Of a stretch of DNA of 54,454 bases, positions 1-54,454 are shown one piece after another; positions within the stretch are counted from its first letter, which is position 1; the number at the start of each line of letters is the position of its first letter. The notes under the pieces are model-generated. The model saw only the letters and a program-made list of their open reading frames with translations. It was not told the DNA's origin and did not search any database. The translations under genes and the position numbers were made by a program. The stretch spans positions 1 through 54,454 of IMG/VR virus record IMGVR_UViG_3300025141_000124. One strand, given 5' to 3'. Origin of the DNA: a virus.

Positions 1-120
1 GCCTTCACCACCGGGGCCTTCACCACCGGGGCCTTCACCACCGGGGCCTTCACCACCGGGGCCTTCACCACCGGGGCCTTCACCACCGGGGCCTTCACCA
101 CCGGGGCCTTCACCACCGGG
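1..120 (-). repeat. 15-bp tandem repeat encoding (PGGEG)8
   Basis: Eight perfect copies of gccttcaccaccggg (plus strand) fill bases 1-120. Read on the coding strand they are in frame and give Pro-Gly-Gly-Glu-Gly. The array starts just after a SVGED segment that closes a LamG-like domain and continues past the window edge, so its full copy number is unknown. It is far more GC-rich than the surrounding gene. Perfect identity between copies suggests recent expansion or slippage. There are no spacers. Confidence 0.95.
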
Positions 121-3100
121 ATCTTCGCCCACACTAGTAAGCCCGAGTGTTTTTCCATTTTCTCCATAAAATAATCCAGCTACTTCTATTCCGTCTACAA
201 ACAACCTCATCATATCATTATTTGAGTTAGCTCTATAGTCACATCTAACTCTGTGCCAAGAATTTCTCTTCCAGTCCATCTCGGCCCCAATCATATGCTC
301 ATTATCGGGACCGAATATACCGAATATAAGCCGACCGCGATCTCCCTTAAATATGGAAATTACGTTATTACCAAGGTCTAATGGGCTATAAGTTACGACG
401 ACATCTACATCTGATCCAGGGAGGGCTTCCCTTAAGCTTATGCTTCTTCCGTCCGCACCGAGCTTAGCTCCGAGAGAAAAATCTTTCTGTACACCAGTTC
501 CTCCGGCTAATTTGCCTGTAATTTCGCTTCTATAAATTTCATCAAATAAGATTTCATCAATTTCAGACCGAGAATAAAACTCAGAAAATTCTTTCTTATT
601 CTCAAGAAGCTTAATGCTAATGATCTTTCTGGCAGACGACGGCAGCGAAAGCTCTGTTGATGAATCTGATTTTATACGCTTCCTTGTGGCGGAACTTATT
701 TCTACAAATGATCTTTCATCTGGATCTCGTATGGTATCAATTAAGGGAGATATCCAGAACTCTATACTTCCGCCCTCTTTTCTAAAATAAGAAAGATCAT
801 TTTGAATTACAAGAGGGGTAGTGTTGAAGAATTTAGCTGATTGCCCAAAGTTGTCATTGACGCTGTTAGAGCTTATAAGCATTTTATCAGATCTTAATAG
901 TTTCGCCTCATTAAAGACAGGACCTCCCTGGGCTTTGTGGCACTCAAAGAAAGTTCTTGTAGCCTGATCCACAGAGAACCCCATTCTAATCATTTTTGAT
1001 TCAAACAATTCTCTGTCATTTACAGCAAGAAGAAGCGCTTCTCGATCTTCTAAGTCTAATTTAAATTTATAATTTCTATCTGTATTTAGAAACTCTTTCT
1101 GTCTGAGCTTTCTTGACTGCAGCTTTATCGGATCATCAAAGTGAACTAGTAAAAGTGTTTGATCATCTGGACAACTTGGATTAGGATCTAAGTATTCCTC
1201 AGTTATGCTTCTTGTTCCACTGGTCAAAGATTCAGTTGGCCTAGTATCACTAGACATTTCTGTGACAATTTTATATTCATCAATAATTCCATTAAACGGA
1301 TTCTTACCAAACAAATCAGTTCCAAGATAAATACTTTGTCCAACCTGTGGAATGTTTATATTCAAATATGCAGGATATTCGATCCTATAACTTCCTGGGT
1401 TTAACTCGAATGGATCATCTGATCCAAATATATTGAATACAAGAGCTCCACTAATCCATCTGTTTATTTCTGCATAAATTCCCTGATTATTCTGAACTGT
1501 GATTGGATCACTCTCTAAGATCTCTAGAACACAAGGCTCATAATCTGGATCAGCAAGAATCAAGTTTCCTCTAGCTGAATCTACAGAATAAAATATTTTA
1601 CTTCCATTTATAATTCCATTTCCACTTATAAGAAAAGTTTCAAAATCAGATCCATCAGCTGTGTCTCCAAATATAGTTACGCTGCTTATGTCTGAACTTA
1701 CATATCCATCAACAATGTCCGTGCAGAAGCTGATATTATCGGAATCTATGTTTACAGATAATAATCTTCCCCTATTTTCTCTGGCCACCTGTGTAGACTG
1801 AGAGCTAAGTTTATATTGACCGGTTGGGTCAGATAATTTAGTTAGAAATGTTCCGAGATAAAAATCTCCTATATCAGTTATAGAATCAAGCGCTGGAATA
1901 TATCTCGGCTTAATAACCTTGGTTATCATAACATCGGAAAGTGATACAGGTTCTACGCCGTATGACAGCAAAATACTTTCAAACCCTGGCCCCCCCATTT
2001 GGCTATAAGAACTTGAAGATAGCACTATATCTTTCTTTACTTTACTGAATGATAATCCAAAGGTTTTTATATGAATATCTAGATCTGAAAATTCTACGCT
2101 AGCCACCATATTACAATCGCTATCCTCTCCGACAAATTGAATAAGCCTAGTATCTAAGTTAACTCTGAATTGTGGTTTTATAACTCTGCTTCCATTTGTT
2201 ACTACGATTTTATCATTTACAATTGTGTATTCTATTCCGCTAAATTCCTCTGAAACATTTTGAGAGTTAGTTTTAAAGATAGCATAAGATCCGTTTTTTA
2301 CATCAGTAAGAATTTGGCTTGTTATTCCTGCGGTTGGAGCTAATGTGAACGTTATTTGGGAATCTGAAGTATTAAAAATAACTGGATCTAGCGTCTGAGC
2401 GTCCAGAATTGTGACTCCAGACCCAACTACTGGGCCTATCAAGAAGTTTCCGCCAACATATATTCCCGCTAGGACTGCAGCCTCAAATATAATTGATCGA
2501 CCGAAAAGGGCATTCCCACTAAAATTAAGACTTTCCGAAGAAAAGACAGATGATCCGGCCAAAATTGTACCGTCAGTATAAGAATCATAATAAACTATGT
2601 TATCCTCGACTAAGCCTTGGAGCATTTCCTTGCTAACATCTGAAAATTTATCATTTACCCTGGTTTTTACATGACCACCGAATCTAAAAAGACTTGGGGC
2701 CTCTAGCCCATCAATAAATAGATGCATTTCGTCTTTTTCATAAAGAGTATTCAGCTTCCAGCTGGCAGCAATATGGCGAGCAATATTTGGCTTAAAATGC
2801 TTAATGCTTGTAGCAATATTATATATTCTTCCTTCTCCGTGCCTTTCTATGGAATTATCATGTATCCTGAAGTTTAAGAATCCCTTCCCGTCTTTGAAGA
2901 TAGATATTCTATTTTTACTACCACTCTCTCCGGTATCAAAAAGATATCTCAGCCTATCAGACGTAAATGTAATTTCATCAATATCATAAACTGCCGAAGA
3001 AACATAGCCATCTGCGTAACCATCTGCGTAACCATCCACACCACTGTTAGTCGTATTGAACGCAAATTCTATTTTTGAATCTGTAGAGACAAAGATATCA

Positions 3101-6100
3101 TCAGCCTCCAACAGTCCGCTTCCAACCTCCTCTCTTCCGTCGTACTCAATTAAAGAAATATCAATTAGATTGCCAGAAAAAAGATTATGATATGAGGCAG
3201 AGCTCATTAGCTCTCCATCGAATAAATGAACAGCTATAAACGGCTCACTCAATAATGAAGATAGATTTGCTGAAGCTTCTTCAAAATCACTTAACGCTAT
3301 GCTGCTTAAAATTTCAGTATCAGTTTCTACCGTTATTATTCCATCCTGCTTCCTTATGATTAATTCTTTAAAATTTCCATCGCGATAGTCAAAGAATAAT
3401 ATGTCTAATATGCCTCCAGACTCGCCATCGAGAACCAGCAGGACGGGCTGGCCGGCATTTGACACTCCTAGTGATAGCTTTATATTTACCTCTCCATCAA
3501 AAACATGAAGGGGCGAAATTCCCGTTAGACCTCCAGATATAACTCCGTTAAAGTTAGCAATGTCAGAACTTATTATTCCAGAATCTGTTTCTAAAACTCT
3601 AAAATCAATAGTCGCGGTCCAATCACCCTCAGAGCATGGTAATCTAGAAAATAATGAGTTTCTATTTATTGAATCTCTATTATCTGGATCAATAGCCGAA
3701 GTTGATGGGCCAGCTCTGTATATTCCGCCAGGAATGGCTGTATTAAAATTACCTGATTTATCCCAGAATCCGATATCATTTTCCGAACCTCCTAGTAGAA
3801 GATTTATAATGCCAGAATCAGTTTCATTTATCCTTCTCCACCCGCTGCTCTCAATGAGTCCATCGCCACAATATCGATAATTTGCTGAGCAAATTATTCC
3901 GGAGGCGCATGAGTCATCAGCCTTTCGATAAGATCTTAAAACAGAGGAAAATTCTCCGTCTGTCAAGATTCTCCCAGAGAATATATGATTGATATATATA
4001 TCAGAGAATTCAAGGCTATATTCTGATCCAATAACATTTACTGAAGTTGGAAGTGATATTTGCTCTCTTGATCTGGTCCTAAAAATCCACTGACCGGAAT
4101 CAGCCGACAAGTCGGATAGGCATAGGTCATCAAAGCCTATAAACACACCTTCGGAAGTGTCATAATTAAACGGGAAGCCAACGGATGTATCTGGTGAATC
4201 GTATTTATTGACCACGAAAGGAAGTTTACTGGGATTTTTTGCAAATTTTCCAATGTATATATCAGATAGATTAAATCTATTAAAAAGATTATAGGAGAAA
4301 TTATTTACGTTTATTACAGAGCCACATGCGCGATCCAAAGTTCCAATAGCGATTTTATCTGAGAGACTAACATCGCTACTTACCGGCAGATCAACTAGTG
4401 AAGAGAGATTAAATCTCGAAAAGATATAATCTTCATCTGCAGAGTTAATAAGGTCCGTGTAAAAGAGAGTAATAACCTGCTTGGCAGTAGTTAGTGCCGA
4501 AGACAATGTAATTATAACGCTATTTGTTACCGGATTTCTAACTATACTTACATCTAGGTAATCAGAACTCCAATCTACGATAAAACTTTTTTCCTTATAT
4601 CCGAGAACCGCTGCTGATGCAGTATTCTCCTTAGTCAGAACGGAAGCAACCTGATAAGATAAGACCATATTTCCTTGAGGGTTATAGTCATTGATAAATG
4701 CAGAGCCCCTGGCCGTAATTTCTTGATGATTTTGAGGAATTTTATTCAGAATAAAACCAGAGATACTATCAGGAATGGTTGTCGTTATATCACTTCCGAC
4801 GGCATCAATAAATCCAAAGACATCATATATAGCGCCTCTTGAATCTGTAACCTTAAACACAGAAGGCTTATCAATATAAATAACATTTTCGTCTGAAATA
4901 TTAGAGATATCAATTGGTGCATCAAATGTAATTCTAATTGATTGAAAATCCTTATCTCGGAAATCAGCCAAATCAGAAACAGTATCTGTTACAGAGCATC
5001 TGCAGCTTCGCGTTATATGAAGGCGATCATATTTCGGTATCTCATTGAAATCTAGGTTTAGATCTTCATCAGCAATAATGAAAGTCCGAGCAGCCCCGAG
5101 AGAATCTGTAACAGGCCTTAGGGCAAGCTGCAAGAACAACAGTTTATTATCATCTCCTATTGAGATAAACCCAGGAGAAGCATACCCCGCGAGAGCTTGA
5201 CTTGGGCTCTTTCCAATAAGATTCCATGGAACATTCACTATAGATTCATACAACCCTAAAGCTCCATCAGTTGGTGCGGAAACCGGAGTATCTGCCGCTG
5301 TACCGAGAATTATAGATGGTATGCTGAAATTATCTATTTTAATGGAAACAGAAAGGTCGAGCCTTGTAGCTCTAGTTAAAGTTTCTTCACTCTTCACAAT
5401 AGCATTTGGAGCAATTTCTAAAATCTCTTGCTCGCCAGCAAGAACTACATTGCTATTATGTATTGTTATGCTGGGAAGCGAAGTATCTATTCCGCCATCT
5501 CTATCGTCATCTGGGAATAAATTAAAATTATTTTCATAGCTAAAAATATCTGATCCCAAAGTATATTTATAGACCTTCGTTCCAATATTATCTATATCAA
5601 CCGTTATATTTGCATCGTTATCTATACCTGCCCAGTATGGTACGACCCAAGAAGAAATTGTTCCTTCATCCAAATTTAGATTAGAAATGGCTGGGGTAGT
5701 AACTACCGTTCCCTCCGCCACTTCTAGCCCTTCTTTAAATTTGCAATTTGCGAACTTAATTGGACCAGAAATGCTTACCTCTTCTGGCTGCAGAAAATCT
5801 CTTCCGAGAATCCAGCTACCAAATGCAGATTCTGTTATCTCAGGCTCTATATCGGTAAAAGATTCAATCAAAGTATTGAAAGACGACCTTATGGGTCCAC
5901 CTGTAAACGCCTGCATAACGCCACTTAATGCATTTCGATATAACTCTCTATCAATATTTAGTCCAAACTTTTGGAAAAATGGAATCTTAGTCAAAATTCC
6001 AAAGTTCTTACGAAGAGCCTCTCTTAGCGCCCCATACTTGTAAGTAACGAAGTACTCTTCTCCCTCGGCTATAGCGCTACCTATGGACCAGTCAATCTGG

Positions 6101-9100
6101 TTATCACCATATTCGTATGAGATATAAACATCATCATAAGAATATGTGTAGTTGAAGTAAATTTTTCCATATCTATAATCTATAGCGACTTCTGTACCTA
6201 CGGTTGGGGTTCCGCTGACGAGGTAGCTAACCAAAACTATATCATTATCCGAGCCAATGGACCCTGGGGCGAAAGAAACATATGCACCAAGCGAATCACT
6301 TATAACGGTGAAATCGCCAGCCGACAGAGTTTTGTTTGTCGATATATTTTCTATTTTAAAAACTGATGCAAAATTAACATCGGATATCCGAACCAGAGTG
6401 GCTCCAGAATCCTTTACCACTCTTGTTCTATATTTCTTTTTTAAGTCAATAACATTATTTTCAAAAGAAACATAGGATGAATCATAAAGATTCTTTCCAC
6501 CATCAATTACCGTCTGGAGGGCACTCGTCGCATTAGCCTCACCAATTCTTTTTGCCGGGTCTTTAGATCCGAGGCCATAACCTTCTAAGAATTTTTCATC
6601 AATAATTGCCTTTATTGATGAAATATTATGTTCGACTACGACGGTGTAGTCGGAAAGAACCTTATTGACTTCCTGCAGGATACCAGTCAAGTCTCTGGCA
6701 GATACTCCGCGATTTAATATTAAACTTGTTTCCAAGTCATCAATATTAATGGAATTATTGGTGTTTATGACTTTGTCATAATTTATAACAGAACTATAGA
6801 CTGTATCATTAGGGGCTAGCAGCTTTGAGGCCTGAGATACTGCAATTATATTGGAATTTCTAGTTAATGATGAGTTAAATTTATAGTCTATAGATCCAGA
6901 CTCATAATCTTGTCCAGTGGATACCGCCAAGTAAATCTTGCCATTATCGTAATCTACACTATAATCTCCGGGCTTTCTGAGCCTAGATATATTTGCCAGA
7001 GTATTATCATTGTTTGACGCTACAAAAGTAGATTTAATGGAGCTGCTAGCAACCCTCTTTAGAGACGGAGCCGTTGTGGACGATTTGAAATATTTTTCAT
7101 TTAAAAATACTGATTCATCAGAGAATAAAATTGAACTATTTAAGAACGATCCAATTGAATCTTCTGTGTCTCCAATAATCTGAGTATTTTCTAGGCTAAA
7201 AACATATCCTAGTGGCCCTAAGGTTACATCTTCTCCAAGGCTTGGAGCTTGAGCTGATAAGGCTATTCCGAATGAGTTTACCAGGCCATTTGAATCAGGG
7301 CTTCCAAAAAATCTTATCTGAATATCTTCGACAGGATCGGTCCCGCCTAAGCCAGTACTTCTAACAAAATAATCCTGAGAGCCTAAATTTATTAGTTCGG
7401 ATGGAATTCCGGGAGAAAATCTAATATTAGAATTAGAAAGAGCGCTTCTTATCTGAATTTCAAATGCTGGACAAACAAATTCTCCAGCGGCAACAAGATC
7501 TTCTTGTTCAACTTGGTCAAAGCTTGCCTCTTCTGAGCCAGACTCCTTAAACTCAGGCGACCTTCTTCCGGCAAAGAATATTTCATCATCCGTGTGATAT
7601 AGCGGCTGATAAACTTCTCCGGTTGTTTGGTTGAAAACTCTAAATACATCAGTTATTGGCGTATTTTTTGGGCTAATTGAAAATGATGAAGAAAATTTAT
7701 TTTCAACATGCTCATTAAAAATCTCAGTATGACAAGGTGCTTCGTAATCGACTCCTTCTGCAAAAACTTTTTCATAAGTATATTCTATAGAAACTTCTTC
7801 GTCAACTAAAATCCTAGTTTCTGAGGCAACTATCTCATTATTATTGATATAGAAGTCTAAATTTTTGACAAAAGAATTTCTGTATATATATGATGCGACT
7901 ATTGGCCTGCTCCCAGTGCCTTCTCCTATGATTTTTGGTCCGACGACGATGACCTCGCCCGTGCTATAATTTATAGCATATTCCCCGATTTTTGACGGAA
8001 GCTTTGATGTGTCAAAAACTAGTTCTCTTTTGAATTCTGCTGGAGTATCAGTAGATGCCTGACCGTATAGGAATGATACCCCGCCTCTCTCGGGAATTTC
8101 ATTATGAGAATCTACAACTGGGGCGTGCTTCAGGAAGAATCTTGTTATATTGGCCGGAATAGACTCCTGTGGTATAGCTTTTAGATTAAAAATTTCCAAT
8201 GAATCTTCGTTTATCTGAATTCCAGAATCTTTATACAAATAAGATATGATAATTTTATCACCAAGCTTTGGCTCGTCAATATTTCCAAATTCAGATAATA
8301 AAATCTGATTTGAATTTAAAGAAACATTTTTAAATCCATATTCTGAATCGTAACGATTATTTAAAATTGAATATTTATAAATTGATATATTATATTCTGT
8401 TCCCAAGTCGCCATCGCAGTCAACTACATCATCTGACTTGATGTGTATTAGTTTATTGAGCTTAATAATATCTTTTTTCGGTAGATTAATCAAAAATCCA
8501 TCAAAAGAGGCTCCGGTTGTTCCAAGGGATATTTCCTCGGAGTCAACAGCTACCTCTTTTGCGGAGATGGGATATTTCGGAAAAGCGGAATGCCTTGGAA
8601 TTGCTGAAGTTGAGTTATATTCGACTTCCCTAAAGATAGGCAGCTCGCCAGTTCTTTTGGAGGAAACTTTTTCAACCAGAAATGCGCCCTCATTTGCTAG
8701 GCGATCTGTAGCTCCTGAGCTTCTTATTCTTCTCTCGTCTATAACTGGCTCAGAAATATAATTATCGCTCAGGAGCTGACCCACATGCTTCTGCGCTCTA
8801 TATAGCTCCTCCGCTTGGTTATCAATTAGGCTTGTTAAATTAGAATTATCTAGCTTATAAAGAGACGGAACATTTTGAATAATTCTATCTCTAACAGGAT
8901 TGTAATTTTTCAATCCAAGGAAATATAAGTCTCGGCTTAAATCATCATTTATTAAGGCTACGCCATCGACAGACGAAAACTCTGAAGCCATGGTATCAAC
9001 TAGCTTTAGAATGTAATAATTACCAGCAATCTGAGGCTTTGTGGTAACCACAACAACATTATCGGCTACCACCACCCCGGTAACCTCTAGATCGTTAATA

Positions 9101-9219
9101 TTTCCGCTTACAGAGACTACGCTAAAATTTTCAATACTTAACGTCTTAGATAGATTTTTATTAAATGTTACCTTTAGCTCTGTACTGGATGGTATTGAAA
9201 ATAATGTTGGTCGAAGCAT
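1..9219 (-). CDS. Giant baseplate-associated structural protein (gp7/tail-protein-I position), 3' end outside the window
   Basis: The frame is open from the ATG at 9219 to base 1, at least 3073 codons, with no stop in the stretches I read codon by codon. A strong ribosome site (AAGGAAAGG) precedes the ATG, 8 bases after the stop of the J-like gene. Residues about 3-75 look like an Ig-like domain. Residues about 107-155 are helical and recall phage tail protein I (VRDRIIQNVPSLYKLD). At least three concanavalin/LamG-like jelly-roll segments follow, at about 1860-2030, 2074-2180 (HIAASWKLNT, MHLFIDG) and 2850-3030 (SWHRVRCDY, RLFVDG). The visible end is (PGGEG)8. A short GYAD tandem repeat is encoded at 3010-3036. 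Its place after the gp25- and gp6-like genes matches gp7 or P2 gpI. I infer a wedge/peripheral baseplate protein with carbohydrate-binding-like modules. The true length and C-terminus are unknown. Confidence 0.8.
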   Translation of the reverse strand, partial: MLRPTLFSIPSSTELKVTFNKNLSKTLSIENFSVVSVSGNINDLEVTGVVVADNVVVVTTKPQIAGNYYILKLVDTMASEFSSVDGVALINDDLSRDLYFLGLKNYNPVRDRIIQNVPSLYKLDNSNLTSLIDNQAEELYRAQKHVGQLLSDNYISEPVIDERRIRSSGATDRLANEGAFLVEKVSSKRTGELPIFREVEYNSTSAIPRHSAFPKYPISAKEVAVDSEEISLGTTGASFDGFLINLPKKDIIKLNKLIHIKSDDVVDCDGDLGTEYNISIYKYSILNNRYDSEYGFKNVSLNSNQILLSEFGNIDEPKLGDKIIISYLYKDSGIQINEDSLEIFNLKAIPQESIPANITRFFLKHAPVVDSHNEIPERGGVSFLYGQASTDTPAEFKRELVFDTSKLPSKIGEYAINYSTGEVIVVGPKIIGEGTGSRPIVASYIYRNSFVKNLDFYINNNEIVASETRILVDEEVSIEYTYEKVFAEGVDYEAPCHTEIFNEHVENKFSSSFSISPKNTPITDVFRVFNQTTGEVYQPLYHTDDEIFFAGRRSPEFKESGSEEASFDQVEQEDLVAAGEFVCPAFEIQIRSALSNSNIRFSPGIPSELINLGSQDYFVRSTGLGGTDPVEDIQIRFFGSPDSNGLVNSFGIALSAQAPSLGEDVTLGPLGYVFSLENTQIIGDTEDSIGSFLNSSILFSDESVFLNEKYFKSSTTAPSLKRVASSSIKSTFVASNNDNTLANISRLRKPGDYSVDYDNGKIYLAVSTGQDYESGSIDYKFNSSLTRNSNIIAVSQASKLLAPNDTVYSSVINYDKVINTNNSINIDDLETSLILNRGVSARDLTGILQEVNKVLSDYTVVVEHNISSIKAIIDEKFLEGYGLGSKDPAKRIGEANATSALQTVIDGGKNLYDSSYVSFENNVIDLKKKYRTRVVKDSGATLVRISDVNFASVFKIENISTNKTLSAGDFTVISDSLGAYVSFAPGSIGSDNDIVLVSYLVSGTPTVGTEVAIDYRYGKIYFNYTYSYDDVYISYEYGDNQIDWSIGSAIAEGEEYFVTYKYGALREALRKNFGILTKIPFFQKFGLNIDRELYRNALSGVMQAFTGGPIRSSFNTLIESFTDIEPEITESAFGSWILGRDFLQPEEVSISGPIKFANCKFKEGLEVAEGTVVTTPAISNLNLDEGTISSWVVPYWAGIDNDANITVDIDNIGTKVYKYTLGSDIFSYENNFNLFPDDDRDGGIDTSLPSITIHNSNVVLAGEQEILEIAPNAIVKSEETLTRATRLDLSVSIKIDNFSIPSIILGTAADTPVSAPTDGALGLYESIVNVPWNLIGKSPSQALAGYASPGFISIGDDNKLLFLQLALRPVTDSLGAARTFIIADEDLNLDFNEIPKYDRLHITRSCRCSVTDTVSDLADFRDKDFQSIRITFDAPIDISNISDENVIYIDKPSVFKVTDSRGAIYDVFGFIDAVGSDITTTIPDSISGFILNKIPQNHQEITARGSAFINDYNPQGNMVLSYQVASVLTKENTASAAVLGYKEKSFIVDWSSDYLDVSIVRNPVTNSVIITLSSALTTAKQVITLFYTDLINSADEDYIFSRFNLSSLVDLPVSSDVSLSDKIAIGTLDRACGSVINVNNFSYNLFNRFNLSDIYIGKFAKNPSKLPFVVNKYDSPDTSVGFPFNYDTSEGVFIGFDDLCLSDLSADSGQWIFRTRSREQISLPTSVNVIGSEYSLEFSDIYINHIFSGRILTDGEFSSVLRSYRKADDSCASGIICSANYRYCGDGLIESSGWRRINETDSGIINLLLGGSENDIGFWDKSGNFNTAIPGGIYRAGPSTSAIDPDNRDSINRNSLFSRLPCSEGDWTATIDFRVLETDSGIISSDIANFNGVISGGLTGISPLHVFDGEVNIKLSLGVSNAGQPVLLVLDGESGGILDILFFDYRDGNFKELIIRKQDGIITVETDTEILSSIALSDFEEASANLSSLLSEPFIAVHLFDGELMSSASYHNLFSGNLIDISLIEYDGREEVGSGLLEADDIFVSTDSKIEFAFNTTNSGVDGYADGYADGYVSSAVYDIDEITFTSDRLRYLFDTGESGSKNRISIFKDGKGFLNFRIHDNSIERHGEGRIYNIATSIKHFKPNIARHIAASWKLNTLYEKDEMHLFIDGLEAPSLFRFGGHVKTRVNDKFSDVSKEMLQGLVEDNIVYYDSYTDGTILAGSSVFSSESLNFSGNALFGRSIIFEAAVLAGIYVGGNFLIGPVVGSGVTILDAQTLDPVIFNTSDSQITFTLAPTAGITSQILTDVKNGSYAIFKTNSQNVSEEFSGIEYTIVNDKIVVTNGSRVIKPQFRVNLDTRLIQFVGEDSDCNMVASVEFSDLDIHIKTFGLSFSKVKKDIVLSSSSYSQMGGPGFESILLSYGVEPVSLSDVMITKVIKPRYIPALDSITDIGDFYLGTFLTKLSDPTGQYKLSSQSTQVARENRGRLLSVNIDSDNISFCTDIVDGYVSSDISSVTIFGDTADGSDFETFLISGNGIINGSKIFYSVDSARGNLILADPDYEPCVLEILESDPITVQNNQGIYAEINRWISGALVFNIFGSDDPFELNPGSYRIEYPAYLNINIPQVGQSIYLGTDLFGKNPFNGIIDEYKIVTEMSSDTRPTESLTSGTRSITEEYLDPNPSCPDDQTLLLVHFDDPIKLQSRKLRQKEFLNTDRNYKFKLDLEDREALLLAVNDRELFESKMIRMGFSVDQATRTFFECHKAQGGPVFNEAKLLRSDKMLISSNSVNDNFGQSAKFFNTTPLVIQNDLSYFRKEGGSIEFWISPLIDTIRDPDERSFVEISSATRKRIKSDSSTELSLPSSARKIISIKLLENKKEFSEFYSRSEIDEILFDEIYRSEITGKLAGGTGVQKDFSLGAKLGADGRSISLREALPGSDVDVVVTYSPLDLGNNVISIFKGDRGRLIFGIFGPDNEHMIGAEMDWKRNSWHRVRCDYRANSNNDMMRLFVDGIEVAGLFYGENGKTLGLTSVGEDPGGEGPGGEGPGGEGPGGEGPGGEGPGGEGPGGEGPGGEG

Positions 9220-9227
9220 ACCTTTCC

Positions 9228-12200
9228 TTAATTTATTCTAAACTTATTCCTTGAAATAGCCTCAAACAATATTTCACCTGGAGAGATCGATTGATTATCA
9301 AGAGCTTTAACAAATGGGACTCTTCCTGTTTTTCCTGATTCGTTAAAGACATTAATATTAACAGAGTCAACTCCGTCTATTGCTGCGGCTGTAGCAATTA
9401 TATCAGAATAATCCACTGTGCCTCCCAAGACAGATGTATTGAGGACGTTAGATACAGCACTTATCACATTTTCAACTATTTTATCAGTATTTGCCAACGA
9501 GTTATTATTTATAAGTAAGGTTCCCTGAACGCTTATCGGTATATTTTCGGCTTCTTTTATAAGAATATCTGCAGTTATAGGCCGTACTCTCTCGGCTTCT
9601 ATAGTAGAGTTTATAATAAGCTTATTAACATTATACGAAATACTTATTCTTTCTCCCTCTTTTGGAGCAAGAAAGTCATAATCAACATTATAGGTTATAC
9701 CATTTTCCGGCTGGTTATCTGCATCTAATTTAATTGATCCTATTAGATTTCCTGTGCTTGATCTAAATCCCGAGGAAACAGATACTCGATCTATTATTCC
9801 GAATCTATTTTTTGTAGATTTGCTAGCTGAGCTTGAGAAGTATAGCTCCTCACTGGCATCAAGATTATATAGAAGTAGCTCTATTCTAACTTTGTCTTCG
9901 GCCGTCAATGATACTGCAGTATTATTGGGAGTAGATGGAATTACAAATGCATAATTATCAAGTGATGAGCTTGAAAGCGCAGTTCCAACTGAATACTCTG
10001 ATGTTTTAAGTTGAACTCCAAGAGTATCTAAAGATGTAGTTTCGTTACCATCGCTATCAAGAAGGGTTATCGCATCTATTTTCGCTATGCCTAAATTTGA
10101 CGAAAGAGTTGTTAAGCCGAGGGCAGATAGTATGTCGTTTTCTAGATCGCAAATTAGTCCGCTTATAGATACTCCTGCCGTTATGTCTAATGTATATCGA
10201 TTTAAGGTTGTGCCTGTTACTTTTATTTTTCCAGGATTTGTAATTCCAGAAACTCCAATTTTTACATGAGTTGGGCCAAATCGGCCTACAGGCACTGGAC
10301 CAGAACTGACAGAATTATCATAAAAAACAGGCTGATTAGAGGCCGAGGATCCATCTCCATTTAATGAGGTTAACCTATTTGAGGAGTCAACGCTTGTTAT
10401 TGGTAAGTTGGACAGACTAACCTTCGAATAAATAGAGCTTGTATCAATTACATATCTTACATAAACTGGCTCTTCTGCAAAATAAACCTCTTCTACTCCA
10501 TCTAGAATACCTTCTGCGTCTAATATTCCATCTGACGGGAGAACTACGACATTGTTATAAGTAGATGCATCGGAATTGCCTATGTCAAATATTTCGCCTT
10601 TATTATAATGAACAGTCACTATGTCTCCGACGCTTCCGACGGAATCTGATGGAAATATTATCGTCTTTGAATAAAATGAGCCATCATCTTCTTCCGTTTT
10701 GTATAGCTCCAAAAGATCAGAGCTTCTTTTGATAGAGATTATATTGTCAATAGATCTGTCTGATTCAGACAAAGTAATTCCGATTGTCGTTCCTCCGTCT
10801 ATTGTGCTAACACTAGCAATTGTAGCGGTAGCTAGCTCCTTGACATAAGCCGAGATGACTCTGCTGATGCCATAATCAAGAGAAATTTGAAAACTCAAAT
10901 CATCATCTGATTTTTCAATAATCGATTCTTCCTCGAAAATTCCACCACTCTGGGTCCAATCAATAACATCAACTACAGATGGGGCCTTAAATTGTGATGG
11001 ATTACCTCCAGCAAAATCAATATGTCTATCGAAAAATTTTCTCCAAGTATAATTTACGCTCAGAATATCGGCAGGAGTTGGAAGCGACTTTCCAGAAATT
11101 TTAATAACGCCAGTTCTATTCAGACCATCAGAATCTAGATTCTGATCAATAACCGAATAGACTTCTCCTGTGGTTTTGTTTTGAACCCGAGCCGCCCTAA
11201 CCATTGGGGTTTGTCTTAGCGTAATGAATTCTCGATTAGCCTTACTTACTTCTGCGTTTTCTGATGCTTCATTTAGGTCTATATATACATTGTTTATGTT
11301 ATCAATATCAGAAAATGCCAACAAATCTAATCCAAATAAAATTCCTTTTGGAATCGACTCTGCTTCAACATCTTTTCTGCTTGAAATAAAATGAATTTTA
11401 TCAAATCCAAATGGGCTTCCACCAGTCTCTGGATTTAAATCTTTTTGTAATTCGAAATTACCTCTCTTAACTCCATCTTCATCAAGAAATGCTTCAGTTA
11501 ATGCTCCAGACGAACTTCCTATAACAAACGCTACAGAGTCTGCTGGCTGTGCTGGCAAAGATCCAGTTTTAAATGCCAGCACTCTTCTTTCTTCTGATGT
11601 TCTCGTCTGATCCTGACCAGACTGGCCCAAAATGAAGTCATTTCTCTCATCGTTAATTCGCCCAACCCCGGATAGGTCTGTGAAAATATATGATTCAGAG
11701 ACTTGCTCGACTTTTCTTCCAAGGATATAAATATCTACCTTACCACCTGTTCCTGAGCTTAGAATTCTGCTAGTACCATCATCAAGTTCTAAGGTTTCTG
11801 TTCCATCTCTTAACATTAGAGAGTTTCCGGGCTCAACAACTAACGCATCTAAGACACCATTAACGCCTAGAATTGAATTTCTATATCCTGCTGAAGTTCC
11901 AATATTAGCGCCACTGAATATAGCTAAAATTCGTGATCTAAACGAATCATCACTCTCATTATTCGAGCCACCAATAGTTGACGTTAAATTTATAACAGAA
12001 ACAGCATTTTGTAGGTTTGTTTTTATTATCTGCAAAGACGCAACATTGCCAGATGTTCCCGGCCTAACGGCTTGAATAGGAACTTCTATTGCATATGTGC
12101 TATTTAATCCGGCAATATTTAAAGCCTTTCTGAGTCTATTCGCATTCGCAGCTAAACGATTTTTATCAGCCGCAGACATTACATAGTTTCCTATCGTCCG

Positions 12201-12551
12201 AAATCCTATTCCGCCTCTTGATGTATTTAATGTTCCATTTGGAATTGGTATATCAGCAACCAAACTATTGGTTCCAAAAATGAGAATGCCACTTGCTGAA
12301 GATCCGGTACTCTTTGAAACTCCGAAGTTAGCCGCCAAACGTTCCAAGTCCCTACCAGATGTTGTTGCCAAAGATTGTTTTTCTGAAACTAAATTCAATG
12401 CCGAATATAATCTTGATATTTCGTCAGCCGGAAGATCTACGAAAAGATCTCTAGATACAGATCCGGGCTTGGTATCAAGGCTTGGCTGTGAAAACCCTAA
12501 TCTCTGAATCATCGTGGATACTATTTCGCTAAATGATCTAAAAGTCGCCAT
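9228..12551 (-). CDS. Baseplate wedge protein, J-like (T4 gp6 family)
   Basis: This 1107-residue protein has the layout of baseplate J proteins. Residues about 30-90 hold the N-terminal helical part (RDLFVDLPADEISRLY, then a domain-entry GTNSL). Residues about 155-245 hold the typical core (VRPGTSGNVAS, then NNESDDSFRSRIL and a glycine-rich GTSAGYRN). The last 120 residues, from RVRPITADILIKEAE through a C-terminal DGVDSVNI, match the usual end of the family. T4 gp6 has 660 residues, so about 400 extra residues sit in the middle, apparently beta-rich. GGGGAAAG precedes the ATG, 8 bases after the gp25-like stop. Known role of the family: dimers form the inner wedge ring that joins hub and sheath. 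Assignment is secure from sequence pattern and position; the insertion's role is unknown. Confidence 0.9.
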   Translation of the reverse strand: MATFRSFSEIVSTMIQRLGFSQPSLDTKPGSVSRDLFVDLPADEISRLYSALNLVSEKQSLATTSGRDLERLAANFGVSKSTGSSASGILIFGTNSLVADIPIPNGTLNTSRGGIGFRTIGNYVMSAADKNRLAANANRLRKALNIAGLNSTYAIEVPIQAVRPGTSGNVASLQIIKTNLQNAVSVINLTSTIGGSNNESDDSFRSRILAIFSGANIGTSAGYRNSILGVNGVLDALVVEPGNSLMLRDGTETLELDDGTSRILSSGTGGKVDIYILGRKVEQVSESYIFTDLSGVGRINDERNDFILGQSGQDQTRTSEERRVLAFKTGSLPAQPADSVAFVIGSSSGALTEAFLDEDGVKRGNFELQKDLNPETGGSPFGFDKIHFISSRKDVEAESIPKGILFGLDLLAFSDIDNINNVYIDLNEASENAEVSKANREFITLRQTPMVRAARVQNKTTGEVYSVIDQNLDSDGLNRTGVIKISGKSLPTPADILSVNYTWRKFFDRHIDFAGGNPSQFKAPSVVDVIDWTQSGGIFEEESIIEKSDDDLSFQISLDYGISRVISAYVKELATATIASVSTIDGGTTIGITLSESDRSIDNIISIKRSSDLLELYKTEEDDGSFYSKTIIFPSDSVGSVGDIVTVHYNKGEIFDIGNSDASTYNNVVVLPSDGILDAEGILDGVEEVYFAEEPVYVRYVIDTSSIYSKVSLSNLPITSVDSSNRLTSLNGDGSSASNQPVFYDNSVSSGPVPVGRFGPTHVKIGVSGITNPGKIKVTGTTLNRYTLDITAGVSISGLICDLENDILSALGLTTLSSNLGIAKIDAITLLDSDGNETTSLDTLGVQLKTSEYSVGTALSSSSLDNYAFVIPSTPNNTAVSLTAEDKVRIELLLYNLDASEELYFSSSASKSTKNRFGIIDRVSVSSGFRSSTGNLIGSIKLDADNQPENGITYNVDYDFLAPKEGERISISYNVNKLIINSTIEAERVRPITADILIKEAENIPISVQGTLLINNNSLANTDKIVENVISAVSNVLNTSVLGGTVDYSDIIATAAAIDGVDSVNINVFNESGKTGRVPFVKALDNQSISPGEILFEAISRNKFRIN

Positions 12552-12559
12552 TCTTTCCC

Positions 12560-12991
12560 CTAAGCTATTCTTACTGTAACAGAGCTTTCTACTCTGTCTA
12601 ATTCTTGAGTTAATACAGAAACAAATATATTATACAATCTTGGATCAACCTTATCTCTTGTAACCTCCAGATTTAAAATATCTATTATAATCTCTCCTGG
12701 GCTAAGCGACTGCCTTCTTGCTTGCGCCCGCTGTAGAGACATTAGATTTCTTATTGCCGATCTAGCAGAAGATGTTATATCTAATGATATAAGCTTGTCA
12801 TCAGCGTGGGATCCAACCTGAAGCTTTCCAACATGACTTCCATATTTTGGATGAAATTTGTTGTCTCCCAGGTCAGTTAAGAGAATTTTTAATATATCCT
12901 GTCTTAACTTTGAGTTCCCAGTAACAGATGAAACAGTCCCATCTGTGTTTATTTTCAAATCTCCATTTTCTAATCTTAAATCAAAAGACAT
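12560..12991 (-). CDS. Baseplate wedge protein, gp25-like (GPW/gp25 family)
   Basis: At 143 residues this is the normal size for the family (T4 gp25 is 132). It starts with the typical beta-rich segment DLRLENGDLKINTDG, then KLRQDILKILLTDLGDNKFH and PKYGSHVGKL, the classic gp25/GPW core. The C-terminal part (SPGEIIIDILNLEV) resembles the beta strands of that fold. In contractile systems this protein contacts gp6/J and nucleates sheath assembly on the baseplate. AAGGAAG lies just before the ATG. The 82-base gap upstream (12992-13073) contains only an AT-rich leader; I see no convincing promoter or terminator there. Confidence 0.9.
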   Translation of the reverse strand: MSFDLRLENGDLKINTDGTVSSVTGNSKLRQDILKILLTDLGDNKFHPKYGSHVGKLQVGSHADDKLISLDITSSARSAIRNLMSLQRAQARRQSLSPGEIIIDILNLEVTRDKVDPRLYNIFVSVLTQELDRVESSVTVRIA

Positions 12992-13073
12992 ATTACTTCC
13001 TTGTAGTTCCCTATTTTGTTATAAAAATAATAGAAATATTGAAATGAGGAAGAAGGCAAATATCTACTAAATA

Positions 13074-15005
13074 TTAGTCGTCGTACATGAATACGGCAGT
13101 TTCTTGCGTAGAAATAATCAGTCGAACAAGCTCGTACGCCTCATATGCTGCTTCGGATACCTTCTCAACAGCATTCGCCATGCTGAACTCCAAAGAATAA
13201 TCATCAAAAAATCCATCTGAAAACTCTGCCTTCATATAATCAAATTGCTTGTCCGTAAGTAGGGATAGTAATATATCTTCTGGAACAGAAAACAAAGCTA
13301 TCGTAAAAGCGAGAACGTCTATAGACCCGACGCCTTTTGCTACTCCTAAATCTGCACCAATAGCGGCCCTATCTGGATCGGCTTTTTTCGCTATTTCATC
13401 TTTTTTGGTATTTACTTCTGAAATCTTTGATTCAGCCCATCTTCTTGGAATATCTATAGAAGATAGAACTGCGCCCATTAGATGAGCATCTTTAACGGAA
13501 GATGATCTAGCTGTACCCTCCTGAAGGTCAATGGTATCAAATGATGTATTATCTCCTAGCAGAAGAAGAATTGAATCTTCTACTGTTTTTATTAAATTAT
13601 ATTTATCTAATTCTGGATCAGACTTAACCTGTTTTGTCTCTGAAGCAACATTCTCAGGATCATCTTCTTCAGCTTTAGTTGGAATTCTCTTTGTTCTTTC
13701 CTGCACAATATTCATTGAGGCAACTTTTTCTCTAATATCTAATGCTAAACCATATAATGCGGTAAATAGTCTGGCTATAAGCAGTGATTCCAATAATCCA
13801 AGCTGAGACATGACACCTTTGAACGTTATATCCTTTTGAATAGAGCTAACTGAAGTTGGAGGCTGAGATGCGCTATCAGAGTATGTTTCGTTAGTTCCGG
13901 AAATTACATCTAGTCTAATTCTTATTATTGCTTCTAAGAGAGTTGGGCGCATCCTATGCGTATTAATGGTTCTTAAACTATTTGGAAGAAATGGTTCAGC
14001 AACTATTTTTCTTGTTTCATTAATACATTTCGCAATCCGCTCGTCCTGTACTGGCGGAAACAATAAGTAGGAATATTTCCAAAAATTATTAGCTAAATCT
14101 AATCGTCTTACTGATTGATCTGGTACCTTCAATACATATTCCTTAAATAAAGTTGAAGTATTCTGAACATTAATTGATGGCTCTAATAGAAAAAGAGCCT
14201 CAGTGAGCATAGCGAGCAAATTTCTATCCGTAGCAGCATTGGCCGTTTGCCCAGGTCCAAAAAGTCCTGATAAATTAAATAATCTTGTTCTCGACGCATC
14301 TATCTCTTCTGAGTCCTCAGAAATTTCCGAAGAGACATCGCTTACTACTTTCCGGGCCAACTCTTTGGCTTCCTCTGATGTTGAATCGCCTACTCCCTTT
14401 AAGGCGGATAAAGTTTCGAGAATACTTGATAATTCTTCAGTTTTCTCAAATCCTATTTCTTCCAAATCAGCAATTGGGTTACGATTGCCTATTAGATCAA
14501 AAATCTCATCACCATATACTGTCGGCCTACTCTCTCGCCCAAGCTGTCTTGTGTCAAGAACTACCGCAGTATATCGATCTTTATTTAATCCATCATTATG
14601 CCTAACTCCATCAGAGGTCATATAAGTAAGTTTTGCGTCTTCATCAATATCGGCGGAAGATGGCATCCCAAGCATTCTGAAGAACGCATTCTCATATGAC
14701 TCCAAAACAGCCTCGGAATCTACAATCTCCTCAAAGCTTAAATTATTTCCTTCTTGGTCTGGAATTTCTTTTACTAATTCAAATGGAAGAAACGAAGATC
14801 TAATCCTTCTAAGATCAGCGAATAAAGAGCTAAAATTTTCATTAATTTCAGCAAACATCTTTACATATTCTTCGCCACTTATATTACTTAAAAATGAATC
14901 TACTTGATATTTATACTTTAGGGTGGCAAGCGCCTTGCTTAACGCTATTCCAAGAAAAGAATCTTTCTTCAAATTCTTATTAACTTTATTTAAAATATCT
15001 GCCAT
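13074..15005 (-). CDS. Unrecognised 643-residue virion-cluster protein
   Basis: I do not recognise a family. The protein is soluble-looking, rich in helices and charged residues, with no signal peptide or clear membrane segment. Residues about 200-245 form an acidic stretch (SDVSSEISEDSEEIDAS). A run near residues 440-470 (PTKAEEDDPENVASETKQVK) looks disordered. The ATG lies one base after the stop of the 2521-residue gene, so translation is probably coupled; the ribosome site is weak (GAG). Its place between the giant membrane-helix protein and the gp25-like gene suggests a baseplate or baseplate-assembly role, but this rests on position only. Confidence 0.6.
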   Translation of the reverse strand: MADILNKVNKNLKKDSFLGIALSKALATLKYKYQVDSFLSNISGEEYVKMFAEINENFSSLFADLRRIRSSFLPFELVKEIPDQEGNNLSFEEIVDSEAVLESYENAFFRMLGMPSSADIDEDAKLTYMTSDGVRHNDGLNKDRYTAVVLDTRQLGRESRPTVYGDEIFDLIGNRNPIADLEEIGFEKTEELSSILETLSALKGVGDSTSEEAKELARKVVSDVSSEISEDSEEIDASRTRLFNLSGLFGPGQTANAATDRNLLAMLTEALFLLEPSINVQNTSTLFKEYVLKVPDQSVRRLDLANNFWKYSYLLFPPVQDERIAKCINETRKIVAEPFLPNSLRTINTHRMRPTLLEAIIRIRLDVISGTNETYSDSASQPPTSVSSIQKDITFKGVMSQLGLLESLLIARLFTALYGLALDIREKVASMNIVQERTKRIPTKAEEDDPENVASETKQVKSDPELDKYNLIKTVEDSILLLLGDNTSFDTIDLQEGTARSSSVKDAHLMGAVLSSIDIPRRWAESKISEVNTKKDEIAKKADPDRAAIGADLGVAKGVGSIDVLAFTIALFSVPEDILLSLLTDKQFDYMKAEFSDGFFDDYSLEFSMANAVEKVSEAAYEAYELVRLIISTQETAVFMYDD

Positions 15006-15006
15006 T

Positions 15007-18000
15007 TTAATTCTCTAATTTTGTTCCAAATGTTTGTGGAGTTGGCTTAGAAGACTTGGCACTGTTCTCTCTGTCCTTATCTCCAGATGAAGATGAGTCT
15101 ATTCCTTTTGCAAACAGAATTGTCAATATTCGATCCACTTTAGTTAGCGCTCCGGGCGCGAAAACTTCTTCTGCCTCAGCTATTGATATCGCAGAATCAT
15201 CAACACAATCTACTTTTGCTTCCAGTTCATCTGTTTCTGGGATTATTATACCCCTATCTGTAACAGCCTGAATAACTGTTGAGCAAACAGTTGCTCTAAC
15301 CTTAACAATTCCTGCGGCTGGAGCTGTAATCGCAAACGTATATTCTCCTCCATTTTTTTCGAATATACTTGCCTCATTTCCTTCAGATGGAGATGCTAAT
15401 TTTGCCCCTCCTGTATCATCCCTTAGAAAATCTATCTTAATGGAATCTGTTAGATCTAAAGCCGGAGATAATACGTCATCATAGCAGTCTCTTGGGGTTA
15501 TGTTTATAACAGCCTTACTGCCTACTGTTACAATCGCAGAATCTCCAACTCCAGATGCATACTCCATTGCTCCGGTAATTTTCGGGAATCCGTCTAGCTC
15601 TTCATCAAATTCAAGCTCATCAACAATATCAAAATTAATCAGATTTGCCAAACCCTCTTGCTCTGGATCTATAAAATCCGTAAGAGGAGTTTCGTCTTCG
15701 TCATTTAGTAACTTGAAAGATGTATTTAATGGGTTAATCACAAATCCACAGATATTATCAATTTCACCTTCGTAGCAATCTTTAAGTATGTTATATTGGT
15801 CAATAACATCGCGAACTGATATCTGCTCTGGCACATTGCCAAGCTCCAAGAAGCTTCTTACTTTGGGAATTATTCCAACTGGAACTCCATTTAAATCTTC
15901 TATCGTGCTACTAAAGTAATCCAAGAAAGCCTGAGTACACTCAGAGAGAGTTGTTATGCTATCCTCTATTGTCTCTGTGTCTGTGAACCCCGGCAGATCA
16001 AGAAGCAGCTCTGTCGGGCCAGATGCTCCGCATGCTGCGGCAATATCATCGGCTAATTGGCGCATGTCCACAATATATAGAGTCGGAAAGTCAAAGACAT
16101 TAATCGTATTGGCAGCCCTTGTTATGGCGTCAATGTCTTCGGGTGAACCTCCAACATAATTATAGTCGCCCACAGCAGTTCCATCTGCAAAAAATTCAAA
16201 AGGCTGATCAGCACTGTCTGCAATTGCATTATAATTGGCTTGCTGCCAAATTAGTATCTCTCCAGCATTAATTTCATGATCATTCTCAAGAGCCTCAAGA
16301 GAGGCGGCCTGGATTGAAGCAGGATCGGGATTCAGCTCTGCAAATGACAGGTATATTTCTCGGCCCTCTACCGCAAAAGCTTTCTTGGGCGCAGTTGGAA
16401 AGTTCATCATTTTTGCGTGAATAGCGGTTATTGCCGGAACTCCGTTCACATCCTCAACTATAATTCCCCCCTGACCAGTACCGGGTTCTTCGACAAAATA
16501 GATATTAAACTCGTCATCTATCAAGGCGATCATCGGGATTGATCCGAATGTCTTGGTCACTTCAACCGGAGTAAATTCGGCAGATAAAGTATCAGGGTTT
16601 ACCCCAGGCTCTTGAAGTTCAAATGTTACAGTTAGAGGCTTAGGCTGGTAGGTTCTAGCTCCATTTAAATCGGCCCCTCGTTCTAGAAAGAATCCTCCAG
16701 TTGTATCTTTGTCGGACGCCCCATCGATTGGAGAGACAAAGCCTATGTCATCCATATCTCCTGCTATCTTCAGGGAGTTGCCGTCTGGCTTCAAAAAGCT
16801 AGGAGGAGAATCCAATGTTTGCAAATTATCTATAGTCTTTTTGTCGAAAAATGGAGCGAAAAATGGAATAAAGGCATGCGGAGCAGTTTTCCCACTCTCA
16901 TTAAATTCAAACCAAACCATTCTCGGGTCAGGTCCTGTGAAGATTGCGAACTCCTTTGTTGATCTTGAAAACGAAAGTCCAAAAGTTCCTTCAAAGCTCC
17001 CTCCATTAAACCTTAGGCTTTGGTAATTAACGTTATCATGCTCTCCGTTTCCGTCTAAGTCTCCCTCGAAAAAGCCTCCCTCTTCAATTAAAATATTGTC
17101 TCCCGTCAGACTGCTCCTTATGCCGGGCAAAGGCCTTCCGCCAAATCCGGTATTGTCAGATACAATTTCAACACCGGAAGCTTGCTCTGATACTTCCGAT
17201 AAAATGCTTCCAAAATCAAAAATCGCTGGAGGTGTATTTCCTGCCGAACCTACGTCATCAACCGGAAGAGTAGTGTACGTTTGAGCCATAGGGAGAAGCG
17301 CATCCGGAACTATTCTTCCGGCCGGAACAACCTTGCTCATGATTAATCCGGCCAATTGAGATGGATCTATACAGGCCTCTTCATCGGCGTCTGTTTTGAT
17401 CTGACATGGGAATGCGAAGGTTAAACTTAGTAGCTCTAAGAATAGAGCTAAAACGTTAAGAATCGGGTCAAGAACAGTTAGGTCGGCCTCAAGGCTCGCT
17501 AAGTGCTCAGCAATTGTTTCTTCTAAAGCTATAATAGCAGGATAGTTCTTCTGCTCTATTGCGTTCTGTAGTGCAGTCGAGATTTCGTTAATAGCGTTTA
17601 TAATTCCAAGAACCTTTATTATGATACACAGGAGAAGCTCAACAACATGCAAGACCAATGCTAGCGCCATAGCGGGAACGGCCAGCTGAGGAAGCAACAA
17701 AATTAGATCATACAGACAAAGGAAGAGTCTTATTATTGCAAATACCAGCGCAATCGGATTTAACAAAGCGCAAATTACATCTATAATGCAGAAGATAACC
17801 TTTATCGGAACTAACAAAACCTTGAAATTTCGCAGCTGCATAGTCAGCTCTGCAGTCAGGTGGAAGGACATATCACAGAAACTTTGAATCTGCTCCTTTG
17901 GAACATTTGCCTTGTCCAAAGTTACCGACATAAACTTCAGATATCTTTCTTCTAGCTTTTCCTTAAGATCAGAAGGGGAGCCTCTTTTGCTTCTGGCTCC

Positions 18001-21000
18001 GCCAGAAATGCTACTCTCGATCTTATCCTCCAGATCTATTGCTATATCATTTCCAAGCTGCCTTGCGATCTGCATATGCTTTTCGCTAGAATTTGTTAAC
18101 GCTATTGAGATGCAGTTATCAGCGCCATATAGCGACAAACCAAGGTCTGGAGCCCTAACTTTGAATCGTTGATTAATGCCAACTAATTTAAAGCCAAGTA
18201 TTTTTAATCTTCTGCCGCCTAATTCAACCTTTGTATCCCTTGTTGCTCCGCTGGCAATAATGAAGAAAGCCTTATTGGATTTCAGTCTAAAATCAGAAAA
18301 CTTCAGATCCCCATTGGCAGAATAGCGAGCGCCTCCATCATCTTCTATTTCTATAATTTCTGGAACATTAAATTTTATTGCTGATGTTTGTCCGAATCTA
18401 AATGTTAAGGTTAATTTGAACTCAGTATTATCATCAGTCTGTTGTATAAATGATGTTGGAATTAAGGAATCTTTGTCAATATAAATATTATCAATATTTG
18501 TTCTGGTGAAATCGCTAGCCCTCGGCTCCATAGCTGAAGCACTCTGCACCAAACCATCAGCAGCCTGAGAAGCCAACTGTGTCAGACTCGACAGTTTGTC
18601 GGTCAGAGATTGTATGAGGGCAAGTCCGTCCTCCAGCAGTCCTAAGGCATCTGCGGCAGCGCCCGTGGCGGCTCCTGCGGCACTTGCAGCCGCACTAGAT
18701 GGATCTGCACTTTCAGCCGCATCGGAAGCCTCTGTGGCGCTAGCAGAAGCTGCGTCGGCAGTTGTGAGCGCCTGATTGTAGTCAGCCTGTTTTTCTTCTA
18801 TTTCTTGAATCTTTCCGTCAATATCGCTAACTTCGCCTTCTGTTGCTCCCTCTTTCTCTGATTCGAGAGCAGCCTTCTGTCTATCCAGATTCGCTAACTG
18901 CTCCTCTCCCTGCTCTTTAACTCTATCGATTCCGGCCTGAACTTCCGAAAGTGGAATCTGAGCCTCAGAATCACCTAATATATTTATCTTTACTATTTCT
19001 CCATGACTATTCTCTTTACTGGGATTAGCGTCAGAGTCGGATAAAAACATCCCATAAGTCTTTCCATCTATTTCACTTCCAAATATTAAATCAACACTTG
19101 GGTAAATTTTTATTGGGCTTGGGAACCTTAGAAAAGAAGTCGTAGGAGTAAATGCCCATTTCCCAGGATCTGTTTGGATCGGAATTGATGATAGCCCAAG
19201 ATTAGCTGGGAAAATATTTGGATATGGAGATATTTGATCATAAAAAATATACGGTATAAGTTTATTTTCTTCAGATGCCAAAATCATGGCATCCTCACTA
19301 ATAGATGGATCATTTTTAACAATAGAATCGTCTATTACCTCACCACTTCCTGAAAAGCTTACAGTTAGACGATTATATACTGTAGAGTCATAAGTAACGT
19401 TAAATCTTTTATCTTTTTTGGTTACAACAACATCAAGATATCCGGTATCCGTTATACCAGTTATATTGTGAAAGTTTGCCACAAGCTTTTCGGATTCGCC
19501 TTTAACGAATCCAAAACGATATTTAGTAATCTTCTTAGCACTTGATCCGGAACCTATGGTAAAGCTATATGATCTAGATTTTCTTGGCTCGTCGGGGGGA
19601 CCATTAAATATAACTGCCAACCGTTCTATTTTGTTATTAGTTTTTAGCTCTGCTTGATACGCTATTGGACCGCCTTGGGTTGAATCTAGCCAGTCTATAT
19701 ATTTTCCGCAGCTATCAACTCCAGCCTTACTTATATTAGAAAAAGATTGATCGGTTCCGATCCCAGCACCAGACACTCGTATTGCTAGTCCGGTAATATG
19801 TGGAGGATTAATGAATGCAGGCTTATCTTCCTCTCCCTTTTTTGAGCCAATAGGAATTATGGCGTAATTAGGCTTCTGCAAGATAGGCGTTGCATCAGTA
19901 ATTTTGGAATTACTAAGAATTATATAAGCTCTATAATTTCCACCGCTATAAGTAAGTTGATTAAATCTGCTTAAATTTAATTTTGATCCTGGCCCAGGAA
20001 ATTTTAACTTAACCCTTCTGTTGGTACCATTATTTATTCTTGAAAAATATTCAGAGCCTAACTCATACTCAAGTCCTGTAGGGATTATAAGACTAGTATG
20101 ATCAGGAGTGTCAAGAAGCGTATAAACAAGCGGAGAAGAAGACTTGGTAACCGTAGTTGGCCATCCAATATCTTCTTTTAAAATATCATTATTTTCCTGA
20201 TTATTCAGAACACCTATATAGGCATATAATTCAAGTCCTTTTTTAAAAACTGGCTTATCATATCTCAATATAATTTCTGCATTTGTTTTATCGTCCATCA
20301 ATAATGGAATAGAATCTATTTCTCTGCCAAATCTTGGGGCCTTCAAAAGATTTGGATCTTTGAAGGTAATTCTTGGGTCAGGAGCCGATGGAACATCTCC
20401 TATGACAGTTCCTTCTGACTCAATATTTATTAAAATAAAATCGCTTGTTATCCCCGTATCTAATACAATTTGTATAAAAAATTTACCAGTTCTTGTTCCA
20501 AATAGATTTTTAATTAAACTATCAGAATCGCTTGAGCTTAGGCTGAGCTGCTGGCTCTGGTATGAAATAGTTATTCCATCTGCATCAAATAAAATTCCAT
20601 TACCGGGTTCGGTTTCTGATATTGCTTCATATAAGTATATAGAGCCAGAGCTAATAGGCTCTGTCAGCTCTATTGTTAGATTTTCTATATCAGAATTCTT
20701 ATGAAGGACTGTTCCATCTTCCAGAAATCCGTCTGGAGTAAGGGAGCTAATAATAAAAGACTGCGGATTAATCTTTATGTTTTCCCCGGAAACTCGAATT
20801 ATTTGCCCATATTTATCTACGGCGTAAAGAGCAAATGAAGATACTATTCCCGGATTATACAGACTAACGCCTGCATTATTTTCTCCAAATGGTATCTTCA
20901 GGGTAATTCCCTCCTCTCCGAGGGCCGGCGAGCCTAGAGCTATCCAATTTGCCGGAATTTGGCCTATATCTGTTAAAATATTTGGACAAACAAATGCAGC

Positions 21001-22572
21001 AAATGATCTTGCGGAACAAATCTTCTGATTAAACCATCGCTGATCATTCAGTAAATAAGTTTCTTTTGAAAAATCTCGTGAGCCAAGAACCATTTCTGGT
21101 CTATTCATTTCTCCTAACAAATCTGTTGAGCTTGTTGCTCCGATTAGTTCCGCAGAAACAGAAAGTGGAATACCAACGTCTTTATGGTCGTATAAGCTAC
21201 CTAATATTACATCTCCCGCATATATCCTTGTAGAAAAAGAATCTTTCTTATAATCATCAAGGCTTTTCATTAATCTTTTTAGTTTTGTTTCTTGGTCTTT
21301 GGGTTTGGCACCAGGATTAGCAATAACCTCAGGATCAACAATGGCCCTCAAAGAATTCTTGAAGTAAGGCTTTGTAAGAACTGGGGCCGTAAACATCTCC
21401 AGAGCGTCATCTGCTTCGACAAATCCGACCGGCAGATTAACTAATTGTTGCGGAGCAATTATTGGTGATAAGAAATATTTATATGAAGAATCGTGTCCTT
21501 CTTCAGAGATAGTTAAAAATATATCACTTTCATCTGATGGATATGTTAGATCTGCGTCAATTACTTCGATATCTGGAGGAAAAGCATGGTCAAAAACTAT
21601 TGCCTTATAATCCTTGCTCTGCTTATTTATAAGCTCAAAGCAAAAGAATAAATTTTCATCATCTGATGTGCCTTCTAGATTAATAACTCCTGAGCTATTT
21701 CTTCCTGATAAATCTGGAGTCTTTATGTATAAAGATCCATTTACTTCGGTATAGTATCCTATTACTCCTTGAGATTTGCTGCTTTCTATAAAATCTTCTT
21801 TTATATGAAAAATTGGAAAAAGCTCCAACAAGATTTGAGATATTCTTTCGTCAGTTATGTTATCTATATCAATATCTGATAAGAATCCAGTTAGTTCACC
21901 AAATGTTACTCCGGAAATTCCAACATAATTTTTTAATCCAAAAATAGGATTGCTAAGCTCCTGAGTTAATGCCTCCAAAATAGACTTTATTTTTTCAATT
22001 GGAATGAATTTAAATCCACCAATTTTAGATACAGAACTTAATCTTATTCTTTTTTTGTTCTTACTTTCTACCTCGCTGTTAACCGAATCAACGCTTGATA
22101 GTGAGCTTCTAAGGCTGCTCATATACAAACTTGGTAAGCCACTAGAGTGAAGTCCAGTGGTTATATTCGGCATATTCTGGAGGGCTCTATTTATTTTTAC
22201 TCTTGCGTTTACAAGCTCAGAAATTTTCTGAGAATCACTATCAGATATTTGTTCAATTTTATTTTTAGCAAATGTAGCAAGCTCTTTTATTGGAAGATTA
22301 TAACGACCAAGCTTATCGGCACTAAGAGGCCTGATATCCGTGCCCTTAAAAGCTATCTTGACTATAGAGCCGCCAATAAGCGGAACGACATCAAAGTCGC
22401 CACTGCCGGCACTTGAAGCCTCCGGAAATAGAACCTCATAGCCAGCGCCTTCTAGGCCGGCACGGCTAGTTGATTCGTCTTCCTCTATGCAGTTTACCTT
22501 GACTTTAGAGAAATCTTCGTCCGTATTTATGGGTCCGATTAGATCTAATAAAATCTTTGAAGAATTAGCCAT
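15007..22572 (-). CDS. Giant tail/baseplate structural protein with internal membrane-helix cluster (2521 aa)
   Basis: A single uninterrupted frame of 2521 codons, preceded by TGGAG 8 bases before the ATG. Residues 1 to about 1200 are beta-rich and unrecognised. Residues about 1204-1350 are a coiled coil that passes into an Ala/Ser-rich run (ADAASASATEASDAAESADP). Residues about 1577-1660 form a nearly continuous hydrophobic block with three or four predicted membrane helices (VLLVPIKVIFCIIDVICALL, AMALALVLHVVELLLCIIIK). Another hydrophobic segment lies near 1705-1722. The C-terminal 200 residues include a filamin/Ig-like module (NGGEYTFAITAPAAGIVKVR). There is no signal peptide. It sits between spike and wedge genes, so it is probably a virion or tail-tip protein. 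Buried membrane helices may insert into a host membrane during ejection; that is inference. Confidence 0.7.
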   Translation of the reverse strand: MANSSKILLDLIGPINTDEDFSKVKVNCIEEDESTSRAGLEGAGYEVLFPEASSAGSGDFDVVPLIGGSIVKIAFKGTDIRPLSADKLGRYNLPIKELATFAKNKIEQISDSDSQKISELVNARVKINRALQNMPNITTGLHSSGLPSLYMSSLRSSLSSVDSVNSEVESKNKKRIRLSSVSKIGGFKFIPIEKIKSILEALTQELSNPIFGLKNYVGISGVTFGELTGFLSDIDIDNITDERISQILLELFPIFHIKEDFIESSKSQGVIGYYTEVNGSLYIKTPDLSGRNSSGVINLEGTSDDENLFFCFELINKQSKDYKAIVFDHAFPPDIEVIDADLTYPSDESDIFLTISEEGHDSSYKYFLSPIIAPQQLVNLPVGFVEADDALEMFTAPVLTKPYFKNSLRAIVDPEVIANPGAKPKDQETKLKRLMKSLDDYKKDSFSTRIYAGDVILGSLYDHKDVGIPLSVSAELIGATSSTDLLGEMNRPEMVLGSRDFSKETYLLNDQRWFNQKICSARSFAAFVCPNILTDIGQIPANWIALGSPALGEEGITLKIPFGENNAGVSLYNPGIVSSFALYAVDKYGQIIRVSGENIKINPQSFIISSLTPDGFLEDGTVLHKNSDIENLTIELTEPISSGSIYLYEAISETEPGNGILFDADGITISYQSQQLSLSSSDSDSLIKNLFGTRTGKFFIQIVLDTGITSDFILINIESEGTVIGDVPSAPDPRITFKDPNLLKAPRFGREIDSIPLLMDDKTNAEIILRYDKPVFKKGLELYAYIGVLNNQENNDILKEDIGWPTTVTKSSSPLVYTLLDTPDHTSLIIPTGLEYELGSEYFSRINNGTNRRVKLKFPGPGSKLNLSRFNQLTYSGGNYRAYIILSNSKITDATPILQKPNYAIIPIGSKKGEEDKPAFINPPHITGLAIRVSGAGIGTDQSFSNISKAGVDSCGKYIDWLDSTQGGPIAYQAELKTNNKIERLAVIFNGPPDEPRKSRSYSFTIGSGSSAKKITKYRFGFVKGESEKLVANFHNITGITDTGYLDVVVTKKDKRFNVTYDSTVYNRLTVSFSGSGEVIDDSIVKNDPSISEDAMILASEENKLIPYIFYDQISPYPNIFPANLGLSSIPIQTDPGKWAFTPTTSFLRFPSPIKIYPSVDLIFGSEIDGKTYGMFLSDSDANPSKENSHGEIVKINILGDSEAQIPLSEVQAGIDRVKEQGEEQLANLDRQKAALESEKEGATEGEVSDIDGKIQEIEEKQADYNQALTTADAASASATEASDAAESADPSSAAASAAGAATGAAADALGLLEDGLALIQSLTDKLSSLTQLASQAADGLVQSASAMEPRASDFTRTNIDNIYIDKDSLIPTSFIQQTDDNTEFKLTLTFRFGQTSAIKFNVPEIIEIEDDGGARYSANGDLKFSDFRLKSNKAFFIIASGATRDTKVELGGRRLKILGFKLVGINQRFKVRAPDLGLSLYGADNCISIALTNSSEKHMQIARQLGNDIAIDLEDKIESSISGGARSKRGSPSDLKEKLEERYLKFMSVTLDKANVPKEQIQSFCDMSFHLTAELTMQLRNFKVLLVPIKVIFCIIDVICALLNPIALVFAIIRLFLCLYDLILLLPQLAVPAMALALVLHVVELLLCIIIKVLGIINAINEISTALQNAIEQKNYPAIIALEETIAEHLASLEADLTVLDPILNVLALFLELLSLTFAFPCQIKTDADEEACIDPSQLAGLIMSKVVPAGRIVPDALLPMAQTYTTLPVDDVGSAGNTPPAIFDFGSILSEVSEQASGVEIVSDNTGFGGRPLPGIRSSLTGDNILIEEGGFFEGDLDGNGEHDNVNYQSLRFNGGSFEGTFGLSFSRSTKEFAIFTGPDPRMVWFEFNESGKTAPHAFIPFFAPFFDKKTIDNLQTLDSPPSFLKPDGNSLKIAGDMDDIGFVSPIDGASDKDTTGGFFLERGADLNGARTYQPKPLTVTFELQEPGVNPDTLSAEFTPVEVTKTFGSIPMIALIDDEFNIYFVEEPGTGQGGIIVEDVNGVPAITAIHAKMMNFPTAPKKAFAVEGREIYLSFAELNPDPASIQAASLEALENDHEINAGEILIWQQANYNAIADSADQPFEFFADGTAVGDYNYVGGSPEDIDAITRAANTINVFDFPTLYIVDMRQLADDIAAACGASGPTELLLDLPGFTDTETIEDSITTLSECTQAFLDYFSSTIEDLNGVPVGIIPKVRSFLELGNVPEQISVRDVIDQYNILKDCYEGEIDNICGFVINPLNTSFKLLNDEDETPLTDFIDPEQEGLANLINFDIVDELEFDEELDGFPKITGAMEYASGVGDSAIVTVGSKAVINITPRDCYDDVLSPALDLTDSIKIDFLRDDTGGAKLASPSEGNEASIFEKNGGEYTFAITAPAAGIVKVRATVCSTVIQAVTDRGIIIPETDELEAKVDCVDDSAISIAEAEEVFAPGALTKVDRILTILFAKGIDSSSSGDKDRENSAKSSKPTPQTFGTKLEN

Positions 22573-22596
22573 CTATATAGCTCCAGATATTAACAT

Positions 22597-22629
22597 ATTA
22601 CCTTGAATAATAATATTATTCAAGGTAAT
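22597..22629 (-). promoter_or_regulatory. Perfect 33-nt palindrome spanning the spike gene stop
   Basis: The 16-base arms attaccttgaataata and tattattcaaggtaat are exact reverse complements separated by one base. On the coding strand the hairpin begins about 11 bases before the TAA stop of the spike gene and ends about 25 bases before the next ATG. No strong T-run follows on the minus strand, so it is not a classic terminator. It could protect or process the mRNA, or partly terminate. Confidence 0.55.
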
Positions 22630-25009
22630 CAAATAAGCAGTGAGCCTGAGCCAAAACTCCCTCTATTGTTGCAGTAGGGGTGTCTATAGATATTGGATCC
22701 TTATAGGTCTTTCTGGGAGACTGATTTCCTTCTCTTACCTCAACACTCTGTCCGGCTAAAATCAGCTTAGAAGTACTTTCTAGGCAGATATCTCCGTCAT
22801 TTCTTATAATCATAGGGCTGCCAGTATTCATGCCAGCAATTACAAGCCCATTTTTACTTATGGAGATTATATAATCTGATGCGTTAGTCTCTTCGGCTTC
22901 TTCTCCGAGAAATCCCTTGTGATTAACATTTACTCTTAATTCAAATCTTCCTTCATTAAATTTATCACCATTTGTTCCTCCAACATTTATGAGGGCATCT
23001 CCATCTGTTTGTAGAATTAAACTTCTATTATTCTTATCTTTTCCAAACCAAGCAATCATGCTTCCTGCGGTATCTAATATAATACTTTTCATATCATTAT
23101 GATCCGCTCCAACAGATGCCTCAATTGCTCCTTCAAAATTTAGATTTGCGCTCTTTCCGCCAGAAGCTTTCCTGCTCTCTCCAGACTCGTCAACATTGGT
23201 TGTTGATACGACATCTCCATCATCATTCTTACTTACCGCGAATGAGTTAGTATACTGATAATTTGCTCTATTATCATTTTCATCAAAGTCAAGAGTAAGA
23301 TCTTTTCCAGCCACCAAAACTCCACCGCCCGGATCAATAGCTGGACTGCCCGGAGAGACTCCTACTGCTGCCATATAAGTTACTTGAGCTGAATCTTCCC
23401 CATTTAAATCAAGTGCCTCAGAGCTTCTTTCAAAAGATTTATTTATAGAGTTTCCCGGAATAAACCCTACGCATGCTGTGTTTTGAAATGGAATCAAAAC
23501 GCTATTAATGGTGTTTGCTATCAGCATCTCAGCAGCAGCATAAATATTATGATGTTTTGTTGGGTTTATTCGAATATTTTCAGGCTGCTCAGCGGTTTGT
23601 TCTAATCCCTGGAAGTAACTATCATCATTTGAGTGTCTAATTCCTGTAAATCTAGTTACGCCTTCTCCCTCAGAAAGAACGAGATCTACGGCAGATTCAG
23701 ACGGAATAAGAATTCCGCTCTCAGCATCCCTTAGTGTTATTGGAATTTTTTCTTTTTTTCTAAAGTTATATGTTGTTTCTATCTTCTCAGAAGAATCAGA
23801 ATAAAACTCAGCAAAGTTTGGATAAAAAATATTTCCAGTATCTGATGTCGCAGGGATGTTCGCCTTTAAAGCCCCCTCTTTATCAATGGAAAAAATGAAA
23901 TTACTTTCATTATTAGATACCTCATTGGACAGGCTGTTTGTTGATAGCTGGAAATGATATCCCATTCCTCTGCGAGACTGGAGCCGGCCCTTCTCATATT
24001 CCAATCGAATGTCTGATTCATCGGCCCGACCACCAGCATTACCAATAACAACTCGGCCATAATTTGGATCTAATAGCTCTCCTCTTGAGTTGATAACGTT
24101 TCCTGCAATAATCTCTATAAGCTGGTGAGGCGCTAAATGTAAAGCATTCTCTTGAGAAATAGCTCTTGTTTCTTTGTTATTTGAAAATTTAGATACATTT
24201 ATTGAGTCAATTTCTCCAGATTCAACATCCCAGCCTCTAAAGTAATCAGATTCAGAAATCTCATTAATAACAATTCTGTACTCAGATAGAGCAGGATTTC
24301 TTTTATCTCCAAAAATACTTGATCTTGCAGCTCTAAACCCCGGATATATTCCCCTTACCATTCCGTAGTCTAAATTATATGTTTTTAAATCATTGCCAAT
24401 ATCTGCAATTCCGCTTTTTTGAGTGAATCCAGATGGAATTCTAATTGCGTCTCTTGACGTAATTCTGTGGGCCGAACTAACCAGCTGCATAGAGTCGGAT
24501 ACTAATGCCGTATTTGTTTTTACGGAATTTGCTTTAGATATAAATAATCCACTAGAATGTTCGTTCCCAAGAAAAATTCCAGCAATAGCTCCGTCTCCGC
24601 CAAATAAATACAGTTCCCCGCCACCAGCGCCTACGGCCTTAAGCTCTCCCGGCACCAATCCCTTTGTTGGATAGTTGGATCTTCCTGCTAAAGTATTTCT
24701 CGAAGGCGCTCTTGATTCGGAGTTATCTCTATCTGCTTTAGGAATAATTCTTAATGCCTGGAATATCCCCTTCCCGCCTGGAAAAACTCTAGAATAAATA
24801 ACAGTATCACCAATGTCTGGATGCTGATAAATTCCTGCGCTGCCTGTTCCTCCATAGTAAACTGGAGGAATTATTATTGGATCCTTAATATCCGTTAAAT
24901 CAGTTACTACATGCAAATCTCCAGTATTTTTATCAACCTTTATTATTCTGCCTTCTTTTACTTTATATTTTTGGAGCTGATTCTTTACGCTATCCACGCC
25001 TACTTTCAT
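22616..25009 (-). CDS. Baseplate central spike, OB-fold (gp5/gpV-like)
   Basis: Residues about 15-85 look like the OB-fold of spike proteins: GRIIKVDKNTGDLHVVTD, then YQHPDIGDTVIYSR, the usual 'hPxxGDxV' signature, closing with FQALRI. The remainder (797 residues in all) is repetitive beta structure. The last about 90 residues (ISISKNGLVIAG, SPMIIRNDGDICLES, KLILAGQSVEV) look like a trimeric beta-helix. No lysozyme domain like that of T4 gp5 was recognised. The start is clear: a perfect AAGGAGGT ribosome site, and the ATG directly follows the TAA of the hub gene. In this family a trimer caps the tube and pierces the outer membrane. The role is well supported by motif and neighbours. Confidence 0.8.
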   Translation of the reverse strand: MKVGVDSVKNQLQKYKVKEGRIIKVDKNTGDLHVVTDLTDIKDPIIIPPVYYGGTGSAGIYQHPDIGDTVIYSRVFPGGKGIFQALRIIPKADRDNSESRAPSRNTLAGRSNYPTKGLVPGELKAVGAGGGELYLFGGDGAIAGIFLGNEHSSGLFISKANSVKTNTALVSDSMQLVSSAHRITSRDAIRIPSGFTQKSGIADIGNDLKTYNLDYGMVRGIYPGFRAARSSIFGDKRNPALSEYRIVINEISESDYFRGWDVESGEIDSINVSKFSNNKETRAISQENALHLAPHQLIEIIAGNVINSRGELLDPNYGRVVIGNAGGRADESDIRLEYEKGRLQSRRGMGYHFQLSTNSLSNEVSNNESNFIFSIDKEGALKANIPATSDTGNIFYPNFAEFYSDSSEKIETTYNFRKKEKIPITLRDAESGILIPSESAVDLVLSEGEGVTRFTGIRHSNDDSYFQGLEQTAEQPENIRINPTKHHNIYAAAEMLIANTINSVLIPFQNTACVGFIPGNSINKSFERSSEALDLNGEDSAQVTYMAAVGVSPGSPAIDPGGGVLVAGKDLTLDFDENDNRANYQYTNSFAVSKNDDGDVVSTTNVDESGESRKASGGKSANLNFEGAIEASVGADHNDMKSIILDTAGSMIAWFGKDKNNRSLILQTDGDALINVGGTNGDKFNEGRFELRVNVNHKGFLGEEAEETNASDYIISISKNGLVIAGMNTGSPMIIRNDGDICLESTSKLILAGQSVEVREGNQSPRKTYKDPISIDTPTATIEGVLAQAHCLFDYLE

Positions 25010-28000
25010 TTAAGTAACCTCCTTACTGAGAAGGCCTGACGGAATATCAACTATCCCTATCTCTATTATGCCTGATTTATAACCCCTCGATGCAGCTCCA
25101 ACTACCTCTGTTCGTATATCAAGCCAGCCGGCTTGGCTTGGGCCGCCCTTCGGAAAAATACCAGATGCCTGATCATCGGTCAGCGAGCTAATACTTTCAT
25201 CATGCTTTAGGGCAGACAGAATTCTTCTGTCCAAACACTTGATTTCTCCAATTTGATTTTTATCTGTTTTCTTGAAGTATGAAACTTGCTCAATAATTTT
25301 ATTCGCAGGAACACTCCGAACCGGCTGACTGTTGGGCAGGGTCAATGGCTTTAGGGTATTTTTTCCGGCTCCACCTAATAGCGGATTCTTCTGAGATATC
25401 TGGGAGGGTCGCTCAAATAGCTCCCTTATCTTTGCCATCTTACCTTGAGCGCTCTCAATCCCTTCTTCATCATCTTCGTCTAGTGCAAAGCCTCTTATCA
25501 AGAGGTACCTTGACCCGGAAAGACTTCCGATTAAATCTAGCATCATATTGGTGAATCTAATCTGATTATCTTTGAATGACAGGAGGCTAGCTAAAGACGC
25601 ATCATCTGACGGGAATACTAATGTTGAGTCTGGATTGAGTGGTCGATAATTATCATCAGTTTCGCTTGATCTATAGATTAGCGTTGGGTCATCTAAAAAG
25701 CTAGATACCAGTTGCTGGCCAATAACATCTAGCGGGCCGGGTATGTAGCCTCCGACGGGGTGACCATATTCAACGGTTAAATCTGTAGTAAATGAACTGC
25801 CAAAGTTAAAAGTGTGGGCGACACTTTTCACGTAATATAACAAGCCTTTGCTTGGAATATAAACGGTATCTCCAGGCTGATAGAACTCATTTCCGGCGAT
25901 AGTAACTGTTCCGGTATTTATCGATAGCTTCTCCATTCCAAGCTTCAAAATTGCATACGGTTTCGCCTGACCATTAGAATCACTTATAAACGGAAGAGAT
26001 AGCTGGTGCGCCTGGTAGCCGTACTGTCTCCATAGGTCAAAATCTGTTGCTCCAGCCCAGAAGTAAAGATCCTCAAGTCCGCGATTTATATTTGCGCCGA
26101 AGCCGAGTGGGGCGTCACCCTTTATGTCTAATCTGGTGAAATTGGGAGGATTCTCCTGAAAGGTGGAATTAAGAATATGCTCATCTTTCAATATGAACCT
26201 TTTTCCAGAACCCTGCCCTAAGAGGTTTCTCGTGTCATCCTCAATTAAGTGATCATATAAGGATCCTTCTGCCATTTTGCCAGTCAAGATGTCAGATCTT
26301 GTCTGTAGGGCGTTTGCACTTCTTTCTAAAAAGTCTACAACTTTATCATTTATATTTAGCTCTATCCCGTCTGACTCTTCTCCAGTTCGAAGAATAGTCT
26401 CTATCTCCTTAAGCTCTTCTTCTTTAGCTAGATTTGCCTGAAGCATTGAAACGAGACTATCTCGATCTGATATTGTCTTTTCTAACGTACTTATTAGCCC
26501 ACTAGAGCCTGCGAAGATAGCCTTGTCTCTCGAATCTTCATCTGTTATTTTGTAAACAAAATTCTTATCATTAAACTCGGACTCTATGTGCAATCCATTT
26601 GCCGGGTCGCGACCGAATTGCCTTTTGAATGTATTTCTAATATTATTTAAGTCAGAAGCCGTAAAGTTCGTCGCAGGGGCTTCGCCCTCGCCTTGTGATC
26701 CGGTAGACCCTCCCGCTGGAGTCTGCAGATCGCTTATTACGCTTGATTGCTCTTGAATAATTTGATCAAAGACGCCCAATAATTTATCAGTATTTCCCCC
26801 TAAGACATCTCCCTTATGCTGAAAGCTTGCAGATAAATCTAGACTATTTTCCGCCTGCCTTACCGATCTGAGTGGATCAGTAGATGTTATATTTGTTTGA
26901 AATAATCCTAAAAATTTTGTTTGAGCGGAGCTGCTAGGCTCCTCACCGGGAGTGTTACTATGATTTATAACAACTCCAAAAAACGGAAGAGAATCTGCTC
27001 CGCTAAGATTCATATTTGGAATAAGATTTTTATCAGGATATTGTCCTAAAAGCAATGATATAAGAACTATTTTTAGATTATACGTATGTATCTGGAGATA
27101 CATTCCTTCTATTCTTGTTTGAAATAAGTCTGTTATAAAGCTAGGAATAATGCTCTTATTCTCTTTCTTTTGAATTCTAATTGATTCCTTAAGAACACTT
27201 AATGGAACCCTGTTCCACGGCGGTGGCCTAAATTCCAAGTGACCCTGGGAGTTCGCAAAGAACTCAAGATCTAAATAACCAGAAGCTTCGCTGCACAACT
27301 GCCATGAGTTCTTGAACTCTCCATCAAACAGCTTCCAGCCGCCTGTGTTTAAAGCCAAAATAAATGGCTTAATATCCGCTGAGTCATACTGGTCAGAAAC
27401 TATTAAGAGGTTTCTATCTCGGTTAAGCCTAACATCTTCTATTTTCCTCTGAGCCCCAACAAGCATCATAGCTCTAGTCACATCATTGTTTTCCTCTGCA
27501 TCTCCAGACACAGGAAGGTTTACCGCTCCTGATAAACTAATTTGAATTCCAACTTGATCCTCAGATGTTAAAGCGTTACCTGACGTAGTACCTATTTTAA
27601 TTTGATTTCTAATGGCATTATCAATTGTTTCTATTTCCGATTGTAGTGTAGATACAAAGGCATTTATTGGAGAGATTCTTGATGGGCTCTTTTTTATATC
27701 TGCAATTTTTCTCCTTAGAACCCTCTTTCTTTTCTGCAGCTCCTTAACATTATTGTTGGCCAAGTCTCTTGCACTGGCATTATTAAATGCCTGCTCGGTG
27801 CTTGCTGAGTTCATTGTTAACATTCGATACGGCTGAAAATTTCCATAATAATTATTTTGTTTTCGAATAGTATTTAGAACTCCGGTTAACGGATCAAGGG
27901 GACTGAGTCTTGATGACTTATCTCTCTTATTATGTGCTGCAAACGCCTGCTCAATAAAGCTTTCTATGTTATATGGCTGTCCAACAATCAAAATGCTTAA

Positions 28001-30073
28001 TATGTTTGGGATATCTAAATTATTTAAAACATTATCTGTGACAGTTACTTGATTTACTTCACTGTGGTTAATATTATCTTGTGATTCTCCAGTAGCATCT
28101 GCAGCCTGGAATCCGGCAGTAGCCGTTATTATTCCAGACTTCCATCTATAAACAAATCCACTTGGATGCTGTAAAATCTTCTTGCCACTGAGCGATCCAA
28201 TTCCGTTATACTGACCCTGTAGTAAATTTCCTTCTGATGCATTTTGTCCGGCAAATAGTCCAGAATCGTAGCTAAGCATTCCAGTTTGTAGTAGCTGTTT
28301 ATTCTCATGCAAAAGCTCTCTTGATCCGGGAATTATAGCCCCCTGATCATCTCTGCTAAAATCATATGGAGTTAATGGATCTTCGAGAATTCCCTTTGGG
28401 TCTGCTAGCGCTGGCCGAATGGCAAACTGGCTCCACTTGAGCCAAGACATATTATCTGTACAAGATACGCTAAGAGAGTGGAATCCGCCAGAATATGTTT
28501 CTGACAAAGAAAGTACATATCCACCAAAAACGTGGATCATCCCGAATGAATTATCTTGATTCTTTCTAAGCTTTTTATATTGTTCTATGGAAATATCCTG
28601 ATTTGTGTAAAGCTGATATTCTGCCTTAAGAATAGAATTATCTATATCTAAGAACTCACCATCAAACGGTGACTCGCTCGCCTCCTCTGGGTACGCTGAC
28701 CCAGAATCAGTATAGTCGGTAAGAGTTCTGTTTCCCCTTATGTAAAAATGAACAGGATCTGATGCATTTATGAAGTTTTTACCTAAATAAAATTCTCTTA
28801 ACCTATTTCTGATATAATCTATATCTAAAGAATCGTCTGCAGAGCCCGCTCCTGCCAATTCTATAACTGATGATATTGCAGATGATGCATCAAGTTGTGG
28901 AAGATTTCCGGACATTCCCTCTGACCCGAGCCCGCCACTTAATAGTTCTGCGAGAATTCCAACAGACCCATGTAGTGCTTCTTGAATCGCGCATTCTATG
29001 TCGTCCTCTAGGATTACTCCGATCTTGTATGGATATACCAAATTGAAACTTGCAGTAGAGGGATTTGAGTCATAGCTAACACTTGTGGAAAAATCGCTAA
29101 ACAAGGCTAGCTCGATTACTCCGGTACCCGGCCCAATAATCTGATTCTCCGGATTATCTGGATCAACAATCCATGTTGTTAGATTATTATCAGTGGAGAA
29201 CGCATTTCTCCTAAGGACAGATGCTATATCGGCATTTACCTTGTCATATTCTTCAACGGCAGAACCATAAGATACCAAGCTTCCAAAGTCATCAAAGAAA
29301 TCACCAATAGGATCTTCGGGTGTCGTTAGTCCGTCATATTCGGCTCCAAACTCAACTCTTTTCTTTGATAATATTTCGCGAGCCTGAGAAGATGGTATAT
29401 TTTTTAAATATTCTCTATTCGCAATAGATCTTCTTTCACCAGAATTAACTATAAATGTTCTAGTTGCCAGATCAAATGTTGCTTGCGATTCACTGCCACT
29501 GGAAAATTCATCAAAATTTTGAGTAGTAGTATCAAACGATGCAGCAGACATATCTTTATCTAGCCATACCTCTAGCTTCTCAGTTACATATTCTTCTTTT
29601 GTTTTTCCAAGCTTATCCACATTTAGAAAAGATCCTTCTTTCAGAAGAGAGGATAGCAGGTTTACGCTATACATATGATTATCAGAAAAGAAATTTTCAA
29701 ACTTAGTCAAGCTCTCATAGGCTCGAATCTGCTGAACCTTAAATGCAAAGAGCGCCTTAGTAGCTTTTAGTAGCATCTTTTCTGTTTTATCAATAAACCT
29801 TATGTCATTAATCCCGCCAAATGAAGAGAAAGCTTTCTTCTTAACCAGAATAACTGCGTCTGGAGACATCGTTACAATATTTCTCGTATCAGGAGTTATA
29901 GATACCGAATGATCTTGATTCAAGAAGATTGAAGCTCCAGAGTTTACTAGTGATGGTTGATTTCCGGTACCACCACCAAGTTCGACATGAGCCGGATGAG
30001 AACCTCCGATTATATCGGACGTAGCCTTAAGGAGAGCGCTCGATATATTTCTCTTTAGAGTGTTTCTGGGCAT
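25010..30073 (-). CDS. Baseplate hub protein, gpD/gp27-like, greatly enlarged (1687 aa)
   Basis: Residues about 1390-1452 contain a hallmark of phage hub/late-control-D proteins: FYQPGDTVYIPSKGLLYYV, then FTTDLTVEYGHPVGGYIPG. The preceding part (about 1320-1380: LEDLYFWAGATDFDLWRQYG) belongs to the same domain. Residues about 480-560 and 900-960 also look like hub beta-barrel segments (FGGYVLSLSETY; LEFRPPPWNR). A coiled coil lies near 770-830 and another near 1210-1290. T4 gp27 has 391 residues, so this version carries over 1000 extra. It is followed at once by the spike gene, as in P2 and T4-like tails. No clear ribosome site precedes its ATG, 23 bases after the upstream stop, so reinitiation is likely. 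Confidence 0.8.
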   Translation of the reverse strand: MPRNTLKRNISSALLKATSDIIGGSHPAHVELGGGTGNQPSLVNSGASIFLNQDHSVSITPDTRNIVTMSPDAVILVKKKAFSSFGGINDIRFIDKTEKMLLKATKALFAFKVQQIRAYESLTKFENFFSDNHMYSVNLLSSLLKEGSFLNVDKLGKTKEEYVTEKLEVWLDKDMSAASFDTTTQNFDEFSSGSESQATFDLATRTFIVNSGERRSIANREYLKNIPSSQAREILSKKRVEFGAEYDGLTTPEDPIGDFFDDFGSLVSYGSAVEEYDKVNADIASVLRRNAFSTDNNLTTWIVDPDNPENQIIGPGTGVIELALFSDFSTSVSYDSNPSTASFNLVYPYKIGVILEDDIECAIQEALHGSVGILAELLSGGLGSEGMSGNLPQLDASSAISSVIELAGAGSADDSLDIDYIRNRLREFYLGKNFINASDPVHFYIRGNRTLTDYTDSGSAYPEEASESPFDGEFLDIDNSILKAEYQLYTNQDISIEQYKKLRKNQDNSFGMIHVFGGYVLSLSETYSGGFHSLSVSCTDNMSWLKWSQFAIRPALADPKGILEDPLTPYDFSRDDQGAIIPGSRELLHENKQLLQTGMLSYDSGLFAGQNASEGNLLQGQYNGIGSLSGKKILQHPSGFVYRWKSGIITATAGFQAADATGESQDNINHSEVNQVTVTDNVLNNLDIPNILSILIVGQPYNIESFIEQAFAAHNKRDKSSRLSPLDPLTGVLNTIRKQNNYYGNFQPYRMLTMNSASTEQAFNNASARDLANNNVKELQKRKRVLRRKIADIKKSPSRISPINAFVSTLQSEIETIDNAIRNQIKIGTTSGNALTSEDQVGIQISLSGAVNLPVSGDAEENNDVTRAMMLVGAQRKIEDVRLNRDRNLLIVSDQYDSADIKPFILALNTGGWKLFDGEFKNSWQLCSEASGYLDLEFFANSQGHLEFRPPPWNRVPLSVLKESIRIQKKENKSIIPSFITDLFQTRIEGMYLQIHTYNLKIVLISLLLGQYPDKNLIPNMNLSGADSLPFFGVVINHSNTPGEEPSSSAQTKFLGLFQTNITSTDPLRSVRQAENSLDLSASFQHKGDVLGGNTDKLLGVFDQIIQEQSSVISDLQTPAGGSTGSQGEGEAPATNFTASDLNNIRNTFKRQFGRDPANGLHIESEFNDKNFVYKITDEDSRDKAIFAGSSGLISTLEKTISDRDSLVSMLQANLAKEEELKEIETILRTGEESDGIELNINDKVVDFLERSANALQTRSDILTGKMAEGSLYDHLIEDDTRNLLGQGSGKRFILKDEHILNSTFQENPPNFTRLDIKGDAPLGFGANINRGLEDLYFWAGATDFDLWRQYGYQAHQLSLPFISDSNGQAKPYAILKLGMEKLSINTGTVTIAGNEFYQPGDTVYIPSKGLLYYVKSVAHTFNFGSSFTTDLTVEYGHPVGGYIPGPLDVIGQQLVSSFLDDPTLIYRSSETDDNYRPLNPDSTLVFPSDDASLASLLSFKDNQIRFTNMMLDLIGSLSGSRYLLIRGFALDEDDEEGIESAQGKMAKIRELFERPSQISQKNPLLGGAGKNTLKPLTLPNSQPVRSVPANKIIEQVSYFKKTDKNQIGEIKCLDRRILSALKHDESISSLTDDQASGIFPKGGPSQAGWLDIRTEVVGAASRGYKSGIIEIGIVDIPSGLLSKEVT

Positions 30074-30096
30074 ACTTATATGTTACTAATTCTATT

Positions 30097-31098
30097 CTAG
30101 AAAGAATTCCTTCTTTTGATTGGGACAGAATTTGGATCCTCTTCTACTTGAGCCTCATCATCGAACGATGATGAAGTATTTCCAGAAGGCCCTATTGAGT
30201 TATTTCGATTCACAACTAGCCTAGGATTTCCTATATTATTCCCAGAGTCTATCACCGGAAATGATAGCTCATCACTTCCCGGAGATTGCCCCTTTGACTC
30301 TGTTGTTCCTAGGCTCATACTTGCTTCCTGATCATGATTAACTGGACTTCTATGCCATGGCATAAAGTTAGTTCTCTCTCCGGTTCTCCTTGTAACGGTA
30401 AAGCCGAAAGAATAATCAAAAAGCCCAGGTTGAGTAGCTAGTTCTGTTGTTGTAAAATTTGAAAAATATCCCCTAAAAAATTCTCCCTGATAATACATAT
30501 CAACGTTAGTTGCAAAGGCTGCCAAGCTAGGTATGGTTTTGAAGACTCCGGGCCTGCCGAGCCTTGCTCCGCTTTCTGATCCAAAAATTAAATCTATTGA
30601 ATTAGACACTCCATCCACAACCTGTGTGAATGCACCTCCCGTCAGGAGGTCCGAAACATTGGAAAATTTTCCAAATGCATCATCTCTTTTTGCCAAACTA
30701 TTTGCGGCATCTTTGGCATCTTGAGCTGCCGCCTCCGCAATCTCTCTTTGTCTTTTTATTAAAACCCTTCTGTATTGAATCTGCTCATGTCTATAAATAG
30801 ACCGAAGTATATTAATCCCCTCTATGCCAGATGAGCCGGTTGTTCCATTTACTTGAATTTTCGGAAGCTCCTCTCCCCAATACTGAACAATATATCCGCC
30901 CTTCGCAAGATCAGCCTTAACGAGCTTTGCCTCAGTAACAACAAAGTTTTGAGGATTAATATACATTTGTTTTTTATCCCAAAAAACCTCTCCATCTTTT
31001 GATGCAGAGTAAGGATTTTGATCATTAACAAAGGCTTCCATCTCTAATGGAAGAAAAAAGATAATTGTTTGCCTGCCTATTCTATGTTGGGATGTCAT
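30097..31098 (-). CDS. Tail-tip/hub-adaptor protein candidate (333 aa)
   Basis: The ATG follows the tape measure stop directly (TAA-ATG). The segment IQVNGTTGSSGIEGINILRS (about 83-102) and the later YYQGEFFRGYFSNFTTTELA, then FDYSFGFTVTRR (about 202-240), resemble beta-rich phage proteins that link tube end to hub. A charged helix lies at about 108-135 (RQREIAEAAAQDAKDAANSL). The C-terminal 70 residues are Ser/Asn/Asp-rich and probably disordered, ending RRNSF. Location between tape measure and hub fits a distal tail or T4 gp53/gp48-like role. I cannot name the exact family; the assignment rests on position and general pattern. Confidence 0.5.
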   Translation of the reverse strand: MTSQHRIGRQTIIFFLPLEMEAFVNDQNPYSASKDGEVFWDKKQMYINPQNFVVTEAKLVKADLAKGGYIVQYWGEELPKIQVNGTTGSSGIEGINILRSIYRHEQIQYRRVLIKRQREIAEAAAQDAKDAANSLAKRDDAFGKFSNVSDLLTGGAFTQVVDGVSNSIDLIFGSESGARLGRPGVFKTIPSLAAFATNVDMYYQGEFFRGYFSNFTTTELATQPGLFDYSFGFTVTRRTGERTNFMPWHRSPVNHDQEASMSLGTTESKGQSPGSDELSFPVIDSGNNIGNPRLVVNRNNSIGPSGNTSSSFDDEAQVEEDPNSVPIKRRNSF

Positions 31099-32958
31099 TT
31101 AATGATTTTCTGTTACTTGCTGCCCGAGGCTAGCGGAAATAGCAAGAAGATTTTTGAGTTCTTCAGTCATGCGGACGTCCACTACTACGTTTTTGTTGTT
31201 TTTGTTTGAATCAGTAAAAGCCCTGAGCGCTGCGGCTAAGTCGTCAGTTGTCGGCCCAGAACTTCCGCCGCCTGGGTCGCCGGATGGAGGAGTGGCTAAA
31301 TTTTGTTGTGTATTCCTATCGACTTTGCCAGCATCAGTTTCTGCTCCGAGAACACTTGCAGCTCCCGTCCCATCTGGGCCTGCACCTATTACTCCCAAAA
31401 GCCTATCAACTCCAGCTGCATAGGTGCCCACACCATCTCTCGCTGCTTTTGATCCGACGTCAACCATCTCTTCAAGTTTATCCCTAAGAAGCTCTGCGCC
31501 GCCTCTTTGTTTTAAAAGTGTTTCGCTCGCTATTACTGCCAACCAGTTTGATTGTGCGGCAAGATGCCTGTTTGACAGCTCAAGCTTATCTAGAGTCTGA
31601 TCTCTGCCATCTTTTTCTTTAGCTATCTGCTCTTCGAGTAATGCTTTTGCATCAAGATCTCCAGATCTTGTTGCATCATCTAGGTCAGCTAATAACTCAA
31701 GCGTTCTATTTGCTGACGCCTCATCCTTTATTCCAAACTGATTCACTAATAGTTTCTGCTGCATAAAAAAATCTTTCTCTAGCCCAGGACTTTCTGCGGC
31801 CTGTGAAACCGTCACAATATCGCCGCCAGTAAATGATGCCAAAGTATCTCTCATGCCCTTTGCTAATTCGGCTCCAAGATCTGCTTGACTTCCTGTTTTT
31901 TCTGCTTCCAAAACTGCGGCTTGCAATCCAATCGATGAGCTTAAAACTCCTCCGCCTCCGCCAATATCCAGGCCCCCTCTTTGAAAGATTAAATAAGCAT
32001 TTGCATAATCAGTTGTAAGGCTTGCTAATGAACTTGATAACCCTGCGGTTAAATCTGTTGCGTTTTCTATGCCCAGCCCCATATCATTCATCACTCTTGC
32101 AAACCCTTGCATTAGAGGAACGCCAAAGTCAGCAGATATGCCAAGTTTTGTAAATCCGGAAACAGCACTATTTAGGGTTTCAGAAACGCTTCTTATGCTG
32201 AGGCCAGTCTCCATTGATACTCCACCAAACATTGCCATCATCTCTAATGCGTCTTGAGCGCTTTTGCCCTGTTTGTTTAGAGCTGTGCTAAGAAGCCCCA
32301 TGCCTTCGTTGGCCGTTAGCCCACTTGCGGCTGCCAAAGACCATGCAGCAGCCAAAAGACTTGTGTCTCCAAGCCCTGTTCCAACAGTTTTGTTTAGCTG
32401 CTCTAGGGTTACATTTGTTCCTGCAGATGCATCTGCAAAAGCTTTTAGCTTGTCTCTCGTAAGGTGTAATGTTTCACCGAATTGACTATATGTTTCTTTC
32501 CTTAGGGCTTCTCCGAACTTAAAGGCTTGCTCAATCGTACCGCCAAATTTCTTATTTAGATCAAAAATACCGCTAGCAAAGGATCTCACATCCCTAGACG
32601 GAGCATCAAAAAAATCAAATGCAGCCTTAAGTCCTGCATCGCCAATACTAATAAAATCTGAAAAAGCGTCTCCGACTACCCCAATTCCTTTTCCCAGACC
32701 CTCGAAGCCTTCTCCAACCAGTGGACCGGTAGACATTAAGGTAGTTATAAACCCTAAAGAGTTTTTTCCGGCATCTACAAAGTTTTCTGCACTTTTCGCC
32801 AGATCCTCGAAGGCGCTTGTCATGTCGCCAACAGGCTTTGCGCTATCCGAGCCAAGACGACTCAGGCGATCAACAGCCTCTCCCATACTTGTGATCGCCT
32901 TAGCGGCTTTCAACGCGCTGTCGGTAGTCTTTTTAAACTTGCTATCTTCTGTCGTCAT
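31099..32958 (-). CDS. Tail tape measure protein
   Basis: This 619-residue protein lies directly after the frameshifted chaperone gene, the normal place for the tape measure in most tailed phages. It is helix-rich, with the alanine/glycine/leucine-rich hydrophobic middle typical of the family (GLTANEGMGLLSTALNKQGK, SAVSGFTKLGISADFGVPLM, residues about 210-360). A charged helical part follows (about 415-465), then a Gly/Pro/Ser-rich linker (SGDPGGGSSG, about 560). Tape measures fix tail length at roughly 1.5 angstrom per residue, so about 90 nm would be expected here, similar to T4 gp29 (590 residues). The ribosome site is weak (AATAGG). Identification rests on context and composition. Confidence 0.78.
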   Translation of the reverse strand: MTTEDSKFKKTTDSALKAAKAITSMGEAVDRLSRLGSDSAKPVGDMTSAFEDLAKSAENFVDAGKNSLGFITTLMSTGPLVGEGFEGLGKGIGVVGDAFSDFISIGDAGLKAAFDFFDAPSRDVRSFASGIFDLNKKFGGTIEQAFKFGEALRKETYSQFGETLHLTRDKLKAFADASAGTNVTLEQLNKTVGTGLGDTSLLAAAWSLAAASGLTANEGMGLLSTALNKQGKSAQDALEMMAMFGGVSMETGLSIRSVSETLNSAVSGFTKLGISADFGVPLMQGFARVMNDMGLGIENATDLTAGLSSSLASLTTDYANAYLIFQRGGLDIGGGGGVLSSSIGLQAAVLEAEKTGSQADLGAELAKGMRDTLASFTGGDIVTVSQAAESPGLEKDFFMQQKLLVNQFGIKDEASANRTLELLADLDDATRSGDLDAKALLEEQIAKEKDGRDQTLDKLELSNRHLAAQSNWLAVIASETLLKQRGGAELLRDKLEEMVDVGSKAARDGVGTYAAGVDRLLGVIGAGPDGTGAASVLGAETDAGKVDRNTQQNLATPPSGDPGGGSSGPTTDDLAAALRAFTDSNKNNKNVVVDVRMTEELKNLLAISASLGQQVTENH

Positions 32959-32966
32959 AAATTAAC

Positions 32967-33401
32967 CTATTCTTCTTTTGCAAGATTAAGGAGCCCAGCC
33001 AAATTCTTTGGCAAACGGACATTTCTTCCGTCTCTAGCTCTCTCATTATCATATAAATTAGTATTTTTATACTTTTCTTTAATAGCCTGAACAATATGGT
33101 CGTCTTTGAATGATCCGTCTAGTATTTGCTTCTCGAACTCTTCGTCATCCATAAACCTTGGATCATCAACCGAGTCTCGAGAATCACGAACCTGCTTAAC
33201 TGCCTCTGCATTCCAGAATGATGCAAGATACTCTGTTAGGCTTAATTGGTAGTCATATTGATCTGACTCATCTTGATAAAACATTTGAGCATACCAAGCC
33301 CACTGCTCTCTGGTTATTTCAGAGAACTTTTCATCATCGACTTTGCAGCCCCAAATTTTGCAGAGTTTCCAACGGAGCCTACTGATAGGCTCCGTTGCTA
33401 T
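32967..33401 (-). CDS. Tail assembly chaperone, -1 frameshift extension (T part of a G-T type fusion)
   Basis: This frame encodes 144 residues and is entered from the upstream chaperone gene by a -1 slip at 33401-33407, giving a 307-residue fusion. It starts IATEPISRLRWKLC and continues through EITREQWAWYAQMFYQDES to NLAKEE. The REQWAWYAQ segment resembles the conserved part of G-T type chaperone extensions. The first ATG in this frame (33284) has no ribosome site and would drop 39 residues, including that segment. In lambda and P2 the fusion product binds tube subunits and the tape measure; the tape measure gene follows 8 bases later here too. Expression by frameshift is inference from sequence but strongly supported. 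Confidence 0.85.
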   Translation of the reverse strand: MATEPISRLRWKLCKIWGCKVDDEKFSEITREQWAWYAQMFYQDESDQYDYQLSLTEYLASFWNAEAVKQVRDSRDSVDDPRFMDDEEFEKQILDGSFKDDHIVQAIKEKYKNTNLYDNERARDGRNVRLPKNLAGLLNLAKEE

Positions 33402-33407
33402 TTTTTT
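33370..33407 (-). promoter_or_regulatory. Programmed -1 ribosomal frameshift site
   Basis: On the coding strand the 0 frame reads CTA AAA AAA TAG. The seven A residues (33407-33401) form an A_AAA_AAA slippery heptamer touching the stop. Three bases later comes a perfect 12-bp stem, CAACGGAGCCTA / TAGGCTCCGTTG (33397-33386 and 33381-33370), with loop TCAG. A -1 slip continues as ATA GCA ACG into the 144-residue extension frame. No T-run follows the stem, so it is not a terminator. The 3-base spacer is shorter than the usual 5-9, but the AT end of the stem may open. Confidence 0.88.
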
Positions 33408-33889
33408 AGCTCTTCTAACCCGACCTCTTTAGACGAAGTTTTGGTAAGCTCTTCATGAACACGATGTAATCTTTCAACTACTGATAGCTGCAGCCCTAGC
33501 ACAACGCTTAGGCGCTTATCCTCATCAGAAATAATCTCAGTATCTTCACATAAATCAGCCAGTGGTACGCCGTTAATTGTTCTTAAAGAGAATGACAGAG
33601 TAAGGGGCCTGATATCAAGAAGTCTATCGACTTCCTCTGAGGTCATAATCTTCCTCATAATACTTTTTTGTTCATTTATATTTAAAGTTGAAATCTCAAA
33701 CGTAAAGCCGCCGATGACTTCTTTCCTTGTAAGCCTCCCAAGAAAGGCTAAATCTTTTAAAGAAGACATGCTTAGCTTATTCTGCTTCGGCTCTTCGGTT
33801 TTATCTAATTTAACTGGATCTTGACTCACGGGGCTCTCTCCATCTGCTTGCTCATTATTATTTGAGACTTGTCCTGATCTTCTTGGCAT
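33398..33889 (-). CDS. Tail assembly chaperone, short form (G-like)
   Basis: This 163-residue product is the unshifted form. Residues 1-40 are polar and probably disordered. The rest is a compact helical/beta domain (IGGFTFEISTLNINEQKSIM, EEVDRLLDIRPLTLSFSLRT) resembling chaperones that bind tube or tape measure. It ends GLEELKK directly at the slippery heptamer. The ATG at 33889 follows a TGGAG ribosome site. It comes just after the terminator that follows the tube gene, so its level may be lower than that of tube and sheath. Known role in the family: non-virion helper, made in excess over the frameshifted form, that coats the tape measure before tube polymerisation. Confidence 0.82.
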   Translation of the reverse strand: MPRRSGQVSNNNEQADGESPVSQDPVKLDKTEEPKQNKLSMSSLKDLAFLGRLTRKEVIGGFTFEISTLNINEQKSIMRKIMTSEEVDRLLDIRPLTLSFSLRTINGVPLADLCEDTEIISDEDKRLSVVLGLQLSVVERLHRVHEELTKTSSKEVGLEELKK

Positions 33890-33946
33890 ATTTAAACTCC
33901 ACTTGCTTCCATAATACTTAAAATCTTTAAAGATTATCCCTCAAAA

Positions 33947-33973
33947 TGCAAAACGCCGCCCAAAAAGGCGGCG
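33947..33973 (-). terminator. Rho-independent terminator after the tail tube gene
   Basis: On the minus strand a seven-base G/C stem, CGCCGCC / GGCGGCG (33973-33967 and 33960-33954), closes a six-base loop and is followed by TTTTGCATTTT. It starts 24 bases after the tube stop. This would separate abundant sheath and tube mRNA from the chaperone and tape measure genes, probably with readthrough. The plus-strand reading has only a short T-run. Confidence 0.75.
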
Positions 33974-33997
33974 CTTTAACCTAACCTCTTAAGCTGT

Positions 33998-34630
33998 CTA
34001 GTATGCTGCTGATATAAGCCCTGGGAAGTCCAGAGCACCTCTGCGCTCACCAGAGTCTGCGGCACCTTCAACGCTATCATAGCTTCTACCGGGAATCTCT
34101 CTGGAGCCCTGTACGCCCTGGCTGAGAGAAACAGGCTCGCCACCTCTAGTTGTAGACATATGCTCTGCAGATACTGTTGCAGTTTCTGCAATAGTATAGT
34201 CAGCAGCTGAATAAGTCTTTCCGAGTGCGCTGAACCAGCAGTTATGATAAGTAGTAACTACTGCATCATTTCCACTTCCAGAGAACTTATCAATGATAAC
34301 AATGTCAAACGGCATTCTCTGCGACTGAATATTTCTAAATCCTCTTGAAAAAGCCTCAGGAAGAGATATGCCATCAAAGACAATCCTATTGATCTGCAAG
34401 TTAAACGTTGCTGACTGATTTGGGACTATCTCAATCTGTCCATCTGTGCCAATTTCAGAAATGGGCTTCAGAGTCCTAGCTTGCGACTCGGTTATTGTCT
34501 GGATAGCGCCGACCGGCTCGTTGTTTACATAAACAATGATCTGTGTAGATAATCCGGCGCGAGTTCTTCCTCCGGTTGCCGGAGGAGGACTTCCGTCGAA
34601 AAGAGTTCCTGTACTTGGATAATCTGCCAT
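33998..34630 (-). CDS. Tail tube protein
   Basis: This 210-residue protein directly follows the sheath gene and has the usual tube pattern: GGRTRAGLSTQIIVYVNNEP (about 20-39), EIGTDGQIEIVPNQSATFNL (about 58-77), NRIVFDG, PEAFSRGFR, SQRMPFDIVI and a late YHNCWFSALGKTY strand pair (about 128-140). The C-terminal 40 residues are polar and flexible. Tube subunits form hexameric rings inside the sheath and carry the genome during ejection. The start has a strong GGAGAAAG ribosome site. A terminator follows, consistent with high expression of sheath and tube. Confidence 0.88.
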   Translation of the reverse strand: MADYPSTGTLFDGSPPPATGGRTRAGLSTQIIVYVNNEPVGAIQTITESQARTLKPISEIGTDGQIEIVPNQSATFNLQINRIVFDGISLPEAFSRGFRNIQSQRMPFDIVIIDKFSGSGNDAVVTTYHNCWFSALGKTYSAADYTIAETATVSAEHMSTTRGGEPVSLSQGVQGSREIPGRSYDSVEGAADSGERRGALDFPGLISAAY

Positions 34631-34642
34631 TACTTTCTCCTA

Positions 34643-37600
34643 TTAAATTACGCCGACTTCGATATCTATAAAGATATAGTTGATCGGGTAAGCTGGAGCG
34701 AACTGTAGGAAGACGTTAATCTGTCTTGGATCAACCTTATCCTGTTCAACTCTGATATTTTTAAAACTTGTAACCAAACCCTGGCTAACTAATCCAGACA
34801 TAATCGTTCTAACTCTTGCGCCCATTAATACGTTTGTATCTGCGTTCTGAACTCCACCGATAAACGGCCTTAGAGAAGATCTCAGAGTCTGTTTTACGGC
34901 ATCTCTAATGAAGATAATTGAGATCTCTTCATCTTCAACAAATCCTGATTGACTTGTGGTTCTTCCTGCGAGGACTCTTCCTCCACCGGTAATTGGCTGC
35001 AGCAAAGTCGCTCCAACGCCTCCAAGCTGGTTCTGAATAATTGGACGATAAACCTTATCTCTTGTTAGAGAGAATCCTGATAGAGATTTGTCAGTCAATG
35101 GAATTGCAACATTCTGTTTAGCTGACAAGAATCCTGCCGCCGCCGCTCCCATGTAGAATCCGTGAAGACTAACATTTGTTCCGTTCACATTTCTTACAAT
35201 TGAATCGGGATAGAAGTAAACTGCTCGATTACTTGTGTAGTTATCGCTCAGCTTGAAGTTGACTAAGTCCTCTATGTTTCCGTCGAGAACCTCTTGCGCC
35301 TCATCTCCTTGTATGCCCTCTATGATTCCAATATCTTCAATTGCGATCAATGAAGTTCCGATAAGTGCAGCCGGAGTAACGCCAATCTGCGCGCCGATGA
35401 ATGCAACTCGCTCTTTTCGGTTAGCAACAGAACTCATATTTTCACAGTGATTAACTGTTGCTCGGAAGATAGATGAAATCGCCTGATTTGGGAGAGGAAC
35501 AATTATCTGAGCTTCAGCCGCCTCTAATGCCTCTAGTGCATTAAACCAGTTAGTATCAAAGAAGTCTGCATCATTCTCATCTATGTAAGAAATCTTTAGA
35601 CCGTCGCCCTCCTGAATCACCCCGCTAGTAACTAGATCTTCATGAAGCAGTAATAGGGCGTCATCTGCATTTGAATCAGATGGATCCTTTACGAAGAACT
35701 GCACATCAGAATAAGTCTTAGTTAGCGCCAGTGCGGTTGCGACGTTAGAACTAACCGTGACAAGAGAATCATCTTCTACCGTATCTATCTTTAATTCAAC
35801 AGATGGAACAAGAAGGACTGCGCCATGAAGCTCATTTGAAATATCTGCTACAGATGTATATACGGTCCCTACCGAATCTTCCATACTAGTAATTACAATT
35901 ACATTTCCTACATCTTCGCCATCGAAATCAATTTCGGGGGTAGAGAAGTATTCTGCTCCAGATTCTGTACCAATAGTTCCTTCGTCACCACTTCCGACAA
36001 CCTCAAGGGCTGCATCAACAACAGTATATGCGAAGGCATTATCAGAGCTACCTACCCAGTTCCCCTGCTGAATATCAGTAGATAGCTGAGAGTTATAAAA
36101 GCTAGCTTTATTCGGGAAAATCTGAGTTTCATCACCGTCTCTTATGATAAAGATATTAACTCTAGTATCTGCATCTGGCTTTCCACTTCTAAGTCCGGTA
36201 ATTGGCCTAGGAATTGTAAATCTTAGATCATCAACCTCACACGCATCAGCTGACAAAGTTCCAGCATTATAGCAAGCCGAGAAGCCACCAACACCCAAAG
36301 AGTTTCTTTCCTCAAGGAGCGTAACAGATGTTCTTCGCGGAACCGGAGGCTTACACTGTAGTGCTAGCAGGCCGGGTGCTCCGTTCTCTAAAATAAGCTG
36401 AGTGCCAAGCGAAAGAGTATTTTCTGTGCTTGGCAGGCCATGTTTCTGGAATAAATCTGAAGACTCAGTGAAAAACTCTGGATCATTCAAATCAATCGCA
36501 GCAATATACTTCGCTGTGAGATTATCTCCGCGACCTAGAGCTCTAGAGCTTATATCTACAAAGAATCTATCACCAACCTCAAAGCTTGTTGCGCCCTCCT
36601 GAATTCCCAAAAGTAGCACTCCGTTATTCTCTAGAAGATGGAACGTTAGGCCCTCTGCTGCCAGACCATCAACAGAGGCTCCAGAAGCCTCCTCAAGGTC
36701 TTGGAATCCAACCAATGGGGAGTCTAGGTCACTGACCCTAACTCGCCGCGAGGATGTAACCTGATCGATCTTAAACAGACCGCCGTCGAAGTCGCCGCCA
36801 TTGCAGATTAGAACAGTCCTTCCTACATCTGCGCTTGTAAAGTTACCGGCAGTTGATGGCGCTCCAGTGAGCATATTATGAACAATGGCCGGATTATCAA
36901 TCAGAAGATTAGTAGCTCTAATATCCCAATCATAAAGGTCTGCTTCATCCCAAGCTGGGTCTGCCGGTCCAAGACTGTCCGTCGTTACTGTAATCGTAGT
37001 ATCAGTGCCATCGTATGTGATATCTTCAATCTCATAACCTACATAGCCGTCTAGGCAGAGGAAGTCTCCGGTGAGGGCCTGTCCTTGGCTGACTAAGTCG
37101 GCTCCAGAGACTAGGAAGGTATTACTTGTGGTGAGAGTTGTATCTCCAGTTCTCATAACAATACTTCCCTGAGGGAAGGTAGTTATCAAAGAACTTCCGC
37201 TTGCAACAACTACTCCGTCAGCGCATTCTGCGATGTTTCCGGAGATAGCTCCGTTCGCGCTAGTGAAATAGCTGCTAGAGAAAGTTAGAGGATTTCCAAA
37301 ACTATCATAAAGCTGACCAGAAGTATCTCCAGTGGCAGTAAATGTTGCCAGACCAGAAATCGGATCACCATTAGAATCTCTAATAACACTTACACATCGA
37401 ATCGTCCACCTTTCACTTGGGGCCGAGTCGTCTAGAATATCTAGAGTTATAAGCGGAGTACAATCGTCGTTATCAACAATGATTCCAGTTCCAATATTTC
37501 CGGAGCCTGCAGAGTACCCCTTGCCATCTTGATCGCCAATCGATGCACCTCTTAGTTCTATGCGCCCATTGGATATATCAAGTCTATAATCAAACGGCAA

Positions 37601-37921
37601 AGCAACGCCCGAGGCGTCAATTACTTCCTGCTTTCCGAAGAGAAGCGTTCCATTTAATCGCAGTTCTGTTCTGCCGCTTATAACGGGAACATTTGATAGC
37701 TCAAAAAACCTACCATCACCGGTCCCTGTCGGGCTCCAGCTTGATTCCCCATCAGCACCGCCGCCGGCCGCAGATTGAACAATTGTTTCCTCTCTTAAGC
37801 CTTCGCCTAAAGCTGCCACAATTCTTATCCCGCCCGGAATAGAAACGCTACGAGATACAACCCGATCTCTTGCAAATGCTCCGGGCTGTACGAAGCCTGT
37901 TATTCCTGGTATATTAGCCAT
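34643..37921 (-). CDS. Contractile tail sheath protein, enlarged (1092 aa)
   Basis: The N-terminus (IPGITGFVQPGAFARDRVVS) and the last about 270 residues carry sheath signatures: RVAFIGAQIG, NVSLHGFYMGAAAAGFLSA, PLTDKSLSGFSLTRDKVYRP, and the closing RVEQDKVDPRQINVFLQFAP with YIFIDIEV, the C-terminal strand arm that links neighbouring subunits. T4 gp18 has 659 residues, so several hundred extra residues form an inserted, beta-rich middle (about 45-820) likely facing outward. A strong GGAGGA ribosome site precedes the ATG. Sheath contraction drives the tube through the envelope. The assignment is secure; the insertion, which would decorate the tail surface, is of unknown function. Confidence 0.92.
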   Translation of the reverse strand: MANIPGITGFVQPGAFARDRVVSRSVSIPGGIRIVAALGEGLREETIVQSAAGGGADGESSWSPTGTGDGRFFELSNVPVISGRTELRLNGTLLFGKQEVIDASGVALPFDYRLDISNGRIELRGASIGDQDGKGYSAGSGNIGTGIIVDNDDCTPLITLDILDDSAPSERWTIRCVSVIRDSNGDPISGLATFTATGDTSGQLYDSFGNPLTFSSSYFTSANGAISGNIAECADGVVVASGSSLITTFPQGSIVMRTGDTTLTTSNTFLVSGADLVSQGQALTGDFLCLDGYVGYEIEDITYDGTDTTITVTTDSLGPADPAWDEADLYDWDIRATNLLIDNPAIVHNMLTGAPSTAGNFTSADVGRTVLICNGGDFDGGLFKIDQVTSSRRVRVSDLDSPLVGFQDLEEASGASVDGLAAEGLTFHLLENNGVLLLGIQEGATSFEVGDRFFVDISSRALGRGDNLTAKYIAAIDLNDPEFFTESSDLFQKHGLPSTENTLSLGTQLILENGAPGLLALQCKPPVPRRTSVTLLEERNSLGVGGFSACYNAGTLSADACEVDDLRFTIPRPITGLRSGKPDADTRVNIFIIRDGDETQIFPNKASFYNSQLSTDIQQGNWVGSSDNAFAYTVVDAALEVVGSGDEGTIGTESGAEYFSTPEIDFDGEDVGNVIVITSMEDSVGTVYTSVADISNELHGAVLLVPSVELKIDTVEDDSLVTVSSNVATALALTKTYSDVQFFVKDPSDSNADDALLLLHEDLVTSGVIQEGDGLKISYIDENDADFFDTNWFNALEALEAAEAQIIVPLPNQAISSIFRATVNHCENMSSVANRKERVAFIGAQIGVTPAALIGTSLIAIEDIGIIEGIQGDEAQEVLDGNIEDLVNFKLSDNYTSNRAVYFYPDSIVRNVNGTNVSLHGFYMGAAAAGFLSAKQNVAIPLTDKSLSGFSLTRDKVYRPIIQNQLGGVGATLLQPITGGGRVLAGRTTSQSGFVEDEEISIIFIRDAVKQTLRSSLRPFIGGVQNADTNVLMGARVRTIMSGLVSQGLVTSFKNIRVEQDKVDPRQINVFLQFAPAYPINYIFIDIEVGVI

Positions 37922-37980
37922 CTACGATCCTCCGTTTTTGCAATAACTCATCAAATTATTTATTATTAGTAGTTTCATTT

Positions 37981-38790
37981 TTAATCTATTTCTGTCAAAT
38001 CAATTAGGTCATCAAATCTTCGAGCAAGAAGATCTGCATCTGTTTTTTCGCCTGGAATAGGATGCCAGGTAGGTTCCATTGTAAATACGATCTTCTCAAC
38101 TATGTTTTCGATAGGGACTTCCACTCTCCACTCTGAATAAGTTGATATACTTATCGCTGCATTATATACATAGTCATTAGCATAAGGCTCCGCATTTTCT
38201 GCACCAATTGATAGTTGATGAATAAATAATCCGTTTGCCCTTAACTCATTCCACAAAGAATATTGTAAGGCCAGTGAAACAATATCTGTAAGTTCCTGTA
38301 GCTCTGCCTGACTTTCTGAATAAATTCCTACATCAAACCTAAGATCCCAGCGACCCGTATACACTCTATGTGTTGGAGTACTTACAACTCTTCTATCACC
38401 ATATGCTGTTTCTAGCAAATCTGTCCTATACTTATAGGTCATATTTTGATTAAAAGATATAGGCTTATAAGCTCCGCCATTTGACTTTATAACAATGGCT
38501 GGGAAGAACTTTACTTCATAACGGTAAGTGTCGCTAATTAATATCTTAGTAGTTAGGGCTGAATCAACATCTATTCCGGTCTGATCCGGAGTTAGTGGAT
38601 AGCCATACTCGTCAGCTCTGTAAGTAAATATGCTATCATTTTTAAAAATCTTTCTAAGTCCATCTATCAATAATGACTTCGGGTGGACAACTGCAGTTTG
38701 CTGAACTACATAATGATCAGAAAAAAAGCTAGAATATACAATATGATCGCCACTTAACCCTGTCCCTGGTAAATTTTGTTCATCTATCAT
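37981..38790 (-). CDS. Probable tail terminator/completion protein
   Basis: This 269-residue protein lies immediately upstream of the sheath gene. The pattern HPKSLLIDGLRKIFKNDS, then MTYKYRTDLLETAYGDRRVV, RWDLRFDVGIYSESQAELQE, and LFIHQLSIGA resembles tail-completion proteins that cap the sheath and tube and join the head (T4 gp15 or gpU-type position). The C-terminal part (WRVEVPIENIVEKIVFTMEP) is beta-rich. No membrane segment or signal peptide. The ribosome site is weak (TAGG). The 59-base gap to the sheath gene holds only the sheath ribosome site. Confidence rests on position and general character more than on a specific motif. Confidence 0.5.
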   Translation of the reverse strand: MIDEQNLPGTGLSGDHIVYSSFFSDHYVVQQTAVVHPKSLLIDGLRKIFKNDSIFTYRADEYGYPLTPDQTGIDVDSALTTKILISDTYRYEVKFFPAIVIKSNGGAYKPISFNQNMTYKYRTDLLETAYGDRRVVSTPTHRVYTGRWDLRFDVGIYSESQAELQELTDIVSLALQYSLWNELRANGLFIHQLSIGAENAEPYANDYVYNAAISISTYSEWRVEVPIENIVEKIVFTMEPTWHPIPGEKTDADLLARRFDDLIDLTEID

Positions 38791-38804
38791 ATTTAAGCCT
38801 ACGT

Positions 38805-39146
38805 TTACCTATAATTAATAGGTAGATATTTTAGTTCTTCTATATCAGCGGATTGTTCGTAAAAATGAACTATTTCTTTAACTAACTTATCTAACTTCTG
38901 CTTATCGGCTAAGTCTTCTTCTTTTAAAAGAATTGATTTTTTTATAGTTAGCTCAACTACAATATCATTATTGTCACTAGTATTACTAGATAAATTACCA
39001 GAAACAATCTCAACAGATCCGCTATCACGAATTAGTGACAGCTCTAATGTTTCATCTTTTTTCAATAGATCCGCTAACTTCGTGATTGTCTTCGCTAATA
39101 TTGTATTCTCTTTAATTCTTTTGTTAATAAATTTAATAACAAGCAT
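38805..39146 (-). CDS. Unrecognised 113-residue protein
   Basis: No family is recognised. The protein is short, charged and helix-rich (KRIKENTILAKTITKLADLL near the N-terminus; EDLADKQKLDKLVKEIVHFY near the C-terminus), with a beta-hairpin-like middle. The ATG directly follows the TAA of the gene before it, with GAGGT upstream, so it is translated in the same run. It is next to the tail terminator candidate; it may be a small tail or assembly protein, but nothing in the sequence proves this. Confidence 0.55.
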   Translation of the reverse strand: MLVIKFINKRIKENTILAKTITKLADLLKKDETLELSLIRDSGSVEIVSGNLSSNTSDNNDIVVELTIKKSILLKEEDLADKQKLDKLVKEIVHFYEQSADIEELKYLPINYR

Positions 39147-39638
39147 TTATCTAACCTCATATTCACTATCTGAATTGGTAAGCACAATAGTTCTATTTAT
39201 TGGCTTAAAGTTTTTGTGAATATATTCTACACCGTATCTGCCTGGAGGCAACCTAACATCCCAGTAGCCATCAGAATTTGTCTTATTATCTTTTACCATC
39301 TCATTTTTTTCATCAAAAATCTTTACAGCAACGTCGGTGAGTGGCTTTTTCCCTTTGTTTACAATGTATCCGAATACTTTTACTTTTCCAAGGAGAAGTT
39401 TTTCAACTTTCTGTTGACTAGAAGAATTTTGTGGGCTATTAATCTTAACAGGAGCTACTGCAACGGCGGATCCTACTTCCACTGCAGTAGGCGAAGGAGC
39501 CCGAGCGAACTTCGAAACCTTATTACTCAAGATCTTAACGTTATCATCAATTACGTGAAGTCGCTTCTCCATAATATCAAGTCTATCTAGGATTTGATAT
39601 ATGGCATCAATTGCCGATATTTCCTTTTCACTTGACAT
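39147..39638 (-). CDS. Coiled-coil protein with carboxypeptidase-regulatory-like (transthyretin-type) domain
   Basis: I choose the ATG at 39638 (MSSEKEI, 163 aa); a TTG five codons earlier overlaps the fibre gene's stop. Residues about 5-45 form a coiled coil (IYQILDRLDIMEKRLHVIDD). A Pro/Ala/Val/Ser-rich linker follows. Residues about 82-163 are a beta-sandwich of the carboxypeptidase D regulatory type (KVKVFGYIVNKGKKPLTDVA, TNSDGYWDVRLPPGRYGVEY). Such domains occur on phage virion surface proteins and often mediate attachment or oligomer contacts. It comes straight after the two fibre genes, so a role as fibre connector or adhesin is plausible but inferred. Confidence 0.7.
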   Translation of the reverse strand: MSSEKEISAIDAIYQILDRLDIMEKRLHVIDDNVKILSNKVSKFARAPSPTAVEVGSAVAVAPVKINSPQNSSSQQKVEKLLLGKVKVFGYIVNKGKKPLTDVAVKIFDEKNEMVKDNKTNSDGYWDVRLPPGRYGVEYIHKNFKPINRTIVLTNSDSEYEVR

Positions 39639-39639
39639 A

Positions 39640-42600
39640 TTATATTGTTTCAATAATGTTACTGACTTCTAAGATTCCAGACAAGGTATTCCATGCGCTA
39701 TTCTCTTGCATCAAGGAAAATCCTCCAGGCACATCGATAGACCTCTGACTGATGTTGTTGGTAATTAAAATATTTTTATAGGTGTTACCCTTGTTGAAGT
39801 AGATGACAGCCTGCTGATACCCTACCCCGTCAAAATAGCAATCACGAATCGTGACATTTTGATACGTCCCACCCGAACTGTTCCCGATATGAAATGGCAT
39901 CTCATTAATTGAGCCGGATTTTGTTGCCCCAGAAACATAGTCTGTAGCGGCTATAAAGCGTATACCGCTAAACTTAAAGTGCGCCTTTGTAGCGCCGGTG
40001 TTAGTGATGTTGTTGGTGACCCGGAAAACGGTGCCGGACTTTCCGGCTGCCTGATCAGCTATCCCCTCAAAAGTTAAGTTGCTTACATCTACTCCATATA
40101 GAATGGTGCTAGACCCTGTATCAGCGCCAAGTAATACCATTTCGTGCCTCTCGGCAGTTATCGGGGAATTGTCAAGAGGGAAGGAAGTGGCTCTTTTTAT
40201 TATCGAGGTTGGTCCAGTTCCATGGATCTTTACGTCAAAATTCAAGAACAATTTTTCTGTTAGTTCGTAAGTTCCTTCTTTTATAAAGACGCTCGGAATT
40301 CCAACATCGGGGAACATTTTTGAGAATATTTTCGCATATTGCACCGCCTTTTGCACGCTTGTAAAGTGACCAAACCTTTGATCATTAGACACAGTTATAT
40401 CAGCTATGAACTTGTAATCAAGATTGTCAACAAATAGTCTCAGGTCCGTAACTACAGAGGTTGATGTCGTGACGTATGCCAAGTGAGCAACATTCTGTGT
40501 ATAGAATGGAGATAGATAATCTATTCCAGCATCTGGATCAACTTCATTTCCAATTATAATGCATCCCTCGGCATTAAGTGCTACATAGAAGTTGGTAGTT
40601 GCGCCATTTGTATGATCATATACTAAGTTAGTATCTCCTAGATATTCTATTCTAATTCCGTTAACAACTCCAACTCCAGGGCTGATATTGATTAGAGAAG
40701 TTCCATCTCCATTATCAGTTACAGAGCTAACATCAATTCCTCTTATAATTCCGCTTCCTCTTAATTCATTTCTTGGACCCTGAATATATCTTTCTATAAA
40801 TGAACCAGATATAATTGTGTCATCTATTGTTCCGGTAGTTCGCTTATCAGTTGTATTTAGAACTCCAACTCCACCTGATCCAACGCTAGGCTCTTCAATT
40901 ACAACTCCAAACTCAGGAGAGAATATTGTTCTACAAAGATGAAGGGTAGATGACGGAAGCTCATCATATCCGTATATCGTAGAGGTTAAGTTTCCGGCGG
41001 TAATTGGGGTGGCTGCCTCGTTTGGAATAAAAACGTCTAGAACTATATAGTTCATCCCATCGCTAGAAAGAATCTTATATTCTCCGGTACTTCCGACAAA
41101 TGTTTCTTCACCATAGACGCCTAATGGCTCAAGCTTGATACTTGCCATACTACTAGTATCAATCTTTAGAGTAAATTCTTGGCTATCACCAATAAAATCT
41201 TGGGATACATCTTTTACTATGGCATAAAAATTCGCCACAGACATATGTCCGACAATATCCATCCTCTTCTTGAAAAATATATTTGCATTATCATCCGCAA
41301 ATATATCTAACATCATCATTCCATCTGTTTCAATAAAGTTTAACTCAGAAATTGGAGCCGTAGACCTTAAGATAAATACGGAGGATGTACTTGATAAAGT
41401 TCCTGAAAGTGGAGTAGTAAAATCTAGGATTAATTTAGCCGACTCGACTGTCTTAATAGAATATGTCCCGTCATCGGCCGGAACTGATGATCCATCAATT
41501 AAGACTAAATCTCCAGCTCTTACTCCGCTTGTTATAAAGTTTGTTGTGCCTACAGCGTTTAAGCCAGAAGTTCCAGATCCAATTGAAATAGAGGCAAGAG
41601 TATGACTTATTATTCTTCCGAAATTATCAATAATCTTTCCATTGATATGTGCTGAGTTTCCCGAAGAGCCGAGCACTACTCGATCTCGGATATATACAAG
41701 TCCCATAACCGTCGCCGCATCATTGGCTGACGCTGTAACAATCCTTAAGCTTCTAGCTTTGGAGTCGCCAGAATAGTTTGGCATGTTGTGAGACAGAGCT
41801 AGCTCATAGCAGTTTAAGGCCTTGAGCTTGTAGGCGAAGAAGTTTAACTTATTATCTGTGCAGAATCTATTTATTGTGGCGATGACTATATCAAGGGTTT
41901 GCGTTGAGTAATCTGAGTTAAAAATATCTATTTCGTAAGTAGTACTCTCATCAACTCTGACGGCCAGAGTGTCGATACTTCCATTTGCTAAATTTTCCGG
42001 CCTAGCTCTGGATGAAATAATTGTAGCAGAGTTTGGAAGACAAACCTGAACTAAGGGTGAATTACTAAATCCAAGCCTAGGCCTGACAGTACAATTTAGA
42101 GCGTTCTCATTATAAACAGTATAAGTGCTTTTGCTAATTCTGGCAGTAGTTCCTACTACTAGATTATTCTTTGGGCCATCATAAATCTCAACCGAACTTA
42201 GGCTTCCATCTAAGTTTAGATTTATAGATGAAATAAGATATTTAATATTATCTTCTTCATTTGGAGAATTTAAAATTTCTAATATATCAAATTCATTTAT
42301 GGTCGAAATAACAGTGGGACTACTCCCAAATGTTATAAGAGTTCTTGAGGCTCCACTAATGGCCGAATATGAAATCGAAGATGATGCCACCAGAATAGAT
42401 CCAGAGTCTAGGCCTTCGAAGGCATCAAGCGTCTCTCCAGTTCGAATTATTCCATTTGAATTTAAATTTAGAATAGAATTCCTTAAGCCAACTCCTTCTA
42501 GGTTTGCCAGATCATCTATAGCGCCCTGAACATCATCAGAATCAATAATATTTGAATTTAAAGTTTTATCATAATAAAGCTGATCGGCTTTATGCGAATT

Positions 42601-43194
42601 ATTAGCTGCACTTACGTTCTCTCCGGAAAATCCTATATGAGCATTATATAAGGCTTCAAATGCAGCCTGCACAGTGCCTGATGCCAAAGATAACGTGGCA
42701 ATAGACGACGCGACTACTGTTGCCGCCTCTGTATTAATTGCTTTTGCTTTATGTCTATTTACTGCATCGGGATGTATGTGTGTAGAGAGTATTGCGTTCA
42801 ACTCATTTAGGGCATCTAGAAGCAATTCTATCTTATTGTCCAGAATAGAAATTTCGTCCTGCAATAACTGAGTTGGAAAATTAAGCCTAAGCTTACCCTC
42901 TGCAATGGCAGCGGCTTTAGAAACATCCTCGTTTGTAATCGGCCCGGATAATATTCCTGCCTTATCAAGAGCTGTTTCTATTATGTTTCCATTTTCATCT
43001 AGAAGATTTCCAAGTCTTGATGCAACAGTATTTCCTGCGGCTCCCTGTGGGTTTATTCCAAGAGTCTTTTCTATATTGAATATTGCAGACCTAAGACTAT
43101 TAAGAACGTCAGATCCAATTTCTGTAATGTTATCTCTTACAGATGGAATCTCTACGGAAGTATCAAGTTTGCCTGGATAATTTGATTTAGCCAT
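39640..43194 (-). CDS. Tail fibre-like protein B (1184 aa), paralogue of the preceding fibre
   Basis: The first about 120 residues are near-identical in pattern to the upstream 1709-residue protein: MAKSNYPGKLDTSVEIPSVR, the TLGINPQGAAGN segment common in phage fibre N-termini, and PITNEDVSKAAAIAEGKLRL. The two remain alignable to about residue 950 (GIIRGIDVSSVTDNGDG; GHFTSVQKAVQYAKIFSKMF). From there to the end it is a right-handed beta-helix-like region (IKEGTYELTEK, repeated short strands). It stops there and has no C-terminal chaperone-type domain. AGGAA precedes the ATG. Likely a trimeric fibre or tailspike using the same attachment site as its paralogue. No catalytic residues were identified. 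Confidence 0.8.
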   Translation of the reverse strand: MAKSNYPGKLDTSVEIPSVRDNITEIGSDVLNSLRSAIFNIEKTLGINPQGAAGNTVASRLGNLLDENGNIIETALDKAGILSGPITNEDVSKAAAIAEGKLRLNFPTQLLQDEISILDNKIELLLDALNELNAILSTHIHPDAVNRHKAKAINTEAATVVASSIATLSLASGTVQAAFEALYNAHIGFSGENVSAANNSHKADQLYYDKTLNSNIIDSDDVQGAIDDLANLEGVGLRNSILNLNSNGIIRTGETLDAFEGLDSGSILVASSSISYSAISGASRTLITFGSSPTVISTINEFDILEILNSPNEEDNIKYLISSINLNLDGSLSSVEIYDGPKNNLVVGTTARISKSTYTVYNENALNCTVRPRLGFSNSPLVQVCLPNSATIISSRARPENLANGSIDTLAVRVDESTTYEIDIFNSDYSTQTLDIVIATINRFCTDNKLNFFAYKLKALNCYELALSHNMPNYSGDSKARSLRIVTASANDAATVMGLVYIRDRVVLGSSGNSAHINGKIIDNFGRIISHTLASISIGSGTSGLNAVGTTNFITSGVRAGDLVLIDGSSVPADDGTYSIKTVESAKLILDFTTPLSGTLSSTSSVFILRSTAPISELNFIETDGMMMLDIFADDNANIFFKKRMDIVGHMSVANFYAIVKDVSQDFIGDSQEFTLKIDTSSMASIKLEPLGVYGEETFVGSTGEYKILSSDGMNYIVLDVFIPNEAATPITAGNLTSTIYGYDELPSSTLHLCRTIFSPEFGVVIEEPSVGSGGVGVLNTTDKRTTGTIDDTIISGSFIERYIQGPRNELRGSGIIRGIDVSSVTDNGDGTSLINISPGVGVVNGIRIEYLGDTNLVYDHTNGATTNFYVALNAEGCIIIGNEVDPDAGIDYLSPFYTQNVAHLAYVTTSTSVVTDLRLFVDNLDYKFIADITVSNDQRFGHFTSVQKAVQYAKIFSKMFPDVGIPSVFIKEGTYELTEKLFLNFDVKIHGTGPTSIIKRATSFPLDNSPITAERHEMVLLGADTGSSTILYGVDVSNLTFEGIADQAAGKSGTVFRVTNNITNTGATKAHFKFSGIRFIAATDYVSGATKSGSINEMPFHIGNSSGGTYQNVTIRDCYFDGVGYQQAVIYFNKGNTYKNILITNNISQRSIDVPGGFSLMQENSAWNTLSGILEVSNIIETI

Positions 43195-43203
43195 TATTTA
43201 TTC

Positions 43204-46200
43204 CTATCCACAGTGATATGTACATCCAACAAATGCCTTTCTATAAGTCTGGCCATTATGCTCAAACTCAAAACAATTATACGATTTATTATCTAATTCA
43301 AAATTACAATCACAAGTTATTTTTGCAACAGTATAATTATGCAGTAAATCATCATCTTGTCTCATTCCGTATCCTGGAATTTCACATGTTGTAATGTAAT
43401 CTCCATTTTCAAGATCACCGTTAATATTACAAATCCAAATACCACCTTCTCCAAGAGAGTTTATGATTAATCTGTTATCATTCTTTTCGAAAGTTGAAAC
43501 AAATGCTCCAACAGCATAAACCCTGGAATCACTATTCTCATCTTCAGAGTCAGATATAACTCCAAATACCCGTTTGTCCATACGAGTAGTTGATAGACCT
43601 GTGATGGGCAGGGCTTCGTTAATTTTTGCGTGAATAGAAGAATCCAAATTCTCATATCTGCCTAATGAAGCTACGATTAGCCCCACATGTGCAGCACTAT
43701 AGATGTCCTCATCTGACGCAGACCTATGCTGCCCAGTGAAGTCAAGGCCATCTGTGTCTACTGAGTTATTTCGGATAAAGGCCTTGACTTCACTGGTTCC
43801 ATATGTAGATGAAAAATGATGAAAAGCAAGAGCATCCTGGGCTAGGGCCGGACCAGATAATGGATACTGCGCCAGATTCCGAATGTTCCAGAAGTTAGTA
43901 TCAGTAGCGTTCTCCCCGTTGTGTGTGCCATTCTTGTGAATATTTAGCCCTGTATAGGCTGAGTCAGCAGTCTGTTGAAAGATGTCAAGCCTACCAAAGT
44001 TTGTATCCATCCTAAAGCTTTCATAAAAATCTGTACCATATGGAGATCCAGAGGCAAGGCCTGGGTCATATTCACCAAAACTTATAGTGCTAGACAACGA
44101 CACAGGATCAACGACATCCCTATTTATGGCTATATCTCCAACGCCGCCGCCTGCGCTGCCACGTATATATAAGCTCTGCTTGGCGCTCGTACAGATATTT
44201 ATAATAGCAGGAGTTTCCGCCGAGACTGTAGAGTCATAAAAGTTCACAAGGCCCTTAGCCCTGATTGTCTCAGTATTACCAGCATTGAGAGCCGAAGCCC
44301 CGATTAAAACAGGGCTGTCTCCTTCATGATTCAGGTGCAGCTCGTCCATGGCATCGCCATTTCTGGCCATAATTTCATTGCGGTCTACGGCAATATGCTG
44401 CCCCGCCTTACTTCCAACAATAAGGGCTCCAGACTCCCTATCTGTCGGAACAACATCACTAGCGGTTGACTCTATATAAACTTGTCCGCTTATATGTGCT
44501 GTATTTTCCGGAGAAGCTGTTCCAACTCCGAGCCTCCCGCCCATAACTAAGCCTCTGCTGATTCTATCTCCCCAAAGATAGGAGCTGGAGGCATCTGGGC
44601 TGGGATCAGATGTGCCATCTGTACTGTCGGACATAGTGTTGGCTCTGAACTCAATATTATTGAACGAAGCAGATCCTACAAAATCAAATATATGGCCGAC
44701 TCCAGATACATAAACTGCGTAATGAGACTCTCCATCAATAGCTCCGTCTCCTGTTCCTCGAAAATTATTATTTGATATATTTATATTAAAATGGTCAGAT
44801 GCATTATATACATTACTCTTAATGTGAGAGTTTAAAAACTCACAATTAGTCACACTTAAATTTCCTATTTTAGTCCCTGCGGCGGCGTCTAGTCCTTGGA
44901 CTAGAACTCCATAGTTATATTGGTCAAATACAGTTCTTCCAGACTGATCGAAGACAACATTATCAATATTGATTGAGTAGTTTTGCTTAGACACTCCACT
45001 TTCTAGCACCGGATCAAAGATCAAAACCCCAGATAAATTGAGCTTTAAATCTTTAATATTAATAACTCCAGACGTTAAGACATCTGCATCTCCGTCTGGA
45101 GCAGATGCTGCTAACCCAGAGCCGGCAATATACAACCAGTTACTCATCTTTGATTCACCAGCATTGCCTCTGGTGTCAGCGCCAGCAACCGTATTAGTAA
45201 ACGTTCTAATTAAGTCAAGAACTGTTGACTCACCCTCTCCCACCAAGTTTACTGGGAAGTTTATCCAGATTCCTCCATCATAAGCTGGCTGAACATCCGT
45301 GACACTCCGAGGGGTGTAGAGGGCATCCGTTGTGCTCATCTCTGTGACGATCTGGTGGGTTCCAGACTTCAAATGGACAGTGGGGATGCCGGCCTTTGGG
45401 AACGCCTGAGAGAATCGCTTAGCGTACTTCAGGGCCTTATTTATATCAGAGAAGTGTCCCATTCCAGGCTGGGGGCTTACTGTTATCGAATTTAGAATTC
45501 TTAAATCTAAATTATCAATAAATAGGCGAAGATCAATTATTGCAATACTTGTTCCATTATTTTCGACAGCACCTAAGATGCAATAATCATATGGACTAAA
45601 TGGGCAATCACATGCGGCAGGGTCTGGAGCTTTAAACGATAACTCTCCCCATGAGTTTATTGCTGCATAAAACTTGTCTACAATTGGTACACCCGGTCCA
45701 GTCTCGATATCCGTTACATATTCAGAAACCTCTTGAAGCTCAAATCTTTTGCCGCGAACATAGCAAACACCAGCAGACACGGAAACCGTGTACGTTGTTC
45801 CGTTGTCTGTGACTTCGGTTACTTCTAGTCCGCGAATAACTCCATTTGATCTTGTTTCAAGAAGCGGAGATTGGTATAAGGAGAATAAAACATCAGTTCC
45901 TATATCTTTTATTCCAACCGATCCCTTCCTTAGCTTGCCAAATGTTCTGGGGTAATCTCTTCCGGCTCCAGCAATTCTCGATACCGATGCGTCGTAATGA
46001 ACTCTTCCTAATAGAAGATTCTCTTCTTCATTTATTCCTGAGTATCCATATAAAGCTATAGAGAAGCCTACGGCGTCGGCTACAATTTTGGCAGCAATTC
46101 TATCTGAATCCTTAACAAATACGGTTATAGACGTATTATATTTGCCAGAATAAAGAGTTATGTATTCTGATTTAATATTTTCAAATTTAAAAACTTCTCC

Positions 46201-48333
46201 AGAATCAAGGCTCATCTCAATCTCTTGATCTGTCACGTCTGTAGAAGATTTGTTTATTAGAAGAGTTCCGGTATTGGTGCTGCTATATACAGATATATCT
46301 CCATCAAAATCAACTACCGCTGCTAAGCTTTCGGACCCAGCGAAAACCTCTGTGCCATATGTTAGCCTTTCTTTGTATAGAATTTCTCGATTTGTTCTAT
46401 CCATGAATACATCTATAACAGATGCAGACGAAGCTCCTCCGGGCATAACTTTAAATGCCATTTCATTTAACGAAACAGAATTTTTATATATTGTAAATTG
46501 AGTATCAGAATCAGATATGCTGGTCCACTTATTACTAACTAGCTGTGTTACATCAACAGAGAAGGTATTTGAACTTACATCTAAAATTACGTAGGTTCCA
46601 TCGTCACCAGGCGAATCCGATATAACAAGTATATCGCCATTTCTTATTCCAGACTCAACGAAGTCTATTGAGCTTGATGTAACTGATGATGTTCCGGATA
46701 GCATAGTTAGCCCGGTAATAGAAATCTTTGTGTCTAGACCAGTAAATGCTCTTCCCTGAATGAGATATTGGGTTCCAGGCTCTGATGTTACGGTGATATC
46801 CTCAAGCTCGCCAAGGCCAATGGAATCTATGGCTCCATCAGCTCCTCGTGAAAATTTAATCGTATACTCTTTTGTTGTTGTGCTTGGAATCGAGTGTACG
46901 AAGACAATTTCCGAATGATCTTTTTGATCATAGTCTAGCCTATAAGCTGAGACGCTTAATCTGTTTTCTGCAAATTGAGCATTAAGAGCTTTAAGGATTG
47001 AGTTAAGTGATTGGCTTTCTCCAGTTAAGCTCAGATCTCCATCATAAAGGTCTAATATAATGCTAGCCGCTCCGTCTATAGATATTTTCAAATATCTATT
47101 AGTCAAGCTTATTTCTCTCGGACGAATATTTCGAGTAGATATATTTGCCGAATTTGGATTAGAAACCTGAATAACATCTGCGTTGTTGAACGAGATAGCT
47201 CCACCAGATTGATATTCTCTTGCAGTTAGCAGTAGGCCTACCGGCTCAGAAACTCTATTTTTATTTCTATAAATTTTTGCCGTTGTATCATCTTCTGATT
47301 CGGCTAAAAATTGGCCGTAAATATCAACACTTTCAATACTTAATCCGTCTATCGAGTAGTTGACTTGATAAATCTGGAAAGAAAGAGTTTCAGTTGGAGT
47401 TGTTATCTCTAAAATATCAGATGATGATATAGAGAGGTCTGGAACATCTGGGCTATCCGAGAATAGAACATTAGAGATAATGCTATTGGCGCTAGTACTT
47501 GATGTAGTATAGTAGACATCTTCCTCTGATAATAGCAGCGCGCCCTTTGTTGGTTCCGCTGTAGATGTTAGAAGATTAGATCTCAATATAGAGTTGGCAT
47601 GATGTAGATTCTGGTGTCCATCAACTTGCCCAACTGTGATATCTAGGGTTGCTTCAATCGCGTCCTGTACGTTATCTGCATTAATAAGCGCAGAAACATT
47701 TTCATCATCAAAGAAAACCTGCTCACTAGTATGGGACCTATTTGACCCCGATATATCTGCTCCGCTATAATTGATATGCGAATCAAATATTTGTTGGAAA
47801 GCCGCCTGTGCTGTCATTGCAGCAGAAGACGTAACTCCCAAGGCTGATGGGGTATTTAAAATAGCATCTATAGCTATAGCAAGACCCTTATGGCGATTGG
47901 TTGCGGCAGGATGTATATGGGCGGACAGCGTTGTATTTAGATCGGCTATAGAAGCCTCTAACAAATCTACCTGTAAAATTATTTGAGAAATTTCATCCTG
48001 TAGTAGCTGTGTTGGGAAATTGAGTCGAAGCTTTCCTTCCGCAATTGCGGCCGCCTTTGAAACATCTTCATTTGTAATTGGGCCAGATAACAGACCGGCC
48101 CGATTTAGGGCGTCAGATTTAATATTTCCATTGCTATCAAGAGCTTTGCCGATTCTTACAGCTACAGAGTTTCCTACGGCACCCTGTGGGTTCACTCCGA
48201 GCGTGCGTTCAATCTGAAATATAGCGGACCTAAGGCTGTTAATAACATCTGATCCAATTTCTACAATATTATCTCTTACGGCAGGTATTTCTACCGACGT
48301 ATCTAGTTTATTTGGATAATTTGATTTTGCCAT
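43204..48333 (-). CDS. Tail fibre-like protein A (1709 aa) with peptidase G2-like C-terminus
   Basis: Residues 1 to about 120 form the shared N-terminus (TLGVNPQGAVGN; PITNEDVSKAAAIAEGKLRL). The middle is beta-rich, and a right-handed beta-helix region starts near 950 (GMGHFSDINKALKYAKRFSQ, TVHLKSGTHQI). After a GRLGVGTASPENTAHISGQV junction (about 1270), typical of fibre tips, come beta repeats. The last about 120 residues (1589-1709: VFGVIS, NSLGEGGIWICN, NGDYITTCEIPGYGMRQDDD, HNYTVAKITCDC, GCTYHCG) resemble the peptidase G2 self-cleaving fibre-maturation domain known from phi29 gp12, with seven cysteines. The ribosome site CGGAATAAATT is nearly the same as in the paralogue. A receptor-binding role is inferred. 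Confidence 0.82.
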   Translation of the reverse strand: MAKSNYPNKLDTSVEIPAVRDNIVEIGSDVINSLRSAIFQIERTLGVNPQGAVGNSVAVRIGKALDSNGNIKSDALNRAGLLSGPITNEDVSKAAAIAEGKLRLNFPTQLLQDEISQIILQVDLLEASIADLNTTLSAHIHPAATNRHKGLAIAIDAILNTPSALGVTSSAAMTAQAAFQQIFDSHINYSGADISGSNRSHTSEQVFFDDENVSALINADNVQDAIEATLDITVGQVDGHQNLHHANSILRSNLLTSTAEPTKGALLLSEEDVYYTTSSTSANSIISNVLFSDSPDVPDLSISSSDILEITTPTETLSFQIYQVNYSIDGLSIESVDIYGQFLAESEDDTTAKIYRNKNRVSEPVGLLLTAREYQSGGAISFNNADVIQVSNPNSANISTRNIRPREISLTNRYLKISIDGAASIILDLYDGDLSLTGESQSLNSILKALNAQFAENRLSVSAYRLDYDQKDHSEIVFVHSIPSTTTKEYTIKFSRGADGAIDSIGLGELEDITVTSEPGTQYLIQGRAFTGLDTKISITGLTMLSGTSSVTSSSIDFVESGIRNGDILVISDSPGDDGTYVILDVSSNTFSVDVTQLVSNKWTSISDSDTQFTIYKNSVSLNEMAFKVMPGGASSASVIDVFMDRTNREILYKERLTYGTEVFAGSESLAAVVDFDGDISVYSSTNTGTLLINKSSTDVTDQEIEMSLDSGEVFKFENIKSEYITLYSGKYNTSITVFVKDSDRIAAKIVADAVGFSIALYGYSGINEEENLLLGRVHYDASVSRIAGAGRDYPRTFGKLRKGSVGIKDIGTDVLFSLYQSPLLETRSNGVIRGLEVTEVTDNGTTYTVSVSAGVCYVRGKRFELQEVSEYVTDIETGPGVPIVDKFYAAINSWGELSFKAPDPAACDCPFSPYDYCILGAVENNGTSIAIIDLRLFIDNLDLRILNSITVSPQPGMGHFSDINKALKYAKRFSQAFPKAGIPTVHLKSGTHQIVTEMSTTDALYTPRSVTDVQPAYDGGIWINFPVNLVGEGESTVLDLIRTFTNTVAGADTRGNAGESKMSNWLYIAGSGLAASAPDGDADVLTSGVINIKDLKLNLSGVLIFDPVLESGVSKQNYSINIDNVVFDQSGRTVFDQYNYGVLVQGLDAAAGTKIGNLSVTNCEFLNSHIKSNVYNASDHFNINISNNNFRGTGDGAIDGESHYAVYVSGVGHIFDFVGSASFNNIEFRANTMSDSTDGTSDPSPDASSSYLWGDRISRGLVMGGRLGVGTASPENTAHISGQVYIESTASDVVPTDRESGALIVGSKAGQHIAVDRNEIMARNGDAMDELHLNHEGDSPVLIGASALNAGNTETIRAKGLVNFYDSTVSAETPAIINICTSAKQSLYIRGSAGGGVGDIAINRDVVDPVSLSSTISFGEYDPGLASGSPYGTDFYESFRMDTNFGRLDIFQQTADSAYTGLNIHKNGTHNGENATDTNFWNIRNLAQYPLSGPALAQDALAFHHFSSTYGTSEVKAFIRNNSVDTDGLDFTGQHRSASDEDIYSAAHVGLIVASLGRYENLDSSIHAKINEALPITGLSTTRMDKRVFGVISDSEDENSDSRVYAVGAFVSTFEKNDNRLIINSLGEGGIWICNINGDLENGDYITTCEIPGYGMRQDDDLLHNYTVAKITCDCNFELDNKSYNCFEFEHNGQTYRKAFVGCTYHCG

Positions 48334-48361
48334 TAATTTATTCCGCTTATATCATTAAATT

Positions 48362-48377
48362 ATGTTATATTATATCA
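48362..48377 (-). promoter_or_regulatory. Candidate extended -10 promoter for the fibre genes
   Basis: The 70-base gap between the small membrane-protein gene and fibre A holds TGATATAAT on the minus strand (48377-48369), a perfect TGnTATAAT extended -10, about 36 bases upstream of the ATG. No good -35 is seen. The whole gap is AT-rich, so a chance match is possible, and the phage may encode its own sigma factor or polymerase. Confidence 0.3.
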
Positions 48378-48403
48378 TGCTTAATTAGTATTAAACTACT
48401 TGA

Positions 48404-48877
48404 TTATGGGGTCGTAATGATGGCAACATCGGTTGCCGCATCTGCAAGTAGAAAAGATCCAATAGTTAGCGCAACTCCTAGCGATAAAAACCCTATATTC
48501 TCAATAGTTTGTAGCCTATCTCTTTTGCGATACTTATCGAGAAGGCCCTGATCTAAAAGATGTAAATCTTTATAGTCGCTTATTTGAGTTTTATAAAACT
48601 CCTCGCTTAGCTTATATAGATCAATCTGCTGAGTCCTAACTACTTCTAATTCTTTATACCTTTCTAACTCAAGTACCTTTAGGTCTAATTCCTCAGATTG
48701 CTTCTCTAACTCTATAATTCTAGCCTTTAAGGCCTCAGCCTCTTCTATTGTAAAGACGTAAGAGTCATTCTCCAATACAGTTCCGGCCGGCATTCTATCT
48801 CCAGCATAACTATTTCCAACAAAGGCGAATGGGAAGGCTAAAAAAATGCAAAGAAAAATAACTAAACCTCTTTTCAT
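48404..48877 (-). CDS. Exported coiled-coil protein with C-terminal membrane segment (possible spanin-like)
   Basis: Residues 1-25 are a clear signal peptide (MKRGLVIFLCIFLAFPFAFV, cleavage likely after NSYA). Residues about 42-84 form a coiled coil (FTIEEAEALKARIIELEKQS). A hydrophobic helix spans about 128-146 (GFLSLGVALTIGSFLLADA). There is no lipobox cysteine, so it is not a standard outer-membrane lipoprotein spanin. Its ATG overlaps the stop of the 63-residue gene (ATGA). With the two membrane genes just upstream it may act on the host envelope, for lysis or disruption, but a virion role cannot be excluded. The host would need a Sec system and probably a periplasm. Confidence 0.6.
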   Translation of the reverse strand: MKRGLVIFLCIFLAFPFAFVGNSYAGDRMPAGTVLENDSYVFTIEEAEALKARIIELEKQSEELDLKVLELERYKELEVVRTQQIDLYKLSEEFYKTQISDYKDLHLLDQGLLDKYRKRDRLQTIENIGFLSLGVALTIGSFLLADAATDVAIITTP

Positions 48878-49065
48878 AATTTTATCTCTATCCTTCCCAT
48901 TGGCTCAAGAGGTGCAACTTTTTCTGGGTCAATTAACCCCTCTAGCTCTCTTATGTCAATTCTCAGATGATCCTTCGGACGAATTCCTTCTGCTAAAGAT
49001 ATAATCTTTTCTTTGATCAGGCCATCCTCAATAGAACTTATTAATGAATTTAATTTTGTTAACAT
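48874..49065 (-). CDS. Small soluble protein (63 aa) in the membrane cassette
   Basis: No family is recognised. It is acidic and helix-rich (SLISSIEDGLIKEKIISLAE), with a proline-containing C-terminal half. The ATG shares one base with the upstream stop (TAATG) and has a GGGGG-type ribosome site. Its own stop overlaps the next start (ATGA). This tight coupling on both sides argues that it is a real gene working with its neighbours. Confidence 0.55.
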   Translation of the reverse strand: MLTKLNSLISSIEDGLIKEKIISLAEGIRPKDHLRIDIRELEGLIDPEKVAPLEPMGRIEIKL

Positions 49066-49433
49066 TAAAACCCCCTATCATCGAAGAAGTCATCTAGGTC
49101 CTCTGGAGCTTTCTCTTTCGAGGTTGTCTTTTCGATTTCTTCGATTTCTTCTTTTATTCTAGCGGCCTGTGTTTCGAGATCAGAAATTTTTTCATTGTTT
49201 TTGTCAATTTCTTCTGCAGTATTTTCTATTTCTATTTCTTTTCTAATCTTTTTTAGTTCTAATTTTAGAATATCCTTTGTATTTGCATTCTTGTTTAAAG
49301 CAAAAAATAAGACAGCTCCAATTATTCCGAATAATGTAACAAAAAATATTTTAATCTTTACGCCAAGGCCTTTTACCCAGCCAAAAAATCCAAGCTTCTT
49401 AGCCTTCTCTTCAACCTCTTCTATATCACTCAT
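49065..49433 (-). CDS. Membrane-anchored coiled-coil protein (122 aa, i-spanin-like architecture)
   Basis: I place the start at the ATG at 49433 (MSDIEEVEEK). It has AAAGGAG just upstream and overlaps the stop of the preceding gene; a GTG seven codons earlier is less likely. Residues about 26-46 form one membrane helix (KIKIFFVTLFGIIGAVLFFA). Residues about 54-104 form a long charged coiled coil, ending in an acidic tail (DLDDFFDDRGF). A single N-terminal membrane helix plus coiled coil is the layout of inner-membrane spanins (Rz type), though the family is too diverse to prove by eye. It follows a holin-sized protein, which supports a lysis role. Confidence 0.5.
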   Translation of the reverse strand: MSDIEEVEEKAKKLGFFGWVKGLGVKIKIFFVTLFGIIGAVLFFALNKNANTKDILKLELKKIRKEIEIENTAEEIDKNNEKISDLETQAARIKEEIEEIEKTTSKEKAPEDLDDFFDDRGF

Positions 49434-49680
49434 CTTTCTCCTTTGGCAGAGCACTAAACTTCTTATCTGTCCATCGCCTAGTTACGTAAGCTGTAAATGT
49501 AGCCGCCAGATAAGAGGTCATAGTGGCCGCCTCCATAGATGCAAACTTGATTTCAAATGAATTATACGTTATATTTCCAAATGTAGCCAATAGAATATTA
49601 ACCGTAACTACCAAGAAGGCAAAAAAGGCGAAAGTCAGCATTGCATCGGGGCGACCTGATGTATTTTTAATCCATTTCAT
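49426..49680 (-). CDS. Small membrane protein, holin-like (84 aa)
   Basis: One strong membrane helix spans residues about 14-36 (MLTFAFFAFLVVTVNILLAT). A second, weaker hydrophobic stretch spans about 48-66 and is followed by the basic RRWTDKK tail. Two-helix topology, small size and charged C-terminus fit a class II/III holin, but the same layout occurs in other phage membrane proteins. AGGAGA precedes the ATG. Its stop overlaps the start of the coiled-coil membrane gene. The 114-base gap upstream (49681-49794) is AT-rich with no certain element. No endolysin was found in the window. Confidence 0.45.
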   Translation of the reverse strand: MKWIKNTSGRPDAMLTFAFFAFLVVTVNILLATFGNITYNSFEIKFASMEAATMTSYLAATFTAYVTRRWTDKKFSALPKEKDE

Positions 49681-49794
49681 TTTAATCTCTCCTATATTTG
49701 TAAATTCAAATAATTATTTATTTTGTGTGATTTTTATAGAATTCAGAAAACTTCTTTTCTTCATTACATTTTGTGCATTTTTAATAGTCATAAT

Positions 49795-51783
49795 TTAGGA
49801 AACAACATAAGGAAAACCATAGATTAAATCTGTGCGGTCCATTCTCTTCATGGCAATCCGCTGTCGGGTATAATGTCTAAAGAATAATTTATCTTTAGTT
49901 GTATTTAAAACTTCATATATAAATTCAACATCATTATTGAAATCAAATCTAACTATTAAATCGCGATCTCTAATAGCTGGGCTCGGAAGAGTCCAGCCTC
50001 CAGGCTCGTAGGCTTGCTCTAAGTGACTCTGGGCCCCTAGCTTTAAGTCTTCAAGCGTATCTCCAAATGAAACCATAACTCTTCCGTCACTTCTTCTTCT
50101 GTAGTTAAACTGAGCATAACCACCTTCATAGCCGGTTCCATAACATGTCTTACATGATTTGATCTTTGGATGCATTCTTCGCGGGTCTGAGCAACTACAG
50201 GTTGGCCCGTCCCATACACGTCTCAGAAGTATTGTTGGCTCTCCAACTTGATCTAGTAGAATTTCTTCTCTATTTAGCATTCTATCAAAAAGATTCATCC
50301 CTCTTGCGCCATTAAACTCTCCACCAAGATAGCTTCCGCAATCATCTAGGCCTTGAAGCGTTCTCTGGGGTAGAGATTTATGATATCCGCAGAAATCAAA
50401 CCCCTGAAAAAACATCTTATCATTATCAGAATAGTCAGTAACAACAAGGCCTGTTCCGTCTATTTCTCTGCCGCTCGAATACCCATCAACGAAGGTTGGC
50501 GTGCCCATAATTATTGATGTATTTTGATCTTGACATGAGAAAAATATATCTACAGAATCTCCCGCAACATAGATGCCGCGACTTGTTCCGTTGAGCCCGC
50601 GACCATTCGTCGGAAGCAAAAATGAAGTACTTGTCTTGCCTGTATATCTTATGACTTCTGCACTATTTAAAAATAAAATACCTGAAGTTGGATAGCCAGC
50701 AGTGGATGCAACATTGATGGTTGTATCAGCAGATAGAACCTGAGAAGCTATCGTCGTTCGACTTGGAATCAAATAAACTCCGTCAGCCTCCTCTGTCATG
50801 CCAGTTAGCTGAAGGTTATCCTTGAAAGTCTCCATTGCCCTAACCGCATATGATAACGTAATTCCCGGAGTTAATCCGGAGACATCAAAGTATTCAGCAG
50901 TTTTATCTGCAATATACTTTGGATTAGAGTCAAAAATATCTAGTCTTGATTCATTTTCATAAATTAATGCAAATGAATCGCCTTTATAAGATCTAGATAC
51001 AGGCTTGTTCCAGTAAACACGAAGCATATCTCCTCGCCCCATATTCAGAAGCTTCGAAATGCCTTGAGCATAACCAAGGAATTTAATCTGAGGGAATGTC
51101 GATGGAAGAATAGCTTCTGGCAAATCTACAGAATAAGAAAATCTACCAACTAAAGTGTTTCCGTTTAAATCACCTACTTCATATCTGATAATATATGGTC
51201 CATTTCTAAATGGCTCAGTAGGCTCTATTCTCACCGATGCTTTATTTGTGGTTTTAGTAATTACAGAAGAGCTTCCAGCAAATATTGTCTGAAAAACTCC
51301 GCTCAAAACAGCCGGAGCATCATTTATATATATATTTATTGAGGTCTGATCAATATCATCAATATCATCTGAAAATTGTAAGAATAAAACCTGATCTGAC
51401 TTTACTAAGGCGTTGGCAAGTGGAGAGCTTAGCTCCAGCTCTGGCTCAGCAGGAATCGTCTTAAATGTATATTCAAAATTATAAAAGGCATCTTCTAGAT
51501 TTTGGATCTGTATTTTAACAAGAACAACCTTTCCTTGTCCAAAATTAGCAATAGGGTCTATAACGAGATGAACTCCGGTAGAATCGCTTGTAATATCAGA
51601 GAATGCTCCGTCAAATTCTTCTTCAAAATCTAGATCTTGATAGGCTAAGCTTCCGCCAACCTCGATGACTAGTGAGGATAGATTTAAGCCAGTTCCATCA
51701 TCTAAAATGCTGAACTCTACTAGTGTGTTTAGAGAAACAGATTTTTCGCCTTCACTTGGCGATCTTCCAGATAAAGTTAGCAT
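49795..51783 (-). CDS. Ig-domain neck/connector-type structural protein with zinc-knuckle-like motif (662 aa)
   Basis: Residues about 1-110 and 112-220 look like two Ig-like (Big_5 type) domains (SPSEGEKSVSLNTLVEFSIL; SPLANALVKSDQVLFLQFSD). A fibronectin-like segment follows (about 235-330: RGDMLRVYWNKPVS to SYAVRAME). Residues 529-547 carry Cys529, Cys531, Cys544 and Cys547 (CSCSDPRRMHPK then CKTCYGTGYEGGY, a DnaJ-like CxxCxGxG). The C-terminal 100 residues (LIVRFDFNNDVEFIYEVLNT) are of a kind seen in phage head-tail connector proteins. Its ribosome site lies in a hairpin. Virion neck role inferred; metal binding by the cysteines is likely but untested. Confidence 0.6.
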   Translation of the reverse strand: MLTLSGRSPSEGEKSVSLNTLVEFSILDDGTGLNLSSLVIEVGGSLAYQDLDFEEEFDGAFSDITSDSTGVHLVIDPIANFGQGKVVLVKIQIQNLEDAFYNFEYTFKTIPAEPELELSSPLANALVKSDQVLFLQFSDDIDDIDQTSINIYINDAPAVLSGVFQTIFAGSSSVITKTTNKASVRIEPTEPFRNGPYIIRYEVGDLNGNTLVGRFSYSVDLPEAILPSTFPQIKFLGYAQGISKLLNMGRGDMLRVYWNKPVSRSYKGDSFALIYENESRLDIFDSNPKYIADKTAEYFDVSGLTPGITLSYAVRAMETFKDNLQLTGMTEEADGVYLIPSRTTIASQVLSADTTINVASTAGYPTSGILFLNSAEVIRYTGKTSTSFLLPTNGRGLNGTSRGIYVAGDSVDIFFSCQDQNTSIIMGTPTFVDGYSSGREIDGTGLVVTDYSDNDKMFFQGFDFCGYHKSLPQRTLQGLDDCGSYLGGEFNGARGMNLFDRMLNREEILLDQVGEPTILLRRVWDGPTCSCSDPRRMHPKIKSCKTCYGTGYEGGYAQFNYRRRSDGRVMVSFGDTLEDLKLGAQSHLEQAYEPGGWTLPSPAIRDRDLIVRFDFNNDVEFIYEVLNTTKDKLFFRHYTRQRIAMKRMDRTDLIYGFPYVVS

Positions 51784-51834
51784 ATAGACCTCTTAAGTAT
51801 TCTTCTCTATTAGTAGAGCAATTTGGAGGTCTAT
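51784..51834 (-). promoter_or_regulatory. Hairpin sequestering the ribosome site of the neck gene
   Basis: On the minus strand ATAGACCTC (51834-51826) pairs perfectly with GAGGTCTAT (51792-51784). The 3' arm contains the GAGG ribosome site of the 662-residue gene and abuts its ATG. The 5' arm covers the TAG stop of the HExxH gene. An inner 5-bp stem, CTCTA / TAGAG (51818-51814, 51809-51805), lies in the loop. Translation of the upstream gene would open the stem, giving coupled expression. Confidence 0.6.
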
Positions 51835-52343
51835 TCAACCTCCATCATCAGCTCGTCTTTCTTATCTTTTCTTTCGGACTTTGGAACATCATGATGAGAT
51901 AGCAATCCATCAACATAATCTTCTACATTCTCCTTTCCGCGTTCTTCGGCATCGTATTTGATTTGCTTTTTAAACGCATCTTTCTCATTATCTCGATCAA
52001 GATAGTCTTGAGACTTGTCGCTCTTGTTATTTTTATTTCCAAAATTCTTTACATGCTGAGTTGCGTGAGTAAATTCGTGAATAACATATCTCATTCGAAT
52101 CTCATGCGGTTTACTTAATAGCTTTTTGCTGAGAATAATATTCCCATTAACCGTCTTTGCAGCCACATCCAGGTCTTCAAAAGAAATTGGTACTGATTTT
52201 GAAAACCATTCTCCAATATCATTTTCTCTACAAATTTCTTTTGCGATTGGATCGCTTTCAAGAGATGTCCTTATCTCCGATAATATCCTCATCCTTTTTA
52301 ATAATTTATTTTCTGGCTTTTCTTTTGCGTAAATAGTAAACAT
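51831..52343 (-). CDS. HExxH zinc metallopeptidase-like protein (170 aa)
   Basis: Residues 89-93 are HEFTH within YVIHEFTHATQH, the zinc-binding and catalytic helix of zincins. The likely third ligand lies in the downstream helix YLDRDNEKDAFKKQI (Glu120 or Asp122). The N-terminal 80 residues are helical and lead into a strand (NGNIILSKKLLSKPHE). The C-terminal 40 residues are highly charged. No signal peptide or membrane segment, so it acts in the cytoplasm or is packaged. The ATG shares a base with the stop of the 69-residue gene (TAATG). Many large phages carry such proteins; the substrate is unknown. Virion protein maturation or host protein cleavage are both possible. Confidence 0.7.
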   Translation of the reverse strand: MFTIYAKEKPENKLLKRMRILSEIRTSLESDPIAKEICRENDIGEWFSKSVPISFEDLDVAAKTVNGNIILSKKLLSKPHEIRMRYVIHEFTHATQHVKNFGNKNNKSDKSQDYLDRDNEKDAFKKQIKYDAEERGKENVEDYVDGLLSHHDVPKSERKDKKDELMMEVE

Positions 52344-52552
52344 TATTCTTTATTAAATAGTTCCTCTAAGGTTTCTGATTCGCTTTTTATAACTAAATCA
52401 GCAAGGAAAGATGTCTGTCTTAATGACGCAATCCGTTCTTCGGCCTGTTTAATTAGGCTTTCTAACCCTAATATTTCAAATTTAATTTCATCAGAACTTA
52501 CTGGTTTTGAAAATCCGCAATATTTCATTTCACAATTTTGAGGCTCTCTCAT
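52343..52552 (-). CDS. Small coiled-coil protein (69 aa)
   Basis: No family is recognised. Two cysteines lie near the N-terminus (NCEMKYCGF), followed by a predicted coiled coil (EILGLESLIKQAEERIASLR). GGAGTAGTCT precedes the ATG. It is the first gene of the leftward block after the divergent intergenic region and shares a base with the next start. It may work with the HExxH protein, but only position supports that. Confidence 0.55.
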   Translation of the reverse strand: MREPQNCEMKYCGFSKPVSSDEIKFEILGLESLIKQAEERIASLRQTSFLADLVIKSESETLEELFNKE

Positions 52553-52650
52553 AGACTACTCCATATAAATATATTACCCTAAGAATGGATCTGCATAGTA
52601 TGATATATTATTAATATTTATATTAATAAATCATCAAAAGGATAGAATAT
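52553..52650. promoter_or_regulatory. Divergent intergenic region, probable promoters both ways
   Basis: These 98 bases separate the leftward block from a rightward gene. On the plus strand TGATATATT resembles an extended -10, and AAAAGGA lies before the plus-strand ATG. On the minus strand TATATT and GGAG precede the 52552 start. Two copies of the self-complementary TATTAATA (52609-52616, 52621-52628) could be an operator. No clear -35 boxes; assignments are tentative. Confidence 0.35.
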
Positions 52651-53325
52651 ATGCTTAAATTATCTAAAAATATTGAAGTTCCAGATGGGCTATATCCATG
52701 GCTTGAGAGAAATAGAAATAAATTAATTAATGAAATAGAAAACAAATATATTGATGCAGAAAGCGGATATTTAAATCAAATTGAGATTTCAGATAAAATA
52801 AAATTAATTAGACCATATAATAATGAAGAAATAGAAATACAAGTAATAATTGTACCGAAGGAAACCTTCGCAGAAAGGGGCTGGAGTATAAGGTATGATG
52901 GATATGCAGAGTCTATTCCTAAGGTTATTTGGTTAAACGCAGATAATTTACATCGTAAAATAAGATCTAGCGAATGGGACCGCTATATCAAGTATTTAAT
53001 GACTCATGAAGTAACCCATATTCTTGATCCAAAACTATATAAAAAAGAAGTTCCATCAACAGAGCATTTGCCCTATTACAATCGGCCGCATGAGTTTGAT
53101 GCTCATTCTGTTCAACTCTCAAGAGTGATCAGGGATAAGTATAGCCCAGAAAGGATACTGGAAATGCTTAGATCTAATGTATTAGAAATACACCCGAAGA
53201 GACATAAGGCGTTAGATGCATGGACTCTAGATCAGCTAAGAAAATTCAAAATTCGCCTGTACCAAGATATAATGAGAGATCTAGAAGAGACTAAGGAAGA
53301 ACAGATTATTTTCAAAGAAGAGTAA
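52651..53325 (+). CDS. HExxH zinc metallopeptidase-like protein (224 aa), plus strand
   Basis: Residues 119-123 are HEVTH in YLMTHEVTHILDPKLY. Glu148 in RPHEFDAHS is the likely third zinc ligand, as in gluzincin-like enzymes. The N-terminal 100 residues form a beta-rich domain with WSIRYDGYAESIPKVIWLNA before the catalytic helix. The C-terminal 50 residues are helical and charged. No signal peptide. It is the only plus-strand gene in the window, has a good AAAAGGA ribosome site and converges with the repeat gene, overlapping its 3' end by 14 bases. It shares only the HExxH helix with the 170-residue protein, so the two are at most remote relatives. Substrate unknown. Confidence 0.75.
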   Translation: MLKLSKNIEVPDGLYPWLERNRNKLINEIENKYIDAESGYLNQIEISDKIKLIRPYNNEEIEIQVIIVPKETFAERGWSIRYDGYAESIPKVIWLNADNLHRKIRSSEWDRYIKYLMTHEVTHILDPKLYKKEVPSTEHLPYYNRPHEFDAHSVQLSRVIRDKYSPERILEMLRSNVLEIHPKRHKALDAWTLDQLRKFKIRLYQDIMRDLEETKEEQIIFKEE

Positions 53326-54454
53326 TTTTATTTGCCTCTCTTCTAAAGCCGTTTGTGCGGAGCCACGCCTCAAGAGACTGGAGCTTATTTTCTTCGGGAG
53401 CTTCGTTATTTGGATTAAGATGATTTGGATTAAGATGTGCGTATTCAGGAAGCTTGTCTAAACCGTAATGAAAGAAGACGAAAGGATTTTTCTCTGCCAA
53501 ATTCTTTGCGGCAAGCATTGCAACCTCTGCGTATTCAGGAATCTTGTGTAGGCCGTAATAAAAGAAGTCTCTAGGACTTTTCTCTGCCCAATTCTTTGCG
53601 GCAAGCATTCCAAACTCTGCGTATTCAGAAATCTTATGTAGGCCGCGACGAAAGAAGTATTCAGGATTTTTCTCTGCCCGATTCTTTGCGGCAGGTATTC
53701 CAAACTCTGCGTATTTAGAAACCTTATGTAGGTCGTAATTAAAGAAGCCGAAAGGACTTTTCTCTGCCAAATTCTTTGCGGCAAGCATTGCAACCTCTGC
53801 GTATTCAGGATTCTTGTGTAGGCCGCGATCAAAGAAGTCTCTAGGACTTTCTGCCAAATTCTTTGCGGCAAGCATTGCAACCTCTGCGTATTCAGGAATC
53901 TTATGTAGGCCGCGATAAAAGAAGTATTCAGGATTTTCCTCTGCCCGATTCTTTGCGGCAGGTATTCCAAACTCTGCGTATTCAGAAATCTTATGTAGGT
54001 CGTGATGAAAGAAGGATTCAGGTCTTCTCTCTGCCAAATTCTTTGCGATAGGCCTTCCCAACTCTGGATAGCTTTCTTGAAGCTTATTGCTAAGGAAGAA
54101 ATAAGACTCGTCTTCTGCCAAGCGTTCTGCGGTGTATCTTCCAAACTCCACAAAATTTGAGATCAAATGCAGACCATAACCAAATGCTACTCCAGGGTCT
54201 CTGTTGAACAACTCATAAACGGCTCGCTGCATCCAAGGCTCTTTTTTATAAATCTTCGAAGTTTCGTGCTCTTCGTTGAAGTTAAATATAATGCTTATAT
54301 TATTTCTGGTGTACTGCTCCGCATAATACTTGGCAACAGGTGCCACTAACTCTTTATATTTCTTTCCAAATCCAGATGAAATAATGAGTTCATCCTTAGT
54401 TTTTATTTTTTCTAAAATATCAGAATCAAGCTCAGGAATTCCATTACGGAACCA
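53312..54454 (-). CDS. Alpha-solenoid-like protein built of 30-residue repeats, 5' end outside the window
   Basis: The frame stays open to the right edge (it reads WFRNGIPELDSD there), so the start lies outside; a GTG at 54346 inside the window is unlikely to be the start. At least 380 residues are visible. From about 54190 downward there are eight or nine 30-residue units, for example LHKIPEYAEVAMLAAKNLAE followed by a FF pair, each likely two short helices. One unit lacks a residue. After the repeats come LNPNHLNPNN and a C-terminal LQSLEAWLRTNGFRREANKI. No catalytic motif was seen; helical repeat proteins usually bind other proteins. Known family not identified. It overlaps the plus-strand gene's end by 14 bases. 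Confidence 0.75.
   Translation of the reverse strand, partial: WFRNGIPELDSDILEKIKTKDELIISSGFGKKYKELVAPVAKYYAEQYTRNNISIIFNFNEEHETSKIYKKEPWMQRAVYELFNRDPGVAFGYGLHLISNFVEFGRYTAERLAEDESYFFLSNKLQESYPELGRPIAKNLAERRPESFFHHDLHKISEYAEFGIPAAKNRAEENPEYFFYRGLHKIPEYAEVAMLAAKNLAESPRDFFDRGLHKNPEYAEVAMLAAKNLAEKSPFGFFNYDLHKVSKYAEFGIPAAKNRAEKNPEYFFRRGLHKISEYAEFGMLAAKNWAEKSPRDFFYYGLHKIPEYAEVAMLAAKNLAEKNPFVFFHYGLDKLPEYAHLNPNHLNPNNEAPEENKLQSLEAWLRTNGFRREANKITLL
53441..54013 (-). repeat. 90-bp tandem repeat array inside the solenoid-like gene
   Basis: Six to seven near-identical 90-base units (one 87) share segments such as ttctttgcggcaagcattg and ctctgcgtattcag. They encode the 30-residue repeats, and further degenerate units lie up to about 54190. 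Units alternate between two types (AEFGIPAAKNRAE and AEVAMLAAKNLAE), suggesting duplication of pairs. The array also leaves a false open frame on the same strand. Confidence 0.9.

Follow-up and report, generated by a model that had tools for sequence, protein, structure and literature searches.

A conserved four-helix module lies in the middle of a 2521-residue phage tail protein. It belongs to no described family that we could find, and the protein carrying it is a core tail-tip protein of a clade of large phages. We propose that the module is a membrane-active element of this baseplate or tail-tip protein and is deployed on contraction, a reading to which we assign a probability of a little under one half (about 0.47) and which we slightly favour over a buried oligomeric core. 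How contractile-tailed phages pass their DNA across the inner membrane is unsettled, with the tape measure protein as the usual suspect and mixed evidence for it. What is new here is that the module is the best-conserved part of its protein, that it recurs in about 50 phage proteins and that its gene order is nearly invariant.

The window, that is, the whole stretch of DNA analysed, is a 54,454-base IMG/VR virus record (IMGVR_UViG_3300025141_000124, positions 1 to 54,454), and it is probably a fragment since one gene runs off its end. Its minus strand holds a contractile-tail cassette, which begins with fibres, a sheath gene (matching phrog_2839), a tube-like gene, a chaperone-like gene, a 619-aa probable tape measure (31099..32958; assigned from a weak Pfam PhageMin_Tail match at E 0.0027 and from position) and genes of 333 and 1687 aa. 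There follow a 797-aa spike-like gene (22616..25009), the 2521-aa gene with the module (15007..22572), a 643-aa gene of unknown function (13074..15005), a gp25-like baseplate gene (12560..12991; phrog_2669, E 2.7e-13), a gp47/J-like baseplate wedge gene (9228..12551; phrog_6, E 1.6e-42; Pfam Baseplate_J, E 1.9e-22) and a giant protein that leaves the contig. The labels hub, tube, chaperone and spike were assigned in the window from position and sequence pattern; the 797-aa product, which found no match in Pfam and PHROG searches, is presumably the spike.

The preliminary description had drawn attention to a hydrophobic run at residues 1577–1725, and the run is indeed found there, at 17844–17398 within the 2521-aa ORF. 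It had also been called one of the most hydrophobic stretches of the window, and its best 149-residue mean (1.41) ranks first among the 21 minus-strand ORFs tested, the next being 0.45. Kyte-Doolittle windows of 19 residues exceed 1.6 in this protein only within 1582–1725, with peaks of 2.70, 2.74 and 1.96. When the protein's own residues were shuffled 2000 times, the best mean over 149 residues was 0.54 on average and in no case above 1.07; the cluster is far beyond chance. Elsewhere in the window, hydropathy picks out single hydrophobic segments, in three small proteins near 48.4–49.7 kb and in the 643-aa neighbour, and no second cluster among the other proteins. The N-terminus, MANSSKILLDLIGPINTDEDF, shows no evident signal peptide by eye, in keeping with the earlier account. 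The coiled coil and Ala/Ser-rich segment said to precede the cluster exist as a charged stretch at about residues 1210–1350 (18523..18945, minus strand), but this stretch is outside the module, since it is poorly covered in the distant giant forms L015 and L017 (16–23% of positions). For the coiled coil, a hit to DUF4407 at E 0.016 fell below the cut-off and was rejected as chance similarity of coiled coils.

As delimited by relatives and alignments, the module spans residues 1545–1734 (17371..17940, minus strand). Four or five helices had been suggested, and AlphaFold predicts four, not five, all encoded on the minus strand: helix A at residues 1565–1603 (17764..17880; hydrophobic half 1583–1604), helix B at 1606–1625 (17698..17757), with the near-invariant R1615 and D1622, helix C at 1628–1673 (17554..17691; hydrophobic half 1628–1652) and helix D at 1677–1718 (17419..17544; hydrophobic half 1697–1721). 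The strictly hydrophobic part amounts to about 92 residues, in the segments 1583–1604, 1606–1625, 1628–1652 and 1697–1721, with amphipathic extensions between them. A signature, CIIDVICALLNP, occupies residues 1595–1606 (17755..17790, minus strand), and CIIDV is present in 50 of the 51 proteins. Cys1723 and Cys1734 are invariant in alignment A5. Directly after helix D, where the giant forms have two invariant cysteines, four small forms of the protein (L090, L092, L093 and L095) have a cysteine cluster, PCGG..GSC.GC...QC, which from its pattern is a possible metal site or set of disulfides.

The same four helices appear in AlphaFold models of window residues 1500–2521 (45 sequences, mean pLDDT 75, pTM 0.57) and of L092, a small form (mean pLDDT 70 from 35 overlapping sequences), with lengths of 39, 20, 46 and 42 residues in the former and 38, 22, 46 and 41 in the latter; the two runs draw on one alignment pool and are not independent. 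Local confidence in the window model is about 54–76 for helices A and B and 72–88 for C and D. The monomer model of the module is a compact antiparallel bundle. From the predicted helix lengths and order, A2, B, C1 and D2, the hydrophobic halves, would be level with each other and make a slab about 20–25 residues thick, flanked by the A1 extension on one side and the C2–D1 hairpin on the other. Compared with the STAT coiled-coil domain, the bundle gives VIA-align Z of 8.4–9.1 (rmsd 3.2–3.8, 145–188 residues aligned), where about 13 is advised for helical bundles, and this resemblance of the predicted fold is within the range of common helical arrangements. A BFVD fold search returned nothing below E 0.001, and the fold searches, which used long models that hid the module, gave a clear match only for the C-terminal Ig-like (invasin/filamin-type) domain within residues 2278–2490 (15103..15741, minus strand). 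In the window protein this domain matches FdeC (VIA-align Z 9.7, rmsd 2.0 over 98 residues), and in the small form it matches invasin (Z 14.3, rmsd 1.5 over 99 residues). That a family does not appear in these hit lists does not count against it.

Judged from alignments, conservation within the 2521-aa protein is highest in the module, whose synonymous sites are saturated. Identity to L015 and L017, the distant giants, reaches up to 61% at residues 1576–1650, with most of the rest at 15–30% (about 20%). In L005, a 67%-identical relative, the same residues keep 93% identity even though 68% of the comparable four-fold sites differ, so selection on the protein accounts for the identity. All 47 aligned proteins have D1598; position 1615 is R or K in 46 and position 1622 is D or E, likewise in 46. 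A different explanation applies to residues 1726–2175 (16048–17397), which share 90–98% DNA identity with L005 in a gene otherwise about 60–70% identical. Constraint was rejected as the cause here, since only 7–21% of four-fold sites differ, which points to recent DNA exchange; by these sequence comparisons, the tract is best read as a segment that recently recombined between two lineages of phage and begins just after the helical module, and the conservation argument leaves it out.

The relatives were collected by scanning viral contigs (up to 435 kb) with three successive profile searches, the last of which gave 56 loci. The module was found in about 50 phage proteins, and complete module proteins range from about 670 to 2767 aa. 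In the giant forms (2.0–2.8 kaa) the module sits at about 60% of the length; in the small forms (about 670–740 aa; L089, L090 and L092–L098) it is near the N-terminus, the giants having an extra 1.2–1.6 kaa or so ahead of it. Homology of the small forms extends into the C-terminal half (E 3e-28 to 3e-16), so what all forms share is the module together with a C-terminal region that closes with the Ig-like domain. At two loci, L063 (8555–12988) and L081 (9581–12748), the giant protein is split into at least two ORFs, the last of which holds the module; in L063 the split may be a frameshift, since the protein is undivided in its close relatives L062 and L064.

Gene order around the module is nearly invariant: tape measure, hub-like, a gene of about 1600 aa, spike-like, module gene, a gene of about 600 aa, gp25 and gp47. 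The preceding gene is of the spike-like size class (667–828 aa) in 44 of the 47 loci that have an upstream gene, and the second downstream gene has the size of gp25 (142–166 aa) in 38 of the 41 with enough flank, the exceptions being L091 (an extra gene in between), L086 and L097. All 13 records searched have the module at one place per genome record. This synteny, with a spike-like gene before and gp25 and gp47 after, supports a baseplate or tail-tip gene. Described families yielded little. Pfam and PHROGs gave nothing convincing, the best PHROG leads (phrog_23638, E 0.0014; phrog_20782, E 0.0031) being short or weak, and a sequence search of solved structures gave nothing. In tblastn searches of 50,697 GenBank phage records, the whole protein, the module, a distant relative and a small form found no relative, nor was there one among the 28 pattern matches in 84,980 prokaryote genomes. 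Bacillus phage G is the best isolate match by its gp47-like protein (31.5% identity over 37% of gp47), is among the matches by sheath and is alike in general gene order. The ORFs of its tail-tip region contain neither the module nor a comparable hydrophobic cluster, and profiles compared against two of its genes gave no match. The short signature CIIDV[IL]CA can serve as a marker for a large-phage group that has no close isolate in the collections searched.

The synteny upholds the view of the 2521-aa product as a tail protein, but not as a tape measure, because in nine phages a separate tape-measure-like gene of 600–740 aa occupies the place between the tail chaperones and the hub. The wide length range of the module proteins argues against a tape measure as well. 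Homology to tape-measure PHROGs was also rejected: the weak matches (E 0.004–1) are equalled by reversed sequences and are compositional. The tape-measure-like proteins of the nine clade phages (603–742 aa) have best 19-residue means of 0.95–1.71, only one exceeding 1.6, and that of the window, with a best mean of 1.27, has no membrane segment; none of the nine has clear membrane segments. This makes it a testable and attractive idea that the membrane job has been displaced from the tape measure to the module protein. The literature generally assigns the membrane helices of contractile and long tails to the tape measure (diffocin, PMC10996793; T5, PMC10038345). The argument is only suggestive, however, since tape measures without membrane segments are not unusual: according to the diffocin paper, those of T4 and T5 have little or no predicted membrane region (PMC10996793).

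Several observations favour a membrane-active module. First, it is the most conserved part of its protein, and positions polar in at least half of the sequences make up 22% of the slab, compared with 43% of the helix extensions and 52% of control helices of the same proteins. Second, variable positions in A2, B and C1 exchange mainly among hydrophobic residues, and in the small forms L090, L095, L097 and L098 insertion energies are about −3 to −6 kcal/mol, with helix C segments in small forms at about −6 kcal/mol (approximate scale). Third, the low best means of the nine tape measure proteins leave the membrane job without a clear carrier there. Fourth, at almost every locus the spike-like gene is immediately followed by this gene, which has a single place per record. 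Finally, membrane segments in tail proteins have precedents, in diffocin and T5 pb2. The same reading is weakened by the giant forms, whose insertion scores are marginal: by our approximate home-made scoring, two segments fall below zero in the window protein and none under +1 in the distant giant L018. It is further weakened by the near-invariant D1598, R1615 and D1622 inside the segments, by slab helix D2, whose variable positions carry polar residues as in a water-facing helix, by the likeness of the predicted bundle to the soluble STAT domain, by equivocal TP901-1 data (PMC5099701) and by the compositional nature of the tape-measure PHROG similarity. Of the earlier suggestion of membrane helices, the hydrophobicity stands and comes with a strong constraint across about 50 phage proteins, but near-invariant charges, marginal scores in the giants, helix lengths of 20–46 residues and a compact bundle speak against it.

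Most of these opposing points would be accommodated if the module were a structural core that stays buried and at no stage meets a membrane, a serious competitor that we nonetheless hold to be likelier wrong than right. Three or six copies would pack their slabs together, or against the downstream protein of 550–700 aa, and so hold spike, hub and wedges, with the charges paired in salt bridges inside and the variable polar stripes turned to water. The invariance of the three charged positions, the marginal scores, the compact bundle with the same helix layout in a small form, and the fact that three of the four helices are longer than a bilayer all fit such a core, and strong conservation suits an interface with multiple partners. 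The 643-aa neighbour could be one of them, as its hydrophobic segment near residue 564, G.GSIDVLAFTIALF, is kept in nearly all relatives examined; on this sequence pattern it is a possible partner of the module. A core of this kind sits less easily with the low polarity of the slab relative to the control helices, with the helix C energies in small forms and with tape measures that retain no clear membrane segment. The monomer model does predict the helices to pack as a bundle, as they would in a soluble protein, but the slab is too hydrophobic to stand alone in water. Polar positions recur about every seven residues (e.g. 1584, 1591, 1598 and 1605) and form thin stripes, which would suit a lumen-facing line and salt bridges inside an oligomer alike.

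If the module is membrane-active, the following sequence can be envisaged. In the virion, the 2521-aa protein would be a core baseplate or tail-tip component, as in the other members of this clade of large contractile-tailed phages, with the four-helix module folded and presumably shielded next to the spike. Sheath contraction would drive the spike into the envelope, and the module would be exposed or released. Its four hydrophobic half-helices, about 20–25 residues each and stacked at one end of the bundle, could then insert in the inner membrane and either anchor the tip or line a passage for DNA, the thin polar stripes and near-invariant charges facing inward. A bolder proposal, which we consider unlikely as it stands, is that the tip complex, not an ejected tape measure, makes the inner-membrane passage, the function having moved into a dedicated module of a widespread, undescribed clade. 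Since the conserved module sits outside the tape measure gene, and the clade's tape measures are without clear membrane segments, the inner-membrane question becomes directly testable here.

Comparison with known systems gives partial parallels to a membrane-active module. The tape measures of diffocin (CD1366), TP901-1 (TMP) and T5 (pb2) are likewise tail proteins with a predicted membrane-helix block, which has been proposed as a conduit at the membrane (PMC10996793, PMC10038345, PMC5099701). Here, in contrast, the block is in another gene, after a spike-like one, and the tape measure has no clear membrane segments; sequence matches to tape measure families are no better than with reversed sequences. 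In TP901-1, one of the two hydrophobic tape-measure regions is dispensable, and membrane insertion is doubted by the authors; these hydrophobic regions have been connected with chaperone binding and tail assembly (PMC5099701). Cis13 of the Anabaena tCIS and CisA of Streptomyces also tie a membrane segment to a contractile baseplate (PMC8894136, PMC12237407), but by their descriptions they differ from the module in being single-segment and in acting on the producing cell's own membrane.

The TP901-1 findings, together with a cyanobacterial contractile system whose particle is held on the thylakoid membrane by a transmembrane segment of its fibre (PMC8894136), lend some colour to a role in building the baseplate, whereby the module binds the host membrane or a chaperone during assembly and is not deployed in DNA entry. 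We consider this improbable: a single copy per record beside the spike-like gene indicates a core tail part, with which an assembly role is still compatible. Type VI prePAAR effectors, which have transmembrane domains at the N-terminus and whose helices are kept soluble before delivery (PMC7773334), resemble the module in that hydrophobic helices sit on a spike-associated protein of a contractile machine; here they are in a giant multidomain protein whose gene follows a spike-like one. It is nevertheless most improbable that the module is cargo or an effector part delivered on the spike, as an AARxxDxxxH-like motif before a transmembrane domain occurs in 0 of 51 proteins, a Pfam search of the window protein and six relatives gave neither a PAAR domain nor a toxin family, and the same core gene is found throughout with a C-terminal half common to all rather than a variable end.

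Other features of the window were observed in passing. An open ORF of 3073 aa runs into the contig edge (1–70) within GGEGP repeats, so the contig probably broke at a repeat. The adjacent fibre-like proteins at 39640–43194 and 43204–48333 share a closely similar N-terminal region (MAKSNYP.KLDTSVEIP...), and from this likeness they are likely a duplication with different ends. Three consecutive small proteins at 48404–49680, each with a signal-like start or a hydrophobic segment, are possibly the products of lysis or membrane genes. Metallopeptidase-like motifs, HEFTH and HEVTH, occur in the neighbouring genes at 51831–52343 and 52651–53325, on opposite strands, and the protein at 53312–54346 consists of tandem repeats with motifs such as LHKIPEYAE.AMLAAKNLAE.

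Follow-up and report, generated by a model that had tools for sequence, protein, structure and literature searches.

A probable programmed -1 ribosomal frameshift in the tail assembly chaperone gene of an uncultivated phage and its relatives

The virus record analysed here (the window, that is, the whole stretch of 54,454 bases) very probably carries a programmed -1 ribosomal frameshift in its tail assembly chaperone gene, similar to that of the lambda G/GT genes. Comparison with related loci demonstrates a slippery heptamer in the proper phase, a hairpin behind it, a coding -1 frame devoid of its own start, a conserved gene order and, likely, a chaperone fold of the 0-frame protein. From these features we infer that slippage occurs, that its efficiency yields a minor fusion product, and that this product serves tail assembly. 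The elements of the site and its neighbouring genes are as follows:

33401..33407, minus strand: slippery heptamer A AAA AAA in 0-frame phase (sequence)
33398..33400, minus strand: 0-frame stop TAG, directly 3' of the heptamer (sequence)
33370..33397, minus strand: putative stimulatory hairpin, 12-bp perfect stem with the 4-nt loop TCAG (inverted repeat, folding, pair counts)
33388..33393, minus strand: 5' arm of the conserved core stem, GGAGCC, 7 nt past the heptamer (type I pair counts)
33374..33379, minus strand: 3' arm of the conserved core stem, GGCTCC (type I pair counts)
33398..33889, minus strand: 0-frame tail assembly chaperone (gpG-like), 163 aa and TAG (translation, family profiles, predicted fold)
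32967..33401, minus strand: -1 frame extension (T-like domain), 144 codons and stop (translation, alignment)
31099..32958, minus strand: tape measure candidate, 619 aa (position: directly follows the chaperone fusion wherever related loci reach that far)
33998..34630, minus strand: tail tube candidate (phrog_985 virion structural protein, E 8e-10; synteny; "tube" suggested by position)
34643..37921, minus strand: tail sheath protein, 1092 aa (phrog_2839 tail sheath, E 1e-14)

The 0 frame starts at the ATG at 33889 and runs for 163 codons to the 3' end GAA GAG CTA AAA AAA TAG, in which the heptamer touches the stop. The hairpin, CAACGGAGCCTA TCAG TAGGCTCCGTTG, starts 3 nt past the heptamer, i.e., directly after the stop codon. 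In the -1 frame, 144 codons are open up to the stop at 32967, giving a predicted fusion of 307 aa, and the earliest ATG, GTG or TTG is found at 33284, with none upstream. The preliminary description had read these elements correctly from the minus strand: the end CTA AAA AAA TAG is present, the perfect stem beginning three bases after the heptamer lies at 33397-33370, and translation confirms the length of the open -1 frame and the predicted products of 163 and 307 residues. Folding of a 101-nt region gave -28.9 kcal/mol, against -20.8 +/- 3.1 for shuffled sequences (z -2.65), and the stem of the window is more stable than 500 of 500 synonymous-codon shuffles (-21.3 vs. a mean of -4.9 kcal/mol).

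Relatives were collected from viral metagenomes by two routes, through the sheath protein (68 loci) and through an alignment of the -1 domain (80 loci), and 62 distinct sites were scored in the final count, including L001, which is identical to the site of the window. An in-phase X XXY YYZ slippery heptamer was found in the frame overlap, either abutting the 0-frame stop or one codon short of it, in all 62 sites, which do not represent independent events because some of the relatives are of recent common ancestry. The heptamer is A AAA AAA in 32 sites, T TTA AAA in 16, A AAA AAC in 11 and A AAA AAG in 3, while the 0-frame stop follows immediately in 42 of the 62 and one codon later in the other 20. 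As a control, 522 open frames of at least 100 codons from the window and the first loci were examined; an in-phase heptamer of this kind at most one codon from the stop occurred 39 times, 38 of them at the chaperone gene and only once among the other 484 frames. The presence of such a near-stop heptamer at the chaperone gene is far above chance.

The hairpin was assessed in the 37 sites of the first set by comparing the downstream 39 nt with sequences encoding the same -1 peptide by other codons. In 36 of these sites, it folds more stably than 95% of the synonymous shuffles, with a mean energy of -15.5 vs. -5.8 kcal/mol. The exception is L035, in which 74% of the codon shuffles fold as well; here, as in L155, the hairpin is weak or shifted. 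Most sites contain a type I stem, composed of the core GGAGCC-8 nt-GGCTCC with variable outer and inner pairs. In the 32 type I sites, the pairs between alignment columns 15-20 and 29-34 are almost always formed; 80% of positions in this helix are paired, compared with 32-53% when the helix is slid, and changes on both sides of the stem were counted in 22 cells, against 12.7 after shuffling, the near-invariant core giving little covariation. A second stem group occupies the same place in L060, L130, L132, L133, L134, L139, L141, L142, L150 and L153. In this second, type II helix, compensatory change is clear (18 cells vs. 4.8; score 0.424 vs. 0.160; 0/500 shuffles). The stem has thus persisted through changes both in its own sequence and in the peptide encoded there.

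Stimulatory structures usually begin about 5-9 nt after the heptamer. Among the relatives, the core stem starts 6-7 nt past A-type heptamers and about 10 nt past T TTA AAA, and the outer base pairs are often mismatched. The very short spacer and the unusual geometry proposed in the preliminary description therefore apply only to the full 12-bp stem of the window, as the conserved core lies at an ordinary distance of 6-7 nt. Presumably, the outer pairs would already be open when a ribosome is positioned on the heptamer. The hairpin is thus stable, ordinarily spaced and conserved beyond the needs of coding, as expected of a stimulatory element.

The extension behind the slip site is also under constraint. 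Past the hairpin, substitutions favour the third positions of the -1 frame (2985 vs. 2133 and 1827), a pattern which indicates that this frame is coding. The peptide EP..RLRWKLCKIW.C.VDD..F, encoded right after the slip site, is among the best-conserved parts of the domain, and the methionine at -1 position 39, corresponding to the ATG at 33284, is absent from many relatives. The predicted model of the -1 domain is helical (pLDDT 75.5) and found no PDB match in a structure search, so its proposed T-like role rests on position. Taken together, the comparison with related phages, which had been suggested as a check, strongly supports a programmed -1 frameshift as the link between the two tail chaperone frames: the heptamer is kept in 62 of 62 sites, the hairpin in nearly all, and the peptide before the ATG is conserved. 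Slippage itself is deduced from these features.

Identification of the 0-frame product required its relatives, as the chaperone of the window gave no match in direct profile searches. Of the 35 family members, 12 matched phrog_2992, annotated as "tail assembly chaperone" (best E 2.3e-8), and 11 matched phrog_2792, also a tail assembly chaperone. The AlphaFold model of the 0-frame protein (mean pLDDT 76) had as its top PDB match the HK97 tail assembly chaperone 2ob9, with a probability of 0.97 but an E of 0.089, a TM-score of 0.58 on the target and 15% identity. The protein thus likely adopts a chaperone fold, and its assignment as a tail assembly chaperone is based on the profiles of relatives together with this HK97-like predicted structure.

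The surrounding genes fit such an assignment. The two overlapping frames, in a -1 relation, are located between the major tail genes and the tape measure gene, the identities of tube and tape measure being partly positional, and the order sheath, tube, chaperone, -1 domain, tape measure is repeated across the related loci found via the sheath. The sheath of the window also matches the Pfam sheath C-terminal domain with an E of 1.7e-5, just under the curated cut-off, and the tape measure candidate shows a weak PhageMin_Tail match below the cut-off. The sheath protein (34643-37921) is long, and only the last ~190 of its 1092 residues match the sheaths of cultured phages. In five loci (L008, L021, L027, L028 and L066), ~0.2-1.9 kb of extra sequence separates the sheath from the tube or the tube from the chaperone, with the frameshift module intact.

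We propose that most ribosomes would read CTA AAA AAA TAG and release the 163-aa G-like chaperone, while a minority would meet the hairpin with lysine tRNAs placed on AAA AAA. Both lysine tRNAs could then re-pair one base back, again on AAA AAA, and translation would continue through AUA GCA ACG to produce a G-T fusion of 307 aa. If lambda is taken as the model, the tape measure protein would be coated by the N-terminal part, and tail tube subunits would be recruited by the -1 domain, so that the ratio of the two products would help tail assembly.

Several other explanations of the site were weighed against the frameshift. The fusion of the frames might arise at the level of transcription, if the polymerase added or dropped an A on the A7 run and thereby produced mixed mRNAs. 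Such a run is present in 32 of the 62 sites and could in principle allow some polymerase slippage; however, 14 sites have only A6 and 16 only A4 (T TTA AAA), with both phase and hairpin kept, and X XXY YYZ motifs followed by a hairpin at a ribosomal distance point to tandem tRNA slippage, which makes transcriptional slippage quite improbable. It is also conceivable that the hairpin and the T7 complementary to the A-run form an intrinsic terminator for plus-strand transcription, antisense to the tail genes. A terminator scan on the plus strand did rank this element first (12 pairs, then CTATTTTTTT), but all neighbouring large frames are on the minus strand, and the stem varies in sequence and register while the -1 frame remains open. 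A conserved GC hairpin with a T-run was not found either: the T-run, present in the window, is only T4 in 16 of 62 sites, the T TTA AAA relatives, in which the heptamer phase is kept. We therefore consider a terminator very unlikely.

The -1 frame could, alternatively, be an independent gene, translated from the ATG at 33284 by reinitiation or from its own ribosome site. This ATG does exist and would give a product of 105 aa. Nevertheless, conservation in the 38 codons upstream of it ranks with the highest in the domain, many relatives lack the ATG altogether, and 52 of the 62 sites have no start codon accompanied by a Shine-Dalgarno-like site within the first 60 codons; a separate gene is accordingly a highly improbable reading. 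As for a sequencing error or a decaying gene, nothing speaks for it beyond the frame change itself. It is refuted by 62 distinct sites, drawn from many samples, which share the frame relation and conserve both frames, leaving its likelihood practically negligible.

The stop codon beside the heptamer deserves separate attention, as its near-fixed position sets the release factor against -1 slippage, an old question that becomes testable in a natural system. At the 62 chaperone sites, the 0-frame stop is TAA or TAG, never TGA. TAG is enriched (17 of 37 chaperone stops vs. 39 of 225 other gene ends), as is a C after the stop (24 of 37 vs. 16 of 225). A weak stop could have been selected in this way, judging from these base frequencies, but the bias is also simply explained, because the hairpin begins with this C and the third base of the stop belongs to a -1 codon. 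One may further suppose that the stop itself has been selected for a function next to the heptamer: as a weak signal read by RF1 (TAG or TAA, in many cases with C as the next base), it would delay release just enough for slippage, and the chaperone ratio would be tuned by termination speed in addition to the hairpin; we regard this as a doubtful possibility. The suggestion in the preliminary description that the stop may stall the ribosome and promote slippage gains no support, since in about a third of the sites (20 of 62) the stop lies one codon further on. As recounted in PMC4373837, when the HIV site was examined in bacteria, a stop at this position lowered frameshifting, with the release factor competing. 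Upstream of the heptamer, at a distance of 4-16 nt (about 33411-33431 in the window), a purine-rich, Shine-Dalgarno-like stretch is modestly enriched, reminiscent of dnaX-like sites; at 12 nt, an energy of -5 kcal/mol or lower is reached in 26% of sites, compared with 5% in the background. This stretch may act as a stimulator, or its enrichment may only reflect amino acid composition, that is, a Glu-rich peptide.

A close counterpart to the proposed frameshift is found in Bacillus phage G (gp181/gp182, NC_023719), in which A AAA AAC directly precedes the TAG of gp181, much as the heptamer of the window adjoins its stop, and the annotation gives gp182 as the joined product and calls it a tail assembly chaperone. 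The -1 peptide of phage G, SRIRWKVMKAIG..SDPR, is homologous to SRLRWKLCKIWGC..DD of the window (33% over 69 aa); when 50,697 phage records were searched with the -1 domain of the window, it was the only match (E 7e-3). Both genomes have the sheath upstream and the tape measure downstream; phage G differs in its weaker, 5-bp predicted stem, in its very distant proteins and in a sheath of 579 aa instead of 1092 aa. In Eggerthella phage LE2-3, LE23_86/LE23_87 carry a tail chaperone annotation, and A AAA AAA stands directly before TAA, followed by a hairpin. Unlike in the window, the two are annotated as separate genes in a GC-rich region, and the LE2-3 -1 domain was not found in the search with that of the window. 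Considering these two phages, the description of a stop-adjacent heptamer as an unusual geometry was overstated. Sites of the G GGA AAA type occur near the stop in Rhodococcus phage E3 and mycobacteriophage Myrna.

As in lambda G/GT, two chaperone products, one of them -1-extended, would be encoded before the tape measure gene, with a role assigned by analogy (PMC5009743). The likeness drawn here is one of arrangement and expected role. The site of the window is A-rich, its hairpin is strong and simple, and the stop adjoins the heptamer. Outside phages, A AAA AAC and a downstream RNA structure fuse two frames in bacteria in insA-insB' of IS1 (PMC12428005), although this element encodes a transposase rather than a tail assembly protein and its structure is described as a pseudoknot. 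G/GT frameshifting is widely conserved among long-tailed phages (PMC5009743), and a prediction tool could be trained on the many chaperone frameshifts already annotated (PMC10885494). The known counterparts therefore place the site of the window within an already known kind of frameshift, while a literature search returned no specific description of a chaperone frameshift in its phage group. The present comparison documents a probable G/GT-type frameshift over a large uncultivated clade of contractile-tailed phages, some of whose contigs are above 200-300 kb. Most chaperones of this clade are missed by standard profiles, and the conserved signal offers a reliable way to annotate the fusion.

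Some further features of the window were recorded. A perfect 16-nt inverted repeat with arms 1 nt apart lies at 22597-22629 between two large genes (boundaries 22572 and 22616), overlapping the end of the second. Another perfect inverted repeat, of 17 nt with arms 30 nt apart, is located at 43733-43796 within a fibre-like gene of 1709 aa. The adjoining frames 39640-43194 and 43204-48333 encode large proteins with a near-identical N-terminus, MAKSNYP.KLDTSVEIP.VRDNI.EIGSDV, which suggests a duplicated fibre or baseplate gene whose C-termini have diverged.
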